The position numbers were made by a program, and so were the translations under genes. This document shows positions 1 through 64,000 of a DNA stretch of 64,000 nt, one piece after another. The stretch covers positions 43,011 to 107,010 of the forward strand of contig JACCGJ010001846.1 in NCBI GenBank assembly GCA_013407085.1, in the 5' to 3' direction. Numbering within the stretch: position 1 is the first letter of the stretch; each line of letters begins with the position of its first letter. This DNA comes from Atriophallophorus winterbourni (lineage: Eukaryota > Platyhelminthes > Trematoda > Plagiorchiida > Microphallidae). The notes under the pieces are model-generated. The model worked only from the letters and a program-made list of their open reading frames with translations. It was not told the DNA's origin and did not search any database.

Positions 1-191
1 AGTGTGCAATCCAAAAGCCAATGCGGAGGGAAAATTAGCATCTTTCCATAGCCAAATGATCCGCGGCTGACACAAAGTCGCCAGCAAAAATACCGCAAAT
101 TGTTTCGAAAACGACTAGGGTACGATGTCGACAGCGTCAGACCAATAAACACGGTTACTGACTCATTGATACATGCAAAACACTCACTCAA

Positions 192-1622
192 ATGTCTTTA
201 AACGAATGCCAACGTTTGTTTAATAAATTGGCCGAACTAACTGAGTTGTACAAACCATACTCATCCGACCTCCTCGCTGTTACTGAAACCTGGTTTCAAT
301 CTTGTATGACTGAAATCGAACTGTCGATCCCCAACATAATACTATCACGCAAAGATCGCCACGATGAGATGGTGGTGTTGCTCTATACTGTCACAGGAAG
401 CCTTCAGTCAAACATATATAAACATTCATGATTTATTAATGGACGACTGGGAAGCGACTTCCGTTTTACGCTTCGTAGTTGCACGAAAAAATGAATAGGA
501 CAACGCAAGAGGACGAAGGAGCTAGCATTCACGCTGTCTATCTAGATATGACTCAAACTTTTATTGAGTTGATGACTTTCTTCTACACAAAAGCTGCATC
601 ACATGGGTAACAGCAGACAGCTACGTTTATGGCTTAAAAGTCACCTCACTGAACGCAAGAAAATTGTGCGAATGAACGACCTACCAGAGACGCTCTCATG
701 CATTTGATTCTATTTGATGATGATATTAAAATTTGGACGCGGATGAAATCTACTGCTGACTGTGTACAGCTGCAAAGAGATTCGGATTCTCTCCACAAAT
801 GTTCGGTAAGTTATAACTGCCATTCAATTCTCCAAAATACAAGGTGCTGCAAATTGGTAAGCCATTCCGGTACGAATGTCACATTGGGCATGCGATTTTG
901 AGCTGGACCGACTCGGAAAAGGATCTTGGAGTCTGGGTATGCCGCAGCATAAAGAACAGCATGCATTGTGAGGTCATTTGCAACGGTGCTTCCAAGCTTC
1001 TAGGTATGCTGCGACGGATTTGCAAACCTTCTCACCTGGAAGGTTGCCCACAATCATGATAAACTACTTCATTTCAACTATGGAGCATGGACTCTATGAT
1101 TTAAGAGCGATATACATCTGCTTGACATAATATATCATCACGCAACAAACTCTTAAGTGGTGTCCGGAACCTAACGTACAAGGAACGATTGCAAAAACGG
1201 AGACTCCCCACCTCTTTCAAATAAATCGTCGGAGTGATGCGATACTTATATACAAAGTACTGTATACCCCACATCATCATTTCAAAATTTTATTCGAATA
1301 CCGTAAGTCACAACATACACGCAGCCACTCGGCGACAGTACAAATTCCACATTCCGGTATTAGCTGTCGACGATATTTTTATTCTGTTCGTACGAAAGTA
1401 ATGTTACCGTACCCAGCGTTAAAACATTCATTCAAAATTTGGACACGTATTTGTTGCATAACGATTGGACGATATCTGCGTATTGACTCACGGTAAGTAT
1501 TCAACTGGAATACACGTGACATGACATGATTACTTGTTATTTCTTTTTCATGAACGAATATTTACTATGCTATGGTAATTGTGAAGCGATGTACTTTTTG
1601 TGACCATAAATTATTGAATTTT
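192..1622 (+). mobile_element. Decayed CR1-like non-LTR retrotransposon
   Basis: Fragments of a CR1-type ORF2 can be followed in order with many frame changes. Near 260-300 there is an endonuclease piece (DLLAVTETWF). Near 698-790 lies the reverse transcriptase catalytic strand, with LFDDDIKIW in place of the usual YADD. Near 844-1060 comes the region after the catalytic site (SEKDLGVWVC, ASKLLGMLRRI). The tail at 1560-1622 resembles the 3' end of the copy at 42.2 kb (ACTTTTTG followed by ACCATAAA). The element is dead: the frame shifts repeatedly and the middle of the RT is deleted. Confidence 0.75.
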
Positions 1623-2130
1623 AATTTATGCTGACGGTTGGTACCTGCCGGTGTAACCCATCCCATAACCGCGGAGTTTCGAGTAGGCTTCTTCGATTGA
1701 ACTAGTGCTGAGGTCAATGTGTTTGTCTGCTAAAAAGGGCACAAGAGTTCCACCAGTATGTTGAAACATCGCAAACAGTGTGAGTGAATGATCACTCACT
1801 ATCAGGAAGAAGACTACGAGACACGCATTTCAGACAGCGGGACAACGAGATATCAGAAAGAGACGACGTGGCACCTACCATTTTTCGAGTCACAACCATC
1901 CCTAGAGAAAGTCAAGACTCGGCTTTACGTATGTAGATTATAAAGCTTGAGTTCGCATTATCGATTGAATCACGTGTATTATATCACTTAGTGACTTGAA
2001 TAAAACATATATGAAAAAGACTTACTCGATTTAGTCCGGTGCTCGGTTCAAGGGAACAAGCCGCCTGGTTAGACAGTGGCGATTGGTTATTCTGAGCTAG
2101 AATGCGAGAAAAGTTAGTTCAAAATACCCG
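1623..2130. other. Unassigned sequence
   Basis: I see no coding exon, RNA gene or clear repeat in this stretch. Confidence 0.5.
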
Positions 2131-2215
2131 CCCTTGCACGGCTTTCAATTGCACACAACTAATGACCATTTTCGTACTGTTTGCACTCATTATGTAAGGA
2201 CAATACTATCAGGAC
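2130..2215 (-). repeat. Decayed family A hammerhead repeat
   Basis: On the minus strand the order of boxes matches the family A ribozyme repeats at 20.97 and 37.2 kb: a degraded core (ATAATGAG for CUGAUGAG), the loop GTGCAAACAGTAC, then CGAAA and a damaged helix III (ATGGT for CCGGT). The flanks also match (tracts like ACAGTAnnATCAGG on the plus strand). With these core changes it should be inactive. Confidence 0.55.
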
Positions 2216-2339
2216 CTTGTGAACCGGAACAGCGGAGAAATAGCCGACAAAAGGTTTCTACCTTTTGTTTAAAGCCACCATTGGGTTAGGCCTAGAACGC
2301 TATATATGCATATGTATACTAAATATGAGAAGTGAATAA

Positions 2340-2515
2340 ACAAAGTTAGACTTTTAAGTCACGTTCCGTACAACGAACCAAGATGTTCAAACAAAGAATC
2401 AAAAAGTGATTCTTGGTTGAGCACTCAAGATGCTTATGGATCATCCAAGTAAGGTGTTGCTCATGTTTCGGTGGTATGTAAGTGCGGAGGATGTGAGCAA
2501 CACATTACTTTGTGA
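2340..2515 (-). repeat. Partial family B repeat
   Basis: The segment carries the family B tail (GGATGTGAGCAACAC at about 2488) and, inverted upstream, the block TTCGTTGTACG...TGATTCTTGG that precedes the ribozyme in the 31.3 kb copy. No intact hammerhead core is visible. The two parts face opposite ways, so the copy is rearranged. The segment also contains a hairpin of GTGTTGCTCA and TGAGCAACAC. Confidence 0.5.
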
Positions 2516-2975
2516 AATAAACAAGTTTTACGTTTTGATATAAAGATTTATAGAATCTGTATCGTATACTCCTATAAGTATGTGGATTGTTCTTATTTAA
2601 CAATTTATATTATATTTACTCATCATCCAGCGATTTAAATTTTAGTTAATTTTCCAATGTAGTTTGGCAGCTAATCAATTGTTTTTAGATCTTAGCCCAT
2701 TACCTCCCGGCGATCGTATATGAGATCACTTACAAATAACAGATTTTTTAATTATCTGTCTGTATATAAGCATATATAACCTTCACGCTATATCTATTAG
2801 GTATATTTCTCTGATATGCACATGAGATTAAAAAAATTCGCTTTAAATTAATTGATATACAAGCTTGAATATATCGAAATTGTACTCATGAGAACTGTTA
2901 TGGGAGGTAATGGGTTAAGAAGCAACGTGGTGGACTGGGATAAAAATAAAAAAAGTTTAATTACGATGAAATGAT

Positions 2976-3278
2976 ATGTACAGAAGATTGGGTTGGTTGC
3001 GGGTTGTACTGAAAAAAACTATCAGTCACTTACGAGAAGACATTCTTGGAATTAGCATCGGCTCCCGTATCATCATGGGGCTACATGATGCGAAGAAGAT
3101 GGGAATTCTCCTAATGAATGTGGGAAACATGGTTGCATTCAACGAATTCTGGCTCAACGGTAGCAAATACGAGGGAAGTGGGTTGAAAAGTGTAGTCCAG
3201 ACGCAGTCCTGTGGAACGTTTTTAAAATCCAATATCGTGGATTTGATGATTGATTTGACGAAAGTAAAACAACAATAG
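2976..3278 (+). CDS. Unidentified open frame, 100 aa
   Basis: This is an uninterrupted frame of 100 codons in otherwise AT-rich DNA. The predicted peptide contains GISIGSRIIMGLHDAKKMG and ends with a lysine-rich tail. I do not recognise a family, see no splice context, and the opposite strand is open over part of it. It may be a chance frame or an eroded exon or transposon piece. Confidence 0.15.
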   Translation: MYRRLGWLRVVLKKTISHLREDILGISIGSRIIMGLHDAKKMGILLMNVGNMVAFNEFWLNGSKYEGSGLKSVVQTQSCGTFLKSNIVDLMIDLTKVKQQ

Positions 3279-3666
3279 CATATCCAACATTTACTAGCCA
3301 GAGCATATTGAACAGAGTCGAGAGTTGATAGGTAAGGAAGTGGATATCATTATCTCGTCATTCTTATTGGGTGCATCTGTATGTGCAATGCTTGAGAACA
3401 TACAGATATCTGAATATCAGATAATGCACAATAATTTAATTCTAGATTGAGGACAAATGACTGTCACTTTGCCCCCTGCGAGATTTTGGTTCGTACATCA
3501 AAGACAAAAGTAGTATTGATTACTTTTGAAATTCTGTGTGACCAGAGACTTCCCACTAAGGATCACGGGTATGGTCCGTGAAGACACAACAAGATTGGTT
3601 TTACCGTACGAATATGAAAATGAGATCTTGTGGAAAAATCAAGAAATCTGAAGGTCTTAGATAATC

Positions 3667-3870
3667 TCTTTATTCACACCCATAATTAACTGGTACCACC
3701 CCATATGCAACACAAATTTCAGTACCAGACTTTGGGGCGAACACAGTAAAAAGCCATGAGGATTTACACAAAGTCCTATTGTGAACCATGGGCGATGAAC
3801 GATAAGCCAACGTGTAAACAAAGCGTTCTTTGTCCGCTCCAAATTCGAATGACATCGCCTCAAAAATGGT
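3667..3870 (-). CDS. Unidentified open frame with a polyadenylation-like end
   Basis: Read from ATG at 3855 this frame gives 61 residues (starting MSFEFGADKERFVYTLAY) and ends in a TAA that overlaps AATAAA. The peptide composition looks protein-like, with a run of beta-strand-like hydrophobics near the end. No family is recognised and no upstream exon is proved. It could be the last exon of a small gene or the 3' end of an unknown element. Confidence 0.2.
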
Positions 3871-5100
3871 CAGTCACTGACTTGGTTCGATCAGATTAGG
3901 CACTTTACAAAGATGTATCTTATTGGTTAAAATGATCGCGATCCGAGAGCATGCTGCGGATTAGGGCTCACAACCTTCTTCTTCGGAAATCTTGGTGTAG
4001 ATTCATTCTTGAATGTTCGGACTAATCCTTCATATGGTCGAGTGTAGTGGCAGCATACAGTAGTGTGCTTTCATGGTGGGAGTTATAATGGCCCACGAAA
4101 CTTGACTGAATGCATACGTCCAAATGTTGGCATTTCGAACCAGTGTATGTGTGTGCGTAATATGCAGCGGATTTCATTGCTTTGAATGCTCCTTCCTCCA
4201 ACTATTTAGGAGTTTTTTGTCGTTTGTAAAGGATATTTAATTATTGGCGCTTGCGATTGGCTTGATACTACCATTGATGACGCAGATATAAGCTATGATG
4301 GCATGAAATCACGGCGGTAAAAAATTATGAGATAGATGCGAAGGACTGAACACCCACTGGCATAAATTACGTACGATTGCGTTAATAAAACGCTATTGCT
4401 CATCGTCATTATATGTTCAAAGTGCCCAATGTATAGCCTAATATAAACGGTTGCTGAAGTGCGGCCGCATTTTGACTGTTCTGACACTTTTGATCATATC
4501 TCCACTAAAATCTCTCCGGATTATAACCATTCTAAAAATTCTGTGTTACTCTTGACGATAGCTATCGGAATTCATACGTTTTTATAGTGTGAGCCGATGT
4601 GCAGCAAAGTTGCTGTTTCGACGAAAATATCTGAGTTTGCTTCCGCGCGTAGACGTTTTCTCACAGCTTGCTATCCTATGATTTTTGCTATTGTGGTAAA
4701 CATCACATCGAGCTACGCATTTTGATACCTCGTTCTATGTTCTGTCTTGTGTGGTTAACGAGTTATCGTGGATTATTTGCTAAATGACGAAATCAGGAGT
4801 TCGAACGGAGATACATTGACCAGTCGACCATCTGTCAGTCGGCTAGCGCATTCAGGCTACCAACATGTGAGACCGCCTCAAGAGATCCAACACAGACAAG
4901 AAATCGATCGATCAAGATGTGACTGCGAGGATGGTAACCCAACAGCGACATGGAAACAACTTGACCTTTGCGCCAAGGGCCTGGATCCAGTGATAGTGAT
5001 TCGGTTAATGTACTTTTTGCGAAGTACACCTGCACGTGACTTGCGATGAGAATTAGACCGATGAGTGTGTAAGGCTTGTGAACGATAATGAATATCCTAG
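3871..5100. other. Unassigned sequence
   Basis: No supported gene or repeat was found. A 93-codon open frame at 4768-5049 has no recognisable motif and is treated as chance. Confidence 0.4.
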
Positions 5101-5129
5101 AGGGACGACATACCTGGAGTTTGTCAGTT

Positions 5130-5420
5130 AATTCATAACTAACTCAGGTGCCCCAAATCCTATCGCTGACGCGCTAACTGCAATAGGTATTATAGAGTTA
5201 TCATCCTCCATCGACTTCAGCGAAACCGCTGCAATGTAAGCTAACGATGCCGAGATCGCACAGCTCAGGGACTCCTCTTCTCTAAATATCGCACCTCACC
5301 CCATGTCCGAAGGCTTAGGCTATATTCTTTGTATCGTATCGCAAAGGGATCCTAGACCACTTAGCCCGTCTGCGTTCAGGAGGGCGTATATTTAAACCCA
5401 ACACAATTTTACCATCCTGA
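5130..5420 (+). mobile_element. Ty3/Gypsy polyprotein remnant (RNase H to integrase link)
   Basis: Translation gives PNPIADALTAIG followed by a linker containing AQLRDSSS and then RDPRPLSPSAFRRA. This is the pattern at the end of Gypsy RNase H (NxxADALSR) and the segment before the integrase zinc finger (PRPFVP...RR). Compare the intact version in the element at 57.35-57.57 kb. It has an internal stop and loses similarity after about 5410. Confidence 0.6.
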
Positions 5421-6217
5421 TATTCTTGCCAGCGTTAGGCTATTCACGGGTAGATTTGTGTTGTTTTGACATTGACCCGGATATTAACCCGGTTAACCTA
5501 AATAATTGAGGTGTTTTTAATATATTCGATTGCCTCAATTGCTTTGTTGATAAATCCTCGTTGGGTTGTGATATACATGGGAATTTTGGGCGTCACTCAA
5601 CTTGGGACGTTCGGCATGACACTGTCACGCCAGCCGCAACATCTACGGTAATAAGCCGTTGTACATAAAGCGTTTACACACAATCCGCCATCTCCACAGC
5701 GATTAGGCGCGCACTCTCCGATTATGTAATGGGTATTTATCAGTTGGTGTATTCCGGTACGTGTTTTGTACATCATCCTTATAACTCAGTCGTAGCCTTA
5801 AACCCAAGCACCAGAGACATTTTTCTTATTCTCCCCCCTCAGGTATAGATGCACTCTTCCCAAAGATACAACCGTGGCACACGCCATTCACGGGACATCA
5901 ACGCTTGTCGCCAACTAATCCGTAGCCCCAGCCATCAACCATGAGCACTCACTGTCCAACACGAAATCTATCAGAAAAGTCCCTTATTAGTCCGACTTGG
6001 CACGCCACTCAGTATTTTCCAGGCGAGGCCGTTTGCCATCAACCCTGGGGATGCAGGAAAGCATCAGCAGGGACTGTGTTTACGAGGCACCTGATTCTTT
6101 GTTGTCAAGCCTACGGATGCCCCTACATCTGCTCCTAATATATGTTCGTAATAAGACACTGCCAGACGGGCGATTCCCGCAAGAAGCGCGTTCACCCCAT
6201 GTGAGACGTCACGTGGC
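5421..6217. other. Unassigned sequence, possibly eroded retroelement
   Basis: It follows the Gypsy remnant in the same orientation, but I could not recognise integrase motifs in it. Short open frames at 5941-6221 have no family signature. Confidence 0.35.
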
Positions 6218-6484
6218 TTAGTCCATGGCTGGTTCATCTTGTACCATGCCCCGGTCACCACCAACAATCGACCCATGCAGATCAAGTGCCTTGGCTGACT
6301 TCGGAGTGACTGGTTGCTGAGATACTCTGTTTCTGACTGGAATGACTTGGCACCGCTTGGCCCATTCGACTGTCAATTCCTGATCAGAAGTCCCCCTTGA
6401 CCAGACATCTTGAATGAGGGCTCTGTAACAACTGTGTTTTACTGGATTGAAAAATTGACTTCTCTTACGTTCACGCGTGCTACG

Positions 6485-6832
6485 TGACTGCTCTTCTGTA
6501 CAGTTGTACACGTTTTGGCTACCGCGATAATAATCTTCACCGCCCTGTGTTTTCTCACACATTCGTGGGACGTTATTGTAGTAGTAAGTCTACTACAAAT
6601 AGGTGAGCCCGACGTGATACACGCATCCTTCGTGTACTACCATTGGTAAGCTCTGTATACACGCACCCTTCATGTATTTTTCAGCTAGGTCAATTTCCCG
6701 ATTTATGTCTGCGTTATTTCTTCAGATGCCACCGTTGCACACGTTTTGGCTACCGCGATAAAATCTTCACTGTCCTGTGGGTTCTCTCCTATCTTCGTGG
6801 GACGTTATTGTAGTAGTCAGTCTACTACAGGA
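6485..6832. repeat. Two copies of a ~100-base block
   Basis: Bases about 6500-6600 and 6735-6835 share the same text. Each has CACGTTTTGGCTACCGCGAT, then CTTCAC, then TCGTGGGACGTTATTGTAG and a palindromic GTAGT...CTACTAC end. Between them are two related units containing ACACGCA and CCTTC(A/G)TGTA. The second copy abuts the CR1 3' fragment. An unassigned minus-strand frame (6218-6562) overlaps the first copy. Confidence 0.7.
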
Positions 6833-7060
6833 TCTCTCTACCCCCACATGTCATTTGTGCATCAAGCCTGAAAATGTTTAAGGCAAAACTTGACAAGTAT
6901 ATGTTGACCAAATCCAACCTCGCACCTCAATACACAAGCTGATTTTCCATATTGACAAAACATATTTGTTGTTTTTATACATTCCCTATATTTTTAATCT
7001 ATGGTTACTGTAAAGTATTTGCTTTTAGACCATAAAAACTGTGGATTACTCTGAATTAGT
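6832..7060 (+). mobile_element. CR1-like 3' end, 5'-truncated
   Basis: It closely matches the tail of the copy at 42.62-42.84 kb: the last codons (MFKAKLDKYMLTKSN-like), then CCCTATATTTTTAATCT, TTACTGTAAAGTA and a final ACCATAAAAACT. Severe 5' truncation is usual for reverse-transcribed LINE copies. Confidence 0.8.
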
Positions 7061-8470
7061 TAGCAAACGAAGACTTACTTGTGCCACTAGTTCCGAGGTA
7101 GTTGAGGCGATGCATGCCATCTGACCACATTCGTTCGGACGTTGCGTTTCTGAAGAGTTTGTTTCTATCGAAGAAGAAGACGAAGTTGCTAATTCCATTA
7201 GCGCAGAATATCAAACTCACTTTTCTGATTCACGTTAGGCGAGTTCACTTGATCCAGAAGTTTTTGCCGCAAGAGTACCTCTTCAGCAGATGGTATACGC
7301 AGATCGAATTGTTGCTAGAACAATAAAACGCCACACGAGGAATAAGTGAACACCGCAAAATATTACAAGATAAGAATTGAGGAATGCAGTATTGAGACAA
7401 GGGGCATAATTTGCGAAGGACAGTAATTCGGTAGTCTGTAAATGTTCAAACTAGTGGAAAGATAATAATAAAATTATCTTCAATTTGGCAAACCAAGTAA
7501 CGAATTTCATTACTTTCGGTTTTTTGGTATTGATAACCTTCAGCATCAAACAGAGCATGTTTACAATCTCCATGCCCCTATTTTTGTTTGATATATCACC
7601 CCAGAACGGGGATAGATGACAGCGTTCAAAATGGAAACACTTTTGTGCAGCGTTGGGTACAGATTATTATTGTTAATTATAGTTTCAGAACTGCTGATGC
7701 GAATCTACTTGTCCCTAACATTAGAAACTGTATTGTAGCTATCAGCAAAAACTTCGCGGTCACATGCAAATGTTACAACAACAAACCAGTAGTCAGTAGC
7801 CATTTGGATCGGCAAGTGCCAAAATAAAGAGAAACAGGAGAATGGAGACATTCGGCAAATAAATCGAAGTCTAATGGGAAACAGTCTGATGACAAGAAAT
7901 AAGCGCATTAAGTTTATCCCATTTTATTGAGGAAAAGTAAATGCGGAACATGAAACACGCCCTCTTTCAGAGAACTATAGGCTTCGCCATTCTATCTATC
8001 TAGCTTTGGGAGACCTGATAGTATCCCAGCTGATGTGCAGTTTAAGACTGCGCGGCACTTTGCCTGGCTCAAGGTTTGTAAATGAAAACCCCAATCTTTT
8101 ACAATATATCTGAAATTCTCTACTGATTAACAGTTAATAAGCATATCGTGCAGCCTTCAAAAACGTTATCATATCGGAGGTCATATATCCCATTTGCTTC
8201 AAGATGCCTTTGTCAAAAGGAACTGCTTATTAAGCAATTACGGTCCCATTTAACTCGTTGATATTGTGCACATGTTCTGCGAATATTTATGTGTAGTTTG
8301 TGCAATATCCATAAAAAAGAAAGTTTGTAGTGAATGAAATTAAAATCAATTGATGCAAGCACCCTCACATACTGTATAATCCTTTAATTAATTTGATTAT
8401 GTGCAGGTGTGATTGACATCCGGTGGGAGATCAGCTTGATTGCGTAATACGTGCGCACATTAGGGGTCAT
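7061..8470. other. Unassigned sequence
   Basis: There is no recognisable gene. Open frames at 7102-7326 and 7588-7827 have no family features. A CTGATGA followed by GAAA at about 7873-7885 lacks room for a hairpin and was rejected as a ribozyme. Confidence 0.4.
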
Positions 8471-8474
8471 ATAC

Positions 8475-8790
8475 CTTAATGTTTATTCTGAAGCCAGATT
8501 GTGAAGATGTCGACCTTGCTTACCGCATTCATACCAGTCTTTGTTAACTCAACCGCCTCAGCGTCAAGACGTGCAACGTTATCAAGATCAACGCTATAAC
8601 CTGTGTCCATCATGTGTTCAGTTAAAACTAAATCTTTGATCAGTGTTTGATATTCACTTTAGTTGCGTGTCTGCTTTCCGATTCGCTTTTTGTGATAATT
8701 TATCCTAGTGCTGAATTCTCTGGAAGTTTGCCCGATATATACTCCGTGGCAATTTTCGAATACAACTTTGTCCTTCTTATTACAAATAAA
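8475..8790 (-). mobile_element. Penelope-like element fragment: GIY-YIG endonuclease
   Basis: The minus strand reads CNKKDKVVFENCHGVYIGQT followed by SREFSTRINYHKKRIG, then after one stop EHMMDTGYSVDLDNV. A cysteine cluster, a (G)VY-x-G-QT box and a downstream arginine match the GIY-YIG nuclease that ends Penelope-like reverse transcriptases. The family is known to carry hammerhead ribozymes in its terminal repeats, which fits the family D repeats in this window. Only the nuclease end remains, and it is broken by at least one stop. Confidence 0.7.
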
Positions 8791-8954
8791 ACGGCGCCAA
8801 AGTATCCAATTTAAGACAAATCAGCTAATTGCTCGGAACTGTATTAGAGTTAGTTAATTGTTGGTTTTCAGTTTGCATATTTGAATCAATTCACGGGAAA
8901 AGCAGTCAAGTGACTACAGAGAAAAAATCAAAAGTTATTTATTTCGTTACATAC

Positions 8955-9254
8955 TTTCGCTCCCATCGCATATAAGATTGGGGATATTTTTGAACCGGGA
9001 CATTGCGTTGAATCTGCCCACTGAACCTTCACATATCCTTTACGGTATCCTCGAACAACTTGACCTAATAGCGGCACGGTGTCACCAAGGATCTTGCCAG
9101 GATAACTAGCGAACCGGGCTTCTGGTGGCCAAAATTCATGGAGTATCGAGCGGTTGGAATGTAGATCTTTTTCGCAAAAATTGGCAACATTCGGAACAAC
9201 GAAGCAACCGCATCGTAGCTGTGCTAGGTAGTTCAAGGCCTGATCGCGAGCTTC
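8955..9254 (-). CDS. HECTD1: HECTD1-like exon 16: MIB/HERC2-like domain
   Basis: One hundred codons lie between GTTTTTAG and GTATGT. The second half, GQVVRGYRKGYVKVQWADST ... YAMGAK, has the MIB/HERC2 pattern (G-x-V, G-W/Y-V-x-V-x-W, Y-R-M-G). The first half is a helical linker with extra residues not seen in animal HECTD1. No later exon was found between here and base 1. Confidence 0.82.
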
Positions 9255-12200
9255 CTAAAAACAAATACAGCTGGAAGCATACTTGGAATATCGTGTAACA
9301 CATAGCAGGTGAAAACAGTTGCTGGCCAACCTCTTCCCAAAAGTTATATTCTTGTGATTTTATCAACAGATTGAGACTAAAACAGACTTTCAAGTCGTGA
9401 AGATAAACGAAAGTGAATAGCAGGCGATGGATCAACCAGAGCAAACTTGCAGCTGTTTGATATATAAATTTTCGGCCATAGCATGTATTTCATACACAGT
9501 ACAAAAACCAAAACATACATCGAACTCTGTGTTAATCGCATTATTTGGTGTGAAAAAGCGGATTGATCGTGCCAATCTTCTGCTTCGGCAACTGAAATTT
9601 CGTTTCCTTATATTTTTTGTGCGTAAACAAACCTACAATAAGCTGTTCATTATACATTTACGAAATTGACATTTTTTCTTTTACGTCTTGGAATTTTGAT
9701 TATCATGCTTTATGTTCCTTGACAATTTGTCTGATGCCAGAACTGCTCACACACATAAAGGTGATGTTATGGTAGTTTAAGGATGAAGTAGGGCACCCAA
9801 AGAACCATTAACTGGTATGCGAAATGATACAATCCCCTATCACCACGAAAGTTTCAGGACTTCAAATTAAATCAAGAAAGACTGAGTGTCGGAACTGGAA
9901 TAACGCTCAGTCAGCGGTAGTTTACGCTTCGAATTGGTTATGAATTGATTGGCATTTATTATTGAGAGTATTGTTTAATATTATCGCTAAAAACACAGGA
10001 AATTTCGTTCATTGCATGTTGTCTAACAATTATTCCCTTATTTTGTTGGGATGAATTACAATTTAACCAGCCTTTGCCACCATGTGGCCGATGCGACATT
10101 GACAAAGAATCCTACGCTAAGATCAATTATCAAAAAAACAGATCTATTGGGAGTATTTACGATGAGCAGCCTTTACTACTACAATCTAATTCAAAAGCCA
10201 TGATTGCTGTGAAGAGACACAATACCAGGTAAATAAGCTATTTAACGACTATGTCATCACAAAGCTCTAATATTTGAATATCCACCACTTAGATTTCACG
10301 GAATAGAAGAAATATGCTATTGGAACTGACCTTGTCTCGCTTATGGAACACCTTGGTTACCGTACCGAAAAATTCCACAGCATTCAGCTGTAATTGACGA
10401 GTCTCAAGGTGGCTTTCCAAATCGCTTGAGTTCGCACTGCACAACACTTGAATTCGAACGAATCGCCATTCACGCATCGTCGAGTTTAAAGACCACAACT
10501 TCATTCCTTGAGGACCCCAGTAAGACTTTGGATCACCGTCAGGGTTGATATGATGTTCTGCGATGAGTGTCCACTCCAAACTGTTCCGAGATGCCTAAAT
10601 AAACAATACGGATATTTGTGTTACAATCTCGACAATATGACACTCAGCGCTGCGACGGAACAATATTGATCAAGGTTAGATTTGCGCATAATTTTTATAA
10701 CATTTGTCTCACATGTAGCCGTGCACAGGGGAACCACAATGTTAATTGACCGATATCACGCTGTGCTGGCTAAATAGGCCACTTGATGCTGTCTTCGCCC
10801 ACCCGATTTAACAACCCTGGGATTTCGATAAGCTGTTTCGTGATACGACCAATTCGAAGTGGTGAGTGGACTGCTGCATAATCACGTTCCTTCTTCTGAC
10901 TAACAAACTTGACCCGACGAAGCTTCTGTGCTAGAAGTAAAACGTTACCTAAAATTGCTCTAACCGATTACTTTAGAATTTATCTTCATGATCATTACTA
11001 CTCAATCGGTCTCAAAAATGTTTTCAACGTGTTTTATAAAAAATACTATATTGCTGCACTCAACGGTAAAATTGAAATGAACGAACTTTTGCTTCCATTT
11101 TTGCACCTTACGTGTATCCTACATTGACATTGATCTAATGCTTGATATTGATCACATTCATTGCTCATGTTTCACTTTTCTTATACGTGTATTACAGAGC
11201 TTGATGTGAAATACCGAAAAGTATATCCTTCTCTCCATTTTGTATCCTACGTTGATGGAGAAAAATCAGTTAGTTAATTTCTACGCTTTACACAACGTAA
11301 ACTTTGAATATAAGTGTGAGACGAAACACTAATTTCGCTTTATAGCAAATCAGGATATTAGAGGGTTTTACATCAAACGTTTATTATCAAGTAAAATCGC
11401 TTGAATACATAGATTGAGATTGGAGAAATTTCAGAGTTACACTATTAAAGCGAGGCACGTGACGGTAAAATATATGTCGTCCACTTCAAGATTTATTGTA
11501 AAAAAGTTATAGCTTATAGGATATTCGTATAAGGAAAATAAATACATACAAAAAATGAGGCATTAGGAGGATCGACAGATTTGGTAGTTAGAAAATAATG
11601 TTGTATTGTCAGGGTATGATGGAAAAATATTCGTTAGGATAAATATCGTTTGAACTTGCTCAATGAAGTTATATAAACGGGCAGTAGGGTGGAATTACAA
11701 AGCATAAATCTATCCAGTTTGTTTCTGAAAATCCTTTCAATAGATGATTGTAAACCGTCCGACGTTAAGGAGTTCCGTAAGAAACAAACGCGCACAGAAA
11801 GGAAGAACCGACGGCAATTACGGTGAGAATGTGGTATATTCAATGCTAAAGCGTGAGTGCATGACGTATAGCTTGAATCGTAGACGAAATAGACGTCTCA
11901 AAGGACGAATCTTTGAGTTTAGTATTTTATAGGTGGGGACTAAATTCAATCGAACTCGTCTGTGAGCCAGTGTATCCAAATTAAGATGCACCAGTCGATC
12001 CTCATAAAGGAGATCGCGAAGACAGCCCACCATTTTAATTGCTCTGCGATAAATCCTCTCGAGCACCTAGATGTATTTTTTACAGCAATTGTGCTCGAGC
12101 TTGCACCTAGTAATCAAACACCGGGTTTATATACGTATTTAGGAACAGGGGGAATGTTGCGAGGGAAAACGTCTACAAAAACGTCGGAGAGTACCTAGGA

Positions 12201-15200
12201 TGCGGCAAGTTTAGTTCGTTCACGGCTTTGCATTGCATGCTGGTCTTCAAATTTCCACTAATCCAAACGCCGATGAAAGATAATACATGGCTTATTTTAG
12301 TTCTTTCTTCGGAAACCAGCATCAGGTCCATGGATCATGGAAGGCCGAAAATTGTATTTAAAATATCTACGCATCTTCAAAATGTCAGTGAATCTTTTCC
12401 CATACTATCTGATGAGCATTATAAGCTTAAACATCTACACTGAACGTAGAGGCACAGCAGATGGAGGATTTTTACATTTCGTCTCGCCAGAGCCTCCGTA
12501 TCAGAAGAAACCGTATACATGTAATGAATATGAAAATGCCTGTATATATTGCATGTACGCATGTGCAATAAATACCGCTTTACTGTATGAGAGCGAATAT
12601 TGGGCTGTTCAGGCAAGACACAAACCAATGCTTAATGTTTTACAACCAAAGCGAATTGGATGATAATAACGAGCATAGAAATATGGCCAATACGGCATAT
12701 TCACCCTTCTATGACAGAATTATCTAAGTCATATCGACAGAATAACAGTCATGCTAATGGCGGAACTCAAAAGTAAGCGGCGGACAAACTGTACCGGCGG
12801 TATGAAGACATTAGTTGTTGTTGTTGGCCTCCCCCGGTCGATATCGACCATGGCTGTACATCACTATCGCATGAGTTTTTCATGTTCCACAGGTTTTAGA
12901 ATGACTAAACAGTCCGATTCGGGAGGAACAATTTCTCCCGCAGCGCTTGCAACGATAAGCAGAACTCGGTCAATCGGCGTCAGTTGTACGTTGGCGGGGT
13001 GCTGTGCGTTCACCAGTTAAGAACCGAATCTGCTCCTCCCAGCTTGCAGACGACGCTTTACACAATGCCTTTAATGTGAGCGGTCAAGAGCAAGTTATTC
13101 CCAACTCGCGGGGTCAATGCCAAGAGCTTTCATATCTCTTCTGCAAACGGCATACAAATGATATTGACATCGATGGTGCACGAAAACAAATGGCTTGCAA
13201 TCAATCAATTTAGAGATGGTGGGGCGTCAGTTTCAATGTGGATGACTGGGAATGCTGCTCATGGACACTGGGCTCAAGCTGCAGAAGAACCAAACAAACT
13301 GTAGGGGGGCGGATTCTGATCAGGCTATTAAAATGGTAGGATATGACGATAATCTGTTTCGCACTACATCGTCAAGGGAAACTTTGACAGTAAGGAAGAC
13401 AAACAGTATACACAAAGGAAAATCGAATGAAAATGAAAAAGATTATACAAAAAATTCATGCGCTTGACAGAAAATAGTATATTACAAGTCAAAGATTGCT
13501 TACTTGTAACTGCCAATTCGTCAAACGTGGCCATTTGTTGTGTACAAGAGGAACTTGTATCATGTAATGCGTCAACCGAATGAGTACTCCTAGATCAATA
13601 ACGATCCAGGAACCAGGGTTCACCTCGAATGGATCCGAGTTTGGCGGATTAATACAAATCGATAGATGCGGGTCCGCGACAAGTTTCAGTGCACTCGATC
13701 TCCGACGCCCACAACTAGTGGAGGCGATCCGGTTGACGCGTTTCATGCCTGGCTGGGAACAGTACAAGAGTGAGCCAAGCAATTGGGGAGATCGATTTAA
13801 CGTGGAATCCGATGTGGTGACACGCACGAGTCCATGGAGACGGAGTGGATTTGCCCATTTGTTTTCTCGACCACCATTCGTTCCTAACCAAGCGAAGATG
13901 CCCCCAGTAAAATGTTTGCTTCCGTCGTTATGGACCGAATCCTTATCGAATGGAAGGAAAATAACAGATGGAGGCATCCACGAGCTGCTATCGTGTGCTG
14001 TGGCTATAACAATTTTTTTACTGCAGCGTCACATTTACAAAAGAAAATGCTATAACGATACGGTAGGTTACCAATAACTGCTAATGTTTAATAATGCAAT
14101 GTGTTAAAAGACACCTTTCGGATGGATTCCAAGAGAACTCTATCGAAAATCTTCCAATTCGTGTGAAGAAACGAATTATCATTTGAATAGTGTAGTGATG
14201 TCGAGAAGAAAACGGAGTAATTTCTTGCAGCATAATCTCGAACAGCTCATGGAATTAGAGTCCACATAAATTCACACGTGTAGGTTCTAGCATATAGTGA
14301 CGCGCATTGATATAACACACTAGTTCGTGAAAAAAATGAGCACCTGACACCAGATCAACAAATTTCTCGCTGTAAGTCACCATTCTCTAAACAAAACGCA
14401 CTCCAACGGTGTTCTTAGACCATGATAAAGTACCCACGTGTCAGAAATGATCGCAGAATCTGGTGCTATTGATACACACATCATTTGATATAAGAAATCA
14501 TACGATTGACTAGACAAAGCGTACATGAATACTTAGTTCACTTCTGTAAAGACCGTTGAAATTCCAGGGAAAAGGATGGATTATTCTGACGTTATTTTGG
14601 TAACGAGAAATCATAGTTTTGTCAATCGCTGCATGTAATCCTTCACTACCGATATCATTATTCTTATTAAGTAAGGAGAAGGAAATGCTCGTCAGTTGTC
14701 GTGGTCAACAATAAATGAAAAGTATCAGATTTCGAAAATTCAGACTTGATTTTATCAACCATGTCGCTCCGAAATCCGATCTGTCGACAGCCACGTACGT
14801 TGCACAAAGACAGATCGGCGTTCGAATGTCAGGTCACGGATACACATACCTAATTAGCGGTAACAGCAGCGAAACCGGTCGTATGCTTGTGTCCTGCTTT
14901 TCGAACGTCATATACTACTTATTAATAAAAATCTGGCTTCAAAATAACAGCCTAGAGCACAAAACCTTTGTAGAATTCCGTTCTTTGTGTTTCATCTCGT
15001 AGACTTATAGGAATCAAAGATCCGACCTTTTGTGGAATACTCAGCCTGAGGGAAACGGCGATGTTGTCAATCACCAGACACGGAAAACAGATGTAGAGGA
15101 AGTCCTCGAGAAATGACGCGAACTTTCATTTCAATTTTTTCTTTCAGCTTATTTAGCGTGCCACTTAAAGCCTATCGCCAACTGTACAGAAAAGAAAGCC

Positions 15201-17228
15201 TTCTACAATTATTTTTCTGTAATAAGAAAGCGGAGTCATGCCAAGCCCGCCACAGTGAAACCTCGAGAGATGCATTGTGAAAACTTAGTAGGGGAGTTCG
15301 TGGCTTTTGACGATCATACCAGAACGCTACCTTCATGAGCGACAGCATTACACCGGTAGCAAGTACTGAATACTTGATTGTCATAAAAATCATGACACAA
15401 TAAAATCCTAAAAAGATGGAAGAAGTTGTGAATTTAGAGACTAGGAAATCTATAGAACAGTTGACACAAGCAACCCGAAATGCGGTGCTGGCACCTCGAA
15501 GGGAACATGAATGCGACTGTCTATGCTATGAATCATAACTCTCATTCCTCGTCACTCCATTCGATAACAGACCAGATTATACAAACAATTCAAAAATTGG
15601 TTACAGATAAAGTGATCAGCCTACTGCTGTCTCGTATGTCATGAAACATGATTAACTTCATTTGTTCCCAAACCAGATTATTCGCGCGCATAAATCATCA
15701 GTAAAAAGTACCTTAGCTTATCATACTACATCTAAATGCCTCAGTCTGGCAAACAGAAACTAAATCGAAAATTCTATGAAAATGCCAAAAGAAAAAACAA
15801 TAAAATTATTCGAAAACCTATCGCGGAACAGGATGTGAGCCCCACAATATATTGGTCATTTAAATGCGCCTCGAGTGCTTGGCCAGGAATCGATTTGTGT
15901 ATCTGTATTGGAACATCGTAGTTCTTCATAAGAACCCTTTTCTATAGTGGCATAGAAGTATAACATTGTTTACCACATTACCACTGTTTAAAGGCTCACA
16001 GAACCTGATCTTACAGTCTCCACCCAATGACGGCAAACAGCCAGAAACCGGTAGTGGTGTGTAAGTGCGGGGGATGTGAGCACCTCAATATACAAAGAAA
16101 TAAATTATTCGAAAACCGTTCACGGACCAAGATGAATTCTAACAGTCATAGGGCATGCTTCCGACGGGGAGTGTTGGCCATAAACTGAGATGGGACACGA
16201 ACTAGAACAAGGCAGTCAAATAGACAATAAATGGTGACTAGTAGATACGTTGGATATCAGCCCAGAACGCGAAAAGATCGAAGTCAAACAATATCACAGC
16301 CTTGTATGCAGAGGAGAACGATTTTTAGGTGGATAAAGATGCTTATTTAACAAAATCACTACGCCAACCTTCACACCGGCTATACTGAAAAATACATGAT
16401 ACCCTACGAAAAAGCCATCGAATGATAAATGACAAAATTTGTGATAATCTGATGAATCAAAAATTAGAGCAACTTACTTGTGAAATTTCCGAAGGAACAA
16501 GGTGAACACAACTTCCCGGGGGGCGTAAGTCGTACACAAAACCCATATCTTTGAGATCATCATTGTACCTAGATTAAAGCGGGGTATAATATCGTTAAAT
16601 CCAAGAGAAAATAAACGATTTGCAAGATTGCATGCAATTTTATTTTAAAAATAAATGTAGGACGTTATCGAGAAGGGATTTTATCTATGGAAATAAACCT
16701 AAAATATTTAATTTAAGGCTCAAAATCTCGATAGTTAATCGTGGGCAAAGGAAAAGTATTCATTCGTTGATCGTACTAAACCAAATAAACTCTCAACCTA
16801 CTTTCCGCAGATACGAATAATAGCACGGTAAATTAACATAAACTAATCAAGAAATCAACAGAACCATGGATGTAAAAGGTGGTACATGATCATCTATGGC
16901 GGACATTGACAGGACGAAGCCAACAACAACACATTAATGTTCACTGTAACCACATTTCCTATTTTCTTTCTGGCACAGGCTACGCTCTTTTGCGGCTTGG
17001 AGATTTGCATTAGCCCACGATGAACCACGAAAATGTTCTCGTCGATCCATTCAGGTTTGTTCAACGAGGACTTCCAGAATATGGTGACGTTCACTATCAC
17101 TTTGCAAGATGTCAATTAATCTATCTTGCAAGAGAAATCGAAATCAAAGCTTCATAACAATAAAACACGACGCTCGCGTATGAAGAAAAATAATTGTAAA
17201 TCGGCATTATCATTCTAGTGTTTTGTCA

Positions 17229-17278
<50 letters not shown>

Positions 17279-20200
17279 GGCTGAAGTGTACCAACGAGAC
17301 AAACTACATTTTAAAAGCGACGGTCAACCAACAGTAATGGTTTAACTTCGCATGAACTTCAGTAGCAAATGAACTGTATCATAGTGAAAAACGGTTCTGT
17401 TGGATTTTTATGCTTGCTAATCATATATAAGTAAAAACGGTTGAAAATAAAATTTAGAACGATTGCAAGTAATGTATTGTGCTGCTCACATCCCCATCAC
17501 TTACACACCACTACCGGTTTCTGGCTGTTTGCCGTCATCAGGTGGAGACAGTAAGATCAGGTTCAGTGAGCCTTGAACCTTGCAAGTAAACTTTGAATGT
17601 GACTGCCGCGTGAAAATAGTGATATCAGATGTGAATAAAGCATTCTCGTTAAGTGCCGAATGTTTACGTACCACGGAACTTTTTTCACCGCGTTGACGAT
17701 CCATTTTTGCAACTGTTCGACGGTGACCAATGGTTGTACACATAAATGATAACGGTTCAATTTAACTTTCCGGCTAAAAGGTCTCGTCTTGGAAGTTTTA
17801 TCGTGGTAACCGCTTTTCGCCGTCGGGCGAAGTTGCAAGCCTCTCGTTAACAAGTGTTCGGATAAGGTGGTGAAATGGGCGGTTGGCAAAGGAAACCGCT
17901 CGACCTTGATGAACGAAAGATAGCACAGCGATATTTTCAGAAATCAATGTTATTCCGTCCTGTATTTCGCAAGGACGGAGATAAACGAAATCAGATTATG
18001 CGTGGGCTATAACGGAATATCGTGACACATGACCAGCAATAGGTATAATACTCACAGACGAATAAAAGATGAAGGTAGTAAATGGAAGCTCATACTTCAA
18101 TAACCAATAAACAGACAAACAACAACACTTAGCAAACAACGAATTGCTGCTTTTGCTATGTTATTACTGTATTCATTTCGGGAGAGAGGGTAACAATTGA
18201 CACACAATATAGGCAATAAGGCACCGTTATCAGCCAAAGGAATAAGAGAACATGATATGTGCATTAGATATTCACCATTCAACGCCCAACGAAAGATCAT
18301 GGTCCTACCATATAAGAAAAATATTAACAAATTTTGTACCTGCTACCGGTCTTCAAATGCAAATTTTATTCAGTTACGAATCCCTAGACGCAGCATTTCG
18401 CAAACTTCGACCAAAACAAACGTATGCAATATGCAAATGCACAAAAAGCAGCTTGTTTTTGTAGTTTCACTGCATGCGATTTTTTGGTTTTTTTGTTTTT
18501 TATGTAAAATAATACCGAATAAAAAAATTATGACACACATAATAAAATACACTGGGGCGCCACTGACTTCGGTTTGTAGCCATATCGCGTAAGGTTTCCA
18601 GCCAACTATTAGGTGGAGCTTTTGGACCCCACCCAGGCAAACGAATACGCCCAACTGAGCCTAGCGCTACGGTGAGTTTCTTCATCCCAACGCGCCACGT
18701 CATGGACTGGCCACCCGATCTTTTCTCCCAGCTTCTGTCAGGCTCTGCGAATAAGGCGCGGTACGGTAAACGGTGAGTAGGCATTCTTAATACATGTCCC
18801 AACCATCGCAAACGAGCAAGCATCAGCATTTCTCTCAGTCCGTGGCCACCTGGTCCTAACACCCGCTTGCAGACATCTATATTTGTAACACGATGCTGCC
18901 ACCGAATGCGAGCAATCTAAGCAGGCAGGCACGGGTATCAAAAACAGAAAGCCGACGGACATCTTCCGCTCGGATAGACAGGTTTCGCAGCCATAAAGGA
19001 GTGTAGCACGCACAACTGCGTTGTACACTCGGCCTTTAGTATGGAGTGAAACATCGCGTCGGCGCCACAGGTGGCGAAGGTTAGCAAACGCTGCACCCGC
19101 TTTGCGAACACGATGTGAGATCTCGTCCCCGACACAACCTCCAGCGGAGATACAACTGCCAAGGTAAACAAAGCTGTCGACCAATTCAAGATTGACATCG
19201 CACACAGTTAGGTTGTTATAAGATCAAAGTTTACCATGATGAGGGCACTACAAATTCATATTCAACGAAAACGTATTTCAGATCTTAATGTCATCACTTA
19301 ATCTAACTTTCAGATAATTTCTAACTGCCAAACACAACTCCAGAGAAAAATATATTTCAAACTGATAGGTATGCTAAAACTTGGTATTACGTGAAAAAAG
19401 TTTGAGACAAATGAGATGTAAAAAAAGATAAATAAGCTATAAAGTTTAACATTTATACTTATTCGTCGTCAGATAAAACGTTTGATGGTCGAAAAAAGAA
19501 CATCACTCACCAATTCTAACGCCAAAATTAGCTTTTTAACTAAGGCTGAGATAAACTTCTTTTCGCTGAGGAATTTCAAAGCGGTCATTCCGTTGTTGTC
19601 GGCTTCAAAGAACGTAAGCGATTTGTATGACGAACTGTTAACATCATCGAGTGGGTACAATTTGCTGAATCGCTCCTGTGAAAAATAGTCAAAAACTCGC
19701 GATATGGAGAGGTAACAAAAGTTTACAAGCATCACAAATAACAGTCTTCCCATTCATAGAATGTACCGCGAAACCGAAGCATACAAGTAACATTTAAACA
19801 AATGACCTAGAGTAGGCGATAAATTACCTAAGCATATCGACCACTTAAACATGTCGAAACCTTAAATACGGGGAGATTTTGTTGGTGGTGGCCTCCTTCA
19901 GTCGATGTCGACCATGGCTGTGTATCATAAGTGAATGTTAATTTCATACTCCGCGGGTTTTCGAATCACTAAACAGTCCGATTCGAGAGTGACAATCTCT
20001 CCTGTAGCGCTCACAGCGATAGACAGAACTCCGGTGATCGGCGTCAGTTGCACGCCGTAATTTGCGTTCAGCAGTAAAGAGCTGTATCTGCTCCTCCACA
20101 GCATGCAGACGATGCTTTATACTATGCCTCTAAATTGAGCGGTCAAGAGCAAGTTCTTCCCAACTCGTTGGGTCAGTGCTTAGAGCTCCCGTATCTCTTT

Positions 20201-23200
20201 TACAAAAGTCTTTGTACCGAAAGAGCGGTCTTCCACAAGGTCAACTTCCTGATTTCAACGCACAATAGAGTAGATCTTTCGGAATTTGACCAATTATTAT
20301 TCTGCTCACATGACCCTACCTCCGCAGGCGGTGCTGTCGTAGTAAGGTGAAGGTGCTCTGTAGACCAGCTTTAGAAAGCACATCAGCACGCTCTCTTCAT
20401 TTGTAATCATTTTGTGTCATGGTTCCCATAAGTGATAAAACAGTTGCAAATTGTTTGAGAGAGAGACTGTGGGAGTAGTTTTGTAGCTGATAAACTACAT
20501 TTGATTGGACACATATGGAACAATGTGCCACGTGGCTACATACTTGAATTGCCATTGCGACTGCTAGGAGAAAAATGTCGGTAGACAAAAACCCAGAAGT
20601 TGCTGTGAACGAGGCTCATGACCTTCAATAGAGATTGTCTGTATCAGCCATATCACCGGACAATTAGCGGAAAACCGTTTGCACCTTTGCCAGGAACATG
20701 TTTTTGCATAAAGTTTTCCAAGCATCGCATTTTACATAATAATATAACATTGCCGGAAGAAAATAAACTAATTAAATCTCTATTAAAAATTCAAATCAGA
20801 ATAATATGGTATATGAAAACAGCTAGGGAACAGTCGGCTATGACAAGTGCTTTGAACGCTTTGAACATGCAAAACAAGCTTCGGTAGAGAAAGGGTATAC
20901 AAACGAGCAGGAAATTAGATCAAGTATCAAAATATTCATTTGCATGCTTTTCCGTCACAAAACGCCCCAAGACCGGTTTCGTGCTGTTTGCACTCATCAG
21001 GTAGGGACAGTACGATCAGGATCCGCATGGAGGAATGGCAAACAAGGAGCGCTTGTATGCGACTGTTGGATAAGGCTGGTACGACCAACCTGTTCAATTA
21101 CATGTGTCCAACACGTTTAATGGGGTTAAACCCATAACAATGAAACAATTTATTCATTTGCATGCTTTTCCGTCACAAAGATCAAGTATCATTTTTCAAC
21201 TAATTTTATTATGGCATGCAAATAAACAAACCACCGTAGGTACTAAGACCGTCGATGGCGAGGCGATTATGATCTACATAAAACCACAAGATTTGGCATG
21301 TGAAATGGAGGAAAATTGAGTGCATGCAAACCGGGGGGTCATGCATACCAAAGTCCATCTTTTGCAGTCCCAAGCGCTAGACTGCGGATTTGTCCGCTCT
21401 GTCCACCTTAGTGACTTTGGTGCCAGCTTTGACACGGAGACGTTCCTCTAAAACTTCTGTTCCACACCTATGCATCATTATCACGGCATCACATGTACAA
21501 TGCAAAACTTGTTTGTGTTTACGCCACTTTGTTCGCCTATTTCTTCGGACCCACGGTTCAGGTCGGAATGCGTGACCTTCACCTCATCAATGTGATTTAT
21601 ATTGAGTACTGGGCAAACGGACACATCTGGCTGCAGGTATCCACCACTTTTTGCTCGTTGTTTTTCTGATTGTGACACCACTATAAATCAAGTGTGGGAT
21701 GCGAGCTCGTCCAATTTAGGCTGCTTTGTTGTAAATAATCTTGAACTTGGCTGGGACTGGAGCATCGAGTAAAATCACAAGACAAGCAAAGTTGCGTAAA
21801 TGTGCTTGTCTTGCCAGCCACCATCGAATAGATAACTCCTCCATGTCAACCGGACGGTTTATACGGCCGGAATAAGCCTACACGAAATACAATTAATTTT
21901 TGTTTTTGTCCATCAAGTACCCAAACAGGCATCGAGACCGCGTCTTTCATTTTGCGCCCCCAGTTACAGAAGCACTGGAAATCATATTACAGATGTATAC
22001 TTTGCATAGGACAAAGTACAATCGACTCAAAAAGCTAGCAGAATATTTATAATCGTTGAATTAAAGGATAAGACTATATGGACGCGCAAAAGCTACCTGA
22101 AAGGGGTCCCAAATATTGCGTTGCAGTTTCAAGAGGATGTCAAATAAGCACAAAGTATAAGGGTAATCTTCGTTTCAAAGAAAAACAAATAGTCTGTAAC
22201 CCCGAGCCCAAAAATTAGAAATGTGAGAGCAAGCCAAAGAGAAACCAATTGTTCACAACATTTAGCTGGCAAAAATCGAGGAGGATCTACTGCACAAAGC
22301 GAAACTAAAGGATCGCTTTTGCGAAGCAGACGAACTGGCAAAATAACATGAAATCTGTGGGCTAGATACCGAAGTACGGAAGGAATCTAAGATGTGAAGT
22401 AATCCGAAGGCGTAATTGACGAGCGTTGTGAGGTCCGACCTGCCATCCAGGATCGAGAGGGCATGCAGCAAGAGTATTAGAAATCCCTCCGGGAGAGATA
22501 AAGGTGAAATTAACTTCATGGTAATAACTAGAATGTACAACCTTGAGTGCCGTAAGCGGGAAATCGTTTTATAATGAATGCAAGCGCAGGAAGGTGAGCA
22601 GTAGCAGCAGGTGAAGGCTCGCGTTAATTTCATTTATACAGTACGCACATTGTATTCTCAGGCAACTTTATATTCTGCTTTCGTTGAGGAATGATACATT
22701 GTTGTCCAAGGGTCTTGTCTCTGACATGCATTGCTAGGATGCAATGAGAAGTGAATTAATTTTTTTAATTACCAACACATAATGAAGTGTTGCAGGAATA
22801 CAACGAAGGACACAAAAGTATTAAATTATTAAAAAATGAAATTGACTTAACAACATAAACGAAATACTAGCAAACAAGAATCCTGCTTTATGGTTCAGCC
22901 CAGACTGAGCCCGAATGATTTAATATATGAATAGATTATGCAATTTTACAGTGTTTCACTTTTAGATACTGCTTTTAACCGCTTCATAAAACAGACAACT
23001 ACGGTAAAATCTGAAACAAATTTTGCGGACCTTATAGAAACGCTGCAGAACCGGCAATAATCCACTAGACAATAGTTCGTAGGGCGTCACTTGATTCATC
23101 GAAGCAAAAATATGATCCACCGTGTGGGGCATCTGGATGCTAGATTGGCTGTTATCGAGAGCAAGTTGAATTCGTTCCTTCACTTGATCAAGAACACACA

Positions 23201-26200
23201 CAGCTGGCGAAATGTGTTTCGATGAGACGGTATCCATTTGGTTATAGGTAATTATTCTGGCAAGCGATTTAGCTGCATAGCTAGCTGTTGACCGTATAGC
23301 GCGCAGACGATTTTCACGGTGTCTAATGGAGAAAATGTATACAGATAGTAAATTAATACTCAATAGGCTACTACAGATAATATATAAGTAGTTTAAATAT
23401 AAAATAAATTACTCGAATATGTTTAATGCAAAAATACGACTAGTTCGGCGTAATACGGTCCACGAGAGAATAGACACTCAATAGCAGTGACGCGAGATTA
23501 ACTGATATAAATAGATTCATGGTTATGCACAGTTTTAATAGAGACTATATCTCATGTTTGCGATGTACATCAATAGACAAAACAGACCCCATGAAGCTAA
23601 TGCCAGTAGGTAATTAAGTAAGAAATCAAAAGTCTGGACCCAGACCAAGTGCTGCACAGACAGTGAATTCGCGTCGTCAAAGATACAGGCAGGTTGCTCA
23701 TGCCTAGACAGATGTATAAAATACGAAAATGACAGAGAGACTACAGCGTGCTTCTGCATGCAGATAAGCACATTCGGCAAATCAATTTAGCACCGTGTTA
23801 CCTGTGCACCGCACAAACAACCCTCACCTTGTAAGAACTGCATTTCATAAGTGGAATGATATACAAGCAAATACTATCAGGGCGCAAAAGGACCAAAATG
23901 CCCAACACATGAAGGCCCTATTAGCATTGATAAAGTCCATGGGCCCAAAAGCAGCGAAATTTCGTATATTGCATAAATCAATTAGCAAAATAAATGACCT
24001 GTAAAGAGTTATACGAGTACAAATTTAGGCTAACAAGGAATAAATCGTAAGTAAAAAAGTAGTGCCTGTGCTGTTTGATTGGAAATCGGCTCACCTGAAT
24101 TTCAATTCTTGTCGCTGAATAGATGTCAAATTGTCCAAAGCTTTGGTGAGTCTGATAGAAGCGGGAAAATAATGAAAATTAGCAAGTGGAAACGGTTGAA
24201 CATGTTAAACATGGGGCTACCAACCTTTGGTAGCCGGAATTTTTCGTCAGTGGTCCACTCTGGTAGATCACACGATTGCGATTATCCATCACACGAACAC
24301 CTCCAAATTTCGTCGAATTACAAATAATTTTACCCCCGTTCACGGCAGTAGGTTTATTTGGTACACTATGAACAGATTTCTGCAATTTCCGCAAATCAGC
24401 CAACCAGTTGTTAATTTGATTGTCATCAATGCTTGCCGCATGTGTATTTCCATTGTCATTGGAAACGCCACCCCCAGAAGCTGGATTCGAACAACTGGCA
24501 CATTCCGGATGCCCACAAAATTGCACTACTTCGCCGTTCGTTAGCGTGAATCGTTTGTTCGGCATTCCGAAAATACCTCTAGTGAACGTAATACAAAGTC
24601 CATCAATGGAAGCGGAGAGGCGGAGTGGTCCAGCATTCAAAAACTCCGGTTTCCCATCATGATTAGTCCTCTCACTCTCGCTACTCTTCGGGTTAATATT
24701 CTCTTCATCTAATGGATTACCATGTGCTGGGATGGAATCAATATTCATTATGGAACCAGGGAGCTCAAGTTTCTGATTAACCATATCTGATTTTGACGTG
24801 TTGGATGATGAGACACCCAATAGCTTACAATTCGAAGACAAGCAAAAACCAGGTACATTTGAAATGGACGTATTGCCAGTACCACATGTACACGAGAGCT
24901 CGAATCGATCAGGTTCATCCACGGAAAGCCAATTGAACTTATAAGTGAAGTTTTCATCATCCAGCCTCAGGTGACAGTTCTCCGATTCAACAGGCTGCCC
25001 ATTATTTACATCCGAGGTGACGGCAGTTCCATCGTGACCAGTCGTTTGTTTAGATTCCTGATTTCCAGAAAAACGTCTAATTGAGGAAGAGGTCTCGGTT
25101 TTTATACAATTCATTAAGCTTCCTTCTCGTTTATCGCACTTTGACATTTTTATACCCGGATTAGAACCACTATGAACGCGAGAGGATGAACGTTGCTTTT
25201 TAGGTGATGGTCCGGAAGCATGCGGTTTGAGTGAGTTGTCAGCGTTAGCTTCATTACTCGAAGTCGAAGAGGATATTCTTTTGAGATTTAACGGCAACAT
25301 TCCGTAAAACATGTTGCGCACATCAGTGATTATCGGAGCAACTGTCTGCCATAGTTCAGCAGCTAGTTCTAGATGGAACAAAAAATAAATGTGAAACACT
25401 TTTCCACCGACATTCACGGACAATACGAAATCCATACATCAAGCACCTACCTGGTTTCTTGATGGGAGTTGTATTCGGAAAGATTTGCAAAACGACAATG
25501 TTTTCGACGCGTTCAGCGGCAATCCCTTGGTCCTCTTGATTTGCTAGTAAAGAGTAACCGTTAACACCGATGTCGTCCGGGTTAGTGATATTCTTCTCGC
25601 GACTGATCAAGTATACATCAGGTAGCGTAGACCCCTTTGAACTCCTATCCCAAGTAAACCACAAAGCCGCGAATTCATGAAACATGAGAAACGATTTTGA
25701 GTTTGGGCGTATCAAATTCCATTCACCAAACAGATACGACTGCATGTAGCCAAGCTCGTAGATGCATTGAAAATGTGATTCCTGAATGTTTGAAAATGGC
25801 ACAATAGCACGAACATCATCGGGAAAAATAAAATGTATAGGAAGCGTGGTCAATGCCAACAAGAATTACCTTTATTTTGTTTCAAAAATTTTCAAAAATG
25901 TGATCAACTCAAAATCACTTAACTTTTAGATTAATATGATTTTAATTCACTGGAATATGGCCATTTGAGAGTGAAAATTCTGGGGGATGTGAGCACCAGA
26001 ATACTTTAGATGCTTCTAATTTTAAGAACCGACATCATTTCAATATTAACCACTTGGAAAAAAAGTGAAATTATAGACCGGGACTTTATAGTTGATCCAG
26101 TCCAAACCATTAACCAACGGTAAACATATAGTAAAAATCCTTCACATTTAAAATCATCAATCCAAGCGAAATCAAGACATGATCGAAAGAAACTCACCTC

Positions 26201-29200
26201 CGCAGTAATTTCGGGTAGATGGATCTAAATTTCAAAAGTAAGCGGATTAAGTTGTCAGAAATGACATGATTGGCAAATGCAGTGAGCGCGATTATTGAGA
26301 ACTTGAGAACATGAATAGTATATTAAGTAATATCATCGCTATATTGAAACTAACAAATAGCAGCTCTGCAGATTATCGCGTAAAATGTTAAGTCAATGGT
26401 GTCGACTAGTTTTTTCAGAATCTTCCATTGGTAATAATGTCTAATGACTTCTAACTCATGCATATACCGTAAGGAGCTTATACGAGCATCGCAAGGGAAT
26501 CAAAATATTTTCAGTCTCATACCAAAGGTGTATCAAAGTGAACCGGCTCTGTTTATTTGAAGCGAAGGTCATTCATGTGCAAAAACGTGATTTCCGTCGC
26601 TCCCCTTTTGTTAGTTTATAACACAGTGTTTAGCACAATCAAGCCAACTCATTTAAATGCTGAATACCGCGAGACTGGATAGACCCACTATTTCCAAGCT
26701 AAATTGATTCGCAAAAGTTTGGTGGTAACCAGGATATCAAAATTGAACCTACGAGCCTTTCAAGATGGATTCTATGAACCGTAAGCATCTCTCAAAACAC
26801 TTGGCTAAAGTTGTTTAAGGGAAAACATTTCAAATCTAATAGTAAATCGTTTTAATCCCATTAGACGGTGATTCAGAAAAGTGAATGCGATGAAGGAGTT
26901 CTCAAGCCTGTATTCTTACTGCGAAAAGGGGACTGTCGAATGGGATCCATTCAAACAGTGCGACCTTTGCTCTGTCACTCAAAACGTTCCCAACAACTGC
27001 TCGACCAGAAACCGTGGCGTCGTCATCAGTGGACAAGCTTAGATAGTGTGACTTGCGTAGGTTCGAAGGATGAGACAATCGTGTAACTGATCGAGAATTN
27101 NNNNNNNNNNNNNNNNNNNNNNNNNNNNNNNNNNNNNNNNNNNNNNNNNNNNNNNNNNNNNNNNNNNNNNNNNNNNNNNNNNNNNNNNNNNNNNNNNNNN
27201 NNNNNNNNNNNNNNNNNNNNNNNNNNNNNNNNNNNNNNNNNNNNNNNNNNNNNNNNNNNNNNNNNNNNNNNNNNNNNNNNNNNNNNNNNNNNNNNNNNNN
27301 NNNNNNNNNNNNNNNNNNNNNNNNNNNNNNNNNNNNNNNNNNNNNNNNNNNNNNNNNNNNNNNNNNNNNNNNNNNNNNNNNNNNNNNNNNNNNNNNNNNN
27401 NNNNNNNNNNNNNNNNNNNNNNNNNNNNNNNNNNNNNNNNNNNNNNNNNNNNNNNNNNNNNNNNNNNNNNNNNNNNNNNNNNNNNNNNNNNNNNNNNNNN
27501 NNNNNNNNNNNNNNNNNNNNNNNNNNNNNNNNNNNNNNNNNNNNNNNNNNNNNNNNNNNNNNNNNNNNNNNNNNNNNNNNNNNNNNNNNNNNNNNNNNNN
27601 NNNNNNNNNNNNNNNNNNNNNNNNNNNNNNNNNNNNNNNNNNNNNNNNNNNNNNNNNNNNNNNNNNNNNNNNNNNNNNNNNNNNNNNNNNNNNNNNNNNN
27701 NNNNNNNNNNNNNNNNNNNNNNNNNNNNNNNNNNNNNNNNNNNNNNNNNNNNNNNNNNNNNNNNNNNNNNNNNNNNNNNNNNNNNNNNNNNNNNNNNNNN
27801 NNNNNNNNNNNNNNNNNNNNNNNNNNNNNNNNNNNNNNNNNNNNNNNNNNNNNNNNNNNNNNNNNNNNNNNNNNNNNNNNNNNNNNNNNNNNNNNNNNNN
27901 NNNNNNNNNNNNNNNNNNNNNNNNNNNNNNNNNNNNNNNNNNNNNNNNNNNNNNNNNNNNNNNNNNNNNNNNNNNNNNNNNNNNNNNNNNNNNNNNNNNN
28001 NNNNNNNNNNNNNNNNNNNNNNNNNNNNNNNNNNNNNNNNNNNNNNNNNNNNNNNNNNNNNNNNNNNNNNNNNNNNNNNNNNNNNNNNNNNNNNNNNNNA
28101 TTCGGTTGTTTCTAGGTACTTACGTAATGTTAAATAGAGTCTTGGGCGGGGAACATGGTACAACCTTAAACCCAAGACTATTTACACGCCTAGCTTCTAC
28201 CGTTTAATAAAGATATCCATAGAGGGTATTTCTATGCGACCGGTCGTTAGCGGGATGTGATCCTTTACATAAAAGTTAGCTGGGCTCTTTGCCCGATTGT
28301 TAAAATCATTGTTTGACATTACCGAATGAATTAAGAATGCATTCGACTGCGCACGACGTATACAGCCCGCAACCGTTGAGCACGATGAGAGTAGGGTTAG
28401 TTTTGACGTGAGTGCTTTGTTCACGATGTTGATACAACGAGTGCGGTTTAAATAGCTACACGGACACTGGAGTCAGATGTCACATTGATTGGTCTTACAA
28501 ATGTAAGTGTTCAGTAAATTACTAACGGTGTATCAAATTGTCTAAATGAGCCGCATCTTGGTGAGTAATGGGTTCGTCGATATGAAAAATGACATGCAGA
28601 TCATTTTGGGGGCGATTTTATGGCAGGTTTCAAATCGTCACTCGCGTCTTCAAATCTAAAACAGACTCGGATTGTTTAGCCAGATAACGGCTTATGTGAT
28701 AAACAGAGAAATTTCTGGATTTTGCTCTACTTAAATAAGGGATGATATATTGGTTTCGTGTGGAAGGGAATGATCTGCAGACAATAAGCACCCTGTGCAC
28801 TAGGTGTTCAAGATAGGATGGAATGACTCCTATCAATCTGTCGCATTCACATATCGTCTTACATCCACAACGCTGCAATGACTTCAACACCTCTTTTGAT
28901 TACCAGAAACTTCTTTTCCAAAAGAAGGGATGCACAAATCATGAAAAACTAAACCGTCAGCTACACCAGGTGGGATGGGACGAGAATGAAGGCAAATAAC
29001 ACATTAAAGCCGGCGAATTTTAAGATTCCACAGCTCTACTACTTGTGTTTGTAAAATGAAGTGTACAGATTGCTTCGGTATTTATACCGAGGATTCTCTC
29101 AGGTGCTTTATACTATGATAAAAGAAAACAAGAAGCTCATTTGATGACGTTCACATGCTGTAATCACAGACTCAACATGAGCTAAACACACGCTGGGCAC

Positions 29201-32200
29201 TAAAAATTAGACATATTGTTGCGTAGCATTAATCCATTACATTTAACGCCTACGCACCCAAGCAGTTAAAATAAGCACGGAATACCTGCACGAAACAAAA
29301 TAGACGTGGCTGAAACCCTCACAGTATGTCACACGACGCAGCGGCGGACAAATACCCATAACGGCTGGAATTCTGCTTCATTTGTTATTATTTTCACAAT
29401 TATTTAGCTTTGCCATCAGTTGTTACACTTCTAGCCAGTGTCAATTGACCTTGACCGATTTCACGCCACGATGGGCAAACAGACAAATTGACCTTTGCCT
29501 GAATGGCTTGACATCCTTAGGATATTAATGGACTGTTTAGTCGTACGACCAATTAGGGGTGGTGGTTGGTTCGTTATTCTGACTAATGACATTTACCCAA
29601 ATGATATTTTGTCATTCCCACGAGACGTGAAACACTGTAGGCGTACTATAGGCTGTTTAGCGGTAAGGTCAAATCACTGGTGGGGGTTTGACTACTACTT
29701 AATTATGTTCCCTGTCTGACGAAGCTTCTGTGTCAGAAGTGAAACGTTACCCAAAACTGCTCAAACCGATTGCATTCAAGTGCATATGTACGGTTTTCGC
29801 AAGAAGAATTAAAGCAGAGCTGACATTTCGATTATCTTCGAATAACGCTTTTCATTCTTCTTTTTTGACTGATGAGGCTCAAGAATTAGAAAGGAAACGT
29901 TACTCCAAACTGTTTTAACCGATTGCTCAGAACGTTAATTTCATGATGCTGACTGTTCGCTCGGTCTGAAACATTTTCTGAAGAATTATCTCAAAACCGC
30001 AGATATGCACCGATTCATGATAAGAGCTGTGGAATTCACGGTCGATCTTGGCGTAAATTCTGCAAGGCTCAAGAAGTTTATAGTTTCAATACAAGCAGAG
30101 CACAGTTTTCTGAATAAATGAACCGATGGCAAAGCGGATAATAGTAAAATCTGAGTATATGCATAATGACAGACACGTGACAAGCTTACGCGTGTTGTTT
30201 CGAGATAACTTGGCAAACACACGACCGAGGTATTCATCGGTCCGGTGTGTGAGGCTTCGTCAGATTGCGATGGGGATTCAGCCTGTTTTGTGTCATGCGG
30301 CACCAAACCATTCGTTTCAGTACACGTTGCGATCCGCGATTGGAGGAGTTCAGGAATGCCATAACGTTGCATCCAGTCTACAAGACCGGGTATGCTGATC
30401 AATGTCAGTATGATGGTCAGCACTAATAACAGTTCTTCAGATGAGCCCTGCAACACAAAAGAGAAAAAGATTTGGTTGGTAATGAATAGAAGTGAGAACT
30501 TGAATTCCAGACACAGAAACCTTAGATAAACACTTCACAGAGTAGACGTGAGTAAGCGAATTCAGGAAACAAACTCGACATAGGCTCTGCAAATCTTGCA
30601 ATCGATCCTCAGGATGTAACAACAAGGACAACTGGATAAAACAACGTTATTAATATTATTCTTTGCCACGGTGCCGCAGAATTTCGAGGTAAACTACTGC
30701 GTGTATTCATAATCTGCTTCTTACGTAAAAACCATCGTGGATGTGCATCTTGAAAATTCTGTATCATCTCAAGAGACAGGTTGCTGTTTCACAAAGAATG
30801 AGTGTATTTTTCGCTTAATGTCCAAATGTCGAATAGTCGTGTATTTTACGGGACAGCTACGTCGATTTTAAGCTTTTCAATTGTTTTTAATGACAGCCTA
30901 TTTTCACAAGGCTCTGGTCCTCAAGAGCTCATCATCAAATTAATGAGTCATTCAACCAACAATCCAAGTTCTGGTTTTCAAAGCTAAGTTGTGATCCGTT
31001 AAGGAAAAATGCAGACTCCTTTTCGGTTGTTCCCTAATCTCTATATTCCTAATGAGGATACAACGTTACGACCAAATGAAACCCAATTGACCTAAGCGGC
31101 CTACGAATAAGCTTGAGGTAGCGATGTTCAATAAAATCAGATATTCATCATTCTCCGAAATAGCCTTGTGCGCTGAGCTTTACGCCAGTTGATTATCAAC
31201 TTTTGAGCCGTTTCTGCACTATTTCATTCTTTTAATTTCACATAAGTATAATGGACTAACAAAGTTATCCTTGAATGCCACTGTTGAGTGCTTGACCAAG
31301 AATCACATTGTGATTCTATGTTTGAACATCGCGGTTCGTTGTACGAATCCTATGTAACAGTGGCAGTTTACCACTTATCCACTGTTTCAAGGCTCACTGA
31401 ACCTAATCTTACAGTCTCCACCTGATGACGACAAACAGCCAGAAACCGGTAGTGGAGTGTGATTTCGGGGGATGTGAGCAACACATCACTTTGCAGCTTG
31501 ACGTTTCGGCACTAGTTGCTCGCAGGTAAATGTATGCATGCATGAAATGACAAGTCTGGATATAAGCAGTACCGCAGTCGTAGATTGCACGTAGACTAAA
31601 ATACTATCAGGTGGCCGAGACAGCTCGCAACCTTTGGCAAATAAAGTTAGCATGGCACATCTGTGAGCTTTTAAATATTACCTGGCTCAAACCATGGGCC
31701 AACATATCGACTAATTCACGACCAAAATTGGCGTTTTCCGTCGACGATGCTGTTTCTTTTTGCATCTGATAGAGAACTTTGAATCCGGTCCTTGTGCGAA
31801 TCGAACGACAAACTAGTTGTAATACGCGCAATCTGTCGTGGATGAATAATTAGGACAAGAAAACAATAGATAGAAAACAAAAGCAAGGGAATGAGCACAT
31901 AAATAAATTAGAAAAATATAAAACAAGATCAACCGCTAGGAAGCATCTAGGCACAAAGAAACGAAGGCTCAATACTACAGAACTAATTTTAGTAGGCATG
32001 ACTCAATCCCACCTAATTGCTCATACGAATCTTACATAGTTAAGATTTGTCGGCTTGGGGAGTTAACACATACGTGACAAAAAGAACACGAAGATTGGAA
32101 GCGCTGGACTCGAGTTTCGCTCTTATTTAAGCTCATCAGCAGTGCATATCCACTGCCTCGGTGGGACTTGTACTCCCGAACATCACCATTGTAATTGAAA

Positions 32201-35200
32201 GTAATTCAAAGTTTTAATGGTCTATATTGAAATACTTTACAGCAACCATAGATTAGATATATGGGGAATACATAAAACAACAAAGATGTTTTGTCAATAC
32301 GGAAAGTCAGCTTATGTATTGAGGTGCGAGGCTGGATTTGGTCAAGTTCAGCTTTGAACATGTTCAGACTTGATGCACAAATGATATGTGGGACAGAGAG
32401 TTCCCTATAAAAAAAAACTCGGACAACAAAAAAACCTTCGATAATTTGATCTAGAGTGTGGATTAATTAACTTATCGTCATGAGGTTTGCTACCAAGTGC
32501 TTGTTGCCGCTGAAATAGGTGTTCAAGTGGGTGATCCACTGTATGCAGAATGTTAAACAGCAGGATCAAGTCACCCCTGATACGACGGTAGTAGTAGTCC
32601 CACGCCTTACGTCCTGGGCTACCGGTTACCGTTTGACAGATCGCGAACAAACATTCACAAATGTTTCTCAAATATGAGGGAAATTCCAGTCGAGTGCTTC
32701 CAATGTGGACGGTTGTGATAAACTTTGTGAATAAATCGAAGTACTTGGTACTAATGATTAGTCCCAAGCATTGAAAACGACACCCTAGAACACGAACATG
32801 TTTATTTACTATCAAGGGAATTCTGTCCGGGTGAATAACTAGTGTTCGTGGACGCTTGACAAAAGCTGGGATATCATTTAAATGTGAAACGCCATTCGAT
32901 CCCAAAGATCGGAAACCCTCTAACCTTAAAAAAAGACATGCGGTGAAGGAAGTAAGCGAAACGACGGACGATGGTGACCTCTAGTTAACATTTCGCCACG
33001 GTACGCTGATCGAGTTATATTTGCACTTTGATTACAGTTAAATTGGGATACGGATGAATACAATCAAATAATGAAGCAAATGAAGGAGTCAATGAAAATA
33101 TATAAAAAGGAAACAACGCTATATGGTCTTATGAGTAAGCTGATACAGATAAATAAGTTCCAACATACAAATGATAAAAGCAAGCTAAACGATAGTCAAA
33201 TAAGAAAATCTCGATATAGATACACCAGTGATATCGCGACAAGTGTTTTACTGTAAATTACTTTATTGGACAGAATAGAGTGGTAAGACCCTAGAGCATG
33301 GGCATTAGAAATTAAACGGTATTATAAAACGATGCGCGAAAGTTTGTCAGTTTGGGGATGAGTAAATGCATTTAGGTAAATAAAATAAGAATCGGGAGTG
33401 GTCGACGTCATACAGACAGTTCGATGAAGATGACAAATGGCACGTTAAGAAAAATATGAAAGCGCCCTGGAAAGCAACAACTTTAATAAGCGGATAACTG
33501 TTCACGAAAATGTCAGTGAATATAATAATTTAATCGAGCAAGAGACACACGATGAACTGGTAAAGCTTACCTGATATTCGGTTTCAATGTGGTCCTATAT
33601 GCATCGATTAAAACAGGCAACGCGAGACGGAGCAAGTTGGCAAAAGCGGTTGTGCAATTTTCAGTTAATTCTTTCCTGAATTCTACAATGTGTTTGCATA
33701 ATGCTAAGGAGAAGTACTTACTCGTTCCAGCTGATTTAAGAATCTCCACGGTAACCGAATATTCCTCAGTATCAAGACCGCGTGAAATTGCTTTAGCTAA
33801 GGCATGTTTCGCTAAATGTAACGCTGTGCAGCCGTGTAGATCGCGCAGATACGGATTAGCCATGGAAATCTCGCTGGTATTGTTGCACTGGTGAAAATCA
33901 AGCCCTAGTAATAGGCGAAGAATTTTCAAATGACCATTGTTTGCTGCGTAATGAAGTGGTGTTCCGTTTAAGCCGGTATTTACATCCGAACCACGATTGC
34001 ACAACGCGACTACAGCAGCTATGTGGTTGACGCTCGTGGCCAGAGAGAGCAGTGATTGACCGGAGTAATCAGTCCAAAACGGCTCAATTTGTCCACTTTG
34101 CAAAATACTTAAAATGTCAACTGTGAATGGGAAAGAAAAGTTATTATGAGTTTAAGCTAACAGCGCCGGTGTTTGTGGCATCTATTCCTAAAAATCACAC
34201 AATAACCAGGCCATGAGATCACCGGGAAAAGGCTTATTGGGAAAGACAGTTTCAAACACGAGGAAATGTTAATCAGCATCTGTCACACGTCTTAGCTGCA
34301 TGAAGCTCTTTTCGATAAATTCACTATCGGAGTGAATTCGGATCAATCGGCTAATATCGCAAACGAAAAGGATGTGCTCCGAATAGTCATTCGGCATAGT
34401 TAACCAAATGGTATAGCAAATATTTTCGTCAGGGGTCACAGAATCCTGACATTATTAAGATCACTGTATTGTGAAGTAATCCATAATTACAGTGAATAAA
34501 CTGAATTTTTTCATCATGCGATCGAATTCGGAATATTATTCACAGTGACACTTCTCACTCGCTGCACGAGAATTCCCTCTGAATTCATGCTTCTTTAAAG
34601 TACGTCGCATTACCTTCGAGAATGTTTTCATATTGACTGTCTTCTATTCTATCAGAGTAGCAATCGCAATCTATAATTATCCAAACTTCCAAGTAACGTG
34701 AAGCCAGAAAAGTAGAAATACAAACAGGTACAAAGGAAGGGGACAAGCCAAATATGCAATGCATGTACGCAGCGGTTTTTCTGTAGTTTCGTTGCATGTG
34801 ATTTTGTGTTTTCCATATGTTACAGAATATGATGGTGAAAAATTATCAAGCGCATTCTCAAACAGTCTTAAAACGTAAACAGGTAACCGCGGATGAATTA
34901 GCTTTAGATGACCTCTTGGTCCTAATACCCGTTTGCAGACATCTATATTAGCAACGCGATGCTACCACCGAATGTGCCAGCAGGAAATACGTGTTAAAAA
35001 CGTAAACTAGCGTATATCTTCAAGTTGGATATGACCAGGTTTTGAAGCCATAAAGAATCTTGGCACGCGCGACTGCGTTGTACAGTCGAACTTTAGTTTG
35101 GAGCGAGACGTCGCGTGGCCACCATAAGGAGTGACGTTTACCAAACGCTACACCCGCGTTGCGTACACGTTATGGGATATCGTTTTCGCATATGTGCGAT

Positions 35201-38200
35201 TAGTTGACACTAGATCCAGAAAGTTGTTGTAACGGTTTTCTCGAATCTGTGGCGAAGCGGCCATGTAGCGCTAGCGATTTCTATATCTTATTTTAGTGTA
35301 GTCAACCAAATTAGTTTTAATTGTTAATTTATGACGCGGTGTCAGCTTCCTACAAATACAATCAGTCGCATAGACCCGCCTAGCAAATCTTTTGGTTCTT
35401 CAGCAATTAGGAAAAAGTAGAATGGTGGGGGAAGGTTTACAGAATTTGAAACTATGTAATAATGGCGAGAGTTTTTTAGAATAGATCAAATGAAAGGTAC
35501 ATATTGAGATCGATAGCGTCATTGATGAATCTAGTACAGTGCTGTTTCAATTAAAAATATGACAATTTTCTATGTGATCTTACAGAAGCATATAAACCGT
35601 GAGTGAGATATGTTGTGAAAAAGGCTTACACAGCTACTAACAATTTGAATGTGTCATGTTAAACGAGACATTGTACTATTAAACTCAAAATCACTAACAG
35701 AAATTAGAGCATACATGAGATAATCCTGCGTGGCGGTTATGTACTAAGATCAATGTAATTGCAAATACACCATGAATATCTTATCACAGAGTTCTTGATA
35801 TTTAAATAAGCTCAGCGAATAATCGTAATTGCAAATTCATAAGAAGACTCTGCGTACCAATGCTTGCGCGATTTTGTATACTATTGGCAAGCCAATAGTG
35901 AAAGCGATCTGATGCGATCGCCACATCATCCGCCAAGCCCAGGCGATCAAACCCTTGGCGAGCAGCGTGGAAACAATTGTGGTACTCTGGGTTCGTCAAC
36001 ATATGAGCATTGCAGGATGAACTGCTTGGAGGTTTGGATTTCCCCAAAATCGACTGAACTTTTAAAGAGAAACCCTGCGTTCGAGATTTCGAGGCAGAAG
36101 AACCAGGTTGACAACACGCACAACCTTCCGGATTCTCCGTAGAGCCATTGCATGCATGGATTGCATTCATTTTGTTCAGAGAGGAAGAAGTCTCATCGGT
36201 CGAAATGTTCTGATTGATTGCGTCCATGGAACGCTGATCAGTTACCAGTACAAGTGAAATGAGCCCATCAAGCAAATGAATCGAAGGAAGTAAAATAGCA
36301 TCTCTGGAATGGAAAATATTTCGAGCTTGGAAGCAGAAGAATTATACCCAAATTATCATAGGATTATTGATATCAATTGAAATTCTTTCTTCATGGCACT
36401 GTAGGCTATAGTAAACACCGAAAGATTTTGGTTCAACAGTTATATTGTTACCGAATTGTTAAAAAGTCGTATCACAATATGAAAATTTTAATCCGCAAAT
36501 AGACTAATGAAATGGAAAGAAAAATGCGTACATAGATTGAAATGTGTTCTGTGGTTTGCATTTTTAGCGTTTCCTAAGCATCGGCAGCGCAACTAATACA
36601 CACTAACCAGTAAGTTGAATCCCCTAATACTGGACATATAGGAATAAACATTTATTTCATTAAATCAACCAAACAAAAGGTAGAGTACATAACTGACGAA
36701 ATGGAAAGGCAATACCAAACGCTGGAAATAGTTGGTTGGCAAGATAATCAAGTGTGCAATAAAATGAAGAAGCTCATAACAGCATTAGGTTTAGTGGGTA
36801 GCCAGCTGCGCCGATGTGCAACAAAAAGATCCAAATTACAAGTGGTTAAAAACTGTATAAAATATAGGTTCAAACCAAATTTTGGGGCGTGAATGTTGTT
36901 CATATTTTTTAAGCCATATACTTTTGCAACCGTCTTTTAAACAAACGAAGATACGAATTGCACGCGGCGAAACTACAAAAAAGCATTTGTAAATCTTATT
37001 TGCTTGAATTCATATGCGTCTACGATGATCTTTTTAGCTAACTTCATATACAGGCTAAAACATTGAAAGATTGAAATAAGACATGTAATATTACTTAGAT
37101 TCGCATCCCACTCGGCATTATGAGTGCACCTAATGTCTCATGAAAAATTATGATCGGCGAATTTTAACATTACTACGAACTACTTAACTAGAAACAAAAT
37201 ATTCATTTGCATGCTTTTCCGTCACACACACCTCACGACCGGTTTCGGGCTGTTTGCACTCATCAGGTAGAGATAGTAAGACCAGGATCAGCATGCGCTT
37301 GAAACAATGGAGGAATAGTAAACAAGTAGCGCTTGTATGTCACTGTTGGATAAGGTTGGTACGACCAACCTGTTCAATCAGCCGTATCCAACAGTAGCAT
37401 ACAAGCGCTCCTTGTTTACCATTCCTCCACTGTTTCAAGCGCATGCGGATCCTGATCTTACTGTCCCTACCTGATGAGTGCAAACAGCATGGAACCGGTC
37501 GTGGGGTGTGTGTGACGGAAAAGCATGCAAATGAATATTTCGTTTCATGGTTATGGGTTTAACCCCATCAAACATGTATTTGGACACGTGATTGTCAGGT
37601 TGGTCGTACTAGCTTTATCCAACAGTAAAATACAAGCGCTCCTTGTTTACTTAAATAAAAGTTATTGAGAAGACAGCTAAGAAGTTATTGTTTCCTTATG
37701 ATCAACGGAATTGTATTGTAGAACCTTCAGGTAGGTGATAAAAATTGCGTAATCCTTAGTATTAATGTTATCCACTAAAAATATAGGAGCAGTTTTGAAT
37801 TAAAAATAATATGAAATCATTAAAAATGTCAAGCCTCCGTAATATGTTATGAAAAAGCATAAACATGAAGTTGCTTACTCATGCACACCTAATATGGTGT
37901 CGGATATTATTTCCTGTCTGCCAGAAAGTTTAATGTAGGACAATATGCTGCTGAGGACTGAACTGGTCACCAAAATATTTAGCGCACATGGTTGATTCTG
38001 GCAGAGAATGAGTATTATATCGACCAGCAACAATGCCATCGCGCCAGAAAATTTGTACGATGAGGACACGTCTTTTGATCGTTGATCTGTAACAGGAAAA
38101 TAATTATACAAATCGTCAATAGAAAATGTTATTAAAACTGCTAACCGGTTGCAATAATTTCGAACGCAAATAATAAAACCCACCAGATGCAGAATATTTT

Positions 38201-40424
38201 GTAATATAGAAACAACGTTATGCCTCCAAAATAACTACCAAATCCTTAGGCTGAATGAGATTCAAAGAAAGGAATATTAGATCACAAAGGTGTAAAGTTA
38301 TTATATATTTATATTATTCTAAGTTCTTTAAAACGTACCGTCTCATTATGTATGTTTATCTTATCTAGCATCTAAAAAATGAAAATTGGATTACTAATTT
38401 TAGCGGGTACAGTGAAAATATCGCAGATGAATAATGCTGTGTAGGTTAGATTATTATTATAATTGAAAATTTCCAAAGCACATGTGGCTCTTACTAATTC
38501 GATCAACAGCGACATCGAAATTGGTCTCTTGAGTAGACCATCCATTTAGAAGCGATGCCATAAATTGTTCGATTAGATCAGCAGTATTAAGAATGTGAGA
38601 AAATATAGACCAAGATTGAGGTAAACGGGAACAGGCCGTAAAAATAACGTGGAGGCATCCGAGTGCAGAAACGGCTACTTGGACGTCATTGTGCCGAAAT
38701 AATTGCGTGAGATTGGTCACCCAAATTTTCAGTTGTTCCAGTTGCCGAGGTAGCTCAAAATTGAATAATTCGGGACACGCATTTGGCAGTTCATCCAAAA
38801 GCCATGAATCCATGTTAACACTGATTTTTTCTGCCACATGGAGAGCCGTTCTAAACGACAAAATCGGAAAGGCAATTTAAATTTATAAAAATAAAACGGA
38901 AACATGTTATTGAATAAATGATCAAATCGGCATCTGGTAATATTATAATGAAGTTTTAATACCACACGCTTATAAAAAGGTGCAAGAATGCTGCGAAGAG
39001 ACTAAATGATATCACAGAGACAACAAAATGTGATACAGTTTAGTTAATTTGCACAATGTGCTTGTATGAAAACACAAGCTTGATATAGGAAAACTGCACA
39101 TCCATGCACTGTTGCACAATTACATGCGATTAATATGGCGAGCAAGGTAAATGCTAAATAAAATGTTAACATTTAAAGCAAAAACATTAACAATTGTAGT
39201 GTTTCAAATCTTCAAAAATAAAAAAATTACTGAGCGAACATCCAGTGAATCAGCTGACCTGAGACGAACAAAACAAATGTCATTTAAGATGAGTGGAGAA
39301 TAGAAGAAACAAAGGCTGTAAGAGGTTGAAACTCTAGATCGCAGGTCTTATAATTAGGAGAGTGAGCACATGTAGCATGTTTCTTGCATTGGAGACAATA
39401 TTGCAATTTTCAGTTCAAGATTAATTACAAGCATCGTGCTACAATGATCTGGCACTGGTGCTGGGCTTGAGTTACATCGACAATATTATCATAATATAAC
39501 TGTTTGAATCTAAGCAATAATACAGTTTTTCTTAAAATTAGCAGAAATCGATCAATACAGACTGATGTTCCACAAGTAAGACAAGAGTAATATCTAGGAA
39601 GAGAACAATTGTGACCATAAGTAATTAGAAAATCCTAACAAAAATCATGACACAACTGCATAGAATGCAGCTTGCGTAAAAATTGAAGTTCTATCCGATT
39701 GGTATTAATATTTATTCAGCATAGCCAATAAAAACATATGTGCCATACGTTCTTCAATACTTAGCATTTTCTTAAATACAAGATTGGCAAATATGTTACA
39801 CGATTCTTCTTTTTTTCTTCAACACTGATATCGAAACTATTTAATTCATAACGGATCCGGTACATTGAAAAATAGAGAAAAGTAGTATAACGTTACATAC
39901 CGGAGAGTTTCTAAGTTGTTTATACTCGGTGTTTTCATAATGAAATTTAAAATTCCGGGGATGCAAGAGCGAGTCTTGAAGATATTCAAATCTCCGTTTA
40001 ACAACTGCATGAACAGCTGAAACATTCAAATAGTACGTTGGATTACCATTAAAATCTCTTGAACCAGCTCACGTTTTTCACCGTCATTTATATCAGTATA
40101 TTCTAAGTGCGCGCAAATAGCATACAAAGACGGTTCACTATTCAAAATGCACCCAGCCGAATCGATAGGAAAAATTTGAATATAGTAATTGATAACACGA
40201 ACGGCATACTCAAGAATGGGAATCGTAGAACCAACGTCAGTCAATAATTTTATGAGAGCAGGAATGAAATTTGTTGGCGGAAATTCTTTCTTCAAAGTTT
40301 CCGCGTTATCTGTTTGAAGAATTACGAGACAGAGTTGTTCCAATGCGCTTAGCTGAATTTCTTTTGAATTATCTCCCGTTGTTTGTAACAAGTTCAGCAA
40401 GACTGTAGCGTTTTCGCCAATCAT
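8955..40424 (-). CDS. HECTD1: HECTD1-like E3 ubiquitin ligase gene, N-terminal and central exons (partial)
   Basis: Sixteen exons were placed: 40424-40047, 40016-39901, 38850-38495, 38086-37879, 36303-35858, 34120-33571, 31832-31682, 30447-30190, 25781-25451, 25368-24225, 23322-23031, 19675-19511, 17904-17668, about 13987-13504, 10594-10331 and 9254-8955. Codon phases agree at every junction except that between exons 13 and 14, which is unresolved. HECTD1 family members transfer ubiquitin to substrates through a C-terminal HECT domain. That domain is not in the window and should lie left of base 1. The visible domains run ARM/HEAT-like helices, ankyrin repeats, helical region, galactose-binding SUN-like domain, MIB/HERC2 domain, which is the HECTD1 order. 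Introns total about 27 kb and are full of repeats. Confidence 0.88.
10331..10594 (-). CDS. HECTD1: HECTD1-like exon 15: SUN-like domain, second part
   Basis: After TTTATTTAG the peptide reads ASRNSLEWTLIAEHHINPDG, then REWRFVRIQVL and LNAVEFFGTVTK. These match VSKNGQNWTSLYTHV, GWRHVRIKQM and LSGFELYGTV of HECTD1. It has 88 codons, phase 0 at both ends, and donor GTCAGT. Confidence 0.88.
10735..11060 (+). repeat. Family D (Penelope-type) hammerhead repeat, decayed copy
   Basis: It shares blocks with 29.4-30.0 kb: TGACCGAT(T/A)TCACGC, TACGACCAATTnGnnGTGGTG, then GACGAAGCTTCTGTG and AACGTTACC...TAACCGATT. The ribozyme core at 10914 reads CCGACGA with hairpin AGCTTCTG/CTAGAAGT and AAAA in place of GAAA, so it should be inactive. 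It lies antisense in a HECTD1-like intron. Confidence 0.65.
11600..12085 (-). mobile_element. CR1-like 3' end, distinct subfamily
   Basis: The minus strand gives LERIYRRAIKMVGCLRDLLY, YEDRLVHLNLDTLAHRRVRL and then NCRRFFLSVRVCFLRNSLT. This is the CR1 C-terminal pattern (LQRVYRRATKMV...LPYEDRL...L...RR) seen at 42.3-42.7 kb, but with different wording, so it is another lineage. One frame change separates the two parts. It is intronic, in the sense direction of the host gene. Confidence 0.75.
12330..12665 (+). mobile_element. Eroded RTE-like fragment
   Basis: The peptide end ALLYESEYWAVQARHKPMLN resembles the RTE reverse-transcriptase tail (LLYGSETWPVR...DxRKL) seen intact at 63.5 kb. The rest is too eroded to align by eye. 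Confidence 0.45.
12805..13165. repeat. Dispersed ~350-base repeat, copy 1
   Basis: This is paired with 19880-20215. Shared blocks include TCGATnTCGACCATGGCTGT, ACTAAACAGTCCGATTCG, CGATCGGCGTCAGTTG-like text and GAGCGGTCAAGAGCAAGTT. It has no long open frame. The family is not known to me. Confidence 0.75.
13504..13987 (-). CDS. HECTD1: HECTD1-like exon 14: SUN-like galactose-binding domain, first part
   Basis: FTGGIFAWLGTNGG, WANPLRLHGLVRVTTSDSTL, WIVIDLGVLIRLTHYMIQ and LTNWQLQ match in order the HECTD1 run GIIYWIGTN, WVNPAAYGLVVVTSS, WFAIDLGLWVIPSAYTLRH and LRNWVFQ. This fold in HECTD1 is a discoidin/SUN-like beta sandwich. The donor CAA before GTAAGC is sound. The 5' edge (13987 or 14003) is uncertain because its phase does not pair cleanly with exon 13. 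Confidence 0.88.
14010..15800. other. Intron sequence of the HECTD1-like gene
   Basis: This is part of intron 13. I see no repeat or exon that I can name. Open frames at 14715-15002 and 15172-15393 show no family motif, though a small missing exon is possible because the exon 13/14 phase is unresolved. Confidence 0.4.
15803..16130 (+). repeat. Family B hammerhead repeat, antisense copy
   Basis: Ribozyme parts run from 16018: CTCCAC, core CCAATGA (two changes from CUGAUGA), hairpin CGGC-AAACA-GCCA, GAAA, palindrome ACCGGT, then A and GTGGTG. GGATGTGAGC occurs before (15831) and after (16072) the ribozyme, a spacing of 241 bases. That suggests slightly more than one tandem unit. Imperfect direct repeats containing AAATTATTCGAAAACC flank it (15803 and 16102). 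The damaged core should abolish cleavage. Confidence 0.7.
17229..17280. repeat. (TA)n(GA)n microsatellite
   Basis: A TA run continues directly into a GA run, just upstream on the plus strand of the family B repeat. Confidence 0.95.
17501..17548 (-). ncRNA. Hammerhead ribozyme motif, family B, intact boxes
   Basis: Read on the minus strand: CTCCAC (helix I), CTGATGA, hairpin CGGC-AAACA-GCCA, GAAA, ACCGGU, A, then GTGGTG pairing back with CTCCAC in five of six positions. Helix III is the palindrome ACCGGU, too short for a loop, so pairing between two copies is likely. Cleavage would follow the A at 17512. The first pair of helix II is C opposite A instead of G-C, which could weaken it. It is sense with respect to the HECTD1-like intron. 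Confidence 0.75.
17668..17904 (-). CDS. HECTD1: HECTD1-like exon 13
   Basis: VERFPLPTAHFTTLSEHLLT and RGLQLRPTAKSGYHDKTSK then LVTVEQLQKWIVNAVKKVPW match the HECTD1 run ERLPLYLYD...RLRFRLER...[20 protein letters not shown]. The likely donor is TAC before GTAAAC, or the overlapping GTACGT four bases earlier. The junction to exon 14 is not settled. A family B ribozyme lies about 130 bases downstream in the intron. Confidence 0.83.
18545..19205 (-). mobile_element. RTE-like retrotransposon 3' end
   Basis: The minus strand encodes VDSFVYLGSCISAGG, SHRVRKAGAAFANLRHLW, NAVVRATLLYGCET and, after frame changes, RLRWLGHVLRMP. This is the C-terminal part of RTE-clade reverse transcriptase. It is 5'-truncated and frame-shifted. 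Related scraps lie at 34.9-35.2 and 36.7-36.9 kb, and a better copy at 63.0-64.0 kb. Confidence 0.8.
19511..19675 (-). CDS. HECTD1: HECTD1-like exon 12
   Basis: Fifty-five codons lie between TTTTCACAG and GTGAGT. ERFSKLYPLDDVN and the helix FISALVKKLILALEL correspond to ERINVFKTAF...LIRKLIAVLESIE in HECTD1. Both ends are phase 0. The intron before it (19676-23030) holds repeats and the family A ribozyme insertion. Confidence 0.8.
19880..20215. repeat. Dispersed ~350-base repeat, copy 2
   Basis: This is the second copy of the repeat at 12.8-13.2 kb, sharing its blocks in the same order and orientation. It is followed by unrelated DNA from about 20215. Confidence 0.75.
20917..21191 (-). mobile_element. 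Complete family A hammerhead retroelement insertion with target duplication
   Basis: The 13-base sequence AGATCAAGTATCA occurs at 20917-20929 and again at 21179-21191. Between them lies one repeat unit of about 218 bases with a 29-base terminal overlap (ATTCATTTGCATGCTTTTCC and following, at 20933 and 21151). It encodes no protein. The ribozyme lies near the 3' end of the minus-strand reading. This looks like a linear copy of a circular or multimeric ribozyme-bearing RNA, inserted with a LINE- or Penelope-sized duplication. It is in the sense direction of the host intron. Confidence 0.8.
20963..21008 (-). ncRNA. Hammerhead ribozyme motif, family A, consensus-perfect core
   Basis: Minus strand: CCCTAC, CTGATGA, helix II GTGC-AAACA-GCAC (four perfect pairs), GAAA, palindrome ACCGGU, C, then UUGGGG. 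Every conserved core base is present. Helix I pairs at positions 2 to 6 with one wobble. Predicted cleavage follows the C at 20971 (GUC site). Confidence 0.85.
21390..21700. other. Unassigned sequence with short open frames
   Basis: Frames at 21390-21575 (+) and 21481-21681 (-) have no recognisable motif. It may be an eroded repeat within intron 11. Confidence 0.35.
22100..22640 (-). other. Possible exon-like region, unassigned
   Basis: Two open frames of 70 and 123 codons overlap here in the gene's direction. I tried to match them with the HECTD1 region between exons 11 and 12 and failed. Exons 11 and 12 join in phase without it. It is probably intron or repeat. Confidence 0.25.
23031..23322 (-). 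CDS. HECTD1: HECTD1-like exon 11
   Basis: After CCATTAG the peptide reads HRENRLRAIRSTASYAAKSL and ends VTPYELLSSGLLPVLQRFYK. The last motif equals the HECTD1 ISPYEMCSSGLVQALL block. The donor would be AAG before GTCCGC, a weak site, but it gives the phase needed by exon 12. A later GTAGTT site does not. Confidence 0.82.
24225..25368 (-). CDS. HECTD1: HECTD1-like exon 10: long Ser/Asn-rich insert
   Basis: This exon of 381 codons starts ELAAELWQTVAP. It contains a basic Ser-rich stretch (KKQRSSSRVHSGS), a cysteine-bearing segment (FELSCTCGTGN) and a segment LSASIDGLCITFTRGIFG that seems to match the HECTD1 T-V-G-N-W-S-L-T-C beta strands. HPECASCSNP is a second cysteine group. It ends CAAAG before GTTGGT, which fits exon 11. 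Most of the length has no counterpart I recognise in vertebrate HECTD1. Confidence 0.78.
25451..25781 (-). CDS. HECTD1: HECTD1-like exon 9
   Basis: FGEWNLIRPNSKSFLMF and the following FAALWFTWDRSSKGS correspond to the HECTD1 segment W-x-I-I-R-G...LYIWSDAAALELSNGS. The acceptor ACATTCAG at 25782 fits phase 0, although the frame stays open to 25862. The donor is GTAGGT. Intron 8 contains the 1000-base gap, so a small exon could be missing before this one. Confidence 0.75.
25975..25996 (+). repeat. Short family B tail fragment
   Basis: Only GGGGGATGTGAGCACC, the text that follows the ribozyme in family B copies, is present. Confidence 0.35.
27100..28099. other. Assembly gap, 1000 N
   Basis: A run of exactly 1000 N inside intron 8 of the HECTD1-like gene. 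The round size suggests a gap of unknown length. An open frame drawn across it has no meaning. Confidence 0.99.
28100..29400. other. Intron 8 sequence, unassigned
   Basis: No exon or named repeat was recognised. The minus-strand frame at 28630-28890 (CGCKTICECDRLIGVIPSYL) could be an eroded retroelement peptide, but I cannot place it. Confidence 0.35.
29420..30000 (+). repeat. Family D repeat, tandem ribozyme-bearing units
   Basis: Two ribozyme-like units about 153 bases apart (cores at 29716 and 29869) share the following text GAAACGTTAC, CCAAACTG and AACCGATTGC. A third, weaker echo continues to about 30000. Upstream blocks match 10.74-10.9 kb. Tandem terminal repeats with a GAAACGTT-type hammerhead are typical of Penelope-like elements. 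Confidence 0.7.
29716..29750 (+). ncRNA. Hammerhead ribozyme motif, family D (Penelope type)
   Basis: CTGACGA is followed by a hairpin with seven pairs and one bulged G (AGCTTCTG, loop TGT, CAGAAGT), then GAAA and the palindrome ACGU with U at the cleavage position. Helix I is weak here. The tandem partner at 29869-29900 has CTGATGA and GAAACGTT but a poor helix II. Both are antisense to the host gene. Confidence 0.65.
30190..30447 (-). CDS. HECTD1: HECTD1-like exon 8
   Basis: The exon starts after TTGCAG with GSSEELLLVLTIILTLISIP and LVDWMQRYGIPELLQS, like the HECTD1 helix before the acidic linker. It then becomes polar, with Ser/Gln/Asp. The chosen end is the GTAAGC donor at 30189, giving 86 codons in phase 0. 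The 3' boundary is less certain than the 5' one. Confidence 0.72.
31270..31500 (+). repeat. Family B repeat unit
   Basis: In order: GAGTGCTTGACCAAGAATCA, TTCGTTGTACGA, CCACTGTTTCAAGGCTCACT, the ribozyme at 31416, and the tail GGGGGATGTGAGCAACAC. It matches the 16.0 and 17.5 kb copies. It is antisense within intron 7 of the HECTD1-like gene. Confidence 0.75.
31416..31457 (+). ncRNA. Hammerhead ribozyme motif, family B, perfect helix I
   Basis: CTCCAC, CTGATGA, CGAC-AAACA-GCCA, GAAA, ACCGGT, A, GTGGAG. Helix I pairs perfectly over six bases. Helix II is weak: C opposite A at its base and an A opposite C inside. Predicted cleavage follows A at 31451. Core bases are complete. Confidence 0.75.
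31682..31832 (-). CDS. HECTD1: HECTD1-like exon 7
   Basis: Fifty codons follow the CCACGACAG acceptor (LRVLQLVCRSIRTRTGFKV ... FGRELVDMLAHGLSQ) and end at GTAATA. The phase (one base completing the exon 6 arginine, then an exact end) is right, and the region matches the HECTD1 helical stretch after the ankyrin repeats. Confidence 0.8.
32100..32150 (-). ncRNA. Hammerhead ribozyme motif, family C
   Basis: Minus strand: TGCACTG, CTGATGA, hairpin GCTT-AAATAA-GAGC, GAAA, then the eight-base palindrome ACUCGAGU, C, and CAGCGCT. CAGCGC pairs back to GCACTG in five of six positions. Predicted cleavage follows C at 32107. This is a single copy in the window, in the sense direction of the HECTD1-like intron 6. 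Flanking repeat borders are not defined. Confidence 0.78.
32240..32650 (-). mobile_element. CR1-like 3' end, 5'-truncated
   Basis: The minus strand reads YYRRIRGDLILLFNILHTVD and HPLEHLFQRQQALGS, nearly the wording of the plus-strand copy at 42.43-42.53 kb. The 3' tail with TACATTCCC... is also shared. The upstream part of the same open frame (to 32905) is not clearly CR1. Confidence 0.82.
33571..34120 (-). CDS. HECTD1: HECTD1-like exon 6: ankyrin repeats
   Basis: Ankyrin signatures are clear: YSGQSLLSLATSVNHIAAVV, NGTPLHYAANNGHLKILRLL and LHGCTALHLAKHALAKA. A helical segment with LRLALPVLIDAY ends in KPNIR, corresponding to the HECTD1 LLPVF...LPSIRKA block. Compared with the animal protein there is an extra insertion between the second and third repeats. 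The exon is 550 bases and both splice phases fit its neighbours. Confidence 0.92.
34880..35200 (-). mobile_element. Eroded RTE-like fragment
   Basis: Nucleotide text parallels 18.86-19.13 kb: CGTTTGCAGACATCTATATT, AACGCGATGCTACCACCGAATG, TGCGTTGTACA, TAGTnTGGAGnGA and ACGnnGCGnCCACC... in the same order. No useful open frame remains. Confidence 0.7.
35858..36303 (-). CDS. HECTD1: HECTD1-like exon 5
   Basis: The exon opens with DAILLPSIHLLDGLISLVLV, the hydrophobic helix that precedes the linker in HECTD1. A long, poorly conserved Ser/Asn/Cys-rich linker follows (about 36030-36230). It ends near the basic helix that precedes the ankyrin repeats, at a GTACGC donor. The linker is probably disordered. 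Confidence 0.78.
36690..36895 (+). mobile_element. Eroded RTE-like fragment
   Basis: The frame reads MKKLITALGLVGSQLRRCAT, resembling GMKKLTVALGSVGRIRLPGW in the RTE copy at 18.6 kb. It is short and intronic. Confidence 0.55.
37231..37272 (-). ncRNA. Hammerhead ribozyme motif, family A, fold-back left arm
   Basis: Minus strand: CTCTAC, CTGATGA, GTGC-AAACA-GCCC, GAAA, ACCGGU, C, GUGAGG. The core is complete. Helix II has one mismatch (U opposite C) and helix I four to five pairs including wobbles. It is sense to the HECTD1-like intron 4. Confidence 0.75.
37465..37506 (+). ncRNA. Hammerhead ribozyme motif, family A, fold-back right arm (core mutated)
   Basis: CCCTAC, CTGATGA, GTGC-AAACA-GCAT, then GGAA where GAAA is required, ACCGGT-type palindrome, C and GTGGGG. 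Helix I is a perfect six-pair stem, but the changed core A makes it probably inactive. Confidence 0.7.
37879..38086 (-). CDS. HECTD1: HECTD1-like exon 4
   Basis: After TGTTACAG the exon reads QRSKDVSSSYKFSGAMALLL and then hydrophobic helices ending ISDTILGVH. This corresponds to the HECTD1 segment just before its LVDLLLVLL helix. The donor is GTAAGC, with two bases carried over. Confidence 0.8.
38495..38850 (-). CDS. HECTD1: HECTD1-like exon 3
   Basis: The exon opens after CGTTTAG with TALHVAEKISVNMDS and contains the helical repeat NDVQVAVSALGCLHVIF, like the DHQVSDGALRCFASL repeat of HECTD1. It ends at a GTAAGA donor in phase 1. The following N-Q-R-S codons in exon 4 restore the frame. Confidence 0.85.
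39901..40016 (-). CDS. HECTD1: HECTD1-like exon 2
   Basis: This 116-base exon begins after TTTCAG and ends at CCG before GTATGT, leaving two bases of a codon. It reads LFMQLLNGDLNIFKTRSCIP then GILNFI, matching the HECTD1 helix with a glycine-leucine turn (GGLNCVL in animals). The codon left open is completed by exon 3 to give arginine. Confidence 0.85.
40047..40424 (-). CDS. HECTD1: HECTD1-like exon 1: N-terminal ARM/HEAT-like helices
   Basis: This encodes 126 codons from ATG at 40424, with an in-frame TAG just upstream, so this is the likely start. The peptide (QLSALEQLCLVILQTDNAE, later INYYIQIFPIDSAG) matches the start of HECTD1, which also opens with a short peptide and the QLxALEQLC helix. 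It ends in phase 0 at a GTAATC donor of a 30-base intron. Confidence 0.88.
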
Positions 40425-40439
40425 TTCAATCTAGTAGGT

Positions 40440-41060
40440 TCAAGTTAAAATTTCACAGGACTGAAGTTGACTAAAAGCAGTAACACACAACGCCGCTTAC
40501 GAAATTCAAAATACCGCTGCAAAGTTCAAGTTCAAGTTCAAGTTCATGATCGAGTTCAAGTGGCACATGGCTGAAGGTGACTAAAAGCCAACCACGCGCC
40601 CAGATTTCTTTCGGCGGTATGCGGTTGAGCACCCAGCGCTTAGATATTGAGTATACAGTTCGTACGTTTCAAAAAAAGTTTCTTTTTCAATTTTTCGTAT
40701 TTGTGCAAATAAACTGTTGTCCATCGTCTTTTCATTCGATTGGACATGCAACATGCATAACTCTCTTACCTTTCGGTGATGAGACATCTCCCATCTTCCA
40801 TTTACAGTTACACACGCCTGTGTTACTTACGAATCAATCCTGGTAGTGGCGGGTGTTTTCAAGCACACCCCCGAAAGAATCTGGGCACTCGTTTTGACTT
40901 GGTCGACTATCGCCCTGTGATACTGATACTGATACTGATACTGATACGTTTTTTGTTGTTTTTAAGTTCAGTTCAGTTAAGTTGCACAGGACAGTAAGTG
41001 GCTAACGAGATAATCGAGCGTCCAGAATTTCTTTCGGTGGAAAGCTGCAGAGAATCAACC
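40440..41060. repeat. Inverted and direct repeats upstream of the HECTD1-like start
   Basis: The block GCCCAGATTTCTTTCGGCGG (about 40598) recurs inverted at about 40866-40886 and again in direct orientation at about 41020-41040 with (TCC)AGAATTTCTTTCGGTGG. CACAGGAC(T/A)G and TGACTAAAAGC elements repeat at 40455, 40575 and 40985. Short tandem runs of AAGTTC (40520-40545) and TACTGA (40917-40946) lie inside. Any promoter of the gene must lie in or beyond this region. No clear TATA or initiator was identified. Confidence 0.6.
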
Positions 41061-41349
41061 ACTAGTGCCAAAGTTAGTTCATTTTTCTCTCGTATCCTCG
41101 TCGTATGCAAAGGTACGTCCGGTGTTTTCCAAGCCGTCTTTTGGTCCCAGAATTTGTAGCTGCGACTGAGAAAAACGGAAAGGGTTTCTCTTCACCAATC
41201 CGGTGAGAGGTTAGCTATGGAAAAATGGTGCGTACATTTGAAACCTGACATTTAAAACGAGGCATTATATAACATGATTTTTTAAAATCGTGGTCAAGAC
41301 CATATAATTTCAAAATGAACATAAAATGGACAATTCTGACGACAGACAA

Positions 41350-44300
41350 CCTGTATATTCACGGGAAAAAGTCCGGGAAAAACCCAAGCCACAAGGCATC
41401 TAAACCCCTTTTGAATGCACCTATTGATGTGCAAGCTATTAGTTCCTCAGGCAGCTTGTTCCAGAAGCTTACCACTCTTTCACTGAAAAAGTGTTGCCTA
41501 AGATTCAGACGGCTGTGGTTTTTCGCGAGCTTAAATGTATGTCCTCTAGTTGAGGGGTTGATCGCTCGAGAGAACAGGATTTGACAGCCCTCGTCGCCTA
41601 AGCCTTTCAGGATTTTGAAAGTTTCTATGAGGTCACCCCGTAGACGCCCACGCCGAAGGGAGAAGAGACTTAAAGAAATCAGACGTTCTTCGTAGGGTTT
41701 CCCTAACATACCTTCAACCATTTTGGTAGCCAGTCGTTGGACACTTTCTAGTAGTAATATGTCCTTTTGAAAGAAGGGGCTCCAGGCTTGCACGCAGTAT
41801 TCTAAATGCGGCCTGACAATAGCCGTATATAAAGGGATAAACACTTCCGTCGTTCTACATGTCAGAACGGATTTAAGCCAAGGGAGTTTTCCTCTAGCTC
41901 GTTGTGCAGCTGTGGCACATTGCGCAGCCCATTTGAAGTCCGCTGTTACGACTATACCTAAATCCTTAACCTTCGAAATAGATTGAAAGTCGATCCTTCC
42001 GTTATTAGCATTTACTGTAATTCTGTCGACTGCTGCAGACAACGGGTGACATTTACTATAGTTTAGAGGAAGATCCCAATCCTGCGACCATTTAATGACG
42101 TTTTCAATATCTCTCAACATATCACCCTGATCACTGGATCCGGTGAATTTGACATCATCAGCACTGTTCTGTTGTATACAAAAAGTCCTGTCAAATCTTA
42201 GCATTGCTGAGAAGGATCTTCGGTCGTTTCTCAAAACAGATACTCCAACGTACAATTAACACCTATATCAGACCAACAATGGAGTATGCTGTTCAAGCAT
42301 GGTCTCCATGGTTACAAAAGGACATGACCTTGCTGCAACGGGTATACCACCGCGCTACAAAACTGGTGACCGGGCTATACAACAGGCCATACGAGGAGCG
42401 GATCGCAACACTTAACCTCTTTGACTTTTCGTACCGTCGTCTCAGGGGTGACTTGATCCTGCTTTTCAATATACTGCATACAGTGGATCACCCACTCGAA
42501 CACCTGTTTCATCATCAAGAAGCACGTGGTAGCAGATCGCATGGATACAAGTTAATTATTCCACACTCCAGATCAAATTGTCGAAGGTTTTTCTTTGCTG
42601 TCAGAGTCCGTTTTCTATGGAACTCCCTGCCCCCACATATCATTTGCGCAACAAGCCTGAACATGTTCAAGGCTGAACTTGACAAGTATATGTTGACTAA
42701 ACCCAACCTTGCACCTGAATACACATGCTGACTTTCCTTGTGTATAAAACATTTGTGTTGTTTTTATGAATTCCCTATATTTTTAATCTCTGTTTACTGT
42801 AAAGTATTAACTTTTTGGACCAATAAAACTTTGAATAACTTTGAAACATGTAGCAGGGACATGACAACTGCGATGCCAGATCATGGATGAAGATCAGAAA
42901 GAGTATTGGGCCTAATACTGAACCTTGTGGGACCCCACTGGTGACTGTTGCGAATTCGCCTACACGGACCTGGAAAGATCTATCACGAAGAAAACTGGCT
43001 ATCCAATCGTGAAGCTTACCAGATATGCCTTTGGCCGAGAGCTTCATCCCTAGGAACCTATGACTAACCGAGTCAAACGCCTTACTAAAGTCTAAATAAA
43101 AGACCTCTACCCGTCCGCCTTCATCCAGTGTCTCAGAAACTCGATCTAAAATGCATAAAAGATTCGAAAGACACGAACTTCCTTTAACAAAGCCTTGTTG
43201 AACCGTGCTTAATGATGAATTGTGTACGAGGTTGCTGCACAACCGATCCCTGATAAGTCTCCAAGGTTTTACATAAAACACTGGTCAAGCTTATCGGTCG
43301 GAAATTCTTAACTAAGTTTGCGCAACCTCCCTTTGGAATGGGTACGACAATGGCTTTCTTCCAGTCATCTGGTAGGATGATTTGCAGAGCGATTCGTTAT
43401 ATAACTCACATAGAGGCTCTGCTAGTACTTAAGATATTTCCTTTAAAATTTTAGGATGCACATTGGATTTATTTTCATCTAGATTCTTTAGGACACGCGC
43501 GGCATCATCCGTGCATAAAACGACTTCGCTTAGTGAGACACCCATTTCCGTATTAAGAGTTGGGACTGAGTGAATCGCATCGCCGCCATCCATTCTATGT
43601 ACGCTTTGAAAATAATCCAGCAAAGCTGCTGCTTTTTCGGGGTCAGAATTGGCTTTCTCGCCATTGTCTAATATTAGGGTACCTATGTGCTCCCTTGTCT
43701 GACCCTTAGACTGAACATAACTATAATACTTCTTAGGGTTCTTTTTAGCAGATTTCGCCAGATAAATTTCGTAGCTTCGCGTAATCTTCCGTTGCAGCTT
43801 TACTGTGTTGTTTCTCGAAGCATTATAGCAAGACCAATTTCTATAGGTTGGTAAGGCTTTATATCTCCGCCAGTGTCTGTCGCGCCTAATAATGTTGCGT
43901 CGCACCGCAGGAGTTCACCAAGGTGGCTTCTTATTTAGCCGTGTAGGACGAAAAGGACAGTAAAGGTCTTGAAGACTTAAAATATTGCGCTTAATAACCG
44001 ACCATTTACTTTCGATGTCATTGGTTTCAGAGCACCAGTCACATCGTAAAGCGGAAAGCCGTACGGCATTCCAGTCAACTCGATTTAATTACGCCTGTAT
44101 TTGACTGGTGGCTTATGAAAACAGAGAATTGCCTGGAATATTATGGTGACATGGTCACTTTTCCCTAAAGGTAAGTCGTAAGAGAGGTTTTGGACATCTT
44201 TAGGACCTTTAGACAAAAGTAGACCCAGTGTTGATGTTGAATGTCCATCTCTGTACCTAGTTTTCTCACTTACGTGCTGATGAAGCGCACTGGAGTGCAT

Positions 44301-45175
44301 CCAATCGAGATATACCTGGGAAATTCGATCAGAGGTTGTCTGAGTGTCACAGTCAATACCCGGTAGGTTGAAGTCACCTATTAAATAGACTCGTGAGACA
44401 GTTTTGAGCAACCTGGTAAGAAGTTCCCTTAGTTCATCGTCCTCCTCTTGAGAAGCGATGGGTGCCCTGTATAAGCAGCCTAACGCAAAAGAGAACTTAC
44501 CATCAGTGACGATTGTCGAGACCAGCTGGATGCCGAAGGCGGCCATTTTGATGCCAGAGTCTTAATATTTGATACCATGTAGTAGTAGTAGCTCCTCCTT
44601 CGCGTTTACCATCTGGTCTATCCGATCTGATGGCTGTATATGTCGAAAGAAGATCAACTGGAATAATGTCTGTATCTTGAAGCCAGGTCTCTGATATACC
44701 TAGGATCCTAGATTTACTATTGGAGGCTTTCTGCATTAATTCCAGCCATTTACTACGCACGCTGCAAGCATTTGGGTATTGTATGCTCATAGCATTTCGA
44801 TGTATATCGCCTCATTTCGGAGAACCCTCGGGCGCAAAACCCGAGGTATTACCAAGTTTTTTGGTATGTCCAAATTAGTGCTGTGTAGAGAATCTACGTC
44901 GCTGGAAGGTTGTAGCGTAAAGGTTCTTAATGCAGAAGCGTTGAGCACATACGAAGCGAGGTTTTCGTTTGCTGCATCACAAATTAGCCAAGCTTCGTTC
45001 CCTATATTTTGTACCAGCACTTGAGCGTTCTTCATTGAAATATCCGCTGTTGCGGAGTTATTCCATCGGCGCTTATCTGGGTTGTTCTTCAATTTTGCTA
45101 CTTTGCTACCCGAACGCTGGAACGCAAAATAATTTGCTGAAACTGGGTGGCTATCTGGCACCAATCTATACAAAC
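41350..45175 (-). mobile_element. CR1-like retrotransposon, near full length but broken and split
   Basis: Read on the minus strand the order is: leader frame ending 44787; endonuclease pieces (SKSRILGISETWLQ at 44.7 kb; RVYLIGDFNLPGID at 44.4 kb; LGKSDHVTIIF at 44.1 kb); linker with RRDRHWRRYKALP (43.9 kb); reverse transcriptase with EVFYLDFSKAFDSVSH and SGVPQGSVLGPILFLIF (43.1-42.9 kb); then ADDVKFTG and the C-terminal region ending 41359. Several frameshifts separate these blocks. The RT is interrupted by another CR1 piece (42175-42845). Confidence 0.88.
42175..42845 (+). mobile_element. Nested CR1-like 3' fragment
   Basis: An open frame of 175 codons (PTMEYAVQAWSPWLQKDMTL, YRRLRGDLILLFNILHTVD, RVRFLWNSLPPHIICATS) is followed by a 3' tail with TTACTGTAAAGTATTAAC and ACCAATAAAACTTTGAATAA. 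It is inverted relative to the host element. It separates the RT text CYMF from ADDVKF, so it landed within the catalytic FADD motif. Confidence 0.88.
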
Positions 45176-45229
45176 CATTTGTATTGGTATGTATTTGGTC
45201 GCCTTTAGAGAGAAACCGGTCTCTGTCTC

Positions 45230-46144
45230 TCTGGTTTCTGACATTGTGCGGAAATATGGTAGGCCATTTAGCGTCTAATTCCCTTTTAAAGCTCTACACA
45301 TTTGGGAGGTTAACTATACAATCTGGAAGCTTATTCTAAAAGTTGACCGTACGTTTGCTGAAAAAGTGCTCACGTGCCAGCAACTTGGGCCTACACTTGA
45401 GAAGTTTAATAGAATTACCCCTTGTAGCTGCTTTAGGGACAATTTTAATGAGTTAAGTGATATCATCACCCGTAAGACCCTTTAATAATAATAATAATAA
45501 TGATAATAATAATAATAATGATAATGATANNNNNNNNNNNNNNNNNNNNGTTTGTCAGATAGTTCATACGCGTGCAAAAGGAAAGATATGTCATGCCTAT
45601 TACGAGCATATGGAGTCAAACAGGCAATGCCTTTTTCTAACTTATGATCTTTACTCACTTTGTGGTGTCTAGCATGTCTGGTAGTAAATTTCTGTGGTAA
45701 CTCAACAAGTTTATTATGAAAGATTTTGGAGGTTACATTTAAATTGTCAGAAAAGAAAAATTCAGTCCAATCTTCGTTTCTAATGAGTTTTTTAAAGATT
45801 TTCCAATCTATGTGAGTAATCATATGTGGCTTTTTAACACTAGCTATTATATTATTGCAACTCAATTCGAAATATATAATGTTATGATCTCCATTAAAAA
45901 ATGACGGAGATACGTTCAGGTTTGAAGGTGTGATATTCGAAGTAAAGACAAGGTCGAGGATATTTTTATTGCGCGTTGGTTTATCAACAAACTGTGTAGA
46001 ACCTAATACTTTGGTGGTATTGTAAAAAGAATTCAGATTTATGTCGTTGCAATCTACCTGGTTAAGTGAAGGCATGGTAAAATCTCCTGCAATTAATTTA
46101 TAACGAGGAGGGTGGACAGAGGCTTCTATGAAACAATCAGTCAA
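45230..46144 (-). mobile_element. Second minus-strand CR1-like element, internally deleted
   Basis: At 46144-45560 an endonuclease segment is open (KLIAGDFTMPSLNQVD, then FVDKPTRNKNILDLVF and DHNIIYFELS). At 45480-45230 the minus strand resembles the C-terminal end of ORF2 (LLAREHFFSKRTVNF, KLPDCIVNLP, FKRELDAKWP) with stops. The whole RT is missing between them, where an ATT/ATC microsatellite and a 19-N gap now lie. Confidence 0.72.
45484..45549. repeat. AAT/GAT microsatellite running into a 19-N gap
   Basis: AAT repeats with GAT interruptions occupy 45484-45530, and N occupies 45531-45549. The assembly probably failed within the simple repeat. Confidence 0.9.
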
Positions 46145-46177
46145 GCGTTAAAGCGATGAAGAAATCGTAGCTGGTGG

Positions 46178-46259
<82 letters not shown>

Positions 46260-46280
46260 TAATAATAATAATAATAATAT
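46178..46280. repeat. (AAT)n microsatellite
   Basis: About 100 bases of nearly pure AAT with one GAT interruption. The long leucine-only frame on the opposite strand is an artefact of this repeat. Confidence 0.95.
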
Positions 46281-47340
46281 ATTTTCGGACATCCAAGGCA
46301 TGTAATACATGATCAGTTTATCAAAATTGGAACAGCAAAAGAAAATATAACGGTGCAAACGACCGAAGTGAGCGGGATTTTTAAACATTTTTTCCGTTCA
46401 ATAATGGGAACGAATATACAGTAAGTAAGAAAAAATTCTAATGTCTAATAACAATAGGGTTTCATTTAAATTTTGTCAGGATTTACGGATTGCAAGGATG
46501 GGAAAACATGGAGAACATAAATGGAAGGTAATTATGGAAAAAGTAGAGTGAACTGTAATAAATTGTCATAAAAAAATTGACAAATAAATTATATATGCAT
46601 CAATTAATGTTTTTTTACGAAAAGATTGGTTGACAAGATGGAAAAAGGAATATAAATCCATCAGCATAAGAAAATCTAAGAAATTCTGGGGGATGAGAGA
46701 GGGTGTGGTTAATAGCATGGGAGTAGGGTACGCTGTGTGCTCCAATACTCTTGAAGAATTGTCGACGAATCGAACCAAAATGTGTTCACCAGCCGGGTTT
46801 TCGTTATCTGCAGGAGAGTGAATCACAAATGGAACAAATCTCGGGTGGATATATTTCGAGCCTGTTTCAGTGATGGTTCGGTATTCGAAGACACTGGAAT
46901 ATAATGAAAGATATTCTCTTCACCATCATGGTGAGAGGTCATCGAAATAAAATATTTCATCATTTAAAAAAAAGAATGTACATTTAAAACATAATGATTT
47001 TCAGGTTTCTTTTACTTTTTTATTTTTTGGTAGATTTTATTGTTTTGCAAGTTTGGATAAAAATGTAAAATTTATAAGCATCATATGAAATAAAAGACAG
47101 ATATATACATAATGGTGTATAGAAAATGTCATGGAAGGCAATGTGACAGATAGACAAATGTGATGCAAGTCCCAACCTATGAAGAGACATGCATAGACCC
47201 TATGTAACCTGGCACTACAGCAGCGGTATAAATAGATAATCAGAAAAATAAAATTTTTTTAGATGTTTCGAAATTTTTTTAGAGAGACATTTGTTTACGA
47301 TAGAAACCTGAATTGAAACAATAAGGTTAACAATGTTTAA
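46281..47340. other. AT-rich sequence with no gene seen
   Basis: There is no recognisable coding or RNA feature. A short hairpin block (TTCTCTTCACC...GGTGAGAGGT at about 46916) also occurs at about 41190. Confidence 0.5.
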
Positions 47341-47344
47341 ACAA

Positions 47345-49460
47345 AAAGGGGGTAAGAATCTTGAGGGCTTCTTTTAGGTTGCCTCACAGCCGCGGTCTCT
47401 TGAGTGAGAACAGGTCTAGGTCCTTGAGTCTTGCATAATAGATTTTACCTGTCTGACCCTCAACAATCCTAGTCGCAAGGCGCTGGACCTCTTTGAGACA
47501 TGCGATATCTTTTTTAAGTGAGGTGCCTAGGATTGAACGCAGTATTCCAAGTGAGTCCGCACGACTACTTTGTATAAATGAATGAAAATTGAAGGTTTTC
47601 GGCATGACAACGCTGAGCGCAGTCTGAACAATTGTCTGCGAGCCTTGTTAGCAGCTTCGGCACATTGAGTAGTCCACTTAAAATCTCCTGTTATAGTAAT
47701 ACCGAGATCCTCCACTTTATGAGCAGCAGCTATTCGTATAGTTCCTTAGCCGACTCCTAGTTGAGTTGTCGCCAAATCAGTAGTCAGAACGCAGTTCTTC
47801 CCCAAGTTTAGTGGCAAGTCCCATATTTTTATCCACTTGATTACTTTTTCTAAATCAGAGATAAGCGTATCTCTACTGTCGGTTCGTAGGAGCTTAGCAT
47901 TATCAGCAAACAGGAAGCATCGTAAACTCAAGCAGGCTGCCAGGTCGTTTAAAAAAATAAGAAAAAATTAGTGGACGAAGCACCGAGCCTTGAGGCACTT
48001 CACTGAGTATCAGTGATTCCTCCGAGCATACCATTGCAATTCTAACAAAGTGAGTGCGATTAGTTAAGAAGCTGTCTAACAATCAATGTAATTCACCTGT
48101 GACGCCACACACTTTGTTTGTGCAGAAGGTACCGATGGTTAACTGATTCAAAGGCTTTTTGAAAATCAAGATAGCATACTTTGACTACCCTACCTTCATT
48201 GAGCCGTAATGTCACTTCCTCAAGAAAGCTTAGAAGATTGGTTAGACAGTACCATCTTTTCCGGAATCCGTGCTAAGCATCGGATAGTAAGGAATTGGCT
48301 ACCAAATGTTTACATATCTGGTGGCCAATGATTTTTTTCAAGCACTTGCAAAGAATGATAGTCAGGCTTACTGGCCTATAGTTGCGTACATCTGAAATGG
48401 GTCCCTTTTTGTATATGACTACTAACGCCGCTCGGTTCCAATCATCCGGTAGTATACCCTGGATTAAGGTAGTTTCATAAAGCTTGCTGATTGCAAGGCT
48501 AACTATATTCGCTAGTGGTTGAAGAATAGCCGGATGTATACCATCGGGACCGGCCGACTTAGTTTTATACAGCTGCGACAGAACTGTGGTGAATATTTTC
48601 TGATTAAACTCCACAGAACTAAATAAAAGTGTTCTGCACTCGTGAGTTTCTAAACAGTGACCTGAATCACACTGATGTACACTGCAGAAGAACGAATTCG
48701 AAGCATCGGAATTTTCCTGTACAGTCAAAGCCGTGTTGCCATCATCGAGCACTAACGCACCTATTTCTTCTCTTAAAGATCGTTTGGACTGTACATAGCC
48801 ATAAAAATCTTTCGAGTTAATCTTTGCTTTTTTGGCAAGTCGGGATTCGAAGTTTATTTTAGCTTTCCTTTGCAGCACAACAGCTGAATTTCTGTTCAGT
48901 ATGTAATGCAGTCTAGATCTGTGAGTTCCAGACAATTCGTAATCTCTCCAGCTATGGTTCCGCCATCTAATAACCTTGCGAATAAACGCGCTCCACCAGG
49001 GGGGTCTTCCTCGAGTTCTCACTGGTTGTAGAGGAGCAAAACATTCATGTAGCTGTAAAAGGTGCTCTCTTATAATATTCAGCATGATTTTTACATTAGG
49101 TTTTAATTTGTCTGGTTTCCAACAAAGATTCAGTTTGTAGTTGAACGATGTCCATTCGACCAAAGATGCGGGACATCTTCACTTGGTGACTAGGGAGCAC
49201 TAAATCCCAGCCAAGAAGAATTACGGCCTGTTCGCTCCTGCCTAGTGGCGAAAGGTATTTGATTTCATAAATATCTCTTTCATGAGACTAGAGAACCAAA
49301 TATAAAGGGGACGGAGTGTGTCCTGACCTAAACCTTGTAGTTTCCTTGACATGCTGATTAAAGGCCCCGGCATAAAACCAGTCCAGATATTGCGACTCAT
49401 CTGACTCTGGTGAAGACATTTCGTACACCAATCGATGCCCTGGAGATTAAAGTTTATTTA
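47345..49460 (-). mobile_element. Third minus-strand CR1-like element, 3'-truncated
   Basis: From right to left: eroded endonuclease end (WFYAGAFNQHVKETTRFRSG across frames, 49.4-49.3 kb); a 296-codon open frame (49163-48273) with KTKSAGPDGIHPAIL and VRNYRPVSLT, the start of RT; broken palm; FADNAKLLRTDSRDTLISDL, with N in place of the second catalytic Asp (47.9 kb); and EDLGITITGDFKW and YARLKDLDLFSLKRPRL near the end. No 3' untranslated tail is seen at 47345. Confidence 0.85.
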
Positions 49461-49479
49461 GAGTCGAATATCAAAATTA

Positions 49480-52392
49480 AATGTTTGTGGTTGGTAACCA
49501 ACGTTAAGGGACTGCCATAGATCAACTTGTGGAATCGTTTGACCATGGTTTTGTTTAGCTGGAGTCAAGGATTGTCAAGCAAACATGATCAGTCATTCTC
49601 TTTCATCAAAGAATTGTGAAGAATTACAGCACCAACACACCATATTCAGATTCATCGGCTGCCAAGACGATCGACAGCTTCTAAATAATGTGTCAACTAC
49701 ATGTTTTATGTCAACAACGATTTTAGCTGTATAAAAGCTGTTTCGCATTTTCTTGACCAACTCCATACGATATATTTTTGGAGAAGTCGATTAAACGGTG
49801 ATAGCAGAGCGTAAAGTGATGGCAGGAATGCCTTGTGATATTTTTCACAAATCTTTTCGTGCTCAGTTCAAGGTCATTTAACCGTATGAGTTCAGTTGCA
49901 ATATCCGAAATATTTTCACGAAACAAATGAAGCTACTTGTTATTATTTATAGCAAAAGACAGCAAACACTTTTGTAAGCGAATTGTTTCAAGACAGTTGG
50001 CTTTACAGACGTTCCCAGGATCTAATCCATATCAATTCGTGGATTTTCACTGCTGTTGAGCCCTAATGAGATCGAAACTCGAGCCAAGTGCTTCCTATAA
50101 GTGTACATTCCTTTGAAATCTGAAGCAACACGGTACTGATGAATAGTGTATAAATAAAAAATGACTTTTCCGAAAAAATAATTGAATAACTACAAATGTT
50201 GATATTGAGCGACGAAATATCCGGACAAATCACATGTTTAAGAACAACGCGTATCTCATTAGAAATATCTACGGCTGAATACAGGCAACACATGAAATAG
50301 AATAACCGAAAACTGAACAAACCCAAGAATGATCTCAGTGATGCAATGTATTGCGGGGCTTGCATCTGCTGGATTGATTGCATGTTGTCAGGGTGACATG
50401 GGGTTTAATCGAAAATAAAACCAAAGAATTTTGCTGAATTCATGTAGAACTGAAATTTCTTCAGGCGATGGAGTAACCCCATTTTAGCTATCTGCTTCAA
50501 CGTCTGGTTAATGCGACCATCGAGGTTTCAATCGAAGGAGCCGAAAATGAGTAGATCGTTCAGGTATGCGACCACACCTTGGATGCCAGACATAATAATG
50601 TCAATCGATTGCTGAACAACGGTTGGAGCAGTCTTCTACCAAACGAAAGACGTTGATGTTGTTTAGATGGTGTTTGCCGAGCTTGTATAGTTGTTGTTGG
50701 ACGTTGTGAGTTTTAATCGTTTTCAGTTCTCGTTAACCAGGTGCAAGTTCGATCTGCAGATAAGCGTCACCTAGGTTCAGCTTTGCGAAGTACGATACCC
50801 GTAAAGCATTGTAAACAAATTATCTACGACAGGCAATGAAAATTAGTGTGTTTTCGAAGCGGCATTCAATTAGTGGAAAAATCGACTCAGACTCGGATCC
50901 ATTCGGCTTTCTAACGACAACGATTGGTGCTGGCCAGGCAGAGTATGTTTCTGGAACCAGAAAACTTTGATCTTGTAACCTTTGAAGTTCAGCTTCGACT
51001 TGTGGTAGGAATGCGTACGGCACTGGTCGTTTCGTTCCCAATATAGGTTTTGTATCTTTTTTAGATAAAGAATATCTCGCAAATTCTTACATTTTCAAAA
51101 TTTGTTTGTAAACATGGTCGCATGTTCTAGCATTAACTCGTCTCGCTTTTTCTGGAGTGTTTCGGTTGCTCGTACCGGATTGAAAAATTTCCCTGATTGG
51201 AAGGCGAGCCAAATCGAAAAGATAGAAACAATCTAGGCCAAACCGTTTGAGTTTTGAATTATACACATCACACTTGAGATTCCGAATAAGATTTGACTTG
51301 GCAGCTGTCTAGTCAGCTGTAGAGAACCACGCAGGTACCGGTTGCGCTACGTGTAGTAGTTTTGAGTTCTGGAGAACCTAGTTTCCGCCAGAGTTTATGG
51401 AAAACGAACGTGATGTCCGATTCAGTGTCCAACTGCAATCGAACAGATTGACCGTTGATCTGGACCATTGCAAATTTTCTCCGATCTTCTACGTTCAGTT
51501 GAAACGTGGACAAAAGATTGAGATACTTCTTTGAAGACTTGCGTCAAAGCTTCCAGGGACCAATAATTTGTTGTCCAAAACCATTTTTGTAATCAACGAT
51601 GTTGAATCGTGGACATCGATGTTGCTTGAACAGGCTGAATATGACGAAATGCCAAGCGCCTCATAGCCAACACACAGAAAGAAGGTTTTTATCCTAACGA
51701 AGGTGGAGTTGTTTTTTGGTAATCAGGTTGATTCGGGCCAAGACAGCGTATCTTCCTTTAAGTTAAATATACTGCATGTTTGCATGTTCTCCATATTGGA
51801 ACATAGGCGAATTCAGTTGGCCATTTACTAATCAAATATACTCTTAACCAATGGCTTGGAGAGCGAGTGAGCGGTCCTGTTCCGATCGATTGAAGTGCCG
51901 CGTCCGGATATCATTAACACTGAAAGACTGGAGACTGTATATGAATATTAGCTATTTAAATTGATCATCCGTTACTAAACCAATCCTAAACCGCTCGTAC
52001 TCTCTGTGAACAATAAGCACGTAAGTTGAAAAATCGTCGCATTCCTACATAACCAGTATTAGGTATCCTAACATGTATAAACAGCGATCATCAGTCTCCA
52101 AATAATTGTTCCCGTGTTTCGACTGTTTGTGTTAATGAACGGTCACGTAGATTTGTGCTACCATAAAGCTAAATTATTCTTCGATTTCACTGGGACGAAG
52201 CTTGCGAAGTAGGAGTCTAAATGTCAACGGATCGTCTTGTACGGCAAAATCTACTCGGAACAAATCTGAATACCTACGGAACAACGTCTCAAACGTGATA
52301 TAAGCCTCAGTGTCGAAATTGAATCCATGAATACTATTAGCGATACCATCAACGGACGGTGGAGCATCGATGCTCGCTAGAGTACCTGGCAT
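49480..52392 (-). mobile_element. Decayed Ty3/Gypsy retrotransposon
   Basis: Right to left: a gag-like N-terminal frame (FETLFRRYSDLFRVDF, 52.3 kb); protease with LDTESDITFV for the normal D-T-G/S (51.43 kb); RT start VEAELQRLQDQSFLVPETYS and PAPIVVVRKPNG (50.95 kb); RT active site YLND for YxDD (50.56 kb); the link LLSPFNRLLQKYIVWSWSRK (49.77 kb); and the RNase H opening AADESEYGV (49.66 kb). Stops are frequent and both protease and RT have altered catalytic residues. No LTRs were found. Confidence 0.8.
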
Positions 52393-52686
52393 TTTATTTT
52401 AAACTAGCAATTCTTATTAACGTTATCTGCAGCTCGAGCAAAATTTCTAATTTACTGTGATCCGTTTTAACAAATTGAAAATTAAAATAACCCTGTTATC
52501 AATAATATTATATTTTATCATAGTAGAACTTAAGTAATACCAACCAAAATCATTAACAATGAAAACTTTTATGCTATTAGTCACTAATGCAAAACTAAAC
52601 CCAACACTACGCGTAGCAACAATGGCAGACCTTTCAAGCAAAAAGATTTACCATCTCAGGCCATAAGGCAGACTAGGCTCCGGCTC

Positions 52687-52688
<2 letters not shown>

Positions 52689-52733
<45 letters not shown>
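52689..52733. repeat. (TA)n microsatellite
   Basis: A pure TA run of about 45 bases. Confidence 0.97.
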
Positions 52734-52735
<2 letters not shown>

Positions 52736-52739
52736 TTGT

Positions 52740-53780
52740 TGCTGGCGAAACAAAATATGGCCGACAAATAGACCAATCAGAATCGAGAAACAAAAATTCA
52801 AAGGGTTACAAAGTTTATAATGAGTTTCGCCTTGATGAGATAGACAGCATCTGTCTTATACAATTTCAGTTTAACTTCTGCACACATGCTATATACAGAA
52901 TTCATTTGTTCCACATCCTAGGTTGAAAACGTCAAGTTATTTTAATCGAAATTTGTGAAATATACATGTAGCACCCGGGAGCATAAAGAATCATGGAGTG
53001 ATTCTAAATCCAAGGACTGTCTTCATGCGTAGCATTTGACAATGTGTAAGACGACTGGTTGTTAACACGAGGCTGTACACAAAATCCTAAATAATTTCAG
53101 ATATTTCTTAGCTCTAGCGTAAATTTTCTCATTTTAGCCTTGCTTTCATGCTTTTCATCAAACATAAACGCCACGGTGCGTTGAGCCATTAGGAGTTTAT
53201 AGTGTACAAAATTGAGGTAACGTTTCCATCGTCGACGGAATTTGACGATAGCGTAAATTTCTATTTTAACTGATGAGTGATTTTTTTAAGATGCCGATAA
53301 AGTCATAAAAAAGAAGGCGCTATAGAAACGACAGAATTATCTGTTGTGCCGGTTGATCCAGCGGAGATTCCACCACTAACAGCGAAATAAACCGATACAC
53401 ACTTCTCAGCGTAACACTGCATGCAAATCCAAAGCACTAACAAGCGATAGACTTGCCCCACAACAGAACACGTGCGCGGCGTGTATACTATAATCAAATT
53501 GTGTACATAATAACATTTATGAATTATAACAAAACAATGAAGAAGTGTGTATAATAAATAAAATCAAATAAAAAATGAGGAAAACACCATAATACTCACT
53601 GCTCAGAGCTCGGAACGAAACAAGTTAATCATCGTAGTCTGCAAGATTATCAGGCCATCTGACTCTTCGAACCGATCGTGTTTTTAATTGTGGAGGGTGA
53701 GTCAGACAATGGAGAAAAAGTGTTCACACGGATGTGTTGATTTGATTGACTGAGGTACACAGGGAACAATAGTAGTGGGC
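52740..53780. other. Unassigned sequence
   Basis: No supported gene. A GGAAACGTTACC at about 53215 (minus strand) is similar to the family D text but lacks a ribozyme core. Confidence 0.4.
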
Positions 53781-53787
53781 ATAATTA

Positions 53788-55130
53788 TTGGAAAATTCTC
53801 ATCATCAAGTGTGTGAGCGTTTGGGAATGGTGTTTCGTCCTTCAGCTTTTAATTCATGCCTGCAACTGGGAGTGGTTCCCATTATATGGAGGGAAGCCAT
53901 AGTCGTGCCAAAACACAATGGTGGTTGCAGGTCAACGGTTGGGAACTATAGACCTGTCAGTCTGACTAGCATCCCCTCAAAAGTACTAGAAAACTATTGC
54001 GTTACAAAATCTGTCAGCATCATAGTCGGCATTCTCTGTTGAGTGTAACTCAACATGCATTTCTTAAAGGTAGATCCCGCCTGACTAACCTTCTTACTTT
54101 TCTTGATACTGCAACTAAAATGCTGGACGAAGGAATGCCAGTCGAAGCCCTCTTCTTAGATTTTAGCCAGGATTTTGATTCCATGAGTCACCGACTTCTA
54201 GAGATCAAGCTAGCAGCAAAGGGCATACAAGGTAGTCTACTTGTTTGGATAAAAGCATTCCTTACAGGTATGACATTCAGAGTTCGGGTTGGATCCACGT
54301 TGTCAAGCCAAACCGACGTGATCAGTGGGGTGCCTCAAGGTTCGGTATTCGGTCCACTTCTATTCATAATACTTTGATACACGACCGTGAGCGGGTCATA
54401 AACTGGTCATACCGGTGGGATCTCCCACTAAACCTAAATAAGAGCCAACTCTTGTCAGCATTGGTTGATAGGATTTCGGTCAAGGTGGTGGGGAATTCCC
54501 TCAGTGTTAACGCCACACAGTGTGTTAAGTATTGGGGAGTATTAGTTAGGGCCGACTTCAAATGGGAGGACCGATGTGCCACTGCGGCTCAGCGTGCACG
54601 CAAGGTACTTTTTGGCTGAAATCAGTGTTATCGAGCAGAAAACCCGATATTTTCCTACCACTGTACAAGGCATTAGTTCGGCCGCATCTCGAAGATTGTG
54701 TTCAGGCGTGGTGACCTCACTACAAAAAGGACATCCTTCGGGTTGAAATCGTACAGCGCCTCGCAACTCGAATGATTGAGGGTCAGCGATGGAAACCGTA
54801 CGCTGCGCGTCTAATGTTTCTCGATCTTTTCTCCCTCATGCGCCGTCGTTTAAGAGGTGACTTAATAGAAACCTTTAAGTTCTTGAAGGGTTTGAATAGC
54901 GTGCCAATGAACGACTCCATTACCTTCGCCCCGAGCTGAGCACCCAGGGCAATTCACTTATAATTGCTACGAAACGATGTCGGCTAGAATACAGGAAACA
55001 ACTTTTCAGCCTTTTAGTAAAAATTTGCTTGTCAACACAGACCAGGTTCCTGACATGGCAATGCTGATTCATTATCACGTGCACCAGAGAGATCTTATGT
55101 TGATTGCCCATCCTGCCCATCGTTGTTAAG
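53788..55130 (+). mobile_element. CR1-like ORF2 fragment, plus strand
   Basis: VGNYRPVSLTSIPSKVLEN, EALFLDFSQDFDSMSHRLL (usual K-A-F replaced by Q-D-F) and ISGVPQGSVFGPLLFI give the RT fingers and palm. The region holding the YADD strand is deleted near 54370, where the text jumps to INWSYRWDLPLNLNKSQLL. The C-terminal part continues with stops to RRRLRGDLIETFKFLKGLN (54.88 kb) and a weak ending to about 55130. The 5' part is missing. Confidence 0.82.
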
Positions 55131-55293
55131 CGGTCCTATCATTTTCCAGACAAGTGAAGACATTGATTGGAACAAAGTCCAAGTTACAGACCAGAACACA
55201 ACTCTGATTTACGAACGTATTAAACACGGAGAGATTCGACCAACCTCTCGTGAAATGTTTGGCTGTAGTTAAGAGTCACGTTAACTTTGGTGG

Positions 55294-55608
55294 TTGTGGG
55301 ATACTCTACGTATGGTAAATGATGTTTTATACACATACAACGACGAGATATTTGAAACTTCAGTGAGGCTTACGATCTATAAGAACAAATCAAAAAACCC
55401 AAAATCAATTTTAAAGCCCCGCTATTCTAACGAACTGGTTGAAGCCGATGCGTTGGGTCCACTTCCAGAGACAGCACGTGAAAAGCGATGCATTTTATTG
55501 ATGGTAGAACATTTCACAAATTGGTGCGAGGCAGAACCAGGCGAATGTATTGATGCTGCAACAACAGCAAAGGTTTTGTTCTCTACTTGGATATCTAGAT
55601 CGGGCTAG
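55294..55608 (+). mobile_element. Gypsy integrase fragment of a different lineage
   Basis: VEADALGPLPETAREKRCIL and MVEHFTNWCEAEP are the first catalytic strand region of a Gypsy integrase (normally D-x-x-GP...xDxFTKW). It is followed at once by the protease region of another Gypsy element, which is out of order for one polyprotein. It is therefore a separate remnant fused by insertion or recombination near 55605. Confidence 0.7.
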
Positions 55609-58600
55609 ATTGGGCCAGCCAGTAATCGCGACGGCTGCAGCTGACCACACCGTAAGTCGCCTTTTCTATATTGATGATTCACCAACAGGTCTACGGTTTC
55701 TGATTGACACAGGAGCGGTGGTAAGTGTCATTCCACCTCATAGTGCAAGCACCCGCATGGACCCAACTGGCGTCAATCTGCAAGCGGCAAACGGAACACG
55801 TATCAAAACTTATGGCCAGCGTCTCCTTCTGCCAAACCTCGGTTTGGGCAGAAATCTTCCATGGACATTCATCGTCGCCAACGTTCGTCAGCCGATCATC
55901 GGAGCCGACCTTTTAACAGAGTTCGGGCTAGTAGTCGACGTTCAGCGCAAACAACTGTTGGACAACAAATCCGCAGTACGCGTCACTGGAAAAGCGACAT
56001 CGATCAATTCGATCGGACTGAAACTCGCCAGACGACAAGTTTGCAATGCTGCTTCAAGACTACCCGGCTATCAGCCAGCCATCGCGCTGCACGCCAGACA
56101 TCCAACACGGGATTGCTCACCACATCCTCACGACCAGCCCGCCGACGAACGCAAGACCGCGACGATTGTCCCCTGACAAGCTCACCGCTGCCAAAGCGGA
56201 GTTCGAGCAACTGCTACAACTTGGAATAATTCGACCCTCTAATAGCCCATGGTCATCGCCTCTACATATGGTTTTAAAAAAATCAGGCGACTGGAGACCA
56301 TGTGGTGACTACAGAGGCCTCAACAAGCTCACAGTGCCTGACAGGTATCCCATACCTCACATCCAGGATTTCTCCCTGAGCGCCTGCGGCAAGAAGATTT
56401 TTTCCAAAATCGATCTTGTTCGCGCCTATCATCAAATCCCAGTAGTAGACGCCGACGTTCCATAGACTGCTGTCACTACACCTTTCGGTCTCTACGAGTT
56501 CCTTCGCATGCCGTTTGGACTCAGAAACGCCGCTCAAACTTTCCAGCGCTTCATCGATCAAGTCATGCGAGGTCTACCATTCACCTTCACGTACATCGAT
56601 GATATTCTTGTCGCTAGTGAAAGCCACGAGCAGCATATGGATCACCTTCGGCTGGTTTTCCAACGTCTTCAGGAATACAACGTCGTAATCAACCCGGCCA
56701 AATGCCAATTCGGCCGACCAGCCCTAGAAATCCTTGGACACACAATCGATTCTCGTGGAATCACTGCCATTCCGCAGAAAATCTCGGCGATTAAAGACTA
56801 CCCAACTCCAACGTCTCTTCGCCAGCTACGTCGATTCCTTGGATTCATTAACTTCTACGGCAGATTCATACCAAAATGCGCGGACAAATGCAGACCGTTA
56901 ACTGATCTTTTGCGGGGAAATCCAAAGAAGTTCAACATGACAACGGAAGCTATCGCCGCGTTCCAATCAGTCAAAGCATCTCTCAGCACGCTCACTTCGC
57001 TGGCTCATCTCTGCACGGACAGCAGAGTGAAGCTCAAGTTGCTGTTGGTGCCGTTCTACAACAAGTCATTGACGATGAGTGCGCACCACTCTCCTTCTTT
57101 TCACGAAAGCTGCAACCGGCTCAAACCAGGTATTCTACCTTCAGCCGAGAACTACTTGCGATGTACCTCGCAGTAAAGCACTTTCGACACATCCTGGAAA
57201 GACGTCAATTCACCATCTACACGGACCACAAGCCCTTGATCCACGCCTTCAGCGCTGCCGCCGACCGCTACTCGCCTCGGGAAACTCGCCACTTGGACTA
57301 CCTCGCGCAGTTCACCACTGACGTAAGGTACATCGAGGGACCCAGCAACGTCGAGGCAGATGCTCTATCACGCGCATCTATTTCCCAGATCGCGAAAATT
57401 GATTTAGAGGAAATCGCCGCCCTGCAAGAGGACAACCCGGAATTTTCAAAAATCACTTCCAAAGCCTCCCTGCAGTTGGCTCTCTTACCAGTGCCAGGCA
57501 GTCGAATACGTATCCATTGTGATACATCGACAGGAAATCCACGTCCCTTTGTACCAAAGGATTACAGACGACGGATTTTCGAGCACCTGCACGGAATATC
57601 CCACCCGAGCAAACGCGCAACCACTAAACTCATCACAGACCGCTATGTTTGGCATGGCATGCGGAACGACATTCGTTGTTGGGCACAACAGTGTCTTGCC
57701 TGCCAACGTAGTAATGTACATCGCCATACCCGCTCTATCCCTGGAAAATTCCCACTTCCAGATGGACGCTTTCGGCATGTACATATTGATCTTGTCGGAC
57801 CATTACCCTCATCCCGTGGGTGCACTCATCTTTTGACGTGCATCGATAGATTCACACGCTGGCCCCAAGCGTGCCCACTAGTGGATACATCTGCGGAAAC
57901 CGTAGCTCGCACCTTCGTCTCTGGTTGGATCGCGAATTACGGTGTCCCGTCCCAGATCACAACAGACCGCGGAGCACAGTTCACATCCCACCTCTTCGCA
58001 GAACTAAATCGTCTCCCGGGATGCGAACATTTTCGGACGACGGCTTACCATCCAGCCGTGAACGGCCTCGTTGAACGATTCCATCGTCAATTGAAGGCTG
58101 CGCTCGTCGCCACCGAATCCAGCGCATCCTGGGTTGACAAACTGCCACTAGTTCTGCTCGGCCTCCGCAATACCGCAAAAGAGGACATCGGTTGCACATC
58201 AGCCGATATGGTTTACGGAACAACTCTGCGACTCCCCGCCGAACTGCTGACCGACTCCACACCCCTGACTGCGATTGAAACGGCTCCGTATGTCTCCCGG
58301 CTCCGAGCCTTCATGCGAGAAATACGTGCTCCGCCTACCCGTGTAACTTCTCGTACAAGTCACGTCGACAATTATCTTCTGTCGTGCCCGTACGTATTCA
58401 CGCGGGTAGACCGTGTTAAACGGCCCCTTGAAGCACCATACGACGGCCCATTCAAAGTCATCTCCCGCAGTGCCAAGTACTTCGTCATTGAACGCAACGG
58501 CCGCCCGGATTCAGTCAGCATCGACCGATTGAAGCCCGCGTACATGGAATCGAATACTGACCGAGGACCCCCTACGACTGTGACTATCCCTTCACAGCCA

Positions 58601-58819
58601 GTCCCCTTTGTTTCTTTTCCCTCGTCTCCCTTTTTGTCGACTCCAGATACGCAGCCGATGCGCGAGGACTTGAGCATTCCACCCCCGTCCACGCCAGCAA
58701 CACAACCCATGATGGAAACCCCGCTGCATTCACGGACAGCGGTGACAACCGACGACACGGACACCCCGCGCACACGCACTGGCCGTACCGTGACAAGACC
58801 CCGTCGGTACACACCGTAG
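55605..58819 (+). mobile_element. Ty3/Gypsy retrotransposon pol region, broken in three places
   Basis: Protease: LRFLIDTGAVVSVIPP at 55.70 kb. [22 protein letters not shown] at 56.30 kb, MPFGLRNAAQTFQRFID at 56.51 kb and YIDDILVAS at 56.60 kb. RNase H: FTIYTDHKPLIHAF at 57.21 kb. Integrase: HHCC zinc finger at 57.58-57.71 kb, then catalytic Asp in HIDLVGPLP (57.78 kb), Asp in TDRGAQFTS (57.96 kb) and Glu in NGLVERFHRQLK (58.06 kb), ending in a GPF-type module (DGPFKVISRSAKYFVIE). Breaks are a frame change near 56.05-56.15 kb, a TAG at 56463 and a frame change near 57.03 kb. Gag and the 5' LTR are absent. The RNase H-integrase part is open for 552 codons. Confidence 0.92.
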
Positions 58820-58854
58820 ATGGATGTCGAGCATGGCTAAACAGCCACCGCTCT

Positions 58855-58864
58855 AGGGGAAGAG
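58855..58864 (+). promoter_or_regulatory. Polypurine tract of the Gypsy element
   Basis: AGGGGAAGAG lies just upstream of the presumed LTR start, TGTAGGAATT, as expected for the plus-strand primer site. Confidence 0.65.
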
Positions 58865-58867
58865 TTA

Positions 58868-59189
58868 TGTAGGAATTATTCCCAATTGATAGAGTTCCTT
58901 AATAGTTCCAAAAGTAAGTTTATTTTCATGAACGTTTTCCATCATGATGCCGTGTGTCGTTTTGTTTAAATCAACTGAACACACACTTGCGCTTCCTACA
59001 GCGTGAACGTCTGATAGCTTGCCTGGTTCCGAACCACTAATTAATTGTTTCAGATTACTGACCTAGAATATTTCTTCCCTTTTCGGTAATTCACTGCTTG
59101 TCCCATCTACGACGAGCAATTATCCCGCTGAAGAAATAACACGGGTCAAAATCATTGTTAGCAATAATCCGAGTGTACAACACCCACAC
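58868..59189 (+). repeat. Probable 3' LTR of the Gypsy element
   Basis: It starts TGTAGG after the polypurine tract and probably ends at CCCACA near 59189. The right border is inferred only, as no second LTR is present for comparison. A short TA run follows. Confidence 0.5.
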
Positions 59190-59471
59190 ATTATATATAT
59201 ATATTCTTGATAAACCAGGGTATGCAAAACATGATCAGTTTTTCAATGTGTACAAATAAATAACTTGTAAAATGGACCTTGTGGCGGATAAGCCGAGCGT
59301 TTATCACATATAATTGTTCTAAATATTCATTTGGCGTGCTTCTCCCGTCTTCACATTGTTCTAATTGTTGTGATTCCTTATAAGTGTCTGACCTTATGGT
59401 ATAAATTATATTAATTTATTTATGGCAGGGAAAGAATACACTGAGTATCAACAACAGATTTACGAATCCTT

Positions 59472-60945
59472 GTGTGTCCACTCGGAGTATTAATCTATAT
59501 ATATATATATATCCTTGGCAGCGTGTTCGAAATTTTGCAATTTCTAGTGCTGTGTGATTTTATACTCTATTTCGACTCAATTGACTCCCAGTTAGAACCG
59601 CAAATGCCTGCCATTTCGAGCTGTTCTTGCCCAGTGTGTGGCTCTCGTGTCGGACCTAGAACGAAGTCTATCACTTGCTCTTTGTGCTGCACGAAAACGC
59701 ATCTATCTTGTGAACCTCGTCTTACGGACTTAGAAACTGCAGTAATACGGTCACAGGCATCTTCTTCTCTGAAATACATTTGCCCGATATGCCTTCCTGA
59801 TTTTGAATCTCTGCAGAATAATGGCGAATCTACCCTGCTGACATGTCCTATGCGTACCTCACAAGTTACTCCACAGTTGTCCTCAACACCAACTCGACCC
59901 AAAAGTGCAACCCCCGTCAAGCAGTCGATAATAGGATTTCTAAAGTTGAATCTGATGTCCGCCGTATTCTTGCAGAACTCGCCTCTCTGCGCCGGCAACA
60001 AGATCAGCCTGTAGTTCCTGATGTTGAATGTAACCCTGGGTGCACACTCTCCCCTCCGTCATACCTTCCACTGAAAGACCCGGTTACTGCAACTACCTCA
60101 AAGAAAAAGCAGTCAAACACTTCTCCGCCAAAAGTCAAAAACGCGCGTCCTCACACATTCTCCGTCATTTGTACCAATGTACCTGAGTCAACATGTACAC
60201 AGTTCAAAAGTAAACGTGAACATGATCTACAACAGTGGATTGACTTGTGTTCGAAAATGAAAATCCCAGCCATAGATCCCTCGGGTATAACACGATTAAC
60301 CCGACATCCATCTTCCCCCCATGCCGATAAAGCCCGTCTCTTACGTATTGACTTGCAAACGAGTGAACAAGCTGAAGACGTTTTATTGTCTGCCTATTTA
60401 CTCCACGGTGAATCTAGTATTATCCGGATCTTTCCGAACGTTCCATGGACTGAGCGCCAAAAGAATCGTGATTCTAAATCAACGCGCCGAGAGCCATCAG
60501 CTATCATCATTCATGGTGTACCAGAAAGCGAATGTTCGAATGATCTTGATAAGAAACAGCATGATTACGATCAGTGGCGTTTCCTACATAGTCACATGGA
60601 GTGTACTGATATAACCACAACCGCTATTTACCGTCTTCCTCGTTCAGGTACATACTCTGGTAATTCTCCCCGCTTAATGAAGGTTTGTTTTTTACATCCC
60701 GATATGGTAAATTCTGCGTTAAGTGCTTGGCGTGCAACTCGTAGATATGCTCCACCTAATGTTCGACTATATTCCGACAATCCACGCCGTAATCCTATAC
60801 CGACCGTTGTATCCAGATTGCCCAACACGGGCACCGAGAGTGACTCACTCGTCAATCCTAAAGTGACAAATCTACCACCCGCATCTACTGACGTATCAAA
60901 AAACCTGAACCAGCCGGTCGTGTCCCGACCGGCTCAGATGTAAAT
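59472..60945 (+). mobile_element. CR1-like element ORF1 with PHD-type zinc finger
   Basis: The first frame has CPVCGSRVGP, ITCSLCCTKTHLSC and YICPICLPD, which fits a C4HC3 PHD finger at 59.62-59.80 kb. The second frame (59843-60943) has a coiled coil (ISKVESDVRRILAELASLRR), a lysine/proline-rich linker and two related segments beginning FSVICTNVPEST and AIIIHGVPESE, which look like an internal duplication of one domain. The frames overlap and are out of step, so one indel near 59.9 kb splits ORF1. It would act as the RNA-binding partner of ORF2. Confidence 0.8.
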
Positions 60946-60959
60946 CAGCCTTCACTTAT

Positions 60960-63027
60960 TCTGCGGAAGTCCCTGGTATGTGGCTATACTAATGCTCAAA
61001 GCCTTCTTAGTAAAATTAACGAACTCAGACTACGTACTTCCGCTTGCCCCTATGACATTCTTGCCGTCACAGAAACTTGGTTGAGTGATTGCCACCTCGA
61101 CAGAGAGATTGAGCTGACTAACATGACTGTCCTCCGGTCAGATCGGCCTACAGCAGGAGGAGGTGTAGCTCTTTACACCCGATCATCATTACACTGCTCA
61201 GTATTAGATGGTTTTCAATCTTCCGACGCTCTTACCTGTGTTCTGCAACTATCCGTTCATTCAACGTTATTGATTATTGTCATCTACCGTCCACCCAATA
61301 GCTCAGCGGCTCGCGACATGCAATTGCTGACAGATCTGAACCACGCATTAACTGTTTTTCACACACATGTCCTCATTATGGGTGACTTCAACTTATCACG
61401 CCTATTCTGTGAACAATATCCTAGCGACCCTCTATCTAATGAACTACTGGACTTAATACACACTCATCCACTTTTCAACCACTCCACCCTCCAACACGTT
61501 TTCACTCGCAGCATTCGCCTCACTGCTAGACTTGATTTTGACTAATGACGAATTAATGATTGAATATATCAAACGGGAACCCCCACTTGGGCGCAGTGAT
61601 CATGTCTTCCTCCACTTCGACCTAGTTTACTGGGCTGATAAGGTCAATGCACGCTTTATATATTCCTGTAAACGGACAAACTACGCCTCTCTCAACACTA
61701 TCATTGATGAACAAGATTGGATTATTAACTCATCAACTTCGGCGGAAGATGCCTGGCTTCATTTTTCGACCCGCTTACAGCATCTGCAAAGCTTATGCAC
61801 CGTTACCAAAGAAGTTTCTCTCAAAAGTCGAGGTTTTACTCCAATTCGTAGTCGCACTCGAAAATGGATGCGGGAAAGAAATATTGAATGGGCTACCTAT
61901 CTCAGTATGCCAACTCCTGTGAACTGGGAGCGCTATCGGAAGCTTCGTAACAAAGTCAATTCGCTAGTTCGCGATGACAAACTCGCTTACCAGTACAGAC
62001 TAACGAGCTCTTTTGCCATCAATCCCAAACGGTTATTTAGTTATGTGAACCGCTTGAGGTATGTTAAACCTGAAGTTACGATCCTTGAGACTCCACAAGG
62101 CTTGACCCAGGATGCTGCAGCTGCGGCCGAAGCTCTGAAAGCTCATTTTGCCTCAATTTTTCAATCTTCTTCGGGCAACATCACGATTCCTGTAAATTCA
62201 TCCCCATCCCATTCCACTTTATCTGACATCGAATTTACACCCACGGTTATATATCGTAAACTAAAAAACTTACGGCCCACCAGTTCCGCTGGACCAGACG
62301 GTTTCCATCCCCGAACCCTACGCGAATGTGCCTCCTCTCTCTGTTATCCCCTGGCTAATCTTTTCACGCACCTTTTTGCTAACGGCTGTGTGCCACTTGA
62401 CTGGAAGTGTGGATCTATCTCTCCCATCTATAAAAGCGGCTCTCGATCTCTCGTGTCTAATTACCGACCGATAACATTACTCTCTGTTATATCGAAACTT
62501 ATATCAGTGACTCTCTGATCCAGTTCATTGAAGGACTACACCTTCTGTCTGATTCGCAACACGGTTTCCGTCCCCGGAGATCATGTGTGACAAACCTGAT
62601 GCTCGCACGTGACCACTGGACATCCGAAGTCGACAAAGGACGAGAGATTCACCTAGTATACTCAGATTTCTCGAAAGCTTTCGACAGAGTCAACCATCGA
62701 ATCTTGCTCCGCAAATTATGTTCTCTAGGGATTGCAGGTCAGTTGCTTCAGTGGCTTGAGAGTTATTTATCAGTTCGCCGCGCATGCGTCCGCGTCGATG
62801 GATGCCTCTCTTCAAGTTTCATCATTTCCAGCGGTGTCCCTCAAGGCTCTGTACTCGGGCCAACCCTATTCCTATCCTTTATTGATGATGTCGTTCAAGC
62901 CATTGATTCCCACACGCTTATGTATGCCGACGACATGAAACTCTGGAGAGTCATCACATGTCAACACGACATCGATCAACTACAGGACGACCTCAATTCG
63001 CTTTATGTGTGGTCACTCGAAAATTGA
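60960..63027 (+). mobile_element. CR1-like element ORF2: endonuclease and reverse transcriptase
   Basis: Endonuclease motifs: DILAVTETWLSDCHLD (61.05 kb), SDRPTAGGGVALYTR (61.14 kb), IVIYRPPNSSA (61.27 kb), LIMGDFNLS (61.38 kb) and GRSDHVFLHF (61.59 kb). RT: SAGPDGFHPRTL, VSNYRPITLLSVISK, HLVYSDFSKAFDRVNH, ISSGVPQGSVLGP and LMYADDMKLW (62.93 kb). Frames change near 61.53 and 62.52 kb. The text stops at WSLEN at 63027, short of the CR1 C-terminal domain, where an RTE sequence takes over. Confidence 0.9.
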
Positions 63028-63983
63028 GATATACGTTGAGACATCGTCAGGAAGTTCGCCGGTTATGTTTAACTATGTCGTAGACTGGATAATGAACCAG
63101 GCGTTAACAGGGTATCAAGGGGTGCAAATTTCAACGGATCTCTGGATTTCCGACCTTGACTACGATGACGATATAGTCGTTCTGGGCGACAAAACCGAAA
63201 TGCTGCAAAGCGTTTTAGACCGCATTAGTGCCACTGCCGCGAAAGTCGGTCTTGAGATAAACGCGGCTAAGACCAAGGCATTTTTTTTATTCCGACACAC
63301 CAGGCATCCAGCCACTTCGCGTCCAGGGTTGTCCGATCGAATACGTTCCAGTCTTTACATACCTCGGCTCAAGTATATTGCCCAATGGTCAGGCGAAAGA
63401 TGAAGTGAAGTTAAGGGTCGATCGTGCTCGTAATGCGTTTTTGCAGTTGAAAGGCACCCTTTGGCGCAAGCCCGGGATCAGCCTAAAAACTAAGACGCGT
63501 TTTTATCAAGCAGCGATCCGCCCTGTACTGCTCTATGGATGCGAGACATGGCCTTTAAGGTCACAGGATGTACGCACATTAGAAGTGTTCGACCATTGGT
63601 GCCTTAGGGTAATCTTGGGCATCCGATATACTGACCGATTATCTAACGCAGCCGTACGAGAGCGTTGCAGCGGACTATCTCCACTTTCCGCTCACATACA
63701 ACGGCGAAGGCTGCAATGGTTTGGCCACGTCCTCCGAAAGACAGACACGGCACTTCCAAAACTCGTCATCGACCCCAAACCCGCTCGCCCCTGGCGTCGG
63801 CGGCAAGGTGGTCAAGTGAAAACCTGGCTGTCAACTGTGAAAGAGGATGTAGACACCCTGGGTCTGCGTACCGTCTACGGAGTTCGCAGGTGGGAACGAG
63901 ACTGGATCACGATTTGCAACGATCTCGCCTCCGATCGACGTGCGTGGGCTGGTGCGATCCGAGACATCAATGAAGCCGGCTAA
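63028..63983 (+). mobile_element. RTE-like reverse transcriptase C-terminal part
   Basis: Starts within RT: SPVMFNYVVDWIMNQAL, then LDYDDDIVVLGDK (active site YDDD region, about 63.16 kb), AKVGLEINAAKTKAF, and after a frame change KTKTRFYQAAIRPVLLYGCE, LQWFGHVLRKTD and WLSTVKEDVDTLGLRT. The stop is at 63981. It is the best-preserved RTE copy in the window. Its 5' end was lost and it abuts the CR1 RT directly. Confidence 0.88.
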
Positions 63984-64000
63984 TCCACTCGGGGAGCCAG

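Follow-up and report, generated by a model that had tools for sequence, protein, structure and literature searches.

A hammerhead-like motif on the minus strand near position 21000 raises the question of what kind of genetic element carries it and how that element came to occupy its site. We addressed this question in the window, that is, the whole 64-kb stretch of flatworm DNA analysed here.

A type I hammerhead on the minus strand

The minus strand from 21006 to 20965 is a type I hammerhead with predicted self-cleavage. Direct reading of these positions gives CCCTAC, the box CTGATGA, the hairpin GTGC-AAACA-GCAC, GAAA, CCGG and TC, followed across the predicted cleavage site by TTGGGG. The core boxes announced in a preliminary description of this DNA (CTGATGA, GAAA and a GUC site) were confirmed both by this reading and by the covariance model, and helix II, which had been described as a perfect four-pair helix with an AAACA loop, does form 4/4 pairs. 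C3 is located at 21000, CCCTAC and TTGGGG provide the 5′ and 3′ strands of helix I, and helix III consists of a single closing pair, A15.1-U16.1, with CCGG between. The module thereby presents the features that characterize type I hammerheads, namely the core CUGANGA with GAAA, an NUH site and three helices open at helix I. The match to Rfam family RF00163 and a descriptor match both place it at 20965-21006, with a predicted cut between 20971 and 20970; position 20971, proposed earlier as the point of cleavage, is correct by reading.

The qualification of this copy, hereafter A1, as "consensus-perfect" was too strong. The pair 1.1/2.1, which adjoins the cleavage site, is a U.C mismatch in A1, where the two related copies A2 and A3 have G-C, and helix I forms 5/6 inner and 3/6 outer pairs. 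The covariance search with the type I model, suggested in the same description as a check, did return a match at A1 (26.7 bits, with an E-value of 0.029 for 64 kb, both strands and 4227 Rfam families), but this score is below the RF00163 gathering score of 34, a curators' cut-off that lies outside the biochemical definition of a hammerhead.

The chance level was estimated with a descriptor, composed after inspection of the sequence though generic, which combines CTGANGA, at least 3/4 helix II pairs, GAAA, an NUH site and at least 5/6 helix I pairs. It matched four times in the window, each time on the minus strand (C3 at 21000, 17541, 37266 and 32139), against 0 matches in 100 simulated second-order Markov windows of 62 kb, which argues for hammerheads beyond chance. 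Six further modules described below are too altered for the descriptor (C3 at 37471, 16024, 31422 and 50053 on the plus strand and at 2193 on the minus strand, and also 14837-14897 on the plus strand).

The hammerhead lies in a 250-nt insertion

Homology to the copies near 37 kb, terminal repeats and a flanking duplication delimit copy A1 at 20930-21179 on the minus strand. Its 5′ end (21151-21179) and its 3′ end (20933-20961) are direct repeats, identical at 29/29 positions, of which 27 nt, TTCATTTGCATGCTTTTCCGTCACAAA, are found at 20935 and again at 21153 on one strand. Outside these ends, direct reading and a flank test identified the sequence GATCAAGTATCA on the left at 20918-20929 and on the right at 21180-21191. 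This target-site duplication is perfect and 12-13 bp long (12 nt and one further base). Its score in the flank test was 13, whereas 2000 randomly paired 38-nt windows gave no more than 10, and its length agrees with the more than 4 bp given for the duplications of metazoan non-LTR retrozymes, when these are present (PMC7229834). The identical terminal repeat and the flanking GATCAAGTATCA therefore define 20930-21179 as one insertion of 250 nt, corresponding to 1.15 units with a period of 218 nt.

The terminal repeat is only 29 nt long and represents the overlap of the unit ends. Since A1 holds a single hammerhead, it would by itself be a dead-end insertion, from which neither a full unit nor a circle could be released. 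As the sequence is unbroken across the cleavage site, the RNA that was copied had either been ligated or never been cut. A1 is non-coding: its longest internal ATG open reading frame (58 aa) is antisense to the ribozyme, that of the ribozyme strand reaches 30 aa, and none of the frames overlapping A2 or A3 is longer than 47 aa. With units of 218 and 231 nt and a GC content of 0.46, family A falls within the range of retrozymes (about 150-450 bp, GC below 50%). No match was obtained when A1 was compared with phage records by blastn, or when viral contigs were scanned for the exact pattern of the A hammerhead.

Permuted copies and an inverted dimer

The 64-kb window contains three copies of family A. 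The related sites reported earlier at 37231, 37465 and 2190 turned out to be genuine repeats, with C3 at 37266, 37471 and 2193 respectively, and the cores of the latter two are mutated, as had been stated. Copy A2 (37191-37378, minus strand, module 37221-37282), which corresponds to the site at 37231, retains an intact core with 3/4 helix II and 5/6 helix I pairs; its sole Rfam hammerhead match, in a search of a 481-base stretch, is HH9 (16.2 bits, E-value 0.36). Copy A3 (37379-37650, plus strand, module 37455-37516), which corresponds to the site at 37465, has GGAA in place of GAAA and scores 23.7 bits with RF00163. It is longer than one unit, since 37385-37419 recurs at 37616-37650 with a period of 231 nt, and its sequence likewise continues without a break across the cleavage site. 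A1 lacks 14 consecutive nucleotides that are found in A2 and A3.

Phases were mapped on a doubled A1 unit, the base that follows the cleavage site being counted as phase 1. On this scale, A1 spans phases 10-261, A2 phases 91-272 and A3 phases 111-367. Head-to-tail repetition is partial (1.15 units in A1 and about 1.2 in A3), and Tandem Repeats Finder detected neither a tandem array nor a full dimer of the A unit in the window. A1 and A3 both exceed one unit and begin at different points, which is expected from a circular or multimeric template.

A2 and A3 constitute the left and right arms of an inverted dimer. Positions 37191-37358 and 37379-37546 are 90% complementary over 168 nt and lie 20 nt apart. 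The phases of the two arms overlap, and the joint points, at phases 91 and 111, both lie within a hairpin (TGTTGGA/TCCAACA) that the unit is predicted to form. A possible target-site duplication is formed by TACTTAACTA (37181-37190) on the left and TACTTAAATA (37648-37657) on the right, which match at 9/10 positions, the first 3 nt of the right sequence being common with the element end. Such agreement was reached by 0.36% of about 5000 random site pairs with offsets of at most 4 nt, and a stricter flank test (38 nt, with a mismatch penalty) gave a score of 7, reached by 169/2000 random pairs; because the ends of the dimer were picked after inspection, this duplication is moderate evidence at most. 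The flank test thus yielded a clear-cut duplication only for A1; for the inverted dimer and for copy B1, described below, it gave candidates with a score of 7 each.

The combination of an antisense left arm and a sense right arm in one insertion is the topology of twin priming or snap-back copying. We put forward, tentatively and with more doubt than confidence, that 37191-37650 arose as a single insertion by twin priming or snap-back while a retrozyme RNA, circular or multimeric, was being copied by target-primed reverse transcription; alternatively, the inverted dimer may stem from later recombination of two copies. A text search of the literature returned no match for an inverted dimer of a hammerhead-ribozyme retrotransposon, and twin priming was absent among the matches listed in a search on circular RNA, hammerhead and retrotransposon. 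The same region gave a MIR844 match (37304-37433, on both strands, 53.1 bits for a cut-off of 70), which was rejected as a microRNA, being the A2/A3 inverted dimer itself.

Related hammerhead families and relics

A second family, B, comprises copies B1 (15786-16134, plus strand, module 16008-16069, C3 at 16024), B2 (17471-17577, minus strand, module 17496-17557, C3 at 17541, matched by the descriptor) and B3 (31271-31492, plus strand, module 31406-31467, C3 at 31422). B1 follows the same over-length plan as the A copies, with a period of 299 nt and terminal repeats at 15795-15835 and 16094-16134 (80%); its duplication candidate of 7 nt has a score of 7, and 169/2000 random pairs score as high or higher. 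In all three copies the first pair of helix II is C.A and the cleavage triplet is GUA, so that the source of the family probably had both, and a non-standard hammerhead seems to have multiplied in this family. The core of B1 is lost (CCAATGA), helix II of B3 retains 2/4 pairs, and Rfam returned no hammerhead match for any of the three copies.

The site named 2190 belongs to a decayed copy, C (2146-2225, minus strand, module 2148-2209, C3 at 2193), in which CTGATGA has become ATAATGA. This copy and a stretch resembling a B-type tail (2471-2521) are oppositely oriented, and the whole (2146-2521) is perhaps a second inverted joint. A separate hammerhead family, D, has a copy at 32084-32153 (minus strand, C3 at 32139) with intact core and GUC site, and a decayed second copy at 50037-50098 (plus strand, C3 at 50053; 80% over 60 nt) with the core CTGTTGA and the site GCC, for which no Rfam match was obtained. 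The intact copy is situated between two open reading frames of the same, minus strand (29986-30534 and 33567-34151), which may be part of one ankyrin-repeat gene.

A gap-free alignment of 62 nt was obtained for seven modules. Read in the hammerhead register, it has 80.7% of its cells paired, versus a shuffled mean of 74.9 (1/500 shuffles as high), and registers slid by 1-3 columns give 27-47%. The covariation score of 0.227 was reached by 4/500 shuffles and the four pairs changed on both sides by 128/500, statistics in which the rows are related and few. A covariance model, R1, built from these modules recovers the same seven by construction and detected one new relic, F (14837-14897, plus strand, 18.7 bits, E-value 0.017), with the core CTAATTA and a different helix I, CATAC/GTATG. 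This relic lies within a long stretch that resembles a hairpin, GGATACACATAC...GTATGCTTGTGTCC, beyond which GTTCGAA and TTCGAAC are found. Weak R1 matches at 17350 and 1310 (E-values 0.24 and 1.3) were taken as chance, and Rfam matches to mir-1277, mir-3688 and mir-297 were rejected as TA runs.

We also observed a short repeat, E, on the plus strand at 10909-10974, 29713-29773 and 29866-29926, the latter two copies being 153 nt apart. The copies contain CTGACGA, CTGATGA or CCGACGA together with (G/A)AAACGTTAC, and a 7-bp hairpin is found in 2/3 of them. We take this repeat to resemble the minimal hammerhead of Penelope-like elements. It had no Rfam match in the search of the whole window, nor did the two copies when searched separately.

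Folding of the A and B units

Regarding energetics, the hammerhead fold of the A1 monomer has an energy of -6.9 kcal/mol versus -16.6 for the minimum free energy structure, and the double hammerhead of a paired dimer -22.9 versus -38.0 for the dimer minimum, in an energy model that ignores tertiary contacts. In the case of B2, the double hammerhead reaches -32.3, close to the dimer optimum of -33.3. Because ACCGGU is palindromic, helix III would have one pair in the monomer and possibly six in a dimer. According to PMC7761336, in the part dealing with such motifs, those of amphibians without a clear helix III need dimers and most of those of invertebrates cleave as monomers. When the units were folded as circles, shuffled sequences were as stable in 11/100 cases for A1, 84/100 for A3 and 30/100 for B1, and the proportion of paired bases (61% in A1 and A3, 54% in B1) was attained equally well by shuffles. 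For the A1 unit, a 71-nt part of that unit and nine modules, folding z-scores ranged from -0.88 to 0.56, and for the three copies of repeat E from -1.77 to 0.83, so that folding energy is little informative either way.

A probable non-LTR retrozyme and alternative origins

With high probability, the element that carries this type I hammerhead is a non-LTR retrozyme, non-coding and short, with units of 218-231 nt. The retrozyme-like dispersed unit envisaged in the preliminary description is supported by the unit lengths of 218 and 231 nt, the ends of the element, the 12-13 bp duplication, the head-to-tail overlap of the ends and the permuted copies, and is also backed by the further hammerhead families or relics of the window (B, D and F). 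Evidence weighing against it comes from Rfam, with a score below the cut-off for A1 and no convincing hammerhead match, even in searches of short stretches, for A2, B1, B2, B3 and the second D copy. The slight imperfection of the A1 ribozyme, folding predictions in which the monomer does not prefer the hammerhead and the circles do not surpass shuffles, a number of doubly changed pairs no higher than in shuffles, the absence of a tandem array from the window and a clear-cut duplication at A1 only also count against it.

In the cycle that we propose, a source locus would be transcribed, or a read-through transcript produced, with at least two head-to-tail units, and the hammerhead would cut each unit at GUC. 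A host RNA ligase would join the resulting 5′-OH and cyclic-phosphate ends to give a circle of about 220-230 nt. The reverse transcriptase of an autonomous retroelement would then start from a nick in the genomic target and copy the circle, or an uncut multimer, over slightly more than one unit. After second-strand synthesis, the ends of the new copy would overlap and about 10-12 bp of the target site would be duplicated. The hammerhead, the unit length, the over-length copies, the permuted ends, the A1 duplication and the intact cleavage junction are read directly from the DNA. From this sequence we infer the cleavage, the formation of a circle and the enzyme that may have been used.

Penelope-like elements also have type I hammerheads, as well as ends in full or partial tandem, and the copies could be fragments of the pseudo-LTR of such an element rather than a free-standing retrozyme; the minimal helix III of family A (A15.1-U16.1, CCGG between) is in keeping with such an origin. 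A1, however, is a whole insertion within its target-site duplication, with only 1.15 units inside and no room for a reverse transcriptase between its ends, and GIY-YIG was found in 0/20 open reading frames scanned with Pfam (20 of the 50 listed frames of at least 120 aa, 6 of these 50 being runs of N); we consider this origin improbable. The LINE-type reading frames of the window, with reverse transcriptase and endonuclease domains, would also suit a SINE-like element comparable to SMalpha of schistosomes. Such an element would be transcribed by pol III, its linear RNA would be moved by a LINE, and its hammerhead would only trim transcripts. A 12 bp duplication is compatible with the use of a LINE. 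The terminal overlap and the permuted ends are nevertheless hard to obtain from a linear RNA with fixed ends, and a scan with the pol III box consensus detected a single weak match resembling a B box and none to the A box; we consider this second origin very unlikely. PMC8490949 describes SMalpha as a trematode element that is SINE-like and carries a type I hammerhead, and the distinction between the two may be partly nominal, as SMalpha may itself be a retrozyme; retrozymes, for their part, seem promoterless in the account given by PMC7761336.

Trematodes and newts have satellite DNA made of hammerhead repeats, as reported in PMC6155905, and the copies might in that case be a decayed satellite, pieces of a tandem array that recombination, and not retrotransposition, has displaced. 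Given the perfect duplication around A1, the dispersion of the copies and the result of Tandem Repeats Finder, which found no array of the A unit in the window, we regard a satellite origin as exceedingly improbable.

Genomic context and significance

Pfam analysis of 20 of the 50 open reading frames of the window revealed LINE-type reverse transcriptase and endonuclease domains as well as Gypsy RNase H and integrase. A Gypsy-type element occupies 55508-58819 on the plus strand, its reverse transcriptase, RNase H and integrase domains being in reading frames of different phase. A protein search with the Gypsy pol reading frame gave 6192 matches out of 7981 scored candidates. Among the 120 matches listed, 32 name an organism and 30 of these 32 are flatworms, with Dicrocoelium (up to 63% over 81% of the query), Schistosoma, Trichobilharzia, Heterobilharzia, Hymenolepis, Spirometra and Sparganum; the best E-value among the matches listed belongs to Trichuris, a nematode (46%), and one mite is also present. 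Since a retroelement may pass from one host to another, these matches make a flatworm host likely. Minus-strand reading frames between 24179 and 40430 may be exons of one gene, possibly a HECTD1-like ligase. One of them contains ankyrin repeats according to Pfam, and the protein search with this exon gave one match, an ankyrin-repeat protein.

The route by which animal retrozymes return to DNA is unsettled, and metazoan retrozyme repeats are described as devoid of a conserved motif that would reveal the machinery used, at least in the treatment of PMC7761336. Under the non-LTR retrozyme reading, clean single insertions with their duplications, over-length permuted ends and the inverted dimer would be records of how insertion took place. 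Surveying such ends throughout a genome could directly test circle-templated, target-primed reverse transcription. If the proposed twin-primed or snap-back origin of the dimer is true, this locus and A1, whose over-length ends are permuted, would link the retrozymes of animals with target-primed reverse transcription of the LINE or PLE type proceeding around a circle, a point left open in the corresponding passages of the retrozyme review.

Comparison with known systems

Among hammerhead systems, likeness to Rfam HH9 is confined to the family D copy at 32139, which has an intact core and scores 31.9 bits, below the cut-off of 52. Penelope-like elements with hammerheads, covered by PMC11167929 and PMC6155905, share with family A the type I architecture, a weak or absent helix III and partial-tandem ends, as described in PMC11167929 and PMC7761336; unlike them, the A units have neither a coding region nor a reverse transcriptase.

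PMC8490949 reports active hammerheads in the W-elements of Schistosoma. Like family A, the SMalpha/W-elements of Schistosoma mansoni are short repeats bearing a type I hammerhead, in a flatworm host as is probable here, and a duplication is suggested in that source around one W25.2 copy. The SMalpha-like W36.2_W001 is 335 bp long, versus 218 and 231 nt for the A units, which are likened to it by description.

The metazoan non-LTR retrozymes defined by Cervera and de la Pena in 2020 (PMC7229834) agree with the A elements, as far as they are characterized in that source, in their type I hammerhead, units of about 170-400 nt, GC content below 50%, lack of a coding region and, apparently, of an LTR, duplications of more than 4 bp and head-to-tail units, the latter being partial here. 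Coral retrozymes are described there as dimers to 62-mers, whereas the A copies have 1.15-1.2 units; the helix III of family A, with one closing pair, and the inverted dimer at one A locus also set them apart from the retrozymes presented in PMC7229834. Platyhelminths are among the hosts named there for retrozyme-like repeats. Such repeats are thus already in print for this phylum, and family A is a further member, the interesting part of which is the anatomy of its insertions.
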